A stretch of DNA of 64,000 nt from Eutreptiella sp. 'Long Island Sound 2002' (Eukaryota; Euglenozoa; Euglenophyceae; Eutreptiales; Eutreptiaceae). The notes beneath the pieces are model-generated. The model did no database searches, was not told the DNA's origin, and worked only from the letters and a program-made list of their open reading frames with translations. The translations under genes were made by a program, and so were the position numbers. Of the stretch, positions 1-64,000 are shown one piece after another (within the stretch, counting starts at the first letter, position 1; each line of letters opens with the position of its first letter). The stretch lies in NCBI GenBank assembly GCA_964036045.1, contig OZ038383.1, positions 113,123,241 through 113,187,240 on the forward strand. The letters run 5' to 3'.

Positions 1-304
1 AATTTTTCAGGATGTCGAAATCGGATTTTCGACTTCGACATCCCCGCACTTGATTTGACCTCTTTCGAGTGGACCTACGTGCTTCCCTATGCACGAATCA
101 ACTTTCCTTTTATCTTGCCCTCCATTTGACTCAGAGATATGGGCAAAATAAAGTTGATTCGTGAGGCCACTTGTAAGGGTCATATCTCGTGCCGCTTGCG
201 AGGAATGACAATAAGAAAACGTGGGATGTATTCACAATACTCCCGACGTAATTTAGGAAGCTTTATATGCCTTGTGTTTCCACACGTGCGCGCTAGTGTA
301 ATGG

Positions 305-352
305 ATCATGGCCAAGAGGGTAGAGTTTGCGTTATAACTCTTTGGCCATGAT
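305..352. promoter_or_regulatory. Inverted repeat (hairpin) in 5' LTR
   Basis: ATCATGGCCAAGAG at 305-318 faces its complement, with one bulged T, at 338-352, leaving a loop of about 19 bases. The same hairpin is kept in the right LTR at 14517-14564. Function unknown; it could act in the RNA or bind a protein as DNA. Confidence 0.5.
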
Positions 353-404
353 ATTGCGTGCGTTTAGATAACTTTCGAGTGTAGCGCGCAAGTGTTGGTG
401 TTGC

Positions 405-429
405 ATAGGAACTCTCCTTGAGTTCCTAT
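405..429. promoter_or_regulatory. Perfect 10-bp stem, 5-base loop in 5' LTR
   Basis: ATAGGAACTC at 405-414 is followed by TCCTT and then by its exact complement GAGTTCCTAT at 420-429. The right LTR keeps the same structure at 14617-14641. It is a short strong stem whose role I cannot assign. Confidence 0.5.
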
Positions 430-844
430 GAGCGATTGACACAAAGTTATGCCCTTGGAGGGGCATGACATATCGTGGTGGGAGCTACCTTTTTGGGCAA
501 TATGGAGTATGTGCCTTGTGTTGTGTTGCGTGCCCATTTGGCGGGTCTATCGCGCCAAGCCAAACCCGCCAATGGACCTCATATTGTGCAAGCCCCTTCT
601 CCATACTCCCTACGGTCAATTGCAAGCCTAACCTTCGTGAAGGGAAGCTTGTGTGGTGATCCCGAAGCGATGCGTTGGGAGCAAGGTGTGTATTTTGCAA
701 TTTTCCATATTTTCATGTGCCCACTTGGGAAGTAGCGCTCGTAACCTTTCAAGGCGCCCCAAGTGGAGCACATATGTGGGATCGAAGGTCATTAGTGTCA
801 AGTCATTGTGTTTGGAAGGATTAGTTGATTGTACGATCCAAGCC

Positions 845-865
845 AAAGATATTATAATATAATTG
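845..865 (+). promoter_or_regulatory. AT-rich TATA-like stretch in LTR
   Basis: An isolated ATATTATAATATA run lies in otherwise mixed sequence and is preserved in the right LTR near 15057-15075. It is the best TATA-like candidate for the LTR promoter, but no start site can be read from sequence. Confidence 0.25.
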
Positions 866-2557
866 TGCACCTTTCAATGCACTTTTGTGTGTCTTTGTGC
901 CAATTTTGCCGTTTTTGGCTCGTCATGATGTCAAGTGGCGACCGTATATCTCAAAGTTGCGCTCAATTGACATCATGACTCAAGTATGTTATGAGGGTAC
1001 ATACATCGGTCCCCAACATATCTTGGACCCGGCGAATAACTCCTCTTGAGATTGGCATACCGTGGCCGCCATGTTGGCCATTTGGGACTATCCCAAATCA
1101 TGGGCTCACTTGGCGACCCTGCCATTCCCAATACCGGAGGAGTTGGGCGACGCCCAAAAGATATGTTGGACATATATGACTTGATACCAATCCTAAGCCA
1201 CACTCCGGTCCAAGTCGGGCATGTGCCTCATTTGCCCCAACCATGAGTGTGCGCATTTTAGGCCATTTTGAGCAATTTTCCACTTTTGCTGCCCGCCGTG
1301 CACTATGTTCTAACCCTCGTGCACGCCGGACGCATGGACCAATGGACCATATATGACATGGGTGTTATGGGTAATGGTCCCCATGGTCCACACACCACGT
1401 GGGCGAAGCGGAGCCACCTTCGTTAAGGCGCTAGCCCAAAGTGAGTGTGGGCAATTTTGCCATTTTGGCATTTGTGGACCCAATTGGCATCGTCACCACG
1501 CCTAGTAGCATGGAGATCTTTGAGCGCCAAGGGCATGGGAGTCTTCGTTCGACTCCCGGTGAATCGCGTATGTAATGGCGGATCCGATCTCCAAGCCGGC
1601 GTGGAAATATACCATTGGGAGCACACCGAATTTTGGGTCATTTCAAGCAGCCAAAATGACCCAATTTTGGGACCCCAATTTCCCCCTTCCGTGTGGTCAA
1701 TTGGCGGCCCCATTTCTCTAAGCCCATAATGAGCCCGGACCCAAATCCAAGTTGTACACTCAGATATAAGTCCTAGGTCCTGCCTCCTACCCTGTGAGCC
1801 ATTGGCCTTACCTTGGCCGGGCGAGCCACGCGTGGGAATGACGCCGATTTTGGTAATTTGGGCATCATGACCCCACTTGACTCATCCGTGTTGCCCTGAT
1901 GCCGGGACCTCAGAGGGAATCAGGTTGGGTGAGGACTCCAGGAAGTTCGTACTCGAAGGGCATAGGGTCAGTTGCCTCGTCCCCACCTCTGGCGGGTCCA
2001 GACCAGGGGTCAATTTTGGAGTTTTTCAAGCTAATTTCAGTTTGCGCTGAATCAGCCCATTTTCAGCTACCAACTCCTGAGGGATAATGGCGGGGCCATA
2101 TCTCTGGCTCAGAGTGGAGTTGGGACCTGCTGTTGAGGGAGCATGGGTAGCCATCGTCGGTTGGCCTTGGAGTTGCTTGGTTCCCAGGAACTCGCCTGTG
2201 GCTGGGCGGGACACCTTCCTTATGGGCAGGGTTTCAGGGTCCGGACTGAGCAGGGCATGGGTTGTGTTTGAGCCCCCGCCCCCACCAGCCACTGAGAGGG
2301 TCGGACCTGTGATTGGGATACGAGTTGGGACTGAGTGTCTATGGTCCTGTGATGCCCTTACCCCAGTCCAGTCTTAACCCCATGTGTACATATCCTGATG
2401 TGTTGTTGTACATACTTTTGTTCCCTCTCTGCAGGGTGGCAAGGATTCTGAAACGCTTTGTCACATGACATGAGCGCATTGATGCCCCTGTGAGCGTAGT
2501 GCTTTGCCTGCCTGCTCACTTGCGCGTGTCCCGCAGCGTCCCGTGGCTGGCCCCCCA

Positions 2558-3008
2558 CGGGAACGCGTCAAAAGCGTTTCACCGCCGCGGGGTTACCTAA
2601 CCCTCGCGTGCCACTGGGGGCCACCAACCCCGAGCAGCGCGGCGCAGCTCGCAGCTCGCAGCGCAGCGCAGCGTCTCGCAGCGCAGCGCAGCGGCTCGCA
2701 GCGCCACTCAGCGACAGCGCCGAGTTCGTCACAGAGCCCGCAGCGCCGTCCAGAGCATCGCCCTGACCGCGCAGCAACCGTGAAAGAGGTGCACAGACCA
2801 GGACTTCTGCATCAGCCCCATCGGCCGACCCGGAGTCCCATCGGCCGACCAGCAAGGCCGCGTCAACCACCTCCACAACCACCGGCTGACCAGCACCAGC
2901 CGCACATCCAGCCCAGTGCTGCAGCACCCGCCTCAACAACCACCACCAGTTCGTTGAGTTGAACGAGTGCATACCAAGGACCTCAAGACCAACTACGCCC
3001 CCGCTGCC
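2558..3008 (+). other. Untranslated leader of the retroelement
   Basis: The bases after the 5' LTR should hold the tRNA primer-binding site, but I cannot match CGGGAACGCG to a tRNA 3' end with confidence. From 2635 to about 2715 the leader is a low-complexity run of GCAGC-type repeats. A frame on the plus strand is open here (2504-2962), but its Ser/Ala/Gln-rich content follows from the repeat and I do not call it a gene. Confidence 0.5.
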
Positions 3009-4583
3009 ATGCTGAATTGGCAGGAAGCGGGCAGGACGTGGCCGCGGCCCCACCCCCACGCAGCACGCCTGCTGCGTGGGTTGGTTTGGGACCAGCACTA
3101 CCGCCACAGCCACCCCCAGTGCGAAGGCGGCATGCCCAGGAGCTTCGAGCTCCGCACGGACATCGCCCCCGACCGCCTGCAGGCCGTGGAGGACTGGCTG
3201 CGGGCTGAAGGGTACGAGTACCGCCACCAGCAGAGGCGCTGGAGGACGTGGACCCGGCCGGACAGGCCCGGCGAAGGCCTGCGTCCCGACGGGATTGAGG
3301 AGGACGGGGAGCCCAACGTGTACCCGTCGGGCGCCTCGATCAACGTCTTCTTGTGGGACGTGATCGAGAAGAACTTCCCGGAACCGGGGAGCGAGCGCAG
3401 GCTGCAGGGCAGCAGCAGCGCGTCTCCGGGGAAGGAGAAGCGGTCCGCCGGGGACAAGAAGAGGGACCGGAGGTGGCGGGAGTACCAGGAGTCCCTGGCC
3501 GCCGAAGCCGCCCAAGGCGCCAAGGGCGGAACCCCAGCCCCCAGTCCCCAACGGGCCAATGGTGGTCACCACCCCGGCTCCACCACCCTTGGCGACTACA
3601 TCCAAGTCGCCAAGCAGACCCAGGCCAAGCCCCGTCCGCTGCTCCTGAGGGCCCGGCAGGCCCAAGCAGGCCCCAGCAGCGACGTGGAGTCGGCCCACCG
3701 CGGGAGGATGCCGGCCGACCAGGCCAGCTCCAGCAGCAGCGTCGCTCCCGAAAGGGACGTGGCGCGCGCCTGTGAGCGCGCCTGTGGGGTGCCCTGCAAC
3801 CGTGGGGTTGCCTGGCAACGGGCCAGGCAGTACAGCGCTGCCATGGAGGGCGCCGCCGGCATCGCCCAGGAGGAGGCTGCGGAGTGGGCGCATGGCATGA
3901 CCATCCACGCCCAGACCGTGGCGGCCATTGCGGCCGGACTCACGGCCGTAGCCGCCCATGGGGCAGCGACTGCCCAGGTCAACGGTGAGTTGGCGGCAGC
4001 CGACGAGGAAGCCCGCCTGACGCAGGAGGCCATTGCCTGCAAGGAGGCCGAGGTGAAGGCGCTGGAAGAGGCGCTTGCCCAAGAGAGGGCAAAGAAGGAG
4101 GCGGAGGAAAGGGCCCACGCCGAAGCGACGGCTAAGGCCCAGGAGGACGCCGCCAAGAAGGAAGCCATCGAGGCCGCGCGACGGAAGGTCGCTGAGGAGA
4201 AGGCCAAGACTGAGGCGGAGCTGGCAGCGTTGGAAGCGCAGAAGGCTCGGCTGCAGCAGGCCCGGGAAGCCGAGGCAGCTCGTGCTCGGGAGGAAGCCGA
4301 AGCGCGAGCTGCTGCAGCCACCGCCGCCGCAATGGAGGAGGCAGAGGCCAAACTCCGCCGCAAGACTCCCCCGGGAGCATCACGAGTGGAGACCCTTCGA
4401 AAGCTTTTCGAAGGGGACGCCTCCTCCAGGATGGCGCTGGATGAGGCCGACACGGGCAGCAGTGGGAGCAGTGGCACCACCGCCCGGTCGACGGAGGAAG
4501 GGCAAGGGGAAGACCCCCGAGAGGCCGCGGAGGCCAGCGGGTGGGCACCCCCACGACAGCGACCCCTTCTTCACCGCCAGTGA
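3009..4583 (+). CDS. N-terminal Gag-like ORF with long coiled coil
   Basis: This is the first ORF of the retroelement. The open frame begins at a GTG at 2967; the first ATG is at 3009 and I use that. The N-terminal third is Arg/Trp/Pro-rich without a family I recognise. From about 3985 to 4365 the protein is an almost unbroken Ala/Glu/Lys/Gln/Arg helix, a typical coiled coil. The C-terminal part is Ser/Thr/Gly-rich. It ends at 4583, but coding-like sequence continues in the next frame from about 4560, so the true product was probably longer and fused to Gag. Its place before the capsid-like region suggests a structural or RNA-binding extension of Gag; that role is inferred from position and helix content only. 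Confidence 0.6.
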   Translation: MLNWQEAGRTWPRPHPHAARLLRGLVWDQHYRHSHPQCEGGMPRSFELRTDIAPDRLQAVEDWLRAEGYEYRHQQRRWRTWTRPDRPGEGLRPDGIEEDGEPNVYPSGASINVFLWDVIEKNFPEPGSERRLQGSSSASPGKEKRSAGDKKRDRRWREYQESLAAEAAQGAKGGTPAPSPQRANGGHHPGSTTLGDYIQVAKQTQAKPRPLLLRARQAQAGPSSDVESAHRGRMPADQASSSSSVAPERDVARACERACGVPCNRGVAWQRARQYSAAMEGAAGIAQEEAAEWAHGMTIHAQTVAAIAAGLTAVAAHGAATAQVNGELAAADEEARLTQEAIACKEAEVKALEEALAQERAKKEAEERAHAEATAKAQEDAAKKEAIEAARRKVAEEKAKTEAELAALEAQKARLQQAREAEAARAREEAEARAAAATAAAMEEAEAKLRRKTPPGASRVETLRKLFEGDASSRMALDEADTGSSGSSGTTARSTEEGQGEDPREAAEASGWAPPRQRPLLHRQ

Positions 4584-5080
4584 CGGGGATGAACGAGGCC
4601 GTCGACATCGCCAAGTGGTGGCTTGGACGGGCGGAGGCGGAGGAGACGTCCCCATGGAACCGGAAGGTGAGGATGAGGATCTCCCTCCTCCCTACCGGAG
4701 CTCGGAGTCCTCCGAGGCCGAGACGCCCAGGTGGGGCGACATGGGCGGGGATGACGACATGGACTTCGGCATCACGAGGAAGCGCCCATCCTCGGACCCA
4801 CCGAGGCGACCCGGCGGAGACCCACCGGGACCCCCTGGCGGAGGACCATCAGGACCCCCTGGAGGACGCCCACCGAGTGGACCCCCTGGAGGCGGACCAC
4901 CGGGCGGGGGAGGACCCCCTGGACCGGGCGGACCCGGCAGAAGGCCCTCCTGGAGGACCCCCTGGGGACCCCGACGACCCACCAGGGAACGGCGACCCGG
5001 ATACCACCTGGCGGTGGATTGTCTACCTCCGCAGGAGGGTCTTTTGACTCGAGTGCGAGGTAGACACGGGCAAGGTCGAG
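4560..5080 (+). pseudogene. Gag linker with Pro/Gly repeats, split between frames
   Basis: Protein-like sequence continues after ORF1 in the +1 frame: an acidic stretch with PPPY near 4688, then a collagen-like PPGG repeat from about 4795 to 4960 built on a 9-12-base DNA repeat. From about 4960 the better frame is the one used by Gag, interrupted by a TGA at 5045. ORF1, this linker and Gag therefore lie in three successive frames, which fits two indels in a once continuous reading frame. The GC-rich repeat is prone to slippage, and sequencing error is an alternative. PPPY is a known late-domain type motif in retroviral Gags, but one short motif in a Pro-rich tract is weak evidence. Confidence 0.45.
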
Positions 5081-6850
5081 ATGGCTCGCATCTCCGGGGT
5101 CGCCACGCGCGCGCAGAAGGAGCTGGACATCGCCAGGGCCGAGACCAAGTCGCTGACCAACGTCGTCAGCGGCCTGCAGGAGAGGCTCGATGCGCTGGAA
5201 GCCCGTGGTAGCGTCGGCAGCGACCACCCACCCCTGGAGTGTGGCTCGTCGGACGACGGCTGGGGACCCGGACCAGGTCCAGGCAGACCCCACGCCCCCG
5301 GCGGAGGCCCCAGGAGTCGCCCCAGCGCCAGTGCCCCCTCTCTCACCGCCCCCTCTCACCACAGCGCGGGCCGCCGCAACAAGCGCGTGCCGCCCGGCAG
5401 TGGCAGTGAGGAATGGCGTGATGAGTGGCTCAGCGCGGAGTACCGCAACCGCCGTGCTCCATCGCGGACACCGGTACGCCCCCGGCGCCCCGCACCACCA
5501 CCTGGACCACCAGCTGGCCCGGTGCCAATCTCAATGGCTGGAGGACGTTATGGTGGACTCAGGGATGAGGTTCCCAGAGGAGACGTCGAGTGGGATGTCG
5601 GCGAAGGCGAGGACCTGGACCTGGACCTGGAGGAGTTCGACATCAGCCCGCCGCGTGGTGTACGACGGGAGGCCGCTGAACTCAGCCGCCGGCGCCGTGA
5701 TGAAGATGCGTACATGGAAAGAGTACGGCGTGAACATTTTGGTTCAGCGTACGTGGAGGAACCGCGGCGTAGCCACAGGGATTCCATGGAGGAGATGGAC
5801 GTGGCTGCCGTGGGAGTCCGTGGGCGAGGCCGATGGGAACCTCGGTCGACCTCGCGGCCGGCGTTCATGGTCTCTAAGGCCGCGGACGCCGCCGTGTGGG
5901 AAGACTTGAAGGACATCAAGCCCCCCATGTACGACGGCAACCCCCTCAACCTCGACCGCTTCTTGGAGAAGCTGGACGATTGGGGGCTGACCGTCACTGA
6001 AGACCTGCCTCCCGCGGATGCGGAGAGATACGTCTTCAAACGGTTCAGGTACCGCCTGCCGGAAAAGCTCGGCGAGCTATACTTCGTGGCGACCAAGGAG
6101 GGGAGAATCAAGACCCTCAAAGAAGCCAAGAAGTGGCTCAACGAGCAGGAGCGGGTGGACGCTCCGCAGGTGGCTGCCAAGCGCTGGAAGTCCATCAAGC
6201 TTGAGCATGATGGACGGGAGATCCGCCTACGAGATTGGCGGGACTTCCGAGGGAAGTACACCCTCTTCCGCCGCAACGTGGAGGATTGGAACGAGGGTGA
6301 CGAGCAGGCTTGCCTGCTCTCCATGCTGCTGGAAGCATGGATCAAGAGTGTCACCAAGGAGGAATCCAAGCGGGCCAAGTCCAACCACACGGTCAAGATG
6401 GTGCTCCCCAAAGAGTATCACTCGAACGTGGTGGCTTGGGCGAAGAAGAACGTGGCCCGGGATGTCAAACGGCACTCCCTGCGGAACGCTCTTCTCATCA
6501 CCGTCTCGGGCGATCGCGAGAAGACCGCGATGTGGCGCCTTGACGAGTGTGAGTTGAGCGGCCAGACCATCCGTCTGCAGCCCATCCCGGCGCGGATGAG
6601 CTGCGACGAGATCCTGGAGTGGGTTGGCGAGGAAGTACTCAAAGAGTACCGAAACCTCCACCACACCCGCGGGTTGAGGCCCGGCGACCGCGACGTCAAC
6701 TATGTTGGCGAGGGACCTGGCGGGGAAGCCGCCATGGATCCAGCGGGAGCCGGCGGCGATGAGACTCTCGTCGACGATGACGACGACGATGAGCCCGCCG
6801 AGGTGGCCGTTTGTGCCTTCGTGGCCAACAACCTGAGCGCGGGGAGCTAA
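5081..6850 (+). CDS. gag: Gag, capsid-like region
   Basis: The ORF starts at an ATG at 5081, although the frame is open a little further upstream to the TGA at 5045. Residues 1-45 form a short coiled coil, followed by a Pro/Arg-rich section to about residue 180 and an acidic patch near 190. The capsid-like part begins at about 5890 with the PPMYDGNP-type start and FLEKLDDW helix typical of Ty3/gypsy Gag, and continues as helical sequence to about 6590. The end is acidic, with a run of seven Asp, before a TAA at 6848-6850. The same frame goes straight on into the zinc knuckle, so this TAA is probably a mutation or a read-through stop and not the natural end of Gag. Confidence 0.8.
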   Translation: MARISGVATRAQKELDIARAETKSLTNVVSGLQERLDALEARGSVGSDHPPLECGSSDDGWGPGPGPGRPHAPGGGPRSRPSASAPSLTAPSHHSAGRRNKRVPPGSGSEEWRDEWLSAEYRNRRAPSRTPVRPRRPAPPPGPPAGPVPISMAGGRYGGLRDEVPRGDVEWDVGEGEDLDLDLEEFDISPPRGVRREAAELSRRRRDEDAYMERVRREHFGSAYVEEPRRSHRDSMEEMDVAAVGVRGRGRWEPRSTSRPAFMVSKAADAAVWEDLKDIKPPMYDGNPLNLDRFLEKLDDWGLTVTEDLPPADAERYVFKRFRYRLPEKLGELYFVATKEGRIKTLKEAKKWLNEQERVDAPQVAAKRWKSIKLEHDGREIRLRDWRDFRGKYTLFRRNVEDWNEGDEQACLLSMLLEAWIKSVTKEESKRAKSNHTVKMVLPKEYHSNVVAWAKKNVARDVKRHSLRNALLITVSGDREKTAMWRLDECELSGQTIRLQPIPARMSCDEILEWVGEEVLKEYRNLHHTRGLRPGDRDVNYVGEGPGGEAAMDPAGAGGDETLVDDDDDDEPAEVAVCAFVANNLSAGS

Positions 6851-7351
6851 CCGGGAAACTGGAAGCCCCTGCAGCAGGGTTGGAGGAAGAAGGAGAAGAG
6901 GGACCCTCGCCGCATAGGCGACCCTCCGCTGTCCTTTCAGGAGTTCATACGAGCTCACCCGCAGGGCTGTTTCGTGTGTTATGCGAGGAAGAAAGGCTTC
7001 AACCATGACCACCGAACATGCCCCGTCCACAAGGCCGACACGGAGGCTTACAAGAAGGCGCACGGGTCGAAGAAGCGTGCGCCCGCGGGTATCCGGGAAG
7101 CCAAAATGGAGGTCGACAAGGACGAGCTGGCCAAGCTGATGTCGTCGGTGGGGACCGAGTTGGCCAAGGAGATCCAGGAGATCAAGAGGAACTGGGTCCC
7201 CAGGTCGGACAACAAGAACAAGGAGAACAACCAGAATGACCAGAACAAGGACAAGGACAAGAACAAGGGTAAGAAAGGGGGAAGGAAGAAGGGCATCAAC
7301 GAGGTTGATGCGGAGGAGAACACCCCTTCTTCCACAACCGACGCCCCCTAG
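6851..7351 (+). CDS. gag: Gag, nucleocapsid zinc-knuckle region
   Basis: This is the continuation of Gag in the same frame after the TAA at 6848. A zinc knuckle lies at 6968-7021 with Cys, Cys, His, Cys spaced CX2CX8HX4C; the usual retroviral knuckle is CX2CX4HX4C, so the middle spacer is four residues longer. It is followed by a Lys-rich, Asn/Asp/Lys-repetitive tail (about 7200-7290) suited to RNA binding. Gag ends at the TAG at 7349-7351, after which the Pol frame is the same. In related elements a single stop at this point can be read through to set the Gag to Pol ratio; whether that happens here is unknown. Confidence 0.7.
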   Translation, partial: PGNWKPLQQGWRKKEKRDPRRIGDPPLSFQEFIRAHPQGCFVCYARKKGFNHDHRTCPVHKADTEAYKKAHGSKKRAPAGIREAKMEVDKDELAKLMSSVGTELAKEIQEIKRNWVPRSDNKNKENNQNDQNKDKDKNKGKKGGRKKGINEVDAEENTPSSTTDAP

Positions 7352-8200
7352 CGGAGCCCCTGCAGCCAAGGGCCCCAGCTAGGGCGGTCGCAGGATGGTG
7401 ACGTGGGTAGCGCCGAACCATCCCAGTCGGGAGTCGATAAGCACAAGGGGACTGCCGCGGGCGGAAGGCCCGGTCCGGCGCCCAGTCGCGGAGGCGGGGT
7501 GAGGGCAAGTGAAGGCACGAACCCTTGCACCCGTCCGTCCTTCGCGACCAAGAATGTGTTTGATGTACTACATGATCTATCCGAGAGTATCGGAGGATCA
7601 CCCGGACCGCAGCTGGATGCTGCAGATGGGCAGCCTGAGCCCATTGTCCACGACCTGCACCAGTCGCTTGTGGAGCTTCTGGAACGGCCGGAGATCCTGA
7701 GTTTGCACGCCGTGCGCCGTGTCGGTCGCGAGCGGCAGTTGCATCTTAAGGTCCGTGCCCTATGCGGGGAAGTGGAAAAGGTTTTCGACGTGTTGGTCGA
7801 CACGGGAGCTCAATTCAGCTTGGTCAAGGCTGGCCTACTTCCACCAGAGTGTCTGACCGACAGTCGGAAGCCTGTCAGGCTGAAGGTGGCGAACGGCCAG
7901 TACATGGTGGGAGGCACGAAGGAAGCGGCCATCGGGCTGCAGTTCGTGAACCATCGTGAGCTGAGCCGCCCAGACCTCGGCAAGGAAATCCTCCTGCACG
8001 GTCGCTTCTACGAGGCCGAGATGGACTGGGACATGATCGTTGGGTACGACTTCATGATGGAGACGGACTCCGGCGTCCTCCCGGCCCAGGCCTCCATGAC
8101 CCTGTACCAGGACGACCAGCTCTCGTGGCTTTCGTCACCTGAGCACCATGTGGAATGCCAATGGATCCACCCCGAACGCAATCAGCTCGAAGTGGCCGCG
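7352..8200 (+). CDS. pol: Pol: aspartic protease region
   Basis: Pol continues in the Gag frame with no ATG at its start (the first start-like codon is a GTG at 7403), so it is presumably made as a Gag-Pol fusion or by read-through of the TAG at 7349. The protease active site is the DTGA signature, with the Asp at 7799-7801, embedded in hydrophobic strand residues as in retropepsins. A second conserved region of the fold lies near 8025-8060, with IVGYDF-like residues. The protease would cut Gag-Pol into mature proteins. A Pro/Gly-rich stretch precedes it. Confidence 0.85.
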
Positions 8201-8249
8201 CTGGACACTGAGCCCACTGGGCCAGCAAACCAGGAGTACGGCGTAAGGC

Positions 8250-8600
8250 CGGAAGTGGCGAACCGAGTGGTCGCGGATCTGGGAGCGTCAGATCTGGCCC
8301 TGGATGCGTTCTCTTCAGGAACCTCCGCCCATCTGCGGGTGTGTGAGAAGTACTGGAGCGCCCAGGACTCCGCGTGGAAGAAGCACTGGGGTCCGCATCA
8401 GGGACTGATGTGGATCCATTGCCCCCGTTGGGACATTCCAAGAGCGATAGCGAAGATTCGCAAGGACCGCTCCAAGGCAGTGCTGGTTGTTCCTATGGGA
8501 TGCACCGAGGAGGAAAGTACCCGACATTGGGTAGCCTCATTGACCAACATGACCTTAAACAAGGTCGTCCTAGCGGCTGGAGAGAGTGTCTATCAGGACG
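8250..8600 (+). CDS. Pol: insert resembling the methyltransferase-like domain of DIRS elements
   Basis: Between protease and reverse transcriptase lies a segment that ordinary Ty3/gypsy Pol lacks. It shows LALDAFSSG, then a Trp-rich stretch (KYWS, KKHWG), then MWIHCPRWDIPRAIAKI, then a hydrophobic strand KAVLVVPMG and a Trp about ten residues on. This order (DAF, S; W; W-x-x-P-x-x-x-I; VVP) is what I know from the Dam-methylase-like region carried by DIRS-type elements and some algal retroelements, where the catalytic residues are degenerate. I see no intact DPPY-type methylase motif. It is in frame with the rest of Pol. The assignment rests on motif order only. Confidence 0.45.
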
Positions 8601-9119
8601 CTAAGGGACAGCCCATGCCACCCCAGAGATGGCCAACGGAATTCCACTATGTGGATGGGGGCCTTGATCAGGCCGACACCACGGACTTCGTGTGTGTCAA
8701 CCGTATCATAGCAGAGCCTTGGAGGCAATGCTTTGCGGTTCCCCCTGTTGACATCGAAGAATCAGATTCCGAAGACCCCCTCACTGAAGAGGAGTGGGAT
8801 CTGGTTCAGGGGTATATGGATCAGCCCTTTCACGACTGGGGAAACCAGCGTGAGGGCAAAGGCCAGGACAAAGCCTGGTGGGAAGTGGACTCAATCGTCT
8901 CTGGTTCTTATGACGGGAATACCTTCGTACAGAGGGTGCTGAATCACATGTCCAGCCAAGACGAGCCGCCTGGCGGTAACCCACCCACCTACGGCGATCT
9001 GTTCCGAGGCAAGACCAGAGATGGCCCTTTGGGCCACCTGGGAAGACCACCTGAGCCGAAACCGAGCGGGGTCGCTACCCCTCAAGTAAGCTCCGTGGTT
9101 CAAGTGCCCGGAAAAGCCA

Positions 9120-10100
9120 AGGCGGAGTCAGATGACTGCCCCAAGATCCAGGCTTTGAGGGCCAGGCTGAAGCGGAAGTATGGTGATACTTTCTTCAGCG
9201 GTAAGCCTGTGTTTCCCCCACCGGTGCGTGGACCGTATGGCGAGGCCAGGATACGACTGAAGCAGGACCCCCGTGTGTATCGACACCGGGAGTTTGCCCT
9301 GAGGGGCGAGAGGAAAGAGGCCATGGAGAAGATCCTCCGTGACTTCATCCAGAGAGGCCGGCTTGAGCCGTGCCACTCCGACCGGGCCTCTCCCTGCTTC
9401 GTCGTCCCCAAGAAGGTTGCCGGTGAGTGGCGGCTCATGGTCGACTACCGCGGCCTGAACGCCCAAACGCAGCACGACAGCTATACGCTGCCCCTCATTG
9501 AAGATATGCTGCAAAAACAACACCGGCGGAGGATCTTCACGGTGATTGACCTGAAACATGGTTATCATCAGATGCCTCTCGCCGAGGAGTCCCGTGCCTG
9601 CACAGCCATGAGCACCCCACTTGGACCTCTCCAGTGGAAGGTGATGCCTATGGGCGTTACCAACGGCAATGCGGCTTTTCAGCGGATGCTGGAGAACCTG
9701 CTTGAGCCGGTGCGCGACTGTGCGGACCCCTTCGTGGACGACGTGATCATCGCGTCCGGGGACCCCAGCATGAGCTACGAGGAGCTCCTGGAGGCACACG
9801 AGAGGGACGTCACTCGAGTGCTGGACCTTCTGGTTCGGCACAAACTCACGGGCAGCAGTGACAAGGCCACCATTGCGGTAAGCGAGGTGGTCTTCGCTGG
9901 CCACGTGGTCGGGAACGGGCAGCGAAAGCCCATACCTGGCAAGGTGGCTGCGATTGAGCACTGGGAAAAGCCCAAAACGGTCTCTGAGCTACGGGCGTAT
10001 CTGGGGTTCTGCAATTACTACTCGGGGTATATCAAGATGTATGCCGAGTATGCAGCCCCCATGACGACCATGCTCAAGGGCAACCGAGAGGAGACCAAGA
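9120..10100 (+). CDS. pol: Pol: reverse transcriptase
   Basis: The RT core shows the expected blocks in order: CFVVPKK and WRLMVDYRGLN (about 9396-9460), FTVIDLKHGYHQMPL (about 9535-9580) with the first catalytic Asp, FQRMLENLL near 9680, and the active-site box FVDD at 9731-9742. The usual Ty3/gypsy box is Y-x-DD, so Phe replaces Tyr, a substitution seen in functional retroelement RTs. The thumb and connection follow, with GHVVG and LRAYLGFCNYYSGYI near 10010. It copies element RNA into DNA in cytoplasmic particles. No stop or frameshift occurs within this segment. Confidence 0.95.
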
Positions 10101-10828
10101 AGGGGTCCAAGAAGGCTCTGGTCTGGACAGCTGAGTCCGACCGTGCCTTTGAGGGGATGAAGCAGGCGCTGCTATCCGCAGTGGGTCTGCACCTCGTGGA
10201 TCCCGACCGAGGGTTCGTCCTGCGCACCGACGCTTCCGACTACGCCATTGGCGCTGTGTTGGAGCAAGTGCTTGACGACGGGAGGCACGTGCCCGTGGCC
10301 TTCTGGAGCCGAGTCCTGGCGGAAGGCCAGAGACGGACGTGGACGCCCCGTGAAAAGGAGGCGTATGCCATCGTCATGGCTCTCAGGAAATGGGCTGGGT
10401 ACATAGCCCTCCATCCCGTCACCGTCTGCACCGACCATCAGAGTCTGCAGTCCTGGCACAAGGAGCACGTGGACACCCCCTCAGGTCCCGCCTCCTGACG
10501 GGCAAGATGGCATGAGACCTTGGCCAAGTTCGACCTTACGGTTGTTCATATTCCTGGAAAGGATAACACCGTGGCGGACTGTCTCAGTAGGTGGGCCTAT
10601 CCCGCCAGCAAGGGCATGCAGGATATCTCTGCCCATGGCGATGAGGCTGAGACCGCTGAAGCCAAGAGGATCATCGAAATGGAGCGCCTGATGGAGGAGG
10701 AGGGTGCCAAATGCTTCGTCGTCATTGCCGCGGATGCCCCCCTCGCAACGAGGGTGAGCAGAGCGGTCAGAGTACTCGCCCCTGAGGGAGCCGAGTCCGA
10801 CAAGCACCTCTTCCCGAAGTCTTGCCTC
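10100..10828 (+). pseudogene. pol: Pol: RNase H, broken by an in-frame TGA
   Basis: The RNase H fold begins at about 10140. TDASDYAIGAVL near 10225 holds the first catalytic Asp, EKEAYAIV near 10358 the Glu, and CTDHQSL near 10431 the next Asp. A TGA at 10496-10498 interrupts the domain, and the same frame continues directly with the expected tail, HIPGKDN and ADCLSR (about 10545-10590), which normally ends RNase H in Ty3/gypsy Pol. The linker to integrase then meets a TAG at 10829-10831, again with the frame continuing. A protein stopping at 10496 would lack the last catalytic Asp and the entire integrase. Confidence 0.85.
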
Positions 10829-10831
10829 TAG

Positions 10832-12346
10832 GACGACTGGACCGACGATTACGCCAAGTCTGAGGCCTTTGCGGCCGAGTATAGGGCTGTGACCGACCCT
10901 GACGACGGGCAGAAGTGGCCAAAGGGGCTGACTGAGGAAGATGGCAAGCTCTACCGGAATGGTAAGCTGCTAGTACCAGAGTCCCGGGTGCTCGAGCTGT
11001 GTGAAGCTTGGCACCACCACATGCTGCACCCAGGGGTCAAGAAGCAAGCTCTTGACATGCAGCGTCGGTTCGAGATCGACCATATCGCTCTCTACACTGC
11101 CATCAAGAAGGTCAGGAAGGGTTGCTCGGTCTGTCAGGTCTGCAATCCCGACAACCGGAACGTCAAGGGGGAACCCCAATGGACCCCGGTTCCTGACCAG
11201 CCCATGGAGAGCGTGGCCATGGACGTCTTCCCCATGCCCCAAGTGCACATTGGCAAGGAGACCTTTGACTGTGTGGTTCTCTGTGTGGACCGCCACAGCG
11301 GCTACGTTGTGGCCGTTCCGGCACGCAAAAAGGGGTTGCTTGCCAGAGAAGTGGCAGTCATGATGATTCGTCATTGGCTGACCGTCTTTGACATCCCCCG
11401 CACCATTTGCAGTGACCGAGGGCCCCAGTTTACTGGTGGCTGGTTCAAGGCTATGTGTTCCCTCATGGGAATACGTCATGCCAAGAGCGTTGCCTATCTC
11501 AGCCGGTCTAACGGCCGTGCTGAAGTGGCTGGACGGCAGCTGTTCGAGAAGCTGCGCAAGATCCACATCACCAATCCACGTCAGAACTGGTTTGAGGAGA
11601 TGTGGCCTGCTCTGAAGGCCCATCATGACACCCCCACGCCGGGCGGTTTGTCCCCTCACCAGATTCTGTTTGGCAGGGACCCCCTGGGTCGGGGACTTCC
11701 CTTCTCTGGTGATGGCATGGCCATGGATGCCAAGGAGTTCTTCGCGCGGCAAGAGCAAACGGCGCGGGACATCCGCCAGCAGCTGGAGAAGGAGCATGCT
11801 GAGCGTCAGAAGTCCGCCCCGAGCTCGACAGCGCAGAAGTTCAGGGTGGGAGACCCGGTGTGGGTGATCAGACCCCGCCCCATGGGCACCCACCGCACCA
11901 AGACCTGGTTCACACCCGGCGAGGTGGCCCGCAGGATTGGTGAGGACACCTACCGCATCAAGGTGGGTCACGGATCTTTCCGGGAGCGCCACGAGAGTCA
12001 AATCCGTGTGCGGGAACCCGACCTCCGTGGCCAACATGTGTCCCTGAGCTATGCCGCACATGAGGCTGATTCGGATGATGACTATGCTGAGCAGGACGAC
12101 TATACTGTCGAGAAGATCCTGGCTCGGCGTCCGAAAGCCTCGGCACCCGGGGGTCTGGAGTTCAAGGTTCGTTGGCGAGGCTATGGTCCGTCCCACGACA
12201 CCTGGGAACCCGTCTCCTCGTTCGTGCCGCGGGTCAATACTCCCTTCATGGAGTACATCCGCAAGCACAAGACCAAGATCCATGTTTCGGACTTGGCAGC
12301 ACTCACCCGGGCGATTGGAGCCAGGGGTGCCCGATCAACGCCCTGA
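10832..12346 (+). CDS. pol: Pol: integrase with C-terminal chromodomain
   Basis: The zinc-binding domain shows the His cluster at 11012-11030 and Cys pairs at 11123-11145 (HHCC type). The catalytic core has Asp at 11222-11224, Asp at 11414-11416 (SDRGPQF) and Glu at 11522-11524, with exactly 35 residues between the last two, the DDX35E arrangement of retroviral integrases. A GPY/F-like basic domain follows (about 11850-12010; DPVWVIRP, GSFRERHESQ). The C-terminal chromodomain occupies about 12101-12290. The piece is open from 10832 to the final stop at 12346 but has no good ATG start of its own; the first start-like codon is a GTG at 10889. Confidence 0.93.
   Translation, partial: DDWTDDYAKSEAFAAEYRAVTDPDDGQKWPKGLTEEDGKLYRNGKLLVPESRVLELCEAWHHHMLHPGVKKQALDMQRRFEIDHIALYTAIKKVRKGCSVCQVCNPDNRNVKGEPQWTPVPDQPMESVAMDVFPMPQVHIGKETFDCVVLCVDRHSGYVVAVPARKKGLLAREVAVMMIRHWLTVFDIPRTICSDRGPQFTGGWFKAMCSLMGIRHAKSVAYLSRSNGRAEVAGRQLFEKLRKIHITNPRQNWFEEMWPALKAHHDTPTPGGLSPHQILFGRDPLGRGLPFSGDGMAMDAKEFFARQEQTARDIRQQLEKEHAERQKSAPSSTAQKFRVGDPVWVIRPRPMGTHRTKTWFTPGEVARRIGEDTYRIKVGHGSFRERHESQIRVREPDLRGQHVSLSYAAHEADSDDDYAEQDDYTVEKILARRPKASAPGGLEFKVRWRGYGPSHDTWEPVSSFVPRVNTPFMEYIRKHKTKIHVSDLAALTRAIGARGARSTP
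12101..12290 (+). CDS. Chromodomain at integrase C-terminus
   Basis: The motif order YTVEKIL, EFKVRWRGYG and DTWEPVSSF is a canonical chromodomain, including the three aromatic positions (Tyr, Trp, Trp) that form the methyl-lysine cage. In chromoviruses this domain steers integration towards heterochromatin marked by histone methylation. That would fit the surroundings of this element, which are satellite DNA and other transposons, though it proves nothing about this insertion. Confidence 0.9.
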
Positions 12347-13825
12347 GCTCTCCCCTGATGCTTTTTGAGCGCTTGTGAGGCCGACGGCTCGTCCCTTACT
12401 TGCTTGCTCTCTTCCATCTTTCGGTGACAGAGTGGCCATATACCCCCCCCCTGCTGAATCCAGAGGAGGATGGCCCCTCTCTTTCAATTCTATTCGTCAC
12501 TCCCCACCCTGCTGAATCCTTGTGAAACCAGGTAGGGCGACTGACCTTCATATTTTCGAGCTCTTGGGGCCTTGAAGCCCGTACGACGTTGCGCAACGGA
12601 TGCCGCTGTCATCGGCATTGCGAATTTTTGGTGTGTGGTCTGGTTCCATGGCACTTGCGTAATCCAGACCAGTCGACGTGTGTCAGCTGACTATATATGG
12701 CCTGAACTCAGGCGTTTTCCCGTCCACCCTCCTGCATTGCCTTATCCTGACCGTGGCATGGTTTGGCGCTCTGTCCAGAGCGTGTTTACACGCCTACTTA
12801 CCCAGATTGTTGCTTGTTTTTCTGCCCTCCAGGATATGTGCATCTGTATGTTAAGTGTCATCAGCCCATCGCTGAGGGATGGACTGTTTTTCACCACGAA
12901 TCGGGATACAGAGGCGCCTTGAGTCGCCGTGTACATATTCTTACAGCCTGGTCCAGCCTGGACCAGTACTTGATTACAGATTCTACTGTTTGGGTGCTCG
13001 TGATACCGTGTTGCCCTATTCGCTGTGATGTGTGGAGATCCTGATGGCGCCAGGCGGGAAGCCCAGTTGCCTGACTACACTCCCAGCGGTCCGCCACTGT
13101 CAGTCCCAGTGTGAGCCTACCGATTCGCAGACGCACTTGCATTCAGATGGCGGCCTCCGGTGCTCCTGACCTCGGTCAGTCTGCCTGGGAAACTGGTGGT
13201 TTGAGGAGTCGACGCCTCCGCCCACACTGCATGAGGACTCCCTCATGTATGGCCTTCGTGGCAGTAGGGCGAGGGAAAAGACGGCCTTGATGCCCGATCC
13301 CTTCAGGAGGAGTTCCCTTAAGATCTGGGGTTCTTAAGGAGTTCGACTATGGCACTCTGGACTCGCGTCGTATGGATATGGACATGGTGCGCCCGAGGAA
13401 GGACCTGTGGGGACTCTCCCCAGTCGGCGGGCCTTGGGAAGCTTGTGGTAGCCTGATGGATCTTTGTGGTCGCTCTCGACCTGTGGGACCACCTCGGTCG
13501 TCGTGTGTCGCCTATGTTGGCCGTGTATGCCACTGCCACTGTGGTGGTGACCGTAGCAGCCGGCACCCGGTGCGCCTGGTATGGGTTAACGGGTCCTTTG
13601 GATGCCGAACAATCGCCGCCAGGACTCGGGACTTGATACTTGATATTATACATGTGCTACGAGCTTATACAGCATCATACCTCTCTTACTGTGCAGTTTG
13701 GAGCCTAACCTGCGAATCAACCTGAAGTGAGGATGTGAAACCCCCCCTTCAGGATATGGTCCTGGGTACCCGCTGCCATGCTTGGGTGTTATCGAGCCCC
13801 CCCAGGGTTTGCTCTAAGGAGGGGG
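12347..13825 (+). other. 3' untranslated region of the retroelement
   Basis: About 1.5 kb separates the end of Pol from the proposed 3' LTR. Open frames here are short, overlap on both strands, and show no domain I know, so I see no envelope-like gene. Runs of C occur at 12446, 13740 and 13798. Confidence 0.5.
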
Positions 13826-13826
13826 G
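13814..13826 (+). promoter_or_regulatory. Candidate polypurine tract
   Basis: AAGGAGGGGGG directly before TGAAG is the only strong purine run between Pol and the LTR match. It would prime plus-strand DNA synthesis and set the 3' LTR start at the TG at about 13826, giving an LTR that opens with TG and closes with CA at 16766. The left LTR start is outside the window, so this boundary cannot be confirmed here. Confidence 0.5.
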
Positions 13827-16766
13827 TGAAGCGGTACCCAGAACCCCATGGCTAGGTTACGGCATACAACCGGTCTCCGGTCCACTAACCCCATGTACGG
13901 AAGGGAAGACGCCCGTTGACGCTCCGTCCCGTGCCGTAAAGCCCCGCATCGGCAACTGATGCACCGCCAGCGGAGATTTGCATATCAGAATATCAGGAAT
14001 CAACAGGGTTTTATTTTCATATTGTTTCTGTCAAGTTTTACGCTTCCGTTCTGATATTCACTATTTTGACTGCTGGCGGTTGGATCGCGACTTTACCGTA
14101 ACCGCCAGTTTAACTGTTTATAATGGAAATCCGTCACGGAGGCTCCAAAGCCTTCAGGAACTGCATGGACACTTCCGCAATTTTCACATCTTTCACTCGC
14201 AACCTTAATCCGAATTTTTCAGGATGTCGAAATCGGATTTTCGATCTCGACATCCCCGCACTTGATTTGACCTCTTTCGAGTGGACCTACGTGCTTCCCT
14301 ATGCACGAATCAACTTTCCTTTTATCTTGCCCTCCATTTGACTCAGAGATATGGGCAAAACAAAGTTGATTCGTGAGGCCACTTGTAAGGGTCATATCTC
14401 GTGCCGCTTGCGAGGAATGACAATAAGAAAACGTGGGATGTATTCACAATACTCCCGACGTAATTTAGGAAGCTTTATATGCCTTGCGTTTCCACATGTG
14501 CGCGCTAGTGTAATGGATCATGGCCAAGAGGGTAGAGTTTGCGTTATAACTCTTTGGCCATGATATTGCGTGCGTTAAGATAACTTTCGAGTGTAGCGCG
14601 CAAGTGTTGGTGTTGCATAGGAACTCTCCTTGAGTTCCTATGAGCGATTGACACAAAGTTATGCCCTTGGAGGGGCATGACATATCGTGGTAGCTACCTT
14701 TTTGGGCAATATGGAGTATGTGCCTTGTGTTGTGTTGCGTGCCCATTTGGCGGGTCTATCGCGCCAAGCCAAACCCGCCAATGGACCTCATATTGTGCAA
14801 GCCCCTTCTCCATACTCTCTACGGTCAATTGCAAGCCTAACCTTCGTGAAGGGAAGCTTGTGTGGTGATCCCGAAGCGATGCGTTGGGAGCAAGGTGTGT
14901 ATTTTGCAATTTCCCATATTTTCATGTGCCCACTTGGGAAGTAGCGCTCGTAACCTTTCAAGGCGCCCCAAGTGGAGCACATATGTGGGATCGGAGGTCA
15001 TTGGTGTCAAGTCATTGTGTTTAGAAGGATTAGTTGATTGTACGATCCAAGCCAAAGATATTATAATATAATTGTGCACCTTTCAATGCACTTTTGTGTG
15101 TCTTTGTGCCAATTTCGCCGTTTTTGGCTCGTCATGATGTCAAGTGGCGACCGTATATCTCAACGTTGCGCTCAATTGACATCATGACTCAAGTATGTTA
15201 TGAGGGTACATACTTCGGTCCCCAACATATCTTGGACCCGGCGAATAACTCCTCTTGAGATTGGCATACCGTGGGCGCCATGTTGGCGATTTGGGACTAT
15301 CCCAAATCATGGGCTCACTTGGCGACCCTGCCATTCCAAATACCGGAGGAATTGGGCGACGCCCAAAAGATATGTTGGACATATATGACTTGATACCCAT
15401 CCTAAGGCACACTCCCGTCCAAGTCGGGCATGTGCCTCATTTGCCCCAACCATGAGTGTGCGCATTTTAGGCCATTTTGAGCAATTTTCCACTTTTGCTG
15501 CCCGCCGTGCACTATGTTCTAACCCTCGTGCACGCCGGACGCATGGACCAATGGACCATATATGACATGGGTGTTATGGGTAATGGTCCCCATGGTCCAC
15601 ACACCACGTGGGCGAAGCGGAGCCACCTTCGTTAAGGCGCTAGCCCAAAGTCGGTGTGGGCAATTTTGCCATTTTGGCATTTGTGGACCCAATTGGGATC
15701 GTCACCACGCCGAGTAGCATGGAGATCTTTGAGCGCCAAGGGCATGGGAGTCTCTGTTCGACTCCTGGTGGATGGCGTATGGAATGGCAGATCCGATCTC
15801 CAAGCCGGCGTGGAAATATACTATTGGGAGCACACCAAGTTTTGGCTCATTTCAAGCAGCCAAAATGACCCAATTTTGGGACCCCAATTTCCCCCTTCCG
15901 TGTGGTCAATTGGCGGCCCCATTCCTCTAAGCCCATAGGGAGCCTGGACCCAAATCCAAGTTGTACACTCAGATAAAAGTCCTAGGTCCTGCCTCCTACC
16001 CTGTGAGCCATTGGCCTTACCTTGGCCGGGCGAGCCACGCGTGGAAATGACGCCGATTTTGGTGATTTGGGCATCATGACCCCACTTGACTCATCCGTGT
16101 TGCCCTGATGCCGGGACCTCAGAGGGAATCAGGTTGGGTGAGGACTCCAGGAAGTTCGTACTCGAAGAACATAGGGTCAGTTGCCTCGTCCCCACCTCTG
16201 GCAGGTCCGGACGAGGGGTCAATTTTGGAGTTTTTCAAGCTAATTTCAGTTTGGGCTGAAACAGCCCATTTTCAGCTACCAACTCCTGAGGGATAATGGC
16301 GGGGCCATATCGCTGGCTCAGAGTGGAGTTGGGACCTGCTGTTAAGGGAGCATAGGTAGCCATCGTCGGTTGGCCTTGGAGCCCCTTGGTTCCCAGGAAC
16401 TCGCCTGTGGCTGGGCGGAACACCTTCCTTATGGGCAGGGTTTCAGGGTCCGGACTGAGCAGGGCATGGGTTGTGTTTGAGCCCCCGCCCCCACCAGCCA
16501 CTGAGAGGGTCGGACCTGGGATTGGGATACGAGTTGGGACTGTGTGTCTATGGTCCTGTGATGCATTTACCCCAGTCCAGTCTTAACCCCATGTGTGCAT
16601 ATCCCGATGTGTTGTTGTACATACTTTTGTTCCCTCTTTGCAGAGTGGCAAGGATTCTGAAACGCTTTGTCACATGACATGAGCGCATTGATGCCCCTGT
16701 GAGCGTAGTGCTTTGCCTGCCTGCTCACTTGCGCGTGTCCCGCAGCGTCCCGTGGCCGGCCCCCCA
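13826..16766 (+). repeat. 3' LTR
   Basis: From 14213 on this is a close copy of 1-2557. The first 387 bases have no partner in the window and are assigned to the LTR only because of the purine tract before them. The right end is set by loss of similarity after the C run ending at 16766. Hairpins at 14517-14564 and 14617-14641 match those in the left copy. The full LTR would be about 2.9 kb, long for Ty3/gypsy. Confidence 0.8.
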
Positions 16767-17109
16767 CGTGGAAGGGAGCTAAAGGGAGCTAAAGGGAGCT
16801 GAAGGGAGCTGAACACATAGCATCTTATGAGGTACCGGAATCCCGTAACTGAACCGTCCAAAAACTGCCGCGATCGCGATTTACGGCCCGCCGCATCCCA
16901 ATTTTGCCGAGGTTTTGGTGATTTGTGCAAAATCTGTGCGCATCTGCCCCGATTTAGATAGCGCAATCGCTAAAATACGATGTTATCTAGTTGCTGTATT
17001 GAAATCACGTCGATTGCATTACCGGATGTCCAGATAAACAAGAATTACGACCATTTTTGCCATTTTTTGCCACTTTTGGGCCTTAAAAGGTCATTTCGAT
17101 GATGTCCTT
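16767..17109. repeat. Right flank of retroelement with 10-bp tandem repeat
   Basis: Immediately after the LTR, four copies of a 10-base unit AAGGGAGCT(A/G) run from 16771 to about 16811. The rest, to about 17109, is AT-rich single-copy-looking sequence with no coding frame I can support. Confidence 0.6.
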
Positions 17110-18350
17110 GTGGTGTCACGAGATTTCAAATTGATCAAGTTTGTCCCTAGTGCCCTGCGAGGCTAGGCAAGCAATGATTCGTGCCCGTGCCTGCCCTTTA
17201 CCCAAGATAATAATCCGGAGGGTGCCAAAAAACGCCCAAAACAGCTATATTTGCACTTTTGAACACATAAATGTTGATTAAAGTGATACGGCCGTGCTAT
17301 CATGTGATTTCAAATTGATCACATTTGTCGGCTGTGCTACGTGAGCAACAGTTTGTGACCGTGCATGCCCCTTACTCAGGGTTATGGCCCGGAGGGTGCC
17401 AGAAAAGGCCCCAAACAGCTATATTTGCACTTTTGAACACAATAATGTTGATTAAAGTGATACGGTCGCGCTTTCGTGTGATTTCAAATTGATGAAATGT
17501 GTCCCTAGTGCTAGGTGAGGCTTGGCGAGCAATGTTTTGTGCCCGTGCATGCCCTTTACCCAAGATAATAATCCGGAGGGTGCCAAAAAACGCCCAAAAC
17601 AGCTATATTTGCACTTTTGAACACATAAATGTTGATTAAAGTGATACGGTCGTGCTTTCGTGTGATTTCAAATTCATCACGTTTGTCCCCTGTCCTACGT
17701 GAGGCTTGACAAGCAACAATTAGTGACCGTGCATGCCCTTTACTCAGGGTTATGGCCCGGAGGGTGCCAAAAAAGGCCCGGAACAGCTATATTTGCACTT
17801 TTGAACACAATAATGTTGATTAGAGTGATACGGTCGCGCTTTCGTGTGATTTTAAATTGATGAAATGTGTCCCTAGTGCTAGGTGAGGCTTGGCAAGCAA
17901 TGATTTGTGCCCGTGCATGCCCTTTACTCAGGGTTGCGGTCCGGATGGTGCAAAAGAAGGCCCAAAACAGATATATTTGCACTTTTTAACACAATAATGT
18001 TGATTAAAGTGATACGGTCGCGCTTTTGTGTGATTTCAAGTTGATGAAATGTGTCCCGAGTGCTAGGTGAGGCTTGGCAAGCAACAAGTTGGGACCCTGC
18101 ATGCTCTCTACTCAAGTTTAGGGCCCGGAGGGTGCCAAAAAAGGCCCAAAACAGCTACATTTACACTTTTGAACACATAAATGTTGATTAAAGTGCCATC
18201 GCTGCCCGTGTGTGTGATTTCAAGTTGTTCAAGTTGGTCACTAGTGCAAGGTGAGGCTAGACAATGAACAATTTGTGCCGTGCATGCTCTTTACTCAAGA
18301 ATATGAACCGGAGGGTGCAAAGAAAGGCTCAAAACAACTGTATTTGCACA
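17110..18350. repeat. 184-bp tandem repeat array (about 6.7 units)
   Basis: The landmark GGTGCC/GGTGCA recurs at 17221, 17395, 17579, 17763, 17947, 18131 and 18313, i.e. every 184 bases except the first interval of 174 and the last of 182. Each unit carries a near-identical GCTATATTTGCACTTTTGAA block followed by GTTGATTAAAGTGATACG. Units 1 and 3 share one version of the segment before GGTGCC (CCCAAGATAATAATCCGG); units 2 and 4 share another (CTCAGGGTTATGGCCCGG). This suggests a two-unit higher-order repeat of about 368 bases. Minus-strand frames of about 60-80 codons recur once per unit and are shadows of the repeat. Confidence 0.9.
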
Positions 18351-18384
18351 CACGCCATCATTAGATTTGCAAATGCTGTAATGA

Positions 18385-18909
18385 TCAGAGCCACACTCCC
18401 TTGGCACTGCCTGTCAGAAAAAACAAAAAGGAATCCCCCTTGTACGTGAGCGCATACAAGCTGCGTTTGTATGGGTTGTAAGGTGTGTCCTTCTCCCTTA
18501 AATGACCCACCATGGGGTAACAAAACGCCCCAATAGTAACAAGTTGCTGGGCCGCTGTGTGTTTCGGGTCCACATGATCCACGACGTCACTGAGTGTGTA
18601 TTTCTGACACTGTGCTGCCTCTGATAGGAAGTACGCGTCTGCAATAGGCGTGATGGTATTATCTTCACTACGAAGACATGCCGTCGGTATGCAAAGGAAC
18701 CACTGAAAATTGTTACCCTTCCCATGCATTGACACACTGCACCGAACAGAAGCAAGCCACAAATGAGTTCTGAGTTCTGCAATAGGCATGATTGTATTAT
18801 CTTCACTAAGGAGACATGCCGTCGGCGTGCAAAGGAACCACTGAAAATTGTTACCCCTCCCATGCATTGACACACTGCACCAAACAGAAGCAAGCACAAA
18901 TGAGTTCAA
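18385..18909 (-). pseudogene. Unrecognised coding-like remnant with an internal 138-bp tandem duplication
   Basis: The minus strand is open for 174 codons. Its first two thirds are two copies of a 46-codon unit (DNA copies from 18639 and 18777, period 138), and the duplication is in frame. The rest, with residues such as YTLSDVVDHVDPKH and TIGAFCYPMVGHL, has normal protein-like composition. I do not recognise the family. The first codon is a TTG, so there is no clear start; the piece may be an exon, and the duplicated unit contains possible splice acceptors (TTTTCAG, TATTGCAG). It may be a gene fragment carried or broken by neighbouring repeats. Confidence 0.35.
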
Positions 18910-19254
18910 AGATCAAGATATTGTGGCATGTGCATACGTACCTAGGTAGAGTTATTATCTTTCTGCCCGGGTTGCAGTTCATGGGCACCAACCGTGCCTC
19001 CGCCCAAAATGCTAGCTTCAAGGCTTAAACCTCGAGAAGCACTTGCAATGCGATAGGACATTTCCAACGGGGTTTACTCCGCCGCATGCTAACCACGCCC
19101 TTGACGTCCTGGTGAGTGTGTTCACCACCTTCGCTTGACAGCACCTAGGGAGCGTAGAGAAGGTATAAGAGGTATAACGTATAATAGGTTGCGTATTGCC
19201 GCAACGGGAGGACGGGGTCTACAATTATGCTAACAACCTGTAGATTGCCGTGCT
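18910..19254. other. No feature recognised
   Basis: Between the two minus-strand coding-like segments I see no repeat, RNA gene or supported open frame. It could be intron or spacer. Confidence 0.4.
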
Positions 19255-20000
19255 TCAACAAGCGTGCTTGATAATGAGCCAAGAAATAATGGATTGCACC
19301 GTCAACTGCTCTTCCGGAAGATCCAATACCGGGAGTATCTCGTCCAATCGCCGGTAATCACAGTCTCGTGCCTTGACACGTTTTGGTGCCGTGGCCATTA
19401 ACTGTAGGGCAAGTCTCTTCAGTTCACGTAGGTAGAACTGTAGTGGCTCCTGCTGAACGGACCTACGATGCGGAGTGACGGAGGTAACCTCTAGCCCATC
19501 AGCCTGTTTTGCCAGTAGTTCATAGACCTCTTGCCAAAACACGGGGTTTCTCAACAAATCCCGAATGACAAAACATCGCGGCTTCCATCGATTTGGATGG
19601 CTGCCCGGCCCACGCTCTAGTGGTGGCACATACGGCGACTCTTTGGTGTGTCTCTTGCATATCGCTCTGAATTCTTGTATCATTCCCGCTGGCACTAGCC
19701 CGGGTGCTTGGCATGTTGGTCTTGTAACCAAAGATCTATGCCATGTAAGCCCATATTGACCACAACCGGTTGCTCCAATGTACGTAGCTCTCCCAAACAA
19801 CCCCTTTTCGTGTGCTTGCGTGCCCGTGACCAATCGGGGTAATGTACAATGCGGTAACGATGTCCATCCAGCTCGCCATCCCTTGCTGCCTTTAAGACTT
19901 CTACGAGTCCCAACGGTCTATGTGTAGGTGCAACTGATTGGGATTCTCCTTCCCAATGTACTGCCCAACCCGCAGTATCGAATCCAAGCGATGGGGCTGG
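19255..20000 (-). pseudogene. Unrecognised minus-strand gene fragment running into the satellite
   Basis: Two minus-strand frames show protein-like sequence of ordinary composition. The upstream one, from the satellite edge at 20000 to 19695, reads through GFDTAGWAVHWEGE and HRYRIVHYPDWSRARKH. The downstream one, ending at 19255, includes FRAICKRHTKESPY, FVIRDLLRNPVFWQEVYELL and LQFYLRELKRLALQLM. They overlap between 19833 and 19695, so a frameshift or a small intron is needed to join them. The upstream end runs without a stop into the satellite, whose monomer is open in this frame, so the real 5' end is lost or lies elsewhere. I do not recognise the family. Confidence 0.45.
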
Positions 20001-21324
20001 CGGGCGCTGCATTGCTTTGTCGTCGGGCTCTGCAATGCTTTGCCGTCGGGCTCTGCATTGCTTTGCCGTCGGGCGCTGCATTGCTTTGCCGTCGGGCTTT
20101 GCATTGCTTTGCCGTCGGGCTCTGCATTGCTTTGCCGTCGGGCGCTGCATTGCTTTGTCGTCGGACGCTGCATTGCTTTGTCGTCGGGCTCTGCATTGCT
20201 TTGCCGTCGGGTGCTGCATTGCTTTGTCGTCGGGCGATCCATTGCTTTGTCGTCGGGCTCTGCATTGCTTTGCCGTCGGGCTCTGCATTGCTTTGCCGTG
20301 CAGCTCTGTATTGCTTTGCCGTCGGGCTTTGCATTGCTTTGCCGTCGGGCTCTGCATTGCTTTGCCGTCGGGCGCTGCATTGCTTTGTCGTCGGGCTTTG
20401 TATTGCTTTGCCGTCGGCCCCTGCATTGCTTTGCCGTCAGGCGCTGCATTGCTTTGCCGTCGGGCGCTGCATTGCTTTGTCGTCGGGCGCTGCATTGCTT
20501 TGTCGTCAGGCTCTGCATTGCTTTGCCATCGGGCGCTGCATTGCTTTGTCGTCGGGCACTGCATTGCTTTATCGTCGGGCTCTGCATTGCTTTGTCGTCG
20601 GGCGCTGCATTGCTGTGTCGTCGGGCGCTGCATTGCTTGGCCGTCGGGCTCTGCATTGCTTTGCCGTCGGTCGCTGCATTGCTTTGTCATCGGGCGCTGC
20701 ATTGCTTTGTCGTCGGGCTCTGCATTGCTTTGCCGTCGGGCGCTGCATTGCTTTGTCGTCGGGCGCTGCATTGCTTTGTCGTCAGGCGCTGCATTGCTTT
20801 GTCGTCGGGCGCTGCATTGCTTTGTCGTCGGGCTCTGCATTGCTTTGCCGTCAGGCGCTGCATTGCTTTGTCGTCGGGCGCTGCATTGCTTTGTCGTCGG
20901 GCTCCGCATTGCTTTGCCGTCGGGCGCTGCATTGCTTTGTCGTCGGGCGCTGCATTCCTTTGTCGTCGGGCTCTGCATTGCTTTGCTGTCGGGCGCTGCA
21001 TTGCTTTGTCGTCGGGCGCTGCATTGCTTTGTCGTCGGGCTCTGCATTGCTTTGCCGTCGGGCGCTGCATTGCTTTGTCGTCAGGCTCTGCATTGCTCTG
21101 CCGTCGGGCGCTGCATTGCTTTGTCATCGGGCGCTGCATTGCTTTGTCGTCGGGCTCTGCATTGCTTTGCCGTCAGGCTCTGCATTGGTTTGTCGTCAGG
21201 CTCTGCATTGCTTTGCCGTCGGGCGCTGCATTGCTTTGTCGTCGGGCTCTGCATTGCTTTGTCGTCGGGCGCTGCATTGCTTTGTTGTAAGGCTCTGCAG
21301 TGCTTTGCCGTCGGGCGCTGCATT
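20001..21324 (+). repeat. 23-bp satellite array, left part
   Basis: The monomer reads GCATTGCTTTG, then T or C, then CGTCGGGC, then GC or TC, then T. GCATT starts run from 20009 to 21320, exactly 57 x 23 bases apart, so this part has no net indel. Variation is almost entirely substitutions. The array is continuous with the one starting at 28731: the same strand orientation, variants and phase, interrupted only by the DNA transposon. A marker monomer with GTGCAG in place of GTCGGG occurs here at 20298 and nine times in the right part. Confidence 0.97.
21323..21324. other. Left copy of 2-bp target-site duplication (TT)
   Basis: The satellite stops at GCATT (21320-21324) and the transposon begins with CCCTAG at 21325. 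After the right terminus at 28730 the satellite resumes with TTGCTTTG. Deleting the element and one TT gives an unbroken monomer, GCATTGCTTTG. Confidence 0.85.
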
Positions 21325-21348
21325 CCCTAGTGACCCCTTTTGCACACC
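21325..21348 (+). repeat. Left terminal inverted repeat (24 bp)
   Basis: It starts CCCTAGTGACC and ends TTTTGCACACC, and is the exact complement of 28707-28730. Similarity stops after 24 bases. Confidence 0.97.
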
Positions 21349-21985
21349 ATGGTGCCATGTCCTATGTTCAACCGGTGTTCAACTGACTTCACCTGGGCCC
21401 TTGAACCACCCCTGAACAGCGGTTGAACACCCCCACCGCGCGTAGTGCAATTTTACCAAAAATTAAACTTTTGACGTATCACCATGCCATTCCAAACCAT
21501 CCATGACGATGTACCATGCTTTTAACAACATACTAATGCCCAATGCACTATTCCATGCCATACCCCTCACATTGCCACTCCCTTTCTATCATGTCCAAGA
21601 GTAGCGTCAACGCCGCCTTGGTGTTCAACCATGCGGTTGAACACCCCACTTGACACATTCCCCTAAGCTTTGACCTTCATTGTGGTCTTTTGGCTTCCAT
21701 TCTATGGTGGATGGTGTTCAGAGGTTTTTGCAGTGTGCACCTGCCTTATCCAAATCAATTATAACCACAAAACCATGGATTTTCTGCTACTTTCATATTG
21801 CCGCCCATACGCGTTCGGCCATGTTCAACTGCGTGTTCAACCGCGCGGTTGAACACGGTTGAACACGGTTGAACACGGTTGAACACACACTGGAGCGCGT
21901 TAGGAGAAATGCCGCACGTAATCGCAATCACACAACAATGGCACCACCAATTGGCGTCAAATTGGATGAACAATCCCAGTGCCTG
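21349..21985. other. Left subterminal region of the transposon, non-coding
   Basis: No coding region is supported. It holds clusters of the CGGTTGAACA / TGTTCAACCG motif at 21364-21431, 21628-21648 and 21826-21885; the last has four head-to-tail copies 11-12 bases apart. Such arrays next to a terminus are typical transposase-binding sites. Confidence 0.6.
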
Positions 21986-23481
21986 TCACCATGGGAACCC
22001 CAGGTCCAGGAGTTCAGTGCGCATCGGAGCGGGAAGGCGGTGCCACGCGATAGATGTATACGCCACGATGGCATACCTTTCACCCTCCCATCGCTCCGGC
22101 CCATGCGTACGCCACGCATTGAAAATCACCCCCTTTCGTGCATCCACAACAACCCCTTGCACAATTTGACGCCCACATTGCATCCATGCTTGACGCTGCG
22201 CCCCCCCCTCCCCCCCACCACCCATCCACGCCGTAGTAAAGAAACCACCACCACGGAAATCACCCACCGCCACCACCCCACTCAACGCGGAGTCATCCCT
22301 TGGATGTTTGTGTACATCCATGGGTGCACATCCGTTGCCCCACACGATGGAAATTGCGGTGTAACTGAGGGACGGTAAACAAACCGTGAGGAAATTATTT
22401 ACAAGGCGCACAACATGTGCATCATCATGTGTCCTCTTAGACATGCCCACGTGTGTAAACGTCGGAAACTTCCTTGTTGCTCCCCATAGGATCCGGCGGA
22501 ACTCTCCTCCATGTTTCTTCTTGTGGAGCCATCCCTTCAAGCCTTGTAAGGCTTCATGGACCTTGTCGGCCAGTCACTTTGAGTCAACGGCCCATAGCGC
22601 TTGCGTCTCCGGTCCGACCTCCTCCTTCCCATCATCGGCACACTCCTTCTCCCTTGTGCTCGCCATTGCCCTTTCGCTCCCACCTTCGTGCATGCCGTCT
22701 TGAGGTCCACCTTCCTCCTTTGCATCATCTCCAACATGAGGTCGTTCATTCTCCTTGGCATCGTGCTCCACCTTGGGGTTGTTGAGGGCATCGGACATGC
22801 CCTCCTTGTTGGCATCGTCCACGGACGTGCCCTCCTTGTTCGAATCCTCCACGGACATGCCCTCCTTGTTGGAATCGTCCACGTCATTTGAAGTGCTCTC
22901 CTTCATGGGATCCTCGGAGTCCTCCTTGGTGCCATTGTCCGACGCATTGGTGGTACTTCCCGCGATTGCTTCCGTGCTTGCGATTGCTTCCGTGCTTGCC
23001 CCATCTTGACCTCCATCTTTTGTATCTCCGCTCTCGGTTGCCGCGTCTTGGCCTCCATGTTTTGCATCTCCGCTCTCGGTTTCCTTGTCGTGGCCTCCAT
23101 GTCTTGCATCTCCGCTCTCGGTTTCCTTGGTCGCTTTCTCCATGTTCTCCTCCCACTTCGCCACATGGCCTTTGCCTCATCCTCGCTCGTGAACGCTGTG
23201 TGGCGGAGGCGCACAATGACTGGCCACGTGACGTTGGCCTCACTCTGCTCTCCGGGCCATTGGGGGGGGAGTTTCACCATCTCCTCCCCCTTCCGTGGCT
23301 TGGGGTCGTCCTTCGTTGGCTTTGCCACGGCGCCCACTGCGATGCGGTGGCGCTTGTCTGGACCCTCGGTCAGCACCCACCGTACTGCGGATCCCGCTGG
23401 CAACCCGAACTTCTCACGCGCCTCTTGGCGCTTCTCGTCGAGGCGGCGTTTTTCCTCCAATCGTTGCACTTTCACCATCTC
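21986..23481 (-). pseudogene. Exon 3: repeats then 2-oxoglutarate/Fe(II) dioxygenase-like domain, damaged
   Basis: After the acceptor at 23482 the frame gives a basic helix (RLEEKRRLDEKRQEAREKF) and LPAGSAVRWVL. At about 23163 the frame must change; an extra TG would explain it. Then come 14-residue repeats (KETESGDA-type, 42 bp, about 23016-23140) and 10-residue repeats (NKEGMS-type, 30 bp, about 22790-22885), a TGA at 22574, and, in the same frame, the C-terminal domain (about 22410-21986). That domain reads YTAISIVWG, MDVHKHP, VAVGDFRGGGF, VVVDARKGVIFNAWRTHGP, then WEGERYAIVAYT and LLDLGFPW. This matches the order HxD, GGxF, H and GxR of the double-stranded beta-helix oxygenases. The distal His (near 22104) and the 2OG-binding Arg (near 22077) are present; the first His appears replaced in PMD (near 22318). 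Confidence 0.45.
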
Positions 23482-23685
23482 CTATGCAAAAGCGTTGCAG
23501 AGAGTTCAACCGAGTTCAACCGCGTTCAACCGTGTTCAACCGACCGGTTGAAGTGTTCAACCGTGTTCAACCGTGTTTCACGACGTACCGCCACACACTA
23601 TAGCACCGGCATGCTTCGACGTTGTGAAGGCGCATTGCAACCAAATGTAGAGGCATATGCATACGCAGGAACATGGGGACATCAC
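23482..23685 (-). other. Intron 2 of the accessory gene
   Basis: It is bounded by GAG|GTGATG and TTTTGCATAG and holds seven or more CGGTTGAAC / GTTCAACCG motifs at 23499-23577, including a palindromic pair TTCAACCGACCGGTTGAA. It joins two phase-0 exon ends. Confidence 0.6.
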
Positions 23686-24777
23686 CTCTTCCGCTGGTGC
23701 GCTTGCTTGCACCGTGGTACTTGTGCTTGCACTTGTCTCCATTGCGCCACTTGCCTCCATCGCGCCACTTGCCTCTGTCGCGGCACTTGCCTCCGTCGCG
23801 CCACTTGCCTCCATCGCGCTACTTGCCTTCGTCGCGCCACTTGCCTTCGCTGTGCCACTTGCCTCCGTCACGTTCGGTGTTGACCGTTGTCCTTCCTTTG
23901 CTCCCACATTTGCGTTGTTGGTCTCTTTCGGCCGCAGAGATGCCTTCTCCTTCTTGTCCTTGTCCTTTTTGTCCTTCTTTGGTTTTGCTTCGATCTTCTT
24001 CTTCTTGTTTGCCTTGGGAGCCTCCTCTTTCTTGGGAGGTGTCCACCCCTCATCATTGTCCGACAATTGGCTTGCACTTGACCCTTTTGAGTCGGACGAC
24101 GAGTCCGCTGACGTTGCCACCCGTTGCCGCTTTTTGGAATGCACTCCCCGCCCGTCCTTCTTCTTCTTCTTGTCGGTTTTGTCTTGCACCCTTTGTTTGA
24201 GCGCAGTTTGCGCTTGGAGGAGCAAAACCTTTGGGCTTGCACTTCCTCCCTTTGCTTGTGGAATTGCCTTTGGTGGAGGCTTCAAGAGTCCACGAATGGG
24301 GACGTGGACTTTTGGCTCTTCTCGGAAGGGTGATGTTGAGCTCTCTGCCTCGTCGACCACGGGATTTTCACTCTCCACGTCTCCATGATCCGGCGCAAAC
24401 CATGCATTAGAATTCTCCCACCACGTGCCATCGTCGGTGTTCATGTCATCCCTCAATTCCTCCTTCACGCCAAACATTGGTTGGGGGAATTGCTTCGCCT
24501 TGCCCGACTGACTCCGATGCTTTGGGGTGGACTCCATGGGTGTGCCAATCGCATGTGTGTCAATCGCATGTGGGGACCCGCCATGTGCAAGCTCTTGGAG
24601 TGCGCGATGAAGTCCTCGGGTCCATTTCTTCACGAGGGCGTCGCGATCGGAAACCCGTGCACCTGGCCCATGCCACCATTCATCGATGGGTAATGGCGGC
24701 CATGCTCCATGGAGCATGACCGCCGGTCCGCGTTTGTCAATGACGAACATGTGGGGTGGGACGTCTTGGGCCGACAA
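23686..24777 (-). CDS. Exon 2 of the transposon accessory gene
   Basis: The exon begins right after the acceptor CTCTCTTAG at 24778 and is 364 codons long, phase 0 at both ends. The first 60 residues (MFVIDKRGPAVMLHG, IDEWWHGPG) look globular; the rest is disordered: acidic Ser-rich patches, a nuclear-localisation-like Lys/Arg cluster (DKKKKKDGRG, SKKRQR), a long Lys/Asp/Glu run near 23990-23940, and a hexapeptide repeat (A-T/M-E-A-S-G) encoded by an 18-bp DNA repeat at about 23740-23875. A basic, disordered linker would fit a nuclear DNA-binding protein. Confidence 0.5.
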
Positions 24778-25079
24778 CTAAGAGAGATGAGCGGTTGAAT
24801 GGGGTTGAGGTGCGAAACCGACCGGTTGAACACCGGTTGAAAACATGTGGCCACCACCTCATATGCACGGCACCCTCAGCGCACTAACACAGGGTATTGA
24901 ATTATTGAACCATGTATGCATCCCAGACATGCAGGTCTCAATGTCCTAGCCACCAATTGCCCAAAACATCCACTCCGAACGTGTCACACACGGACTGTAT
25001 CCATACTCTCTCCGTTCGCTTTGCTTCAACTGCCCGGTTGAACACGGTTGAACACCGGTTGAACACTTGTTGCACACAC
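24778..25079 (-). other. Intron 1 of the accessory gene
   Basis: It is bounded by CAG|GTGTGT and a pyrimidine tract ending TCTCTCTTAG. Motif clusters lie just inside both ends (25029-25070 and 24794-24842), mirroring the pattern at the element termini. Confidence 0.6.
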
Positions 25080-25991
25080 CTGCTCCACGCCTCGCATCAT
25101 TGACGAAGTGCTTGTGGTCGCATTGGGTAGTGTGGTTGGTGGTGCAACCGCTGCAGGTGCCTCCTCCATGCTGGACTTCTTGCTGCGCCCGCCACTTGAT
25201 ATGGTTCCCCCGACCTCGACCATGAATGGCGGTGACGCGTTGTAGTTGGTGGCGTCAGAGGCGTGATACCAATTGTGCGGCACGGACTCCACGTTTTTGA
25301 AAAAGAATTGCGGCCCATGGCCCTTGCCATGGCCGCCACTTCGGCCAGCACACCCAGGGCCGGTCCATTGGGGTGCCACTGCAGTCCCCAGCCCGTAGGA
25401 TTCCCATACCCTAAAGAGGGCATGGAGGGCGGTCTCCGACAACGTCATGGCAATTCCGGGGCGCGTGCTCAAACCAATCCTCAAAAGTTTCCACTCGGCC
25501 CAATTCTGGGCTGTGAGTGCTTTCGTTGTCCACGGGTGGCTCTGGTGGCCATGGAGGTCATACTGGGCGTTTTTTTTCATCCACACCCCGACACTCCTCC
25601 GGTACATGAACCGGGGTGTGATGTCCCGGAGCCATCTCCATTGAGGGGAGTCATCCGCCAACGACGATGAGTCGTGGCACACCCCAAATTGGGTCAACTC
25701 CTCCTTCGCTGGGAACAAAGCATCCAACGCTGGGACCACTTGTGGCAAAGGCAAGGATGCTCCTCCTGTTGTACCCCCGCCTATCGGCCCCGTTGATCCC
25801 GTAGGCCCACTTTGGGTCGGCGCAATTACATTTGGGTGTGGCAATTGCGGCGCGGCCAATTGCGGTGGTCCCAATTGCGGCACTTGGGCACCTTGTGGTG
25901 CTTGCGGTCCTTGTACCCCTTGTGCGGCTTGTAAGAACTGCATGAGTGCGAGCCCAATCGCTTGTTGCGCCGACGCTTGTTGTCCTTCCAT
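25080..25991 (-). CDS. Exon 1 of the transposon accessory gene
   Basis: The ATG at 25991 opens a 304-codon exon. Residues 1-100 are Gln/Ala/Pro/Gly-rich with repeated Pro-Gln turns and no fold I can name. Residues about 105-235 look globular: FPAKEELTQFGVCHD, then WRWLRDITPRFMYRRSVGVW, then AEWKLLRIGLSTRPG and LFRVWESYGLG. The end is Ser/Ala/Thr-rich. The exon ends at 25080 with the donor CAG|GTGTGT; the first intron bases include three head-to-tail TTCAACC motifs. I do not recognise the globular part. Confidence 0.55.
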
Positions 25992-26165
25992 GACGCCCCC
26001 CTAAAAACAAAGAAAAATAGACACTCGCGCGGTTGAACATGCTTGCACACCTCAACCGACCGGTTGAACAACTTGAAGTGCCGCTGAACACGGTTGCACA
26101 CGGAACACGGAGCATAAAGTATGAAGCACCAACGACAAACCACATAGCCCACACCTAGAGTTTGA
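25992..26165 (-). other. Spacer or intron between the two transposon genes
   Basis: This gap holds another motif cluster (26028-26102) followed by a T-rich tract and TTTTTAG, then the ATG of the accessory gene. A possible donor (CG|GTGGGA) lies before the stop of the upstream gene, so the two genes may be spliced together in some transcripts. Confidence 0.4.
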
Positions 26166-28180
26166 TCATTCTCCACCCGCACTCGTTCGTTCCCACCGTG
26201 GTAGCTCTTTTGCCAGAAAGATCCTTTCGTGCGCTTGTTTTAGCATGCGCTTATCACGAGCTACACGCCCACCGGGGCCACCGCCACGCCCACTTGAGCA
26301 TAAGAAGTGGTCTTTTAATATATAGTTTAGTGATTCTACTATATCTCCACTAAACATTCCCGCCCCCCATGGGTAAATATTTTTCAGAACCTCCGTAGCC
26401 TCTCTTCTAAGCCACAAAAGGTAAGGTGACCGCTTATGCGGACAAATTCATTTCTGAAATCGACGTGCCACACGTTTACACTTTGAAAGGGCCGCGGCCT
26501 CGTAGCGCCATGATTGCATGGCCGTCAAAAGGTTTGCCATTTCTTGTACAACAGATATATACTTTGGAGGCAACTTCATGGTCTTACCTATTATTGTCCA
26601 GTTAGCGAGGAGACGCCATGTCTCCTCACGGTCCGGGCTTGCCTTACCTTTGAGACTGTTATTAGTCTTAGATTCATTCAACACGGTTTGCACGCGTGCA
26701 CGGACAAGAGGCGGCAAACGTTTGCAAAACGCGCGAATGAAGTGTGTAAGGTAGTCGCCAAGTCGGATCACCAAGTGCAAAATGCACATCACAATGAACC
26801 GTGTGCGGTCATCCACGCGGAGCATTGGTTTTGAAGTGCACCCTTTGGCCGTAGTGCAATCCAAACCTTTATCGTACAAAGCGCGGAATTTTCCATCAAG
26901 GTGCGTTGTGCGCCGCACCTTAGTGTTCATCCATCGTTCACGCCTACTACACCATGTGGAAAAAGAGTAGATGCTTCCAATGGCATAGTAAGGCGACAAT
27001 CCTAAAAGTAGACGCAACCATGGAGAGTCTCCACCCAACATGATTCGTGCACGATAATAAACATTATTCATTTGGATGTATCCACTATCAATGATAGTTT
27101 GGATGTGTTGCAACGTGGCACAAAAAAAGACACGCATTGCTTCGTCGTCATGTTCAGATGTCAATGCGACATCCAATGTCCAATTATATTGAAGAGTGCG
27201 GGCCTTTTCCATGTGATTGGCAAAGCCAATCGCAATTTGCACCCATGGGCGTGAGCCACATGGGAACCCGTCGCCTCTAATTATGATGACGAATAATTGC
27301 TCGCCATCGATCATTGGAAAGTCCATGGACTCCATGAGCTCCTTTTGTGTTGCGACATAATTAAAGAAATGCGGTAAGTCCCATCGTACACCAACTTTGT
27401 CATTGTGAATAGTGGTTTCCAATTTTTGCGCCTTACCCAATCGTTGCCATTCACGGTGCATACGCTTGAAAGATGGAAATGGGTGCACCCAATGAACATC
27501 CAACTTTTCTTGGGCAGCTTTTGTTCGCCGGTTGGCCCAAGATATTAGATTCTTGTACCTAAATTTGAGGCATGTTAATTCGAACAAAGTGACGCGCACA
27601 ACGTGAACGTTGGTGCACAACGTGAGCGTTGGTTGAAATCGTTCAACTTGTTCAACCGGGCAGTTGAACATGACTTTAACAAATGTTCAATTTGTTGTTT
27701 TCATGAAAAAACACTTGATGGTAGCATGTAAATGGGGCCACAATTGCATGTGGAAGAAGACATATACATGATAGTTCGATGAAACCTAGGTAGGCACTCT
27801 ATGTTGCACAAACATGAGTCGCATTTGTTTCATATGTGTTCAACCGCACACTTGAACGCATCTCGCATACGGTTGAACACTCCTTGCATACATGCAACGC
27901 ACCATGGTATGCATGTAGGACATCTAGAGCACCTATTTTTCGGCATTTCCAAGTCAAGGATCAACCGGACGGCATCCTTGGGTGTAAACACCCTTTCCAT
28001 GACCTTCCGGTCATTGCGTCGACTACGCCGCCCACTACCCATTCTAGTCTTGAGGCGTTCCCATAGTGTACGACCACCCTTGGATGCGGTGAACAAGTTG
28101 ACCAAATCACTCATCAATTCAGCCGATTGTAATCCAGTGTAGTGATCTGCAATACATTGCTTCAAGTTTGACGTTGGCAT
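26166..28180 (-). pseudogene. Candidate D-D-E transposase, two exons, one internal stop
   Basis: The exon from 28180 (ATG; the open frame extends to 28228) ends at 27903, and the second exon runs from 27558. Donor CCATG|GTGCGT leaves two bases and the acceptor side supplies one, so the junction codon and frame agree. The second exon is open to a TGA at 26448-26450 and continues in the same frame to 26166. Features of an RNase H-fold transposase: IIRGDGF (Asp near 27271), GGDSPWLRLLLGL (Asp near 27028), a conserved-looking LH-x-x-x-R-x-G (near 26770), and after the stop GMFSGDIVESLNYILK with a candidate Glu near 26335. The triad is my inference from motif shape; I do not recognise a named superfamily. 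Confidence 0.55.
27559..27902 (-). other. Intron of the candidate transposase gene
   Basis: The intron starts GTGCGT and ends CAAATTTAG. Motif clusters lie near both ends, at 27838-27880 and 27638-27671, as in the other introns of the element. Confidence 0.5.
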
Positions 28181-28228
28181 TTTTGATTGTAAAATGAGAG
28201 GGATCCTTGCATACAAGTAAGAAACCAC

Positions 28229-28706
28229 AATGGGGAATCTCTTGGTGCTCTAATTTGTTCTTATTGTTACGTTATTTTTGGTGACACTACCATATTGCAC
28301 AAAGGTGAAATTAAATATTCTTCAATTCAATGCGTCATGTATATAGTAAAAAGCGAGCAGGTGGCAACTACTACACACCATGTGCATTCCCTTTACCGCC
28401 ACGTGTTGGCCACCACGTGCCGGCTCCAGTTTTCATGTATGTGGTCACCACACCGCCACCTGCCCATTGGTAGTAGGTTCCAGGATTTAACTGGGTTTTA
28501 GGGAACAGCTCAAAACCAAAATTGTGGGACAGGCTACATTTACCAATTAACCACTGTTGAACGCGTGATCGCGTGAGCACGCACCACCGATTGGCGCGAT
28601 AGGCCAGTTGAACTGTTCAACCGCGTTCGACCGAGTTCAACTGGGGGGTTGAACAGCAACATGCTGTTCAACTGGGTTCAACCGCTGTTCAACCGCTACG
28701 CTCAAA
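28229..28706. other. Right subterminal region of the transposon
   Basis: No supported gene. A dense motif cluster occupies 28611-28697, with at least eight GTTCAAC/GTTGAAC copies in both orientations up to ten bases from the terminal repeat. The part around 28371-28580 is open on the minus strand for 70 codons but shows nothing I recognise; it could hold a 5' exon or the promoter of the transposase gene. Confidence 0.5.
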
Positions 28707-28730
28707 GGTGTGCAAAAGGGGTCACTAGGG
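28707..28730 (-). repeat. Right terminal inverted repeat (24 bp)
   Basis: Exact complement of 21325-21348. It reads GGTGTGCAAAA on the plus strand and ends in CACTAGGG at the satellite junction. Confidence 0.97.
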
Positions 28731-28732
28731 TT
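28731..28732. other. Right copy of 2-bp target-site duplication (TT)
   Basis: TT directly follows the right terminus and begins the resumed monomer TTGCTTTG; it pairs with 21323-21324. Confidence 0.85.
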
Positions 28733-29699
28733 GCTTTGTCATCGGGTGCTGCATTGCTTTGTCGTCGGGCTCTGCATTGCTTTGCCGTCGGGCGCTGCAT
28801 TGCTTTGTCGTCGGGCGCTGCATTGCTTTGTCGTCTGGCTCTGCATTGCTTTGCCGTCGGGCGCTGCATTGCTTTGTCGTCGGGCGCTGCATTGCTTTGT
28901 CGTCGGGCGCTGCATTGCTTTGTCTTCGGGCTCTGCATTGCTTTGCCGTCGGGCTCTGCATTGCTTTGCCGTGCAGCTCTGCATTGCTTTGCCGTCGGGC
29001 TTTGCATTGCCTTGCCGTCGGGCTCTGCATTGCTTTGCCGTCGGGCGCTGCATTGCTTTGTTGTCGGGCGCTGCATTGCTTTGTCGTCGGGCGCTGCATT
29101 GCTTTGCCGTCGGGCGCTGCATTGCTTTGTCGTCGGGCGCTGCATTGCTTTGTCGTTGGGCTCTGCATTGCTTTGTCGTCGGGCGCTGCATTGCTTTGTC
29201 GTCGGGCGCTGCATTGCTTTGTCGTCGGGCTCTGCATTGCTTTGCCGTCGGGCGCCGCATTGCTTTGTCGTCGGGCGCTGCATTGCTTTGTCGTCCGGCT
29301 CTGCATTGCTTTGCCGTCAGGCGCTGCATTGCTTTGTCGTCGGGCGCTGCATTGCTTTGCCGTCGGGCTCTGCAGTGCTTTGCTGTCGGGCGGTGCATTG
29401 CTTTGTCGTCCGGCTCTGCATTGCTTTACCGTCGGGCTTTGCATTGCTTTGCCGTCGGGCGCTGCATTGCTTTGCCGTCGGGCGCTGCATTGCTTTGTCG
29501 TCGAGCGCTGCATTGCTTTGTCGTCGGGCTCTGCATTGCTTTGCTGTCGAGTGCTGCATTGCTTTGTCGTCGGGCGCTGCATTGCTTTGTCGTTGGGCTC
29601 TGCATTGCTTTGCCGTCGGGCGCTGCATTGCTTTGTCGTCAGGCGCTGCATTGCTTTGTCCTTGGGCTCTGCATTGCTTTGCCGTCGGGCGCTGCATTG

Positions 29700-31360
29700 C
29701 TTTGTCGTCGGGCGCTGCATTGCTTTGTCGTCGGGCGCTGCATTGCTTTGTCGTCGGGCGCTGCATTGCTTTGTCGTCGGGCGCTGCATTGCTTTGTCGT
29801 CGGGCGCTGCATTGCTTTGCCGTCGGGCGCTGCATTGCTTTGTCGTCGGGCTCTGCATTGCTTTGCCGTCGGGCGCTGCATTGCTTTGTCGTCAGGCGCT
29901 GCATTGCCTTGTCGTCGGGCTCTGCATTGCTTTGCCGTCGGGCTCTGCATTGCTTTGCCGTGCAGCTCTGCATTGCTTTGCCGTCGGGCTTTGCATTGCT
30001 TTGCCGTCGGGCTCTGCATTGCTTTGTGGTCAGGCTTTGCATTGCTTTGCTGTCTAGCTCTGCATTGCATTGCCGTCGGGCGCTGCATTGCTTTGTCGTC
30101 AGGCTTTCCATTGCTTTGCTGTCGGGCTCTGCATTGCTTTGCCGTCAGGCGCATCATTGCTTTGTCGTCGGGCTCCGCATTGCTTTGTCGTCGGGCTCTG
30201 CATTGCTTTGCCGTCGAGCGCTGCATTGCTTTGTCGTCGGGCGCTGCACTGCTTTGTCGTCGTGCTCTGCATTGCTTTGCCGTCGGGCGCTGCATTGCTT
30301 TGTCGTCGGGCGCTGCATTGCTTTGTCGTCGGGCTCTGCATTGCTTTGCCGTCGGGCGCTGCGTTGCTTTGTCGTCAGGCGCTGCATTGCTTTGTCGTCG
30401 GGCTCTGCATTGCTTTGCCGTCGGGCGCTGCATTGCTTTGTCGTCGGGCGCTGCATTGCTTTGTCGTCGGGCTCTGCATTGCTTTGCCGTCGGGCGCTGC
30501 ATTGCTTTGTCGTCGGGCGCTGCATTGCTTTGTCGTCGGGCGCTGCATTGCTTTGTCGTCGGGCGCTGCATTGCTTTGTCGTCGGGCGCTGCATTGCTTT
30601 GTCGTCGGGCGCTGCATTGCTTTGTCGTCGGGCGCTGCATTGCTTTGCCGTCGGGCGCTGCATTGCTTTGTCGTCGGGCTCTGCATTGCTTTGCCGTCGG
30701 GCGCTGCATTGCTTTGTCGTCAGGCGCTGCATTGCCTTGTCGTCGGGCTCTGCATTGCTTTGCCGTCGGGCTCTGCATTGCTTTGCCGTGCAGCTCTGCA
30801 TTGCTTTGCCGTCGGGCTTTGCATTGCTTTGCCGTCGGGCTCTGCATTGCTTTGTGGTCAGGCTTTGCATTGCTTTGCTGTCTAGCTCTGCATTGCATTG
30901 CCGTCGGGCGCTGCATTGCTTTGTCGTCAGGCTTTCCATTGCTTTGCTGTCGGGCTCTGCATTGCTTTGCCGTCAGGCGCATCATTGCTTTGTCGTCGGG
31001 CTCCGCATTGCTTTGTCGTCGGGCTCTGCATTGCTTTGCCGTCGAGCGCTGCATTGCTTTGTCGTCGGGCGCTGCACTGCTTTGTCGTCGTGCTCTGCAT
31101 TGCTTTGCCGTCGGGCGCTGCATTGCTTTGTCGTCGGGCGCTGCATTGCTTTGTCGTCGGGCTCTGCATTGCTTTGCCGTCGGGCGCTGCGTTGCTTTGT
31201 CGTCAGGCGCTGCATTGCTTTGTCGTCGGGCTCTGCATTGCTTTGCCGTCGGGCGCTGCATTGCTTTGTCGTCGGGCGCTGCATTGCTTTGTCGTCGGGC
31301 TCTGCATTGCTTTGCCGTCGGGCGCTGCATTGCTTTGTCGTCGGGCGCTGCATTGCTTCG
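29700..31360. repeat. 828-bp (36-monomer) tandem duplication within the satellite
   Basis: Marker variants repeat with an offset of 828 = 36 x 23: GTGCAG monomers at 29960 and 30788, the GCCTTGTCG monomer near 29906 and 30734, and an unusual CAGGCGCATC monomer near 30150 and 30978. Similarity breaks near 30530/31355. Confidence 0.8.
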
Positions 31361-34300
31361 TCGTCGGGCTCTGCATTGCTTTGCTGTCGGGCGCTGCATT
31401 GCTTTGTCGCCGGGCGCTGCATTGCTTTGTCGTCGGGCGCTGCATTGCCTTGCCGTCGGGCTGTGCATTGCTTTGCCGTCGGGCTCTGCATTGCTTTGCC
31501 GTGCAGCTCTGCATTGCTTTGCTGTTGGGCTTTGCATTGCTTTGCCGTCGGGCTCTGCATTGCTTTGCCGTCGGGCGCTGCATTGGTTTGTCGTCGGGCT
31601 TTGCATTGCTTTGCTGTCTAGCTCTGCATTGCATTGCCGTCGGGCGCTGCATTGCTTTGTCGTCAGGCTTTGCATTGCTCTGCCGTCGGGCTCTGCATTG
31701 CTTTGCGGTCGGGCGCTGCATTGCTTTGTCGTCGGCCTCTGCATTGCTTTGTCGTCGGGCTCTGCATTGCTTTGCCGTCGGGCGCTGCATTGCTTTGTCG
31801 TCGGGCGCTGCACTGCTTTGGCGTCGGGCTCTGCATTGCTTTGCCGTCGGGCGCTGCATTGCTTTGTCGTCGGGCGCTGCATTGCTTTGTCGTCGGGCTC
31901 TGCATTGCTTTGCCGTCGGGCGCTGCATTGCTTTGTTGTCAGGCGCTGCATTGCTTTGTCGTCGGGCTCTGCATTGCCTTGCCGTCGGGCGCTGCATTGC
32001 TTTGTCGTCGGGCGCTGCATTGCTTTGTCGTCGGGCGCCGCATTGCTTTGCCGTCGGGCGCTGCATTGCTTTGTCGTCGGGCGCTGCTTTGCTTTGTCGT
32101 CGGGCTCTGCATCGCTTTGCTGTCGGGCGCTGCATTGCTTTGTCGCCGGGCGCTGCATTGCTCTGTCGTCGATCTCTGCATTGCTTTGTCGTCGGGCGCT
32201 GCATTGCTTTGTCGTCGGGCGCTGCATTGCTTTGCCGTGGGGCGCTGCATTGCTTTGCCGTCGGGCGCTGCATTGCTTTGTCGTCGGGCTTTGCATTGCT
32301 TTGCCGTCGGGCTCTGCATTGCTTTGCTGTCGGGCGCTGCATTGCTTTGTCGTCGAGCGCTGCATTGCTTTGTCGCCCGGCTCTGCATTGCTTTGTCGCC
32401 CGGCTCTGCATTGCTTTGTCGTCGGGCGCTGCATTGCTTTGCCGTCGGGCGCTGCATTGCTTTGCCGTCGGGCGCTGCATTGCTTTGCCGTCGGGCGCTG
32501 CATTGCTTTGTCGTCGAGTGCTGCATTGCTTTGTCGTCGAGCGCTGCATTGCTTTGTCGCCGGGCTCTGCATTGCTTTGCCGTCGGTCACTGCATTGCTT
32601 TGTCGTCGGGCGCTGCATTGCTTTGTCGTCTGGCTCTGCATTGCTTTGCCGTCGGGCGCTGCATTGCTTTGTCGTCGGGTGCTGCATTGCTTTGTCGTCG
32701 GGCTCTGCATTGCTTTGCCGTCAGGCGCTGCATTGCTTTGTCGTCGGGCTCTGCATTGCTTTGTCGTCGGGCGCTGCATTGCTTTGTCGTCAGGCGCTGC
32801 ATTGCTTTGTCGTCGGGCTCTGCATTGCTTTGCCATCGGGCGCTGCATTGCTTTGTCGTCGGGCGCTGCATTGCTTTGTCGTCGGGCTCTGCATTGCTTT
32901 GCCGTCGGGCGCTGCATTGCTTTGTCGTCGGGCGCTGCATTTCTTTGTCGTCGAGCGCTGCATTGCTTTGTCGTCGGGCGCTGCATTGCTTTGTCGTTGA
33001 GCTCTGCATTGCTTTGTCGTCGGGCGCTGCATTGCTTTGTCGTCGGGCGCTGCATTGCTTTGTCGTCGCGCTCTGCATTGCTTTGCCGTCGGGCGCTGCA
33101 TTGCTTTGTCGTCGGGCTCTGCATTGCTTTGCCGTCGGGCGCTGCAATGCTTTGTCGTCGGGCGCCGCAATGCTTTGTCGTCGGGCTCTGCATTGCTTTG
33201 CCTACGGGCGCTGCATTGCTTTGTCGTCGGGCGCTGCATTGCTTTGTCGTCGGGCGCTGCATTGCTATGTCGTCAGGCGCTGCATTGCTTTGTCGTCGGG
33301 CTCTGCATTGCTTTGCCATCGGGCGCTGCATTGCTTTGTCGTCGGGCGCTGCATTGCTTTGTCGTCGGGCTCTGCATTGCTTTGCCGTCGGGCACTGCAT
33401 TGCTTTGTCGTCGGGCGCTGCATTGCTTTGTTGTCGGGCTCCGCATTGCTTTGCCGTCAGGCGCTGCATTGCTTTGTCGTCGGGCTCTGCATTGCTTTGT
33501 CGTCGGGCGCTGCATTGCTTTGTCGTCGGGCTCTGCATTGCTTTGCCGTCGGGCGCTGCATTGCTTTGTCGTCGAGCGCTGCATTGCTTTGTCGTCGGGC
33601 TCTGCATTGCTTTGCCGTCGGGCGCTGCGTTGCTTTGTCGTCGGGCGCTGCATTGCTTTGTCGTTGAGCTCTGCATTGCTTTGCCGTCGGGCGCTGCATT
33701 GCTTTGTCGTCAGGCGCTGCATTGTTTTGTCGTCCGGCTCTGCATTGCTTTGCCGTCGGGCGCTGCATTGCTTTGTCGTCGGGCGCTGCATTGCTTTGTC
33801 GTCGGGCGCTGCATTGCTTTGTCGTCGGGCGCTGCATTGCTTTGTCGTCGGGCGCTGCATTGCTTTGTCGTCGGGCTCTGCATTGCTTTGCCGTCGGGCG
33901 CTGCAATGCTTTGTCGTCGGGCGCTGCATTGCTTTGTCGTCGGGGGCTGCATTGCTTTGTCGTCGGGCTCTGCATTGCTTTGTCGTCGGGCCCTACATTG
34001 CTTTGCCGTCGGGCGCTGCATTGCTTTGTCGTCGGGCGCTGCATTGCTTTGTCGTCGGGCTCTGCATTGCTTTGCCGTGGGGCGCTGCATTGCTTTGTCG
34101 TCGGGCGCTGCATTGCTTTGTCGTCGGGGGCTGCATTGCTTTGTCGTCGGGCTCTGCATTGCTTTGCTGTCGGGCGCTGCATTGCTTTGTCGTCGGGCGC
34201 TGCATTGCTTTGTCGTCGGGCTCTGCATTGCTTTGTTGTCGGGCGCTGCATTGCTTTGTCGTCGGGCGCTGCATTGTTTTGTCGTCGGGCTCTGCATTGC

Positions 34301-36009
34301 TTTGCCGTCGGGCTCTGCATTGCTTTGCCGTCGGGCGCTGCATTGCTTTGTCGTCGGGCGCTGCATTGCTTTGTCGTCGGGCGCTGCATTGCTTTGTCGT
34401 CGGGCGCTGCATTGCTTTGTCGTCGGGCGCTGCATTGCTTTGTCGTCGGGCTCTGCATTGCTTTGCCGTCGGGCGCTGCATTGCTTTGTCGTCGGGCGCT
34501 GCATTGCTTTGTCGTCGGGCGCTGCATTGCTTTGTCGTCGGGCTCTGCATTGCTTTGTCGTCGGGCCCTGCATTGCTTTGCCGTCGGGCGCTGCATTCCT
34601 TTGTCGTTCGGCCCTGCATTGCTTTGTCACCGGGCGCTGCATTGCTTTGTCGTCGGGCTCTGCATTGCTTTGCCGTCAGGCGCTGCATTGCTTTGTCGTC
34701 GGGCGCTGCATTGCTTTGTCGTCAGGCTCTGCATTGCTTTGCCATCGGGCGCTGCATTGCTTTGTCGTCGGGCGCTGCATTGCTTTGTCGTCGGGCTCTG
34801 CATTGCTTTGCCGTCGGGCGCTGCATTGCTTTGTCGTCGGGCGCTGCATTGCTTTGTCGTCGGGCTCTGCATTGCTTTGCCGTCAGGCGCTGCATTGCTT
34901 TGTCGTCGGGCGCTGCATTGCTTTGCCGTCGGGCGCTGCATTGCTTTGTCGTCGGGCTCTGCATTGCTTTGCCGTCGGGCGCTGCATTGCTTTGTCGTCG
35001 GGCGCTGCATTGCTTTGTCGTCGGGCGCTGCATTGCTTTGCCGTCGGGCGCTGCGTTGCTTTGTCGTCGGGCGCTGCATTGCTTTGTCGTTGGGCTCTGC
35101 ATTGCTTTGCCGTCGGGCGCTGCATTGCTTTGTCGTCGGGCGCTGCATTGCTTTGTCGTCGGGCGCTGCATTGCTTTGTCGTCGGGCGCTGCATTGCTTT
35201 GTCGTCGGGCGCTGCATTGCTTTGTCGTCGGGCTCTGCATTGCTTTGCCGTCGGGCGCTGCATTGCTTTGTCGTCGGGCGCTGCATTGCTTTGTCGTCGG
35301 GGGCTGCATTGCTTTGTCGTCGGGCTCTGCATTGCTTTGTTGTCGGGCCCTGCATTGCTTTGCCGTCGGGCGCTGCATTGCTTTGTCGTCGGGTGCTGCA
35401 TTGCTTTGTCGTCGGGCGCTGCATTCCTTTGTCGTCGGGCTCTGCATTGCTTTGCTGTCGGGCGCTGCATTGCTTTGTCGTCGGGCGCTGCATTGCTTTG
35501 TTGTCAGGCGCTGTATTGCTTTGTCGTCGGGCGCTGCATTGTTTTGTCGTCGGGCTCTGCATTGCTTTGCCGTCGAGCGCTGCATTGCTTTGTCGTCGGG
35601 CGCTGCATTGTCGTCAGGTGCTGCATTGCTTTGTCGTCGGGCGCTGCATTGCTTTGTCGTCGGGCGCTGCATTGCTTTGTCGTCGGGCGCTGCATTGCTT
35701 TGTCGTCCGGCACTGCATTGCTTTGTCGTCGGGCGCTGCATTGCTTTGTCGTCGGGCGCTGCATTGCTTTGTCGTCGGGGGCTGCATTGCTTTGTCGTCG
35801 GGCTCTGCATTGCTTTGTCGTCGGGCCCTGCATTGCTTTGCCGTCGGGCGCTGCATTCCTTTGTCGTTCGGCGCTGCATTCCTTTGTCGTCGGGCGCTGC
35901 ATTGCTTTGTCGTCGGGCTCTGCATTGCCTTGCCGTTGGGCGCTGCATTGCTTTGTCGTCGGGCGCTGCATTGCTTTGCCGTCGGGCGCTGCATTGCTTT
36001 GCCGTCAGG

Positions 36010-39000
36010 CGCTGCATTGCTTTGTCGTCGGGCTTTGCATTGCTTTGCCGTCGGGCTCTGCATTGCTTTGCCGTCGCGCGCTGCATTGCTTTGTCGCCGG
36101 GCTCTGCATTGCTTTGCCGTCGGGCACTGCATTGCTTTGTCGACGGGCGCTGCATTGCTTTGCCGTCGGGCGCTGCATTGCTTTGCCGTCGGGCGCTGCT
36201 TTGCTTTGTGGTCGGGCTTTGCATTGCTTTGCCGTCGGGATCTGCATTGCTTTGCCGTCGCGGGCTGCATTGCTTTGTCGTCGAGCGCTGCATTGCTTTG
36301 TCGTCGGGCTCTGCATTGCTTTGCCGTCGGTCGCTGCATTGCTTTGTCGTCGGGCGCTGCATTGCTTTGTCGTCGGGCTCTGCATTGCTTTGCCGTCGGG
36401 CGCTGCATTGCTTTGTCGTCGGGCGCTGCATTGCTTTGTCATCGGGCTCTGCATTGCTTTGCCTACGGGCGCTGCATTGCTTTGTCGTCAGGCGCTGCAT
36501 TGCTTTGTCGTCGGGCTCTGCATTGCTTTGTCGTCAGGCGCTGCATTGCTTTGTCGTCGGGCCCTGCATTGCTTTGTCGTCGGGCTCTGCATTGCTTTGC
36601 CATCGGGCGCTGCATTGCTTTGTCGTCGGGCGCTGCATTGCTTTGTCGTCGGGCTCTGCATTGCTTTGCCGTCGGGCGCTGCATTGCTTTGTCGTCGGGC
36701 GCTGCATTGCTTTGTCGTCGAGCGCTGCATTGCTTTGTCGTCGGGCGCTGCATTGCTTTGTCGTCGAGCTCTGCATTGCTTTGCCGTCGGGCGCTGCATT
36801 GCTTTGGCGTCAGGCGCTGCATTGCTTTGTCGTGGGGCTCTGCATTGCTTTGCCGTCGGGCGCTGCATTGCTTTGTCGTCGGGCGCTGCATTGCTTTGTC
36901 GTCGGGCTCTGCATTGCTTTGCCGTCAGGCGTTGCATTGCTTTGTCGTCGGGCGCTGCATTGCTTTGTCGTCGGGCGCTGCATTGCTTTGTCGTCGGGCT
37001 CTGCATTGCTTTGCCGTCGGGCGCTGCATTGCTTTGTCGTCGGGCTTTGCATTGCTTTGCCGTCGGGCTCTGCATTGCTTTGCCGTTGGGCGCTGCATTG
37101 CTTTGTCGTCGGGCGCTGCATTGCTTTGTCGCCGGGCTCTGCATTGCTTTGTCGTCGGGCGCTGCATTTTTTCGTCGTCGGGCTCTGCATTGCTTTGCCG
37201 TTGGGCGCTGCATTGCTTTGTCGTCGGGCGCTGCATTGCTTTGTCGTCGGGCGCTGCATTGCTTTGTCGTCGGGCGCTGCATTGCTTTGTTGTCGGGCGC
37301 TGCATTGCTTTGTCGTCGGGCTCTGCATTGCTTTGCCGTCGGGCGCTGCATTGCTTTGTCGTCGGGCGCTGCATTGCTTTGTCGTCAGGCGCTGCATTGC
37401 TTTGTCGTCGGGCGCTGCATTGCTTTGTCGTCGGGCTCTGCATTGCTTTGCCGTCGGGCGCTGCATTGCTTTGTCGTCGAGCGCTGCATTGCTTTGTCGT
37501 CGGGCTCTGCATTGCTTTGCCGTCGGGCGCTGCATTGCTTTGTCGTCGGGCTTTGCATTGCTTTGCCGTCGGGCTCTGCATTGCTTTGCCGTCGGGCGCT
37601 GCATTGCTTTGTCGTCGGGCGCTGCATTGCTTTGTCGCCGGGCTCTGCATTGCTTTGTCGTCGGGCGCTGCATTGTTTCGTCGTCGGGCTCTGCATTGCT
37701 TTGCCGTCGGGCGCTGCATTGCTTTGTCGTCGGGCGCTGCATTGCTTTGTCGTCGGGCGCTGCATTGCTTTGTCGTCGGGCGCTGCATTGCTTTGTTGTC
37801 GGGCGCTGCATTGCTTTGTCGTCGGGCTCTGCATTGCTTTGCCGTCGGGCGCTGCATTGCTTTGTCGTCGGGCGCTGCATTGCTTTGTCGTCGGGCGCTG
37901 CATTGCTTTGTCGTCGGGCGCTGCATTGCTTTGTCGTCGGGCTCTGCATTGCTTTGCCGTCAGGCGCTGCATTGCTTTGTCGGCGGGCGCTGCATTGTTT
38001 TGTCGTCGGGGGCTGCATTGCTTTGTCGTCGGGCTCTGCATTGCTTTGTCGTCGGGCCCTGCATTGCTTTGCCGTCGGGCGCTGCATTGCTTTGTCGTCG
38101 GGCTCTGCATTGCTTTGTCGTCGGGCGCTGCATTCCTTTGTCGTCGGGCTCTGCATTGCTTTGCTGTCGGGCGCTGCATTGCTTTGTCGTCGGGCGCTGC
38201 ATTGCTTTGTCGTCGGGCTCTGCATTGCTTTGTTGTCGGGCGCTGCATTGCTTTGTCGTCGGGCGCTGCATTGCTTTGTCGTCGGACTCTGCATTGCTTT
38301 GCCGTCAGGCGCTGCCTTGCTTTGTCGTCGGGCGCTGCATTGCTTTGTCGTCGGGCTTTGCATTGCTTTGCCGTCGGGCTCTGCATTGCTTTGCCGTCGG
38401 GCGCTGCATTGCTTTGTCGTTGGGCGCTGCATTGCTTTGTCGTCGGGCTCTGCATTGCTTTGTTGTCGGGCGCTGCATTGCTTTGTCGTCGGGCGCTGCA
38501 TTGCTTTGTCGTCGGACTCTGCATTGCTTTGCCGTCGGGCGCTGCATTGCTTTGTCGTCGGGCGCTGCATTGCTTTGTCGTCGGGCTCTGCATTGCTTCG
38601 CCGTCGGGCGCTGCATTGCTTTGTCGTCGGGCGCTGCATTGCTTTGTCGTCAGGCTCTGCATTGCTTTGCCGTCGGGCGCTGCATTGCTTTGTCGTCGGG
38701 CGCTGCATTGCTTTGTCGTCAGGCTCTGCATTGCTTTGTCGTCGGGCGCTGCATTGCTTTGTCGTCGGGCTCTGCATTGCTTTGTCGTCGGGCTCTGCAT
38801 TGCTTTGCCATCGGGCGCTGCATTGCATTGTCGTCGGGCGCTGCATTGCTTTGTCGTCGGGCTCTGCATTGCTTTGCCGTCGGGCCCTGCATTGCTTTGT
38901 CGTCGGGCTTTGCATTGCTTTGCCGTCGGGCTCTGCATTGCTTTGCCGTCGCGCGCTGCATTGCTTTGTCGCCGGGCTCTGCATTGCTTTGCCGTCGGGC

Positions 39001-41760
39001 ACTGCATTGCTTTGTCGACGGGCGCTGCATTGCTTTGCCGTCGGGCGCTGCATTGCTTTGCCGTCGGGCGCTGCTTTGCTTTGTGGTCGGGCTTTGCATT
39101 GCTTTGCCGTCGGGATCTGCATTGCTTTGCCGTCGCGGGCTGCATTGCTTTGTCGTCGAGCGCTGCATTGCTTTGTCGTCGGGCTCTGCATTGCTTTGCC
39201 GTCGGTCGCTGCATTGCTTTGTCGTCGGGCGCTGCATTGCTTTGTCGTCGGGCTCTGCATTGCTTTGCCGTCGGGCGCTGCATTGCTTTGTCGTCGGGCG
39301 CTGCATTGCTTTGTCATCGGGCTCTGCATTGCTTTGCCTACGGGCGCTGCATTGCATTGTCGTCAGGCGCTGCATTGCTTTGTCGTCGGGCTCTGCATTG
39401 CTTTGTCGTCAGGCGCTGCATTGCTTTGTCGTCGGGCCCTGCATTGCTTTGTCGTCGGGCTCTGCATTGCTTTGCCATCGGGCGCTGCATTGCTTTGTCG
39501 TCGGGCGCTGCATTGCTTTGTCGTCGGGCTCTGCATTGCTTTGCCGTCGGGCGCTGCATTGCTTTGTCGTCGGGCGCTGCATTGCTTTGTCGTCGAGCGC
39601 TGCATTGCTTTGTCGTCGGGCGCTGCATTGCTTTGTCGTCGAGCTCTGCATTGCTTTGCCGTCGGGCGCTGCATTGCTTTGTCGTCAGGCGCTGCATTGC
39701 TTTGTCGTGGGGCTCTGCATTGCTTTGCCGTCGGGCGCTGCATTGCTTTGTCGTCGGGCGCTGCATTGCTTTGTCGTCGGGCTCTGCATTGCTTTGCCGT
39801 CAGGCGTTGCATTGCTTTGTCGTCGGGCGCTGCATTGCTTTGTCGTCGGGCGCTGCATTGCTTTGTCGTCGGGCTCTGCATTGCTTTGCCGTCGGGCGCT
39901 GCATTGCTTTGTCGTCGGGCTTTGCATTGCTTTGCAGTCGGGCTCTGCATTGCTTTGCCGTCGGGCGCTGCATTGCTTTGTCGTCGGGCGCTGCATTGCT
40001 TTGTCGCCGGGCTCTGCATTGCTTTGTCGTCGGGCGCTGCATTTTTTCGTCGTCGGGCTCTGCATTGCTTTGCCGTTGGGCGCTGCATTGCTTTGTCGTC
40101 GGGCGCTGCATTGCTTTGTCGTCGGGCGCTGCATTGCTTTGTCGTCAGGCGCTGCATTGCTTTGTCGTCGGGCGCTGCATTGCTTTGTCGTCGGGCTCTG
40201 CATTGCTTTGCCGTCAGGCGCTGCATTGCTTTGTCGTCGGGCGCTGCATTGCTTTGTCGTCAGGCGCTGCATTGCTTTGTCGTCGGGCGCTGCATTGCTT
40301 TGTCGTCGGGCTCTGCATTGCTTTGCCGTCGGGCGCTGCATTGCTTTGTCGTCGAGCGCTGCATTGCTTTGTCGTCGGGCTCTGCATTGCTTTGCCGTCG
40401 GGCGCTGCATTGCTTTGTCGTCGGGCTTTGCATTGCTTTGCCGTCGGGCTCTGCATTGCTTTGCCGTCGGGCGCTGCATTGCTTTGTCGTCGGGCGCTGC
40501 ATTGCTTTGTCGCCGGGCTCTGCATTGCTTTGTCGTCGGGCGCTGCATTGTTTCGTCGTCGGGCTCTGCATTGCTTTGCCGTCGGGCGCTGCATTGCTTT
40601 GTCGTCGGGCGCTGCATTGCTTTGTCGTCGGGCACTGCATTGCTTTGTCGTCGGGCGCTGCATTGCTTTGTTGTCGGGCGCTGCATTGCTTTGTCGTCGG
40701 GCTCTGCATTGCTTTGCCGTCGGGCGCTGCATTGCTTTGTCGTCGGGCGCTGCATTGCTTTGTCGTCGGGCGCTGCATTGCTTTGTCGTCGGGCGCTGCA
40801 TTGCTTTGTCGTCGGGCTCTGCATTGCTTTGCCGTCAGGCGCTGCATTGCTTTGTCGGCGGGCGCTGCATTGTTTTGTCGTCGGGGGCTGCATTGCTTTG
40901 TCGTCGGGCTCTGCATTGCTTTGTCGTCGGGCCCTGCATTGCTTTGCCGTCGGGCGCTGCATTGCTTTGTCGTCGGGCTCTGCATTGCTTTGTCGTCGGG
41001 CGCTGCATTCCTTTGTCGTCGGGCTCTGCATTGCTTTGCTGTCGGGCGCTGCATTGCTTTGTCGTCGGGCGCTGCATTGCTTTGTCGTCGGGCTCTGCAT
41101 TGCTTTGTTGTCGGGCGCTGCATTGCTTTGTCGTCGGGCGCTGCATTGCTTTGTCGTCGGACTCTGCATTGCTTTGCCGTCAGGCGCTGCCTTGCTTTGT
41201 CGTCGGGCGCTGCATTGCTTTGTCGTCGGGCTTTGCATTGCTTTGCCGTCGGGCTCTGCATTGCTTTGCCGTCGGGCGCTGCATTGCTTTGTCGTTGGGC
41301 GCTGCATTGCTTTGTCGTCGGGCTCTGCATTGCTTTGTTGTCGGGCGCTGCATTGCTTTGTCGTCGGGCGCTGCATTGCTTTGTCGTCGGACTCTGCATT
41401 GCTTTGCCGTCGGGCGCTGCATTGCTTTGTCGTCGGGCGCTGCATTGCTTTGTCGTCGGGCTCTGCATTGCTTCGCCGTCGGGCGCTGCATTGCTTTGTC
41501 GTCGGGCGCTGCATTGCTTTGTCGTCAGGCTCTGCATTGCTTTGCCGTCGGGCGCTGCATTGCTTTGTCGTCGGGCGCTGCATTGCTTTGTCGTCAGGCT
41601 CTGCATTGCTTTGTCGTCGGGCGCTGCATTGCTTTGTCGTCGGGCTCTGCATTGCTTTGTCGTCGGGCTCTGCATTGCTTTGCCATCGGGCGCTGCATTG
41701 CATTGTCGTCGGGCGCTGCATTGCTTTGTCGTCGGGCTCTGCATTGCTTTGCCGTCGGGC
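36010..41760. repeat. 2,875-bp (125-monomer) tandem duplication within the satellite
   Basis: Distinct monomers recur at an offset of 2,875 = 125 x 23. These include the GTCGCGCGC monomer (36073/38948), TTGTGGTCGGG (36209/39084), TTTGTCGACGGG (36138/39013) and a CATTGTTTCGTCG monomer (37672/40547). Copies are nearly identical; similarity ends near 38909/41784. Confidence 0.8.
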
Positions 41761-44700
41761 CCTGCATTGCTTTGTCGTCGGGCGCTGCATTGCTTTGTCG
41801 TCGAGCGCTGCATTGCTTTGTCGTCGGGCGCTGCATTGCTTTGTCGTCGGGCTCTGCATTGCTTTGCCGTCGGGCGCTGCATTGCTTTGTCGTCAGGCGC
41901 TGCATTGCTTTGTCGTCGGGCTCTGCATTGCTTTGCCGTCGGGCGCTGCATTGCTTTGTCGTCGGGCGCTGCATTGCTTTGTCGTCGGGCTCTGCATTGC
42001 TTTGCCGTCAGGCGCTGCATTGCTTTGTCGTCGGGCGCTGCATTGCTTTGTCGTCGGGCGCTGCATTGCTTTGCCGTCAGGCGCTGCGTTGCTTTGTCGT
42101 TGGGCGCTGCATTGCTTTGTCGTCAGGCTCTGCATTGCTTTGCCGTCGGGCGCTGCATTGCTTTGTCGTCGGGCGCTGGATTGCTTTGTCGTTGGGCTCT
42201 GCATTGCTTTGCCGTCGGGCGCTGCATTGCTTTGCCGTCGGGCGCTGCATTGCTTTGTCGTCGGGCGCTGCATTGCTTTGTCGTCGGGCGCTGCATTGTT
42301 TTGTCGTCGGACTCTGCATTGCTTTGTCGTCGGGCGCTGCATTGCTTTGTCGTCGGGCGCTGCATTGCTTTGTCGTCGGGCGCTGCATTGCTTTGTCGTC
42401 GGGCGCTGCATTGCTTTGTCGTCGGGCGCTGCATTGCTTTGTCGTCAGGCTCTGCATTGCTTTGCCGTCGGGCGCTGCATTGCTTTGTCGTCGGGCGCTG
42501 CATTGCTTTGTTGTCGGGGGCTGCATTGCTTTGTCGTCGGGCTCTGCATTGCTTTGTCGTCGGGCCCTGCATTGCTTTGCCGTCGGGCGCTGCATTGCTT
42601 TGTCGTCGGGCGCTGCATTGCTTTGTCGTCGGGCGCTGCATTCATTTGTCGTCGGGCTCTGCATTGCTTTGCTGTCGGGCGCTGCATTGCTTTGTCGTCG
42701 GGCGCTGCATTGCTTTGTCGTCGGGCTTTGCATTGCTTTGTTGTCGGGCGCTGCATTGCTTTGTCGTCGGGCGCTGCATTGCTTTGTCGTCGGACTGTGC
42801 ATTGCTTTGCCGTCGGGCGCTGCATTGCTTTGGCGTCGGGCACTGCATTGCTTTGTCGTCGGGCTCTGCATTGCTTTGCCGTCGGGCGCTGCATTGCTTT
42901 GTCGTCGGGCGCTGCATTGCTTTGTCGTCGGGCTCTGCATTGCTTTGTCGTCGGGCGCTGCATTGCTTTGTCGTCGGGCGCGGCATTGCTTTGCCGTCGG
43001 GCGCTGCATTGCTTTGTCGTCGGGCGCTGCATTGCTTTGTCGTCGGGCTCTGCATTGCTTTGCCGTCGGGCGCTGCATTGCTCTGTCGTCGGGCGCTGCA
43101 TTTCTTTGTCGTCGGGCTCTGCATTGCTTTGCCGTCGGGCGCTGCATTGCTTTGTCGTCGGGCGCTGCACTGCTTTGTCGTTGGGCTCTGCATTGCTTTG
43201 CCGTCGGGCGCTGCATTGCTTTGTCGTCGGGCTCTGCATTGCTTTGTCGTCGGGCTCTGCATTGCTTTGCCGTCGGGCGCTGCATTGCTTTGTTGTCGGG
43301 CGCTGCATTGCTTTGTCGTCGGGCTCCGCATTGCTTTGTCGTCGGGCGCTGTATTGCTCTGTCGTCGGGCGCTGCATTTCTTTGTCGTCGGGCTCTGCAT
43401 TGCTTTGCCGTCGGGCGCTGAATTGGTTTGTCGTCGGGCGCTGCACTGCTTTGTCGTCGGGCTCCGCATTGCTTTGCCGTCGGGCGCTGCATTGCTTTGT
43501 CTTCGGGCGCTGCATTGCTTTGTCGTCAGGCTCTGCATTGCTTTGCTGTCGGGTGCTGCATTGCTTTGTCGTCAAGCGCTGCATTGCTTTGTCGTCGGGC
43601 TCTGCATTGCTTTGCCGTCGGGCGCTGCATTGCTTTGTCGTCGGGCGCTGCATTGCTTTGTCGTCGGGCTCTGCATTGCTTTGCCGTCGGGCGCTGCATT
43701 GCTTTGTCGTCAGGCGGTGCATTGCTTTGTCGTCGGGCTCTGCATTGCTTTGTCGTCGGGCGCTGCATTGCTTTGTCGTCGGGCGCTGCATTGCTTTGTC
43801 GTCGGGCTCTGCATTGCTTTGGCGTCAGGCGCTGCATTGCTTTGTCGTCGGGCGCTGCATTGCTTTGTCGTCGGGCGCTGCATTGCTTTGCCGTCGGGCG
43901 CTGCGTTGCTTTGTCGTTGGGCGCTGCATTGCTTTGTCGTCGGGCTCTGCATTGCTTTGCCGTCGGGCGCTGCATTGCTTTGTCGTCGGGCGCTGGATTG
44001 CTTTGTCGTTGGGCTCTGCATTGCTTTGCCGTCGGGCGCTGCATTGCTTTGCCGTTGGGCGCTGCATTGCTTTGTCGTCGGGCGCTGCATTGCTTTGTCG
44101 TCGGGCGCTGCATTGTTTTGTCGTCGGACTCTGCATTGCTTTGTCGTCGGGCGCTGCATTGCTTTGTCGTCGGGCGCTGCATTGCTTTGTCGTCGGGCGC
44201 TGCATTGCTTTGTCGTCGGGCGCTGCATTGCTTTGTCGTCGGGCGCTGCATTGCTTTGTCGTCAGGCTCTGCATTGCTTTGCCGTCGGGCGCTGCATTGC
44301 TTTGTCGTCGGGAGCTGCATTGCTTTGTTGTCGGGGGCTGCATTGCTTTGTCGTCGGGCTCTGCATTGCTTTGTCGTCGGGCCCTGCATTGCTTTGCCGT
44401 CGGGCGCTGCATTGCTTTGTCGTCGGGCGCTGCATTGCTTTGTCGTCGGGCGCTGCATTCCTTTGTCGTCGGGCTCTGCATTGCTTTGCTGTCGGGCGCT
44501 GCATTGCTTTGTCGTCGGGCGCTGCATTGCTTTGTCGTCGGGCTCTGCATTGCTTTGTTGTCGGGCGCTGCATTGCTTTGTCGTCGGGCGCTGCATTGCT
44601 TTGTCGTCGGACTCTGCATTGCTTTGCCGTCGGGCGCTGCATTGCTTTGTCGTCGGGCGCTGCATTGCTTTGTCGTCGGGCTCTGCATTGATTTGCCGTC

Positions 44701-44899
44701 GGGCGCTGCATTGCTTTGTCGTCGGGCGCTGCATTGGTTTGTCGTCGGGCTCTGCATTGCTTTGTCGTCGGGCACCGCATTGCTTTGTCGTCGGGCTCTG
44801 CATTGCTTTGCCGTCGGGCGCTGCATTGCTTTGTCGTCGGGCGCTGCGTTGCTTTGTCGTCGGGCTCTGCATTGCTTTGCCGTCGGGCGCTGCATTTCT

Positions 44900-47800
44900 C
44901 TGTCGTCGGGCGCTGCATTTCTTTGTCGTCGGGCTCTGCATTGCTTTGCCGTCGGGCGCTGCATTGCTTTGTCGTCGGGCGCTGCACTGCTTTGTCGTCG
45001 GGCTCTGCAATGCTTTGCCGTCGGGCGCTGCATTGCTTTGTCGTCAGGCTCTGCATTGCTTTGTCGTCGGGCGCTGCATTGCTTTGTCTTCGGGCTCTGC
45101 ATTGCTTTGCCGTCAGGCGCTGCATTACTTTGTCGTCGGGCGCTGCATTGCTTTGTCGTCGGGCTCTGCATTGCTTTGCCGTCGGGCGCTGTCTTGCTCT
45201 GTCGTCGGGCGCTGCATTTCTTTGTCGTCGGGCTCTGCATTGCTTTGCCGTCGGGCGCTGCATTGGTTTGTCGTCGGGCGCTGCACTGCTTTGTCGTCGG
45301 GCTCTGCATTGCTTTGCCGTCGGGCGCTGCATTGCTTTGTCGTCGGGCGCTGCATTGCTTTGTCGTCGGGCTCTGCATTGCTTTGCCGTCGGGTGCTGCA
45401 TTGCTTTGTCGTCAGGCGCTGCATTGCTTTGTCGTCGGGCTCTGCATTGCTTTGCCGTCGGGCGCTGCATTGCTTTGTCGTTGGGCGCTGCATTGCTTTG
45501 TCGTCGGGCTCTGCATTGCTTTGCCGTCGGGCGCTGCATTGCTTTGTCGTCGGGCGCTGCATTGCTTTGTCGTCGGGCGCCGCATTGCTTTGCCGTCGGG
45601 CGCTGCATTGCTTTGTCGTCGGGCGCTGCATTGCTTTGTCGTCGGGCTCTGCATTGCTTTGCTGTCGGGCGCTGCATTGCTTTGTCGCCGGGCGCTGCAT
45701 TGCTTTGTCGTCGGGCGCTGCATTGCCTTGTCGTCGGGCTGTGCATTGCTTTGCCGTCGGGCTCTGCATTGCTTTGCCGTGCAGCTCTGCATTGCTTTGC
45801 CGTCGGGCTTTGCATTGCTTTGCCGTCGGGCGCTGCATTGCTTTGCCGTCGGGCGCTGCATTGGTTTGTTGTCGGGCTTTGCATTGCTTTGCTGTCTCGC
45901 TCTGCATTGCATTGCCGTCGGGCGCTGCATTGCTTTGTCGTCAGACTTTGCATTGCTTTGCCGTCGGGCTCTGCATTGCTTTGCCGTCGGACGCTGCATT
46001 GCTTTGTCCCCGGGCTCTGCATTGCTTTGTCGTCGGGCTCTGCATTGCTTTGCCGTCGGGCGCTGCATTGCTTTGTCGTCAGGCGCTGCACTGCTTTGGC
46101 GTCGGGCTCTGCATTGCTTTGCCGTCGGGCGCTGCATTGCTTTGTCGTCGGGCGCTGCATTGCTTTGTCGTCAGGCTCTGCATTGCTTTGCCGTCGGGCG
46201 CTGCATTGCTTTGTTGTCGGGCGCTGCATTGCTTTGTCGTCGGGCTCTGCATTGCTTTGCCGTCGGGCGCTGCATTGCTTTGTCGTCGGGCGCTGCATTG
46301 CTTTGTCGTCGGGCGCCGCATTGCTTTGCCGTCGGGCGCGGCATTGCTTTGCCGTCGGGCGCTGCATTGCTTTGTCGTCGGGCGCTGCATTGCTTTGTCG
46401 TCGGGCTCTGCATTGCTTTGCCGTCGGGCGCTGCATTGCTCTGTCGTCGGGCGCTGCATTTCTTTGTCGTCGGGCTCTGCATTGCTTTGCCGTCGGGCGC
46501 TGCATTGCTTTGTCGTCGGGCGCTGCACTGCTTTGTCGTTGGGCTCTGCATTGCTTTGCCGTCGGGCGCTGCATTGCTTTGTCGTCGGGCTCTGCATTGC
46601 TTTGTCGTCGGGCTCTGCATTGCTTTGCCGTCGGGCGCTGCATTGCTTTGTTGTCGGGCGCTGCATTGCTTTGTCGTCGGGCTCTGCATTGCTTTGCCGT
46701 CGGGCGCTGTATTGCTCTGTCGTCGGGCGCTGCATTTCTTTGTCGTCGGGCTCTGCATTGCTTTGCCGTCGGGCGCTGCATTGGTTTGTCGTCGGGCGCT
46801 GCACTGCTTTGTCGTCGGGCTCTGCATTGCTTTGCCGTCGGGCGCTGCATTGCTTTGTCTTCGGGCGCTGCATTGCTTTGTCGTCAGGCTCTGCATTGCT
46901 TTGCTGTCGGGTGCTGCATTGCTTTGTCGTCAGGCGCTGCATTGCTTTGTCGTCGGGCTCTGCAATGCTTTGCCGTCGGGCGCTGCATTGCTTTGTCGTC
47001 GGGCTCTGCATTGCTTTGTCGTCGGGCGCTGCATTGCTTTGTCTTCGGGCTCTGCATTGCTTTGCCGTCAGGCGCTGCATTACTTTGTCGTCGGGCGCTG
47101 CATTGCTTTGTCGTCGGGCTCTGCATTGCTTTGCCGTCGGGCGCTGTATTGCTCTGTCGTCGGGCGCTGCATTTCTTTGTCGTCGGGCTCTGCATTGCTT
47201 TGCCGTCGGGCGCTGCATTGGTTTGTCGTCGGGCGCTGCACTGCTTTGTCGTCGGGCTCTGCATTGCTTTGCCGTCGGGCGCTGCATTGCTTTGTCGTCG
47301 GGCGCTGCATTGCTTTGTCGTCGGGCTCTGCATTGCTTTGCCGTCGGGTGCTGCATTGCTTTGTCGTCAGGCGCTGCATTGCTTTGTCGTCGGGCTCTGC
47401 ATTGCTTTGCCGTCGGGCGCTGCATTGCTTTGTCGTTGGGCGCTGCATTGCTTTGTCGTCGGGCTCTGCATTGCTTTGCCGTCGGGCGCTGCATTGCTTT
47501 GTCGTCGGGCGCTGCATTGCTTTGTCGTCGGGCGCCGCATTGCTTTGCCGTCGGGCGCTGCATTGCTTTGTCGTCGGGCGCTGCATTGCTTTGTCGTCGG
47601 GCTCTGCATTGCTTTGCTGTCGGGCGCTGCATTGCTTTGTCGCCGGGCGCTGCATTGCTTTGTCGTCGGGCGCTGCATTGCCTTGTCGTCGGGCTGTGCA
47701 TTGCTTTGCCGTCGGGCTCTGCATTGCTTTGCCGTGCAGCTCTGCATTGCTTTGCCGTCGGGCTTTGCATTGCTTTGCCGTCGGGCGCTGCATTGCTTTG

Positions 47801-48700
47801 CCGTCGGGCGCTGCATTGGTTTGTTGTCGGGCTTTGCATTGCTTTGCTGTCTCGCTCTGCATTGCATTGCCGTCGGGCGCTGCATTGCTTTGTCGTCAGG
47901 CTTTGCATTGCTTTGCCGTCGGGCTCTGCATTGCTTTGCCGTCGGACGCTGCATTGCTTTGTCCCCGGGCTCTGCATTGCTTTGTCGTCGGGCTCTGCAT
48001 TGCTTTGCCGTCGGGCGCTGCATTGCTTTGTCGTCAGGCGCTGCACTGCTTTGGCGTCGGGCTCTGCATTGCTTTGCCGTCGGGCGCTGCATTGCTTTGT
48101 CGTCGGGCGCTGCATTGCTTTGTCGTCGGGCTCTGCATTGCTTTGCCGTCGGGCGCTGCATTGCTTTGTTGTCGGGCGCTGCATTGCTTTGTCGTCGGGC
48201 TCCGCATTGCTTTGCCGTCGGGCGCTGCATTGCTTTGTCGTCGGGCGCTGCATTGCTTTGTCGTCGGGCGCCGCATTGCTTTGCCGTCGGGCGCGGCATT
48301 GCTTTGCCGTCGGGCGCTGCATTGCTTTGTCGTCGGGCGCTGCATTGCTTTGTCGTCGGGCTCTGCATTGCTTTGCCGTCGGGCGCTGCATTGCTCTGTC
48401 GTCGGGCGCTGCATTTCTTTGTCGTCGGGCTCTGCATTGCTTTGCCGTCGGGCGCTGCATTGCTTTGTCGTCGGGCGCTGCACTGCTTTGTCGTTGGGCT
48501 CTGCATTGCTTTGCCGTCGGGCGCTGCATTGCTTTGTCGTCGGGCTCTGCATTGCTTTGTCGTTGGGCTCTGCATTGCTTTGCCGTCGGGCGCTGCATTG
48601 GTTTGTCGTCGGGCGCTGCACTGCTTTGTCGTCGGGCTCTGCATTGCTTTGCCGTCGGGCGCTGCATTGCTTTGTCTTCGGGCGCTGCATTGCTTTGTCG
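44900..48700. repeat. About 1.9-kb satellite duplication with a 138-bp deletion in one copy
   Basis: Markers at 45779 and 47734 (GTGCAG monomer) give an offset of 1,955 = 85 x 23, while further right the offset becomes 1,817 = 79 x 23. The second copy therefore lacks six monomers (138 bases). The TTTGTCCCCGGGC monomer recurs near 46005 and 47960. Confidence 0.7.
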
Positions 48701-51700
48701 TCAGGCTCTGCATTGCTTTGCTGTCGGGTGCTGCATTGCTTTGTCGTCAGGCGCTGCATTGCTTTGTCGTCGGGCTCTGCATTGCTTTGCCGTCGGGCGC
48801 TGCATTGCTTTGTCGTCGGGCGCTGCATTGCTTTGTCGTCGGGCTCTGCATTGCTTTGCCGTCGGGCGCTGCATTGCTTTGTCGTCAGGCGGTGCATTGC
48901 TTTGTCGTCCGGCTCTGCATTGCTTTGTCGTCGGGCGCTGCATTGCTTTGTCGTCGGGCGCTGCATTGCTTTGTCGTCGGGCTCTGCATTGCTTTGGCGT
49001 CAGGCGCTGCATTGCTTTGTCGTCGGGCGCTGCATTGCTTTGTCGTCGGGCGCTGCATTGCTTTGCCGTCGGGCGCTGCGTTGCTTTGTCGTTGGGCGCT
49101 GCATTGCTTTGTCGTTGGGCTCTGCATTGCTTTGCCGTCAGGCGCTGCATTGCTTTGCCGTTGGGCGCTGCATTGCTTTGTCGTCGGGCGCTGCATTGCT
49201 TTGTCGTCGGGCGCTGCATTGTTTTGTCGTCGGACTCTGCATTGCTTTGTCGACGGGCGCTGCATTGCTTTGTCGTCGGGCGCTGCATTGCTTTGTCGTC
49301 GGGCGCTGCATTGCTTTGTCGTCGGGCGCTGCATTGCTTTGTCGTCGGGCGCTGCATTGCTTTGTCGTCAGGCTCTGCATTGCTTTGCCGTCGGGCGCTG
49401 CATTGCTTTGTCGTCGGGAGCTGCATTGCTTTGTTGTCGGGGGCTGCATTGCTTTGTCGTCGGGCTCTGCATTGCTTTGTCGTCGGGCCCTGCATTGCTT
49501 TGCCGTCGGGCGCTGCATTGCTTTGTCGTCGGGCGCTGCATTGCTTTGTCGTCGGGCGCTGCATTCCTTTGTCGTCGGGCTCTGCATTGCTTTGCTGTCG
49601 GGCGCTGCATTGCTTTGTCGTCGGGCGCTGCATTGCTTTGTCGTCGGGCTCTGCATTGCTTTGTTGTCGGGCGCTGCATTGCTTTGTCGTCGGGCGCTGC
49701 ATTGCTTTGTCGTCGGACTCTGCATTGCTTTGCCGTCGGGCGCTGCATTGCTTTGTCGTCGGGCGCTGCATTGCTTTGTCGTCGGGCTCTGCATTGATTT
49801 GCCGTCGGGCGCTGCATTTCTCTGTCGTCGGGCGCTGCATTTCTTTGTCGTCGGGCTCTGCATTGCTTTGCCGTCGGGCGCTGCATTGCTTTGTCGTCGG
49901 GCGCTGCACTGCTTTGTCGTCGGGCTCTGCAATGCTTTGCCGTCGGGCGCTGCATTGCTTTGTCGTCGGGCTCTGCATTGCTTTGTCGTCGGGCGCTGCA
50001 TTGCTTTGTCTTCGGGCTCTGCATTGCTTTGCCGTCAGGCGCTGCATTACTTTGTCGTCGGGCGCTGCATTGCTTTGTCGTCGGGCTCTGCATTGCTTTG
50101 CCGTCGACGCTGTATTGCTCTGTCGTCGGGCGCTGCATTTCTTTGTCGTCGGGCTCTGCATTGCTTTGCCGTCGGGCGCTGCATTGGTTTGTCGTCGGGC
50201 GCTGCACTGCTTTGTCGTCGGGCTCTGCATTGCTTTGCCGTCGGGCGCTGCATTGCTTTGTCGTCAGGCGCTGCATTGCTTTGTCGTCGGGCTCTGCATT
50301 GCTTTGCCGTCGGGTGCTGCATTGCTTTGTCGTCAGGCGCTGCATTGCTTTGTCGTCTGGCTCTGCATTGCTTTGCCGTCGGGCGCTGCATTGCTTTGTC
50401 GTTGGGCGCTGCATTGCTTTGTCGTCGGGCTCTGCATTGCTTTGCCGTCGGGCGCTGCATTGCTTTGTCGTCGGGCGCTGCATTGCTTTGTCGTCGGGCG
50501 CCGCATTGCTTTGCCGTCGGGCGCTGCATTGCTTTGTCGTCGGGCGCTGCATTGCTTTGTCGTCGGGCTCTGCATTGCTTTGCTGTCGGGCGCTGCATTG
50601 CTTTGTCGCCGGGCGCTGCATTGCTTTGTCGTCGGGCGCTGCATTGCCTTGTCGTCGGGCTGTGCATTGCTTTGCCGTCGGGCTCTGCATTGCTTTGCCG
50701 TGCAGCTCTGCATTACTTTGCCGTCGGGCTTTGCATTGCTTTGCCGTCGGGCGCTGCATTGCTTTGCCGTCGGGCGCTGCATTGGTTTGTCGTCGGGCTT
50801 TGCATTGCTTTGCTGTCTCGCTCTGCATTGCATTGCCGTCGGGCGCTGCATTGCTTTGTCGTCAGGCTTTGCATTGCTTTGCCGTCGGGCTCTGCATTGC
50901 TTTGCCGTCGGGCGCTGCATTGCTCTGTCGTCGGGCGCTGCATTTCTTTGTCGTCGGGCTCTGCATTGCTTTGCCGTCGGGCGCTGCATTGCTTTGTCGT
51001 CGGGCTCTGCATTGCTTTGTCGTCGGGCTCTGCATTGCTTTGCTGTCGGGCGCTGCATTGCTTTGTTGTCGGGCGCTGCATTGCTTTGTCGTCGGGCTCT
51101 GCATTGCTTTGCCGTCGGGCGCTGCATTGCTTTGTCGTCGGGCGCTGCATTGCTTTGCCGTCGGGCGCTGCATTGGTTTGTCGTCGGGCTTTGCATTGCT
51201 TTGCTGTCTCGCTCTGCATTGCATTGCCGTCGGGCGCTGCATTGCTTTGTCGTCAGGCTTTGCATTGCTTTGCCGTCGGGCTCTGCATTGCTTTGCCGTC
51301 GGGCGCTGCATTGCTCTGTCGTCGGGCGCTGCACTGCTTTGGCGTCGGGCTCTGCATTGCTTTGCCGTCGGGCGCTGCATTGCTTTGTCGTCGGGCGCTG
51401 CATTGCTTTGTCGTCGGGCTCTGCATTGCTTTGCTGTCGGGCGCTGCATTGCTTTGTTGTCGGGCGCTGCATTGCTTTGTCGTCGGGCTCTGCATTGCTT
51501 TGCCGTCGGGCGCTGCATTGCTTTGTCGTCGGGCGCTGCATTGCTTTGTCGTCGGGCGCCGCATTGCTTTGCCGTCGGGCGCTGCATTGCTTTGTCGTCG
51601 GGCGCTGCATTGCTTTGTCGTCGGGCTCTGCATTGCTTTGCTGTCGGGCGCTGCATTGCTTTGTCACCGGGCGCTGCATTGCTTTGTCGTCGATCTCTGC

Positions 51701-51899
51701 ATTGCTTTGCCGTCGGGCGCTGCATTGCTTTGTCGTCGGGCTCTGCATTGCTTTGCCGTCGGGCGCTGCATTGGTTTGTCGTCGGGCGCTGCACTGCTTT
51801 GTCGTGGGGCTCTGCATTGCTTTGCCGTCGGGCGCTGCATTGCTTTGTCGTCGGGCGCTGCATTGCTTTGTCGTCGGGCTCTGCATTGCTTTGCCGTCG

Positions 51900-54800
51900 G
51901 GTGCTGCATTGCTTTGTCGTCAGGCGCTGCATTGCTTTGTCGTCGGGCTCTGCATTGCTTTGCCGTCGGGCGCTGCATTGCTTTGTCGTTGGGCGCTGCA
52001 TTGCTTTGTCGTCGGGCTCTGCATTGCTTTGCCGTCGGGCGCTGCATTGCTTTGTCGTCGGGCGCTGCATTGCTTTGGCGTCGGGCTCTGCATTGCTTTG
52101 CCGTCGGGTGCTGCATTGCTTTGTCGCCGGGCGCTGCATTGCTTTGTCGTCGGGCGCTGCATTGCCTTGTCGTCGGGCTGTGCATTGCTTTGCCGTCGGG
52201 CTCTGCATTGCTTTGCCGTGCAGCTCTGCATTGCTTTGCCGTCGGGCTTTGCATTGCTTTGCCGTCGGGCGCTGCATTGCTTTGCCGTCGGGCGCTGCAT
52301 TGGTTTGTCGTCGGGCTTTGCATTGCTTTGCTGTCTCGCTCTGCATTGCATTGCCGTCGGGCGCTGCATTGCTTTGTCGTCAGGCTTTGCATTGCTTTGC
52401 CGTCGGGCTCTGCATTGCTTTGCCGTCGGGCGCTGCATTGCTTTGTCCCCGGGCTCTGCATTGCTTTGTCGTCGGGCTCTGCATTGCTTTGCCGTCGGGC
52501 GCTGCATTGCTTTGTCGTCAGGCGCTGCACTGCTTTGGCGTCGGGCTCTGCATTGCTTTGCTGTCGGGCGCTGCATTGCTTTGTCGTCGGGCGCTGCATT
52601 GCTTTGTCGTCGGGCTCTGCATTGCTTTGCCGTCGGGCGCTGCATTGCTTTGTTGTCGGGCGCTGCATTGCTTTGTCGTCGGGCTCTGCATTGCTTTGCC
52701 GTCGGGCGCTGCATTGCTTTGTCGTCGGGCGCTGCATTGCTTTATCGTCGGGCGCCGCATTGCTTTGCCGTCGGGCGCTGCATTGCTTTGTCGTCGGGCG
52801 CTGCATTGCTTTGTCGTCGGGCTCTGCATTGCTTTGCTGTCGGGCGCTGCATTGCTTTGTCACCGGGCGCTGCATTGCTTTGTCGTCGATCTCTGCATTG
52901 CTTTGCCGTCGGGCGCTGCATTGCTTTGTCGTCGGGCGCTGCATTGCTTTGCCGTCGGGCGCTGCATTGCTTTGCCGTCGGGCGCTGCATTGCTTTGTCG
53001 TCGGGCTTTGCATTGCTTTGCCGTCGGGCTCTGCATTGCTTTGCCGTCGGGCGCTGCATTGCTTTGTCGTCGAGCGCTGCATTGCTTTGTCGCCCGGCTC
53101 TGCATTGCTTTGCCGTCGGGCACTGCATTGCTTTGTCGTCGGGCGCTGCATTGCTTTGCTGTCGGGCGCTGCATTGCTTTGCCGTCGGGCGCTGCATTGC
53201 TTTGTCGTCGGGCTTTGCATTGCTTTGTCGTCGAGCGCTGCATTGCTTTGTCGTCGCGCGCTGCATTGCTTTGTCATCGAGCGCTGCATTGCTTTGTCGT
53301 CGGGCTCTGCATTGCTTTGCCGTCGGTCACTGCATTGCTTTGTCGTCGGGCGCTGCATTGCTTTGTCGTCTGGCTCACCATTGCTTTGCCGTCGGGCGCT
53401 GCATTGCTTTGTCGCCCGGCTCTGCATTGCTTTGCCGTCGGCACTGCATTGCTTTGTCGTCGGGCGCTGCATTGCTTTGCCGTCGGGCGCTGCATTGCTT
53501 TGCCGTCGCGCGCTGCATTGCTTTGTCGTCGGGCTTTGCATTGCTTTGTCGTCGAGCGCTGCATTGCTTTGTCGTCGCGCGCTGCATTGCTTTGTCATCG
53601 AGCGCTGCATTGCTTTGTCGTCGGGCTCTGCATTGCTTTGTCGTCGGGCGCTGCATTGCTTTGTCGTCGGGCTCTGCATTGCTTTGCCGTCGGGTGCTGC
53701 ATTGCCTTGTCGTCGGGCTCTGCATTGCTTTGCCGTCGGGCGCTGCATTGCTTTGTCGTCGGGCTCTGCATTGCTTTGTCGTCGGGCTCTGCATTGCTTT
53801 GCCTACGGGCGCTGCATTGCTTTGTCGTCGGGCGCTGCATTGCTTTGTCGTCGGGAGCTGCATTGCTTTGTCGTCAGGCGCTGCATTGCTTTGTCGTCGG
53901 GCTCTGCATTGCTTTGCCATCGGGCGCTGCATTGCTTTGTCGTCGGGCGCTGCATTGCTTTGTCGTCGGGCTCTGCATTGCTTTGCCGTCGGGCGCTGCA
54001 TTGCTTTGTCGTCGGGCGCTGCATTGCTTTGTCGTCGAGCGCTACATTGCTTTGTCGTCGGGCGCTGCATTGCTTTGTCGTCGAGCTCTGCATTGCTTTG
54101 TCGTCGGGGGCTGCATTGCTTTGTCGTCGGGCGCTGCATTGCTTTGTCGTCGGGCTCTGCATTGCTTTGCCGTCGGGCGCTGCATTGCTTTGTCGTCGGG
54201 CGCTGCATTGTTTTGTCGTCGGGCGCTGCAATGCTTTGTCGTCGGGCGCTGCAATGCTTTGTCGTCAGGCTCTGCATTGCTTTGGCTACGAGCGCTGCAT
54301 TGCTTTGTCGTCGGGCGCTGCATTGCTTTGTCGTCGGGCGCTGCATTGCTTTGTCGTCAGGCGCTGCATTGCTTTGTCGTCCGGCTCTGCATTGCTTTGC
54401 CATCGGGCGCTGCATTGCTTTGTCGTCGGGCGCTGCATTGCTTTGTCGTCGGGCTCTGCATTGCTTTGCCGTCGGGCGCTGCATTGCTTTGTCGTCGGGC
54501 GCTGCATTGCTTTGTCGTCGGGCTCTGCATTGCTTTGCCGTCAGGCGCTGCATTGCTTTGTCGTCAGGCGCTGCATTGCTTTGTCGTCGGGCGCTGCATT
54601 GCTTTGTCGTCGGGCTCTGCAATGCTTTGCCGTCGGGCGCTGCATTGCTTTGTCGTCGGGCGCTGCATTGCTTTGTCGTCTGGCTCTGCATTGCTTTGCC
54701 GTCGGGCGCTGCGTTGCTTTGTCGTCGGGCGCTGCATTGCTTTGTCGTTGGGCTCTGCATTGCTTTGCCGTCGGGCGCTGCATTGCTTTGTCGTCGGGCG

Positions 54801-57800
54801 CTGCATTGTTTTGTCGTCGGGCTCCGCATTGCTTTGTCGTCGGGCGCTGCATTGCTTTGTTGTCGGGCGCTGCATTGCCTTGTCGTCGGGCTCTGCATTG
54901 CTTTGTTGTCGGGCGCTGCATTGCTTTGTCGTCGGGCGCTGCATTGTTTTGTCGTCGGGCTCTGCATTGTTTTGCCGTCGGGCGCTGCATTGCTTTGTCG
55001 TCAGGCGCTGCATTGCTTTGTCGTCGGGCGCTGCATTGCTTTGTCGTCGGGCGCTGCATTGCTTTGTCGTCGGGCGCTGCATTGCTTTGTCGTCGGGCGC
55101 TGCATTGCTTTGTCGTCGGGCGCTGCATTGCTTTGTCGTCGGGCGCTGCATTGCTTTGTCGTCGGGCGCTGCATTGCTTTGTCGTCGGGCCCTGCATTGC
55201 TTTGCCGTCGGGCGCTGCATTCCTTTGTCGTTCGGCGCTGCATTGCTTTGTCGCCGGGCGCTGCATTGCTTTGTCGTCGGGCGCTGCATTGCTTTGTCGT
55301 CAGGCGCTGCATTGCTTTGCCTTCCGGCTCTGCATTGCTTTGCCATCTGGCGCTGCATTGCTTTGTCGTCGGGCGCTGCATTGCTTTGTCGTCGGGCTCT
55401 GCATTGCTTTGCCGTCAGGCGCTGCATTGCTTTGTCGTCGGGCGCTGCATTGCTTTGTCGTCGGGCTCTGCATTGCTTTGCCGTCAGGCGCTGCATTGCT
55501 TTGTCGTCTGGCGCTGCATTGCTTTGTCGTCGGGCGCTGCATTGCTTTGTCGTCGGGCTCTGCATTGCTTTGCCGTCGGGCGCTGCATTGCTTTGTCGTC
55601 GGGCGCTGCATTGCTTTGTCGTCGGGCTCTGCATTGCTTTGCCGTCGGGCGCTGCGTTGCTTTGTCGTCGGGCGCTGCATTGCTTTGTCGTTGGGCTCTG
55701 CATTGCTTTGCCGTCGAGCGCTGCATTGCTTTGTCGTCGGGCGCTGCATTGTTTTGTCGTCGGGCTCTGCATTGCTTTGCCGTCGGGCTCTGCATTGCTT
55801 TGCCGTCGGGCGCTGCATTGCTTTGTCGTCGGGCGCTGCATTGCTTTGTCGTCAGGCGCTGCTTTGCTTTGTCGTCGGGCGCTGCATTGCTTTGTCGTCG
55901 GGCTCTGCATTGCTTTGCTGTCGGGCGCTGCATTGCTTTGTCGTCGGGCGCTGCATTGCTTTGTCGTCGGGGGCTGCATTGCTTTGTCGTCGGGCTCTGC
56001 ATTGCTTTGTCGTCGGGCACTGCATTGCTTTGCCGTCGGGCGCTGCATTGCTTTGCCGTCGGGTGCTGCATTGCTTTGTCGTCGGGCGCTGCATTCCTTT
56101 GTCATCGGGCTCTGCACTGCTTTGCTGTCGGGCGCTGCATTGCTTTGTCATCGGGCGCTGCATTGCTTTGTCGTCGGGCTCTGCATTGCTTTGCTGTCGG
56201 GCGCTGCATTGCTTTGTCGTCGGGCGCTGCATTCCTTTGTCGTCGGGGGCTGCATTGCTTTGTCGTCGGGCTCTGCATTGCTTTGTCGTCGGGCACTGCA
56301 TTGCTTTGCCGTCGGGCGCTGCATTGCTTTGTCGTCGGGTGCTGCATTGCTTTGTCGTCGGGCGCTGCATTCCTTTGTCATCGGGCTCTGCATTGCTTTG
56401 CTGTCGGGCGCTGCATTGCTTTGTCGTCGGGCGCTGCATTGCTTTGTCGTCGGGCTCTGCATTGCTTTGTTGTTGGGCGCTGCATTGCTTTGTCGTCGGG
56501 CGCTGCATTGCTTTGTCGTCGGGGGCTGCATTGCTTTGTCGTCGGGCTCTGCATTGCTTTGTCGTCGGGCGCTGCATTGCTTTGTCGTCGGGTGCTGCAT
56601 TGCTTGGTCGTCGGGCGCTGCATTGCTTTGTCGTCGGGCTCTGCATTGCTTTGCTGTCGGGCGCTGCATTGCTTTGTCGTCAGGCGCTGCATTGCTTTGT
56701 CGTCGGGCTCTGCATTGCTTTGTTGTCGGGCGCTGCATTGCTTTGTCGTCGGGCGCTGCATTGTTTTGTCGTCGGGCTCTGCATTGCTTTGCCGTCGGGC
56801 GCTGCATTGCTTTGTCGTCGGGCGCTGCATTGTCGTCGGGCGCTGCATTGCTTTGTCGTCGGGCGCTGCATTGCTTTGTCGTCGGGCGCTGCATTGCTTT
56901 GTCGTCGGGCCCTGCATTGCTTTGTCGTCGGGCACTGCATTGCTTTGTCGTCGGGCGCTGCATTGCTTTGTCGTCGCGCGCTGCATTGCTTTGTCGTCGG
57001 GGGCTGCATTGCTTTATCGTCGGGCTCTGCATTGCTTTGTCGTCGGGCCCTGCATTGCTTTGCCGTCGGGCGCTGCATTCCTTTGTTGTTCGGCGCTGCA
57101 TTGCTTTGTCGTCGGGCGCTGCATTGCTTTGTCGTCGGGCTCTGCATTGCTTTGCCGTTGGGCGCTGCATTGCTTTGTCGTCGGGCGCTGCATTGCTTTG
57201 CCGTCGGACGCTGCATTGCTTTGTCCTCAGGCGCTGCATTGCTTTGTCGTCGGGCTTTGCATTGCTTTGCCGTCCGGCTCTGCATTGCTTTGCCCTAGCG
57301 CGCTGCATTGCTTTGTCGCCGGGCTCTGCATTGCTTTGCCGTCGGGCACTGCATTGCTTTGTCGTCGGGCGCTGCATTGCTTTGTCGTCGGGCGCTGCAT
57401 TGCTTTGCCGTCGGGCGCTGCTTTGCTTTGTGGTCGGGCTTTGCATTGCTTTGCCGTCGGGCTCTGCATTGCTTTGCCGTCCCGGGGTGCATTGCTTTGT
57501 CGTCGAGCGCTGCATTGCTTTGTTGTCGGGCTCTGCATTGCTTTGCCGTCGGTCGCTGCATTGCTTTGTCGTCAGGCGCTGCATTGCTTTGTCGTCGGGC
57601 TCTGCATTGCTTTGCCGTCGGGCGCTGCATTGCTTTGTCGTCGGGCGCTGCATTGCTTTGTCATCGGGCTCTGCATTGCTTTGCCTACGGGCGCTGCATT
57701 GCTTTGTCGTCAGGCGCTGCATTGCTTTGTCGTCGGGCCCTGCATTGCTTTGTCGTCGGGCTCTGCATTGCTTTGCCATCGGGCGCTGCATTGCTTTGTC

Positions 57801-60800
57801 GTCGGGCGCTGCATTGCTTTGTCGTCGGGCTCTGCATTGCTTTGCCGTCGGGCGCTGCATTGCGTTGTCGTCGGGCGCTGCATTGCTTTGTCGTCGAGCG
57901 CTGCATTGCTTTGTCGTCGAGCTCTGCATTGCTTTGCCGTCGGGCGCTGCATTGCTTTGTCGTCAGGCGCTGCATTGCTTTGTCGTGGGGCTCTGCATTG
58001 CTTTGTCGTCGGGCGCTGCATTGCTTTGTCGTCGAGCTCTGCATTGCTTTGCCGTCGGGCGCTGCATTGCTTTGTCGTCAGGCGCTGCATTGCTTTGTCG
58101 TCGGGCTCTGCATTGCTTTGTCGTCGGGCTCTGCATTGCTTTGCCATCGGGCGCTGCATTGCTTTGTCGTCGGGCGCTGCATTGCTTTGTCGTCAGGGTC
58201 TGCATTGCTTTGCCGTCGGGCGCTGCATTGCTTTGTCGTCGGGCGCTGCATTGCTTTGTCGTCGAGCGCTGCATTGCTTTGTCGTCGGGCGCTGCATTGC
58301 TTTGTCGTCGGGCTCTGGCTTGCTTTGCCGTCAGGCGTTGCATTGCTTTGTCGTCAGGCGCTGCATTGCTTTGTCGTCGGGCTCTGCATTGCTTTGCCGT
58401 CGGGCGCTGCATTGCTTTGTCGTCGGGCTTTGCATTGCTTTGCCGTCGGGCTCTGCATTGCTTTGCCGTCGGGCGCTGCATTGCTTTGTCGTCGGGCGCT
58501 GCATTGCTTTGTCGTTGGGCTCTGCATTGCTTTGCCGTCAGGCGCTGCATTGCTTTGTCGTCGGGCGCTGCATTGTTTTGTCGTCGGGCTCTGCATTGCT
58601 TTGCCGTCGGGCACTGCATTGCTTTGTCGTCGGGCGCTGCATTGCTTTGTCGTCGGGCGCTGCATTGCTTTGTCGTCGGGCGCTGCATTGCTTTGTTGTC
58701 GGGCGCTGCATTGCTTTGTCGTCGGGCTCTGCATTGCTTTGCCGTCAGGCGCTGCATTGCTTTGTCGTCGGGCGCTGCATTGCTTTGTCGTCGGGCGCTG
58801 CATTGCTTTGTCGTCGGGCGCTGCATTGCTTTGTCGTCGGGCGCTGCATTGCTTTGTCGTCGGGCGCCGCATTGCTTTGCCGTCGGGCTGCATTGCTTTG
58901 TCGTCGGGCGCTGCATTGCTTTGTCGTCGGGCTCTGCATTGCTTTGCTGTCGGGCGCTGCATTGCTTTGTCGCCGGGCGCTGCATTGCTTTGTCGTCGGG
59001 CGCTGCATTGCCTTGTCGTCGGGCTGTGCATTGCTTTGCCGTCGGGCTCTGCATTGCTTTGCCGTGCAGCTCTGCATTGCTTTGCCGTCGGGCTTTGAAT
59101 TGCTTTGCCGTCGGGCGCTGCATTGCTTTGCCGTCGGGCGCTGCATTGGTTTGTCGTCGGGCTTTGCATTGCTTTGCTGTCTAGCTCTGCATTGCATTGC
59201 CGTCGGGCGCTGCATTGCTTTGTCGTTGGGCTCTGCATTGCTTTGCCGTCGGGCTCTGCATTGCTTTGCCGTCGGGCGCTGCATTGCTTTGTCCCCGGGC
59301 TCTGCATTGCTTTGTCGTCGGGCTCTGCATTGCTTTGCCGTCGGGCGCTGCATTGCTTTGTCGTCAGGCGCTGCACTGCTTTGGCGTCGGGCTCTGCATT
59401 GCTTTGCCGTCGGGCGCTGCATTGCTTTGTCGTCGGGCGCTGCATTGCTTTGTCGTTGGGCTCTGCATTGCTTTGCCGTCGGGCGCTGCATTGCTTTGTT
59501 GTCGGGCGCTGCATTGCTTTGTCGTCGGGCTCTGCATTGCTTTGCCGTCGGGCGCTGCATTGCTTTGTCGTCGGGCGCTGCATTGCTTTGTCGTCGGGCG
59601 CCGCATTGCTTTGCCGTCGGGCGCTGCATTGCTTTGTCGTCGGGCGCTGCATTGCTTTGTCGTCGGGCTCTGCATTGCTTTGCTGTCGGGCGCTGCATTG
59701 CTTTGTCACCGGGCGCTGCATTGCTTTGTCGTTGATCTCTGCATTGCTTTGCCGTCGGGCGCTGCATTGCTTTGTCGTCGGGCGCTGCATTGCTTTGCCG
59801 TCGGGCGCTGCATTGCTTTGCCGTCGGGCGCTGCATTGCTTTGTCGTCGGGCTTTGCATTGCTTTGCCGTCGGGCTCTGCATTGCTTTGCCGTCGGGCGC
59901 TGCATTGCTTTGTCGTCGAGCGCTGCATTGCTTTGTCGCCCGGCTCTGCATTGCTTTGCCGTCGGGCACTGCATTGCTTTGTCGTCGGGCGCTGCATTGC
60001 TTTGCTGTCGGGCGCTGCATTGCTTTGTCGTCGGGCGCTGCATTGCTTTGTCGTCGGGCTTTGCATTGCTTTGTCGTCGAGCGCTGCATTGCTTTGTCGT
60101 CGCGCGCTGCATTGCTTTGTCATCGAGCGCTGCATTGCTTTGTCGTCGGGCTCTGCATTGCTTTGCCGTCGGTCACTGCATTGCTTTGTTGTCGGGCGCT
60201 GCATTGCTTTGTCGTCTGGCTCTGCATTGCTTTGCCGTCGGGCGCTGCATTGCTTTGTCGTCGGGCTCTGCATTGCTTTGCCGTCGGGCACTGCATTGCT
60301 TTGTCGTCGGGCGCTGCATTGCTTTGCCGTCGGGTGCTGCATTGCGTTGCCGTCGCGCGCTGCATTGCTTTGTCGTCGGGCTTTGCATTGCTTTGTCGTC
60401 GAGAGCTGCATTGCTTTGTCGTCGCGCGCTGCATTGCTTTGTCATCGAGCGCTGCATTGCTTTGTCGTCGGGCTCTGCATTGCTTTGCCGTCGGTCACTG
60501 CATTGCTTTGTCGTCGGGCGCTGCATTGCTTTGTCGTCTGGCTCTGCATTGCTTTGCCGTCGGGTGCTGCATTGCCTTGTCGTCGGGCTCTGCATTGCCT
60601 TGCCGTCGGGCGCTGCATTGCTTTGTCGTCGGGCTCTGCATTGCTTTGTCGTCGGGCTCTGCATTGCTTTGCCTACGGGCGCTGCATTGCTTTGTCGTCG
60701 GGCGCTGCATTGCTTTGTCGTCGGGCGCTGCATTGCTTTGTCGTCAGGCGCTGCATTGCTTTGTCGTCGGGCTCTGCATTGCTTTGCCATCGGGCGCTGC

Positions 60801-61450
60801 ATTGCTTTGTCGTCGGGCGCTGCATTGCTTTGTCGTCGGGCTCTGCATTGCTTTGCCGTCGGGCGCTGCATTGCTTTGTCGTCGGGCGCTGCATTGCTTT
60901 GTCGTCGAGCGCTGCATTGCTTTGTCGTCAGGCGCTGCATTACTTTGTCGTCGAGCTCTGCATTGCTTTGTCGTCGGGGGCTGCATTGCTTTGTCGTCGG
61001 GCGCTGCATTGCTTTGTCGTCGGGCTCTGCATTGCTTTGCCGTCGGGCGCTGCATTGCTTTGTCGTCGGGCGCTGCATTGTTTTGTCGTCGGGCGCTGCA
61101 ATGCTTTGTCGTCGGGCGCTGCAATGCTTTGTCGTCGGGCTCTGCATTGCTTTGGCTACGAGCGCTGCATTGCTTTGTCGTCGGGCGCTGCATTGCTTTG
61201 TCGTCGGGCGCTGCATTGCTTTGTCGTCAGGCGCTGCATTGCTTTGTCGTCGGGCTCTGCATTGCTTTGCCATCGGGCGCTGCATTGCTTTGTCGTCGGG
61301 CGCTGCATTGCTTTGTCGTCGGGCTCTCTATTGCTTTGCCGTCGGGCGCTGCATTGCTTTGTCGTCGGGCGCTGCATTGCTTTGTCGTCGGGCTCTGCAT
61401 TGCTTTGCCGTCAGGCGCTGCATTGCTTTGTCGTCAGGCGCTGCATTGCT
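51900..61450. repeat. About 6.85-kb satellite segment duplicated
   Basis: Segments at about 51900-54600 and 58750-61450 match. The GTGCAG monomer is at 52218 and 59064 and TTTGTCCCC at 52441 and 59287, an offset of 6,846, or 298 x 23 minus 8. The three short monomers between them (53441, 56830, 58880) add up to exactly -8. Confidence 0.7.
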
Positions 61451-63970
61451 TTGTCGTCGGGCGCTGCATTGCTTTGTCGTCGGGCTCTGCATTGCTTTGC
61501 CGTCGGGCGCTGCATTGCTTTGCTGTCGGGCGCTGCATTGCTTTGTCGTCGGGCGCTGCATTGCTTTGTCGTCGGGCTCTGCATTGCTTTATTGTCGGGC
61601 GCTGCATTGCTTTGTCGTCGGGCGCTGCATTGTTTTGTCGTCGGGCTCTGCATTGCTTTGCCGTCGGGCGCTGCATTGCTTTGTCGTCGGGCGCTGCATT
61701 GTCGTCGGGCGCTGCATTGCTTTGTCGTCGGGCGCTGCATTGCTTTGTCGTCGGGCGCTGCATTGCTTTGTCGTCGGGCGCTGCATTGCTTTGTCGTCGG
61801 GCACTGCATTGCTTTGTCGTCGGGCGCTGCATTGCTTTGTCGTCGGGCGCTGCATTGCTTTGTCGTCGGGGGCTGCATTGCTTTATCGTCGGGCTCTGCA
61901 TTGCTTTGTCGTCGGGCCCTGCATTGCCTTGCCGTCGGGCGCTGCATTCCTTTGTTGTTCGGCGCTGCATTGCTTTGTCGTCGGGCGCTGCATTGCTTTG
62001 TGGTCGGGCTCTGCATTGCTTTGCCGTTGGGTGCTGCATTGCTTTGTCGTCGGGCGCTGCATTGCTTTGCCGTCGGGCGCTGCATTGCTTTGTCCTCAGG
62101 CGCTGCATTGCTTTGTCGTCGGGCTTTGCATTGCTTTGCCGTCGGGCTCTGCATTGCTTTGCCCTCGCGCGCTGCATTGCTTTGTCGCCGGGCTCTGCAT
62201 TGCTTTGCTGTCGGGCACTGCATTTCTTTGTCGTCGGGCGCTGCATTGCTTTGTCGTCGGGCGCTGCATTGCTTTGCCGTCGGGCGCTGCTTTGCTTTGT
62301 GGTCGGGCTTTGCATTGCTTTGCCGTCGGGCTCTGCATTGCTTTGCCGTCCCGGGCTGCATTGCTTTGTCGTCGAGCGCTGCATTGCTTTGTTGTCGGGC
62401 TCTGCATTGCTTTGCCGTCGGTCGCTGCATTGCTTTGTCGTCAGGCGCTGCATTGCTTTGTCGTCGGGCTCTGCATTGCTTTGCCGTCGGGCGCTGCATT
62501 GCTTTGTCGTCGGGCGCTGCATTGCTTTGTCATCGGGCTCTGCATTGCTTTGCCTACGGGCGCTGCATTGCTTTGTCGTCAGGCGCTGCATTGCTTTGTC
62601 GTCGGGCCCTGCATTGCTTTGTCGTCGGGCTCTGCATTGCTTTGCCATCGGGCGCTGCATTGCTTTGTCGTCGGGCGCTGCATTGCTTTGTCGTCGGGCT
62701 CTGCATTGCTTTGCCATCGGGCGCTGCATTGCTTTGTCGTCGGGCGCTGCATTGCTTTGTCGTCGAGCGCTGCATTGCTTTGTCGTCGGGCGCTGCATTG
62801 CTTTGTCGTCGAGCTCTGCATTGCTTTGCCGTCGGGCGCTGCATTGCTTTGTCGTCAGGCGCTGCATTGCTTTGTCGTTGGGCTCTGCATTGCTTTGTCG
62901 TCGGGCGCTGCATTGCTTTGTCGTCGAGCTCTGCATTGCTTTGCCGTCGGGCGCTGCATTGCTTTGTCGTCAGGCGCTGCATGGCTTTGTCGTCGGGCTC
63001 TGCATTGCTTTGTCGTCGGGCTCTGCATTGCTTTGCCGTCGGGCGCTGCATTGCTTTGTCGTCGGGCGCTGCATTGCTTTGTCGTCGGGGTCTGCATTGC
63101 TTTGCCGTCGGGCGCTGCATTGCTTTGTCGTCGGGCGCTGCATTGCTTTGTCGTCGAGCGCTGCATTGCTTTGTCATCGGGCGCTGCATTGCTTTGTCGT
63201 CGGGCTCTGCATTGCTTTGCCGTCAGGCGTTGCATTGCTTTGTCGTCGGGCGCTGCATTGCTTTGTCGTCGGGCGCTGCATTGCTTTGTCGTCGGGCTCT
63301 GCATTGCTTTGCCGTCGGGCGCTGCATTGCTTTGTCGTCGGGCTTTGCATTGCTTTGCCGTCGGGCTCTGCATTGCTTTGCCGTCGGGCGCTGCATTGCT
63401 TTGTCGTCGGGCGCTGCATTGCTTTGTCGTCGGGCGCTGCATTGCTTTGTCGTCGGGCACTGCATTGCTTTGTCGTCGGGCGCTGCATTGCTTTGTCGTC
63501 GGGCGCTGCATTGCTTTGTCGTCGGGGGCTGCATTGCTTTATCGTCGGGCTCTGCATTGCTTTGTCGTCGGGCCCTGCATTGCTTTGCCGTCGGGCGCTG
63601 CATTCCTTTGTTGTTCGGCGCTGCATTGCTTTGTCGTCGGGCGCTGCATTGCTTTGTGGTCGGGCTCTGCATTGCTTTGCCGTTGGGGGCTGCATTGCTT
63701 TGTCGTCGGGCGCTGCATTGCTTTGCCGTCGGGCGCTGCATTGCTTTGTCCTCAGGCGCTGCATTCCTTTGTCGTCGGGCTTTGCATTGCTTTGCCGTCG
63801 GGCTCTGCATTGCTTTGCCCTCGCGCGCTGCATTGCTTTGTCGCCGGGCTCTGCATTGCTTTGCCGTCGGGCACTGCATTGCTTTGTCGTCGGGCGCTGC
63901 ATTGCTTTGTCGTCGGGCGCTGCATTGCTTTGCCGTCGGGCGCTGCATTGTTTTGTCGTCGGGCTCTGCA
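55000..63970. repeat. 4,869-bp and 1,656-bp offset satellite duplications
   Basis: The odd monomer CCTTTGTTGTTCGG occurs at 57080, 61949 and 63605. The first offset, 4,869, equals 212 x 23 minus 7, explained by short monomers at 58880 and 61695. The second, 1,656, equals 72 x 23. The CCTACGG monomers at 57684 and 62553 and the 18-base monomers at 56830 and 61695 also lie 4,869 apart or nearly so. Confidence 0.7.
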
Positions 63971-64000
63971 TTGCTTTGCCGTCGGGCTCTGCATTGCTTT

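Follow-up and report, generated by a model that had tools for sequence, protein, structure and literature searches.

The question raised by this locus is whether the block that interrupts a 23-bp satellite array in the 64,000-nucleotide stretch of Eutreptiella DNA analysed here (the window) is a complete DNA transposon and, if so, of which kind and how it might work. Its termini read CCCTA..TAGGG and form a 24-bp terminal inverted repeat, CCCTAGTGACCCCTTTTGCACACC, which is perfect at both ends and, even with as many as 3 mismatches allowed, occurs nowhere else in the window (0 matches in 100 shuffles). TT stands on either side of the element, the flank match stopping short of 3 bp; the inverted termini and TT duplication of the original prediction are thus confirmed. 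It had also been claimed that the satellite register is restored exactly upon removal of 7,408 bases. The satellite to the left has phase 14 (mod 23), and in the first kb to the right of the element the phase is 16. The two differ by exactly 2, the remainder of 7,408 divided by 23. This register test demonstrates the 2-bp duplication but not the full length of the element, because 7,406 (322 x 23) is by coincidence itself a multiple of 23. Coordinates of all features are collected in Table 1.

Table 1 Features of the transposon copy and its flanks (positions in the window)
Feature	Position	Strand	Basis or remark
Whole transposon copy	21325..28730	.	7,406 bp; inverted termini, TT on both sides, satellite phase offset by 2, sister copies in the genome
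Left target-site duplication	21323..21324	.	TT
Right target-site duplication	28731..28732	.	TT
Left terminal inverted repeat	21325..21348	+	24 bp
Right terminal inverted repeat	28707..28730	-	24 bp
Satellite array, left flank	20001..21324	.	23-bp unit
Satellite array, right flank	28731..64000	.	23-bp unit, 69-bp higher period
Transposase exon 1	27903..28180	-	ATG at 28180; sequence gene model, its reading frame and splicing signals shared by sister copies
Transposase exon 2	26166..27558	-	presumed catalytic D189, D270, E501; internal TGA 26448-26450 in window copy
Gene B exon 1	25080..25991	-	
Gene B exon 2	23686..24777	-	364 residues, charged (Lys+Arg 57, Asp+Glu 50)
Tandem array in gene B exon 2	23730-23869		18-bp
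Gene B exon 3	22574..23481	-	terminates at UGA 22574-22576
Tandem arrays in gene B exon 3	22996-23123; 22792-22883		42-bp; 30-bp
ORF3	21986..22573	-	195 codons, in frame immediately after the fixed UGA
GTTSAAC cluster, left terminal region	21366..21884	.	11 copies
GTTSAAC cluster, gene B intron 2	23504..23571	.	6 copies
GTTSAAC cluster, gene B intron 1	24825..25064	.	4 copies
GTTSAAC between the two genes	26032..26069	.	2 copies
GTTSAAC cluster, transposase intron	27641..27878	.	5 copies
GTTSAAC cluster, right terminal region, upstream of transposase gene	28556..28693	.	8 copies

A genome search with the 24-bp ends and a tabulation of flanks had been proposed as checks, and both were carried out. 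Across the window's own 2.28-Gb genome, the end gives 253 forward and 256 reverse matches, compared with 0 + 0 for a reversed control. Out of 100 listed places among these 509, all 36 adjacent facing end pairs not more than 7.5 kb apart were taken as the copy sample (72 of the 100 listed end places, on contigs C1 and C2), wider pairs and single ends being excluded. In the 37 end-bounded copies examined, no similarity past the ends was seen, and the target-site duplication is consistent, measuring exactly 2 bp in 35 copies, save for one copy with 3 bp and one without repeat. The base just outside the duplication is C on 43 of 70 sides, corresponding to a loose C-NN-G target preference. The possibility of an artefact of assembly, or of an inverted repeat arisen by chance within the satellite, for which the satellite context alone would speak, was rejected as practically negligible, given the 253 + 256 genomic ends against a control of 0 and the differing flanks and duplications of 37 copies. 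Hence, ends, phase shift, genome copies and duplications support the claim of a complete DNA transposon with a base-exact footprint, and the element is confirmed as one copy of a real, recently multiplied, multi-copy family of cut-and-paste transposons. The window copy shares 98.6-99.2% identity with 20 fetched long copies, and divergence from the column majority among 21 long copies is 0.32-1.01%. All 16 fetched short copies consist of the two ends joined, i.e. they are internal-deletion derivatives without the E501 region. Beyond this genome, a 20-mer of the end searched against genome contigs (257 Gb) hit a single place in Aquimarina, which is about the chance expectation, the viral contigs searched contained no relative of the element, and no description of it was found in the literature searched.

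The element carries two spliced genes, both on the minus strand, and a third open frame. That it is large with two spliced genes, as originally proposed, is supported by the open frames and by splice sites kept in sister copies: the six splice dinucleotides are all intact in 15 of 21 long copies. The transposase model of 556 aa is open throughout in 11 of the 21, one of which has lost a splice acceptor, while gene B, with a charged product of approximately 970 aa containing tandem peptide repeats, is open up to the same UGA in 8; both long genes are open in 6. In the genome search with the transposase exon, the best 92 of 8,792 candidates were scored, and 72 of 93 scored matches have no inside stop. 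Synonymous, missense and nonsense counts among the copies reveal no significant constraint, which is to be expected of copies decaying once inserted. Comparison with sister copies indicates that neither long gene is intact in the window copy, gene B exon 3 being frameshifted relative to most copies; this broken state had been missed by the original prediction, as had the GTTSAAC motif system. C-to-T decay was considered as origin of the transposase stop in the window copy, but the sister copies do not bear this out.

The transposase is presumably of DDE type, as judged from its sequence. The profile search that was meant to place it did not do so, as no Pfam profile matched: exon-by-exon scans of the proteins against Pfam, PHROGs and NCBIfam returned no match, the sole rows being Spidroin_N below its cut-off (Pfam) and one PHROG at E 4. 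Searches of PDB sequences yielded 9 rows in one case (best E 0.62, mostly DegP, judged noise) and 0 rows in another, and one pattern retrieved 0 divergent relatives of the transposase from its own genome. A single-sequence AlphaFold model was unusable (pLDDT 36).

New here is the distribution of the word GTTSAAC (CGGTTGAACA). All six non-coding segments of the element contain it, with 36 copies over 2,235 bases against an expectation of 0.72, and none occurs in the 5,171 coding bases. Its density is about 11-29 per kb in each of the six segments, compared with 0.05 per kb in the first 20 kb of the window. In a genome search, the doubled motif with at most 1 mismatch gives 632 + 616 matches (control 0 + 1). 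Among the 100 of these 1,248 places listed, 78 lie within an end pair not more than 7.5 kb apart and all 100 within 5.2 kb of a listed family end; among these places the arrays are private to the transposon family. The motif may help the element to recognize copies of itself, mobilize them and shield them.

We regard it as fairly probable that the locus represents a young multi-copy cut-and-paste family with a DDE transposase, a gene B product binding GTTSAAC and derivatives moved in trans, and that it is CACTA-like (CMCT) while lacking CCHH. The 556-aa transposase would recognize the 24-bp ends, with insertion taking place at loosely C-NN-G targets under 2-bp duplication. The gene B protein would most likely do a TnpA/VANC-type job by binding GTTSAAC at both ends, in the introns and in the intergenic segment, which may help end pairing and keep the element from being silenced. 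Internal-deletion copies, having kept ends and motif clusters, would be moved in trans. This is a young, possibly still active family of large DNA transposons in which some copies have open genes, dependent derivatives exist and insertion sites are defined to the base, and it belongs to a lineage unrecognized by the profile libraries tried.

VANDALs are Mutator-like elements. The motif distribution resembles that of VANDAL/VANC anti-silencing in Arabidopsis. VANDAL21/VANC21 likewise has a short word specific to the element that is arrayed in tandem within introns, between genes and in the non-coding termini and is largely missing from exons, and it has an accessory protein with tandem peptide repeats (PMC5735166, PMC10398659). 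In the present element, too, a short private motif is clustered in non-coding segments (36 of 36 copies). Motif sequence and superfamily differ, however, and GTTSAAC occurs in both orientations. The all-non-coding motif grammar appears to be a second instance of the VANDAL pattern, seemingly of independent origin, and would make it testable whether unrelated transposons converge on self-addressed anti-silencing. Alternatively, GTTSAAC may serve transposition only, in the manner of TnpA-like subterminal sites, the intronic copies being a by-product of tandem slippage with no role in anti-silencing. This is a serious contender, to which we assign somewhat less than an even chance. In CACTA elements, subterminal repeats bound by TNPA are described as cis-determinants of excision (PMC2613891). 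Both ends of the present element are motif-dense (14.5 and 16.6 per kb), all 16 deletion derivatives retain at least 12 words each, and CpG transitions among the copies occur at about 3 times the rate at other C, so that the copies are not free of CpG decay and lasting anti-silencing gets no support. On the other hand, motif density in the introns and the intergenic segment (11.5-29.4 per kb) is roughly that of the ends, which would be unneeded for transposition alone and which is the VANDAL21/VANC21 pattern. Plant CACTA elements (En/Spm, Tgmt*) resemble the element in that a transposase is accompanied by a second protein that evolves fast, short repeats are numerous in the subterminal regions, and internal-deletion derivatives occur (PMC2613891). 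In contrast to their CACTA ends and 3-bp duplication, however, the element has CCCTA ends and a 2-bp duplication, its motifs extend into every intron and into the intergenic segment, and its two proteins would come from separate genes instead of alternatively spliced products of one precursor.

The UGA preceding ORF3 was first taken as a possible mutation peculiar to the window copy, an explanation dropped since it is fixed in other copies: it is present in 21/21 long copies, while the ORF3 frame is open in 19/21. Because of this fixed UGA, a fused gene B-ORF3 frame occurs in none of the 21 copies and, strictly read, ORF3 is 3' untranslated sequence. UGA and ORF3 could thus be the untranslated 3' remnant of a captured gene, which is possible but somewhat below an even chance in our estimate. 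ORF3 shows no significant excess of synonymous changes (P 0.15), as would suit a remnant, whereas a run of 195 codons without stop in one given frame has a probability of only 0.0024 under a Markov model. Moreover, 147 of 150 scored genome matches to ORF3 (the best 150 of 3,832 candidates) have no inside stop, and the 3 stops in these 150 compare with 23 stops among 93 matches to the transposase exon (P ~0.003, adjusted for length and mutability), a comparison that covers best-scoring copies only and may be biased accordingly. ORF3 matched neither Pfam profiles nor PDB sequences, and its single-sequence AlphaFold fold was unusable (pLDDT 39). A presumed likeness to TET/JBP dioxygenases serves as a lead only, and the alignment to that family which gives the place expected for the HxD site is likewise presumptive. 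At this place, HKH is found in 18 of 21 copies, LKH in 1 and HRH in 1, with 1 copy shifted out of frame, and under this alignment ORF3 does not match the HxD/E...H iron triad of TET/JBP dioxygenases. The TET+ DNA transposons of fungi (PMC12730594) are a possible analogy only, through an accessory frame with an assumed TET/JBP-fold likeness; in ORF3 this likeness finds no profile, PDB or fold support, and HKH stands where HxD is expected. It would be a far-reaching and, in our view, improbable extension that the element is a zinc-site-less CACTA branch with self-addressed escape, in which gene B binds its 36 private words throughout the non-coding segments and UGA read-through or a spliced product brings a divergent TET/JBP-like ORF3 to these words to change or shield modified bases, all evolved independently of VANC and fungal TET+ systems.

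By architecture, the element would work in the manner of a TRC-type CACTA element. The most suitable place for its transposase is a divergent branch of the CACTA/EnSpm-like (CMCT) group that lacks the zinc-binding CCHH site. As assigned by motif, D189 and D270 are 81 residues apart and D270 and E501 231 residues, the latter presumably the size of the CMC/Transib insertion domain. TRC is the animal and fungal branch of the CACTA (EnSpm) superfamily, and a D-D spacing of 80 is reported for TRC/CACTA (PMC1636069). Likeness to TRC includes a CCC core (the Tribolium TRC end begins CCCTAGTAGCACC, the element end CCCTAGTGACC), an identical CCCTAGT start, target duplications of 2 bp, a pair of aspartates separated by some 80 residues and a partial LHxxxxLG stretch, present in the transposase as relaxed LH-x4-LG (PMC1636069). 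In contrast, strict motifs I and A are absent in 6/6 transposase proteins, no CXXC (domain III) is found at the expected place downstream of the second D, and the TRC descriptions consulted mention neither a second gene nor a third frame nor clusters of internal motifs (PMC1636069). The proteins also lack a match to the Pfam profile Transposase_21 (PF02992) at E ≤ 10 under HMMER's filters. C(2)C between D270 and E501 is absent in 5 of 6 proteins, the sixth having a private C..C at 368, and H(3-4)H is absent in all 6. Furthermore, CMCT elements end mostly in CA..TG (PMC12730594), versus CCCTA here. The original prediction had called the ends CACTA-like and the candidate transposase not; the latter part holds for the absent zinc motifs and Pfam match, but not for the spacing of 81 and the partial LHxxxxLG, which fit TRC. 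Read as a CACTA branch, the transposase would allow a test of whether loss is possible for the zinc site that the RAG1/CACTA clade is said to have in common.

Instead, the element could belong to a superfamily outside CACTA/CMC with 2-bp duplications (ISL2EU/PHIS relatives) or be a lineage of its own, with CCCTA ends and D-D spacing being coincidental. We consider this unlikely, though clearly more than negligible: while the lack of a profile match, the absent CMCT zinc motifs and the deviation from strict TRC motifs I and A would agree with it, as would the 0-, 2- or 3-bp duplications that Harbinger-related elements may have (PMC12730594), it leaves the D2-E distance, the near-identical D-D spacing and the CCCTAGT start shared with Tribolium TRC together with the 2-bp duplication to chance, and the targets are not TA. 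Named groups were rejected on their duplications, namely KDZ (Kyakuja-Dileera-Zisupton), which requires 7-8 bp compared with 2 bp here, and PHISTA / ESTA, which require TA, the duplication in 4/37 copies.

The insert at 21325-28730 has perfectly matching inverted ends of 24 bp and a TT on each side, and the register of the surrounding 23-bp satellite is displaced by exactly 2 across it. As the element's length of 7,406 is itself a multiple of 23 (322 x 23), this register proves the 2-bp duplication but not the length. When the 2.28-Gb assembly containing the window (2,205 contigs) was searched with the 24-bp end allowing up to three mismatches, 253 forward and 256 reverse matches were obtained genome-wide, compared with none for the reversed control pattern. 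All 36 adjacent facing end pairs at most 7.5 kb apart among the 100 matches listed (contigs C1 and C2) were fetched and, together with the window copy, 35 of 37 copies display an exact 2-bp duplication, the remaining two having a 3-bp duplication (L037) or none (L043). The identity of the duplicated dinucleotide varies freely between copies. Of the 70 sides at 35 sites, 43 have a C immediately outside the duplication, hence the target is loosely C-NN-G. The insertion and the mobile element claimed in the original prediction are thus confirmed, a 2-bp duplication of varied sequence recurring at nearly all the other copies fetched with the same ends.

Among the 37 copies, 21 exceed 6 kb, the window copy included. 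Identity between the window copy and the remaining 20 is 98.6-99.2%, and all 21 lie 0.32-1.01% from the column majority; the family has expanded in a recent burst. The copies L059 and L060, which lie about 90 kb from one another on C2, are mutually near-identical with differing duplications, TT and CC, likely reflecting a recent local hop. Facing family ends 18-25 kb apart (C1:110213942-110234542, C1:200671026-200689551 and C2:107815675-107840044) may represent nested insertions or composite elements. The 16 shorter copies fetched (820-3,732 bp) are all made up of the element's two ends joined over an internal deletion, as is classically seen when gap repair of cut-and-paste elements is interrupted. 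In each, the deletion has removed the stretch with the presumed catalytic Glu (near 26336) and left at least 288 bp at the left end and at least 12 copies of the motif GTTGAAC/GTTCAAC. L055, L061 and L063 are additionally shorter by about 200 bp in the right terminal region, a length state shared by seven of the 21 long copies. Since every short copy is bounded by its own 2- or 3-bp duplication, we infer mobilisation in trans; a deletion that arose once the copy had inserted would leave an identical picture.

Element-encoded features (window coordinates)
Feature	Position	Strand	Description
Transposase gene	28180-26166	minus	one intron, 556 aa
Gene B	25991-22574	minus	two introns, ~970 aa
ORF3	22573-21986	minus	195 codons, same frame as gene B past its UGA

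Regarding superfamily placement, the end of the element (CCCTAGTGACC) is similar to that of a Tribolium element of the TRC branch of CACTA (CCCTAGTAGCACC...), for which a 2-bp duplication and aspartates 80 residues apart are likewise reported (PMC1636069). Here, the D189-D270 spacing is 81, with E501 231 residues further (residues assigned by motif), and a stretch similar to TRC motif A is present in the relaxed form LH-x4-LG. In contrast, the C(2)C and H(3-4)H motifs described as common to the CACTA-containing CMCT clade (PMC12730594) were not found in the six transposase proteins checked, except for one private C..C in one, and the CA..TG termini usual in that clade are absent. The strict TRC motifs were not found in the transposase either, and its profile search returned no match. 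Hence, the element, which by analogy works like a CACTA element, is tentatively filed as CACTA-like, probably a divergent branch rather than a proven member. The earlier view of CACTA-like ends combined with an ill-fitting transposase holds in part: ends, duplication and aspartate spacing agree with CACTA, whereas zinc motifs, strict motifs and profile do not. What is new is a CACTA-like branch without the zinc site and with a private motif system confined to non-coding parts.

The transposase is open throughout in 11 of the 21 long copies (one of them without a splice acceptor), gene B is open up to the same UGA in eight and both are open in six; all six splice dinucleotides are retained in 15. 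The window copy itself carries one internal stop in the transposase and a frameshift in gene B. A genome search with transposase exon 2 (best-scoring 92 of 8,792 candidates scored) gave 72 without an inside stop among 93 matches listed. Synonymous, missense and nonsense changes among copies revealed no significant departure from expectation, and the variation looks neutral, as expected for copies decaying after insertion. The UGA ending gene B is present in all 21 long copies, and the ORF3 frame beyond it is open in 19 and in 147 of the best 150 genome matches scored; an open frame of this length has a P of 0.0024 under a Markov model. Compared with the transposase exon, where 23 stops were counted in 93 matches, stops are rarer in ORF3 (3 in 150 matches; P about 0.003), a comparison of best-scoring copies only and therefore possibly biased. 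ORF3 may be reached via read-through or alternative splicing, or from a start of its own. We take its C-terminal part (W-E-G-x-R...V-A-Y-T...L-G-F-P, GDFRGGGFF) to resemble algal/dinoflagellate TET/JBP-like dioxygenases, a resemblance supported by no tool applied; HKH occupies the place of the iron motif in 18 of 21 long copies. On contig C10, ORF3 occurs three times (25543287, 25545917 and 25548547) at an exact 2,630-bp step, which suggests that a portion of the element was amplified in tandem.

The window copy contains 36 occurrences of GTTGAAC/GTTCAAC, all in its 2,235 non-coding bases (0.72 expected) and none in its 5,171 coding bases. All six non-coding segments contain the motif at 11-29 per kb, compared with 0.05 per kb in the opening 20 kb of the window, and long copies carry 32-38 each. 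A 10-bp step, i.e., one helical turn of DNA, is frequent in the arrays. The doubled motif with at most one mismatch gave 632 + 616 genome matches (control 0 + 1); of the 100 listed, 78 fall between paired ends separated by no more than 7.5 kb, and none is farther than 5.2 kb from a family end that was listed. Similarly, VANC21 of Arabidopsis is reported to bind a 9-base word whose arrays occupy the introns as well as the intergenic and terminal non-coding regions of VANDAL21, causing loss of methylation (PMC5735166), and VANC proteins contain tandem peptide repeats (PMC10398659), comparable to the three tandem peptide arrays encoded by gene B. TNPA is described as binding subterminal repeats of CACTA elements (PMC2613891), and demethylation has been linked to Spm TnpA. 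Based on these parallels, a TnpA/VANC-type role is proposed for the gene B protein, which would bind the motif clusters, help the ends to pair and keep the element from silencing. Lasting freedom from methylation is without support, as CpG transitions among copies are about three times those at other cytosines.

A Gypsy-type LTR retrotransposon at 1-15709 encodes reverse transcriptase, RNase H, integrase and a chromodomain, and its polyprotein gave a weak Dam-methylase-like match under the cut-off. With a 98.2% match between the initial 1,500 bases and 14213-15709, the window probably starts within the left LTR of this retrotransposon. A 184-bp tandem repeat follows at 16986-18379 (seven copies, 62-100% identity to the reference copy). 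The 23-bp satellite at 28731-64000 spans at least 35 kb (~1,534 copies), with a higher-order period of 69 bp and several phase changes along the array.
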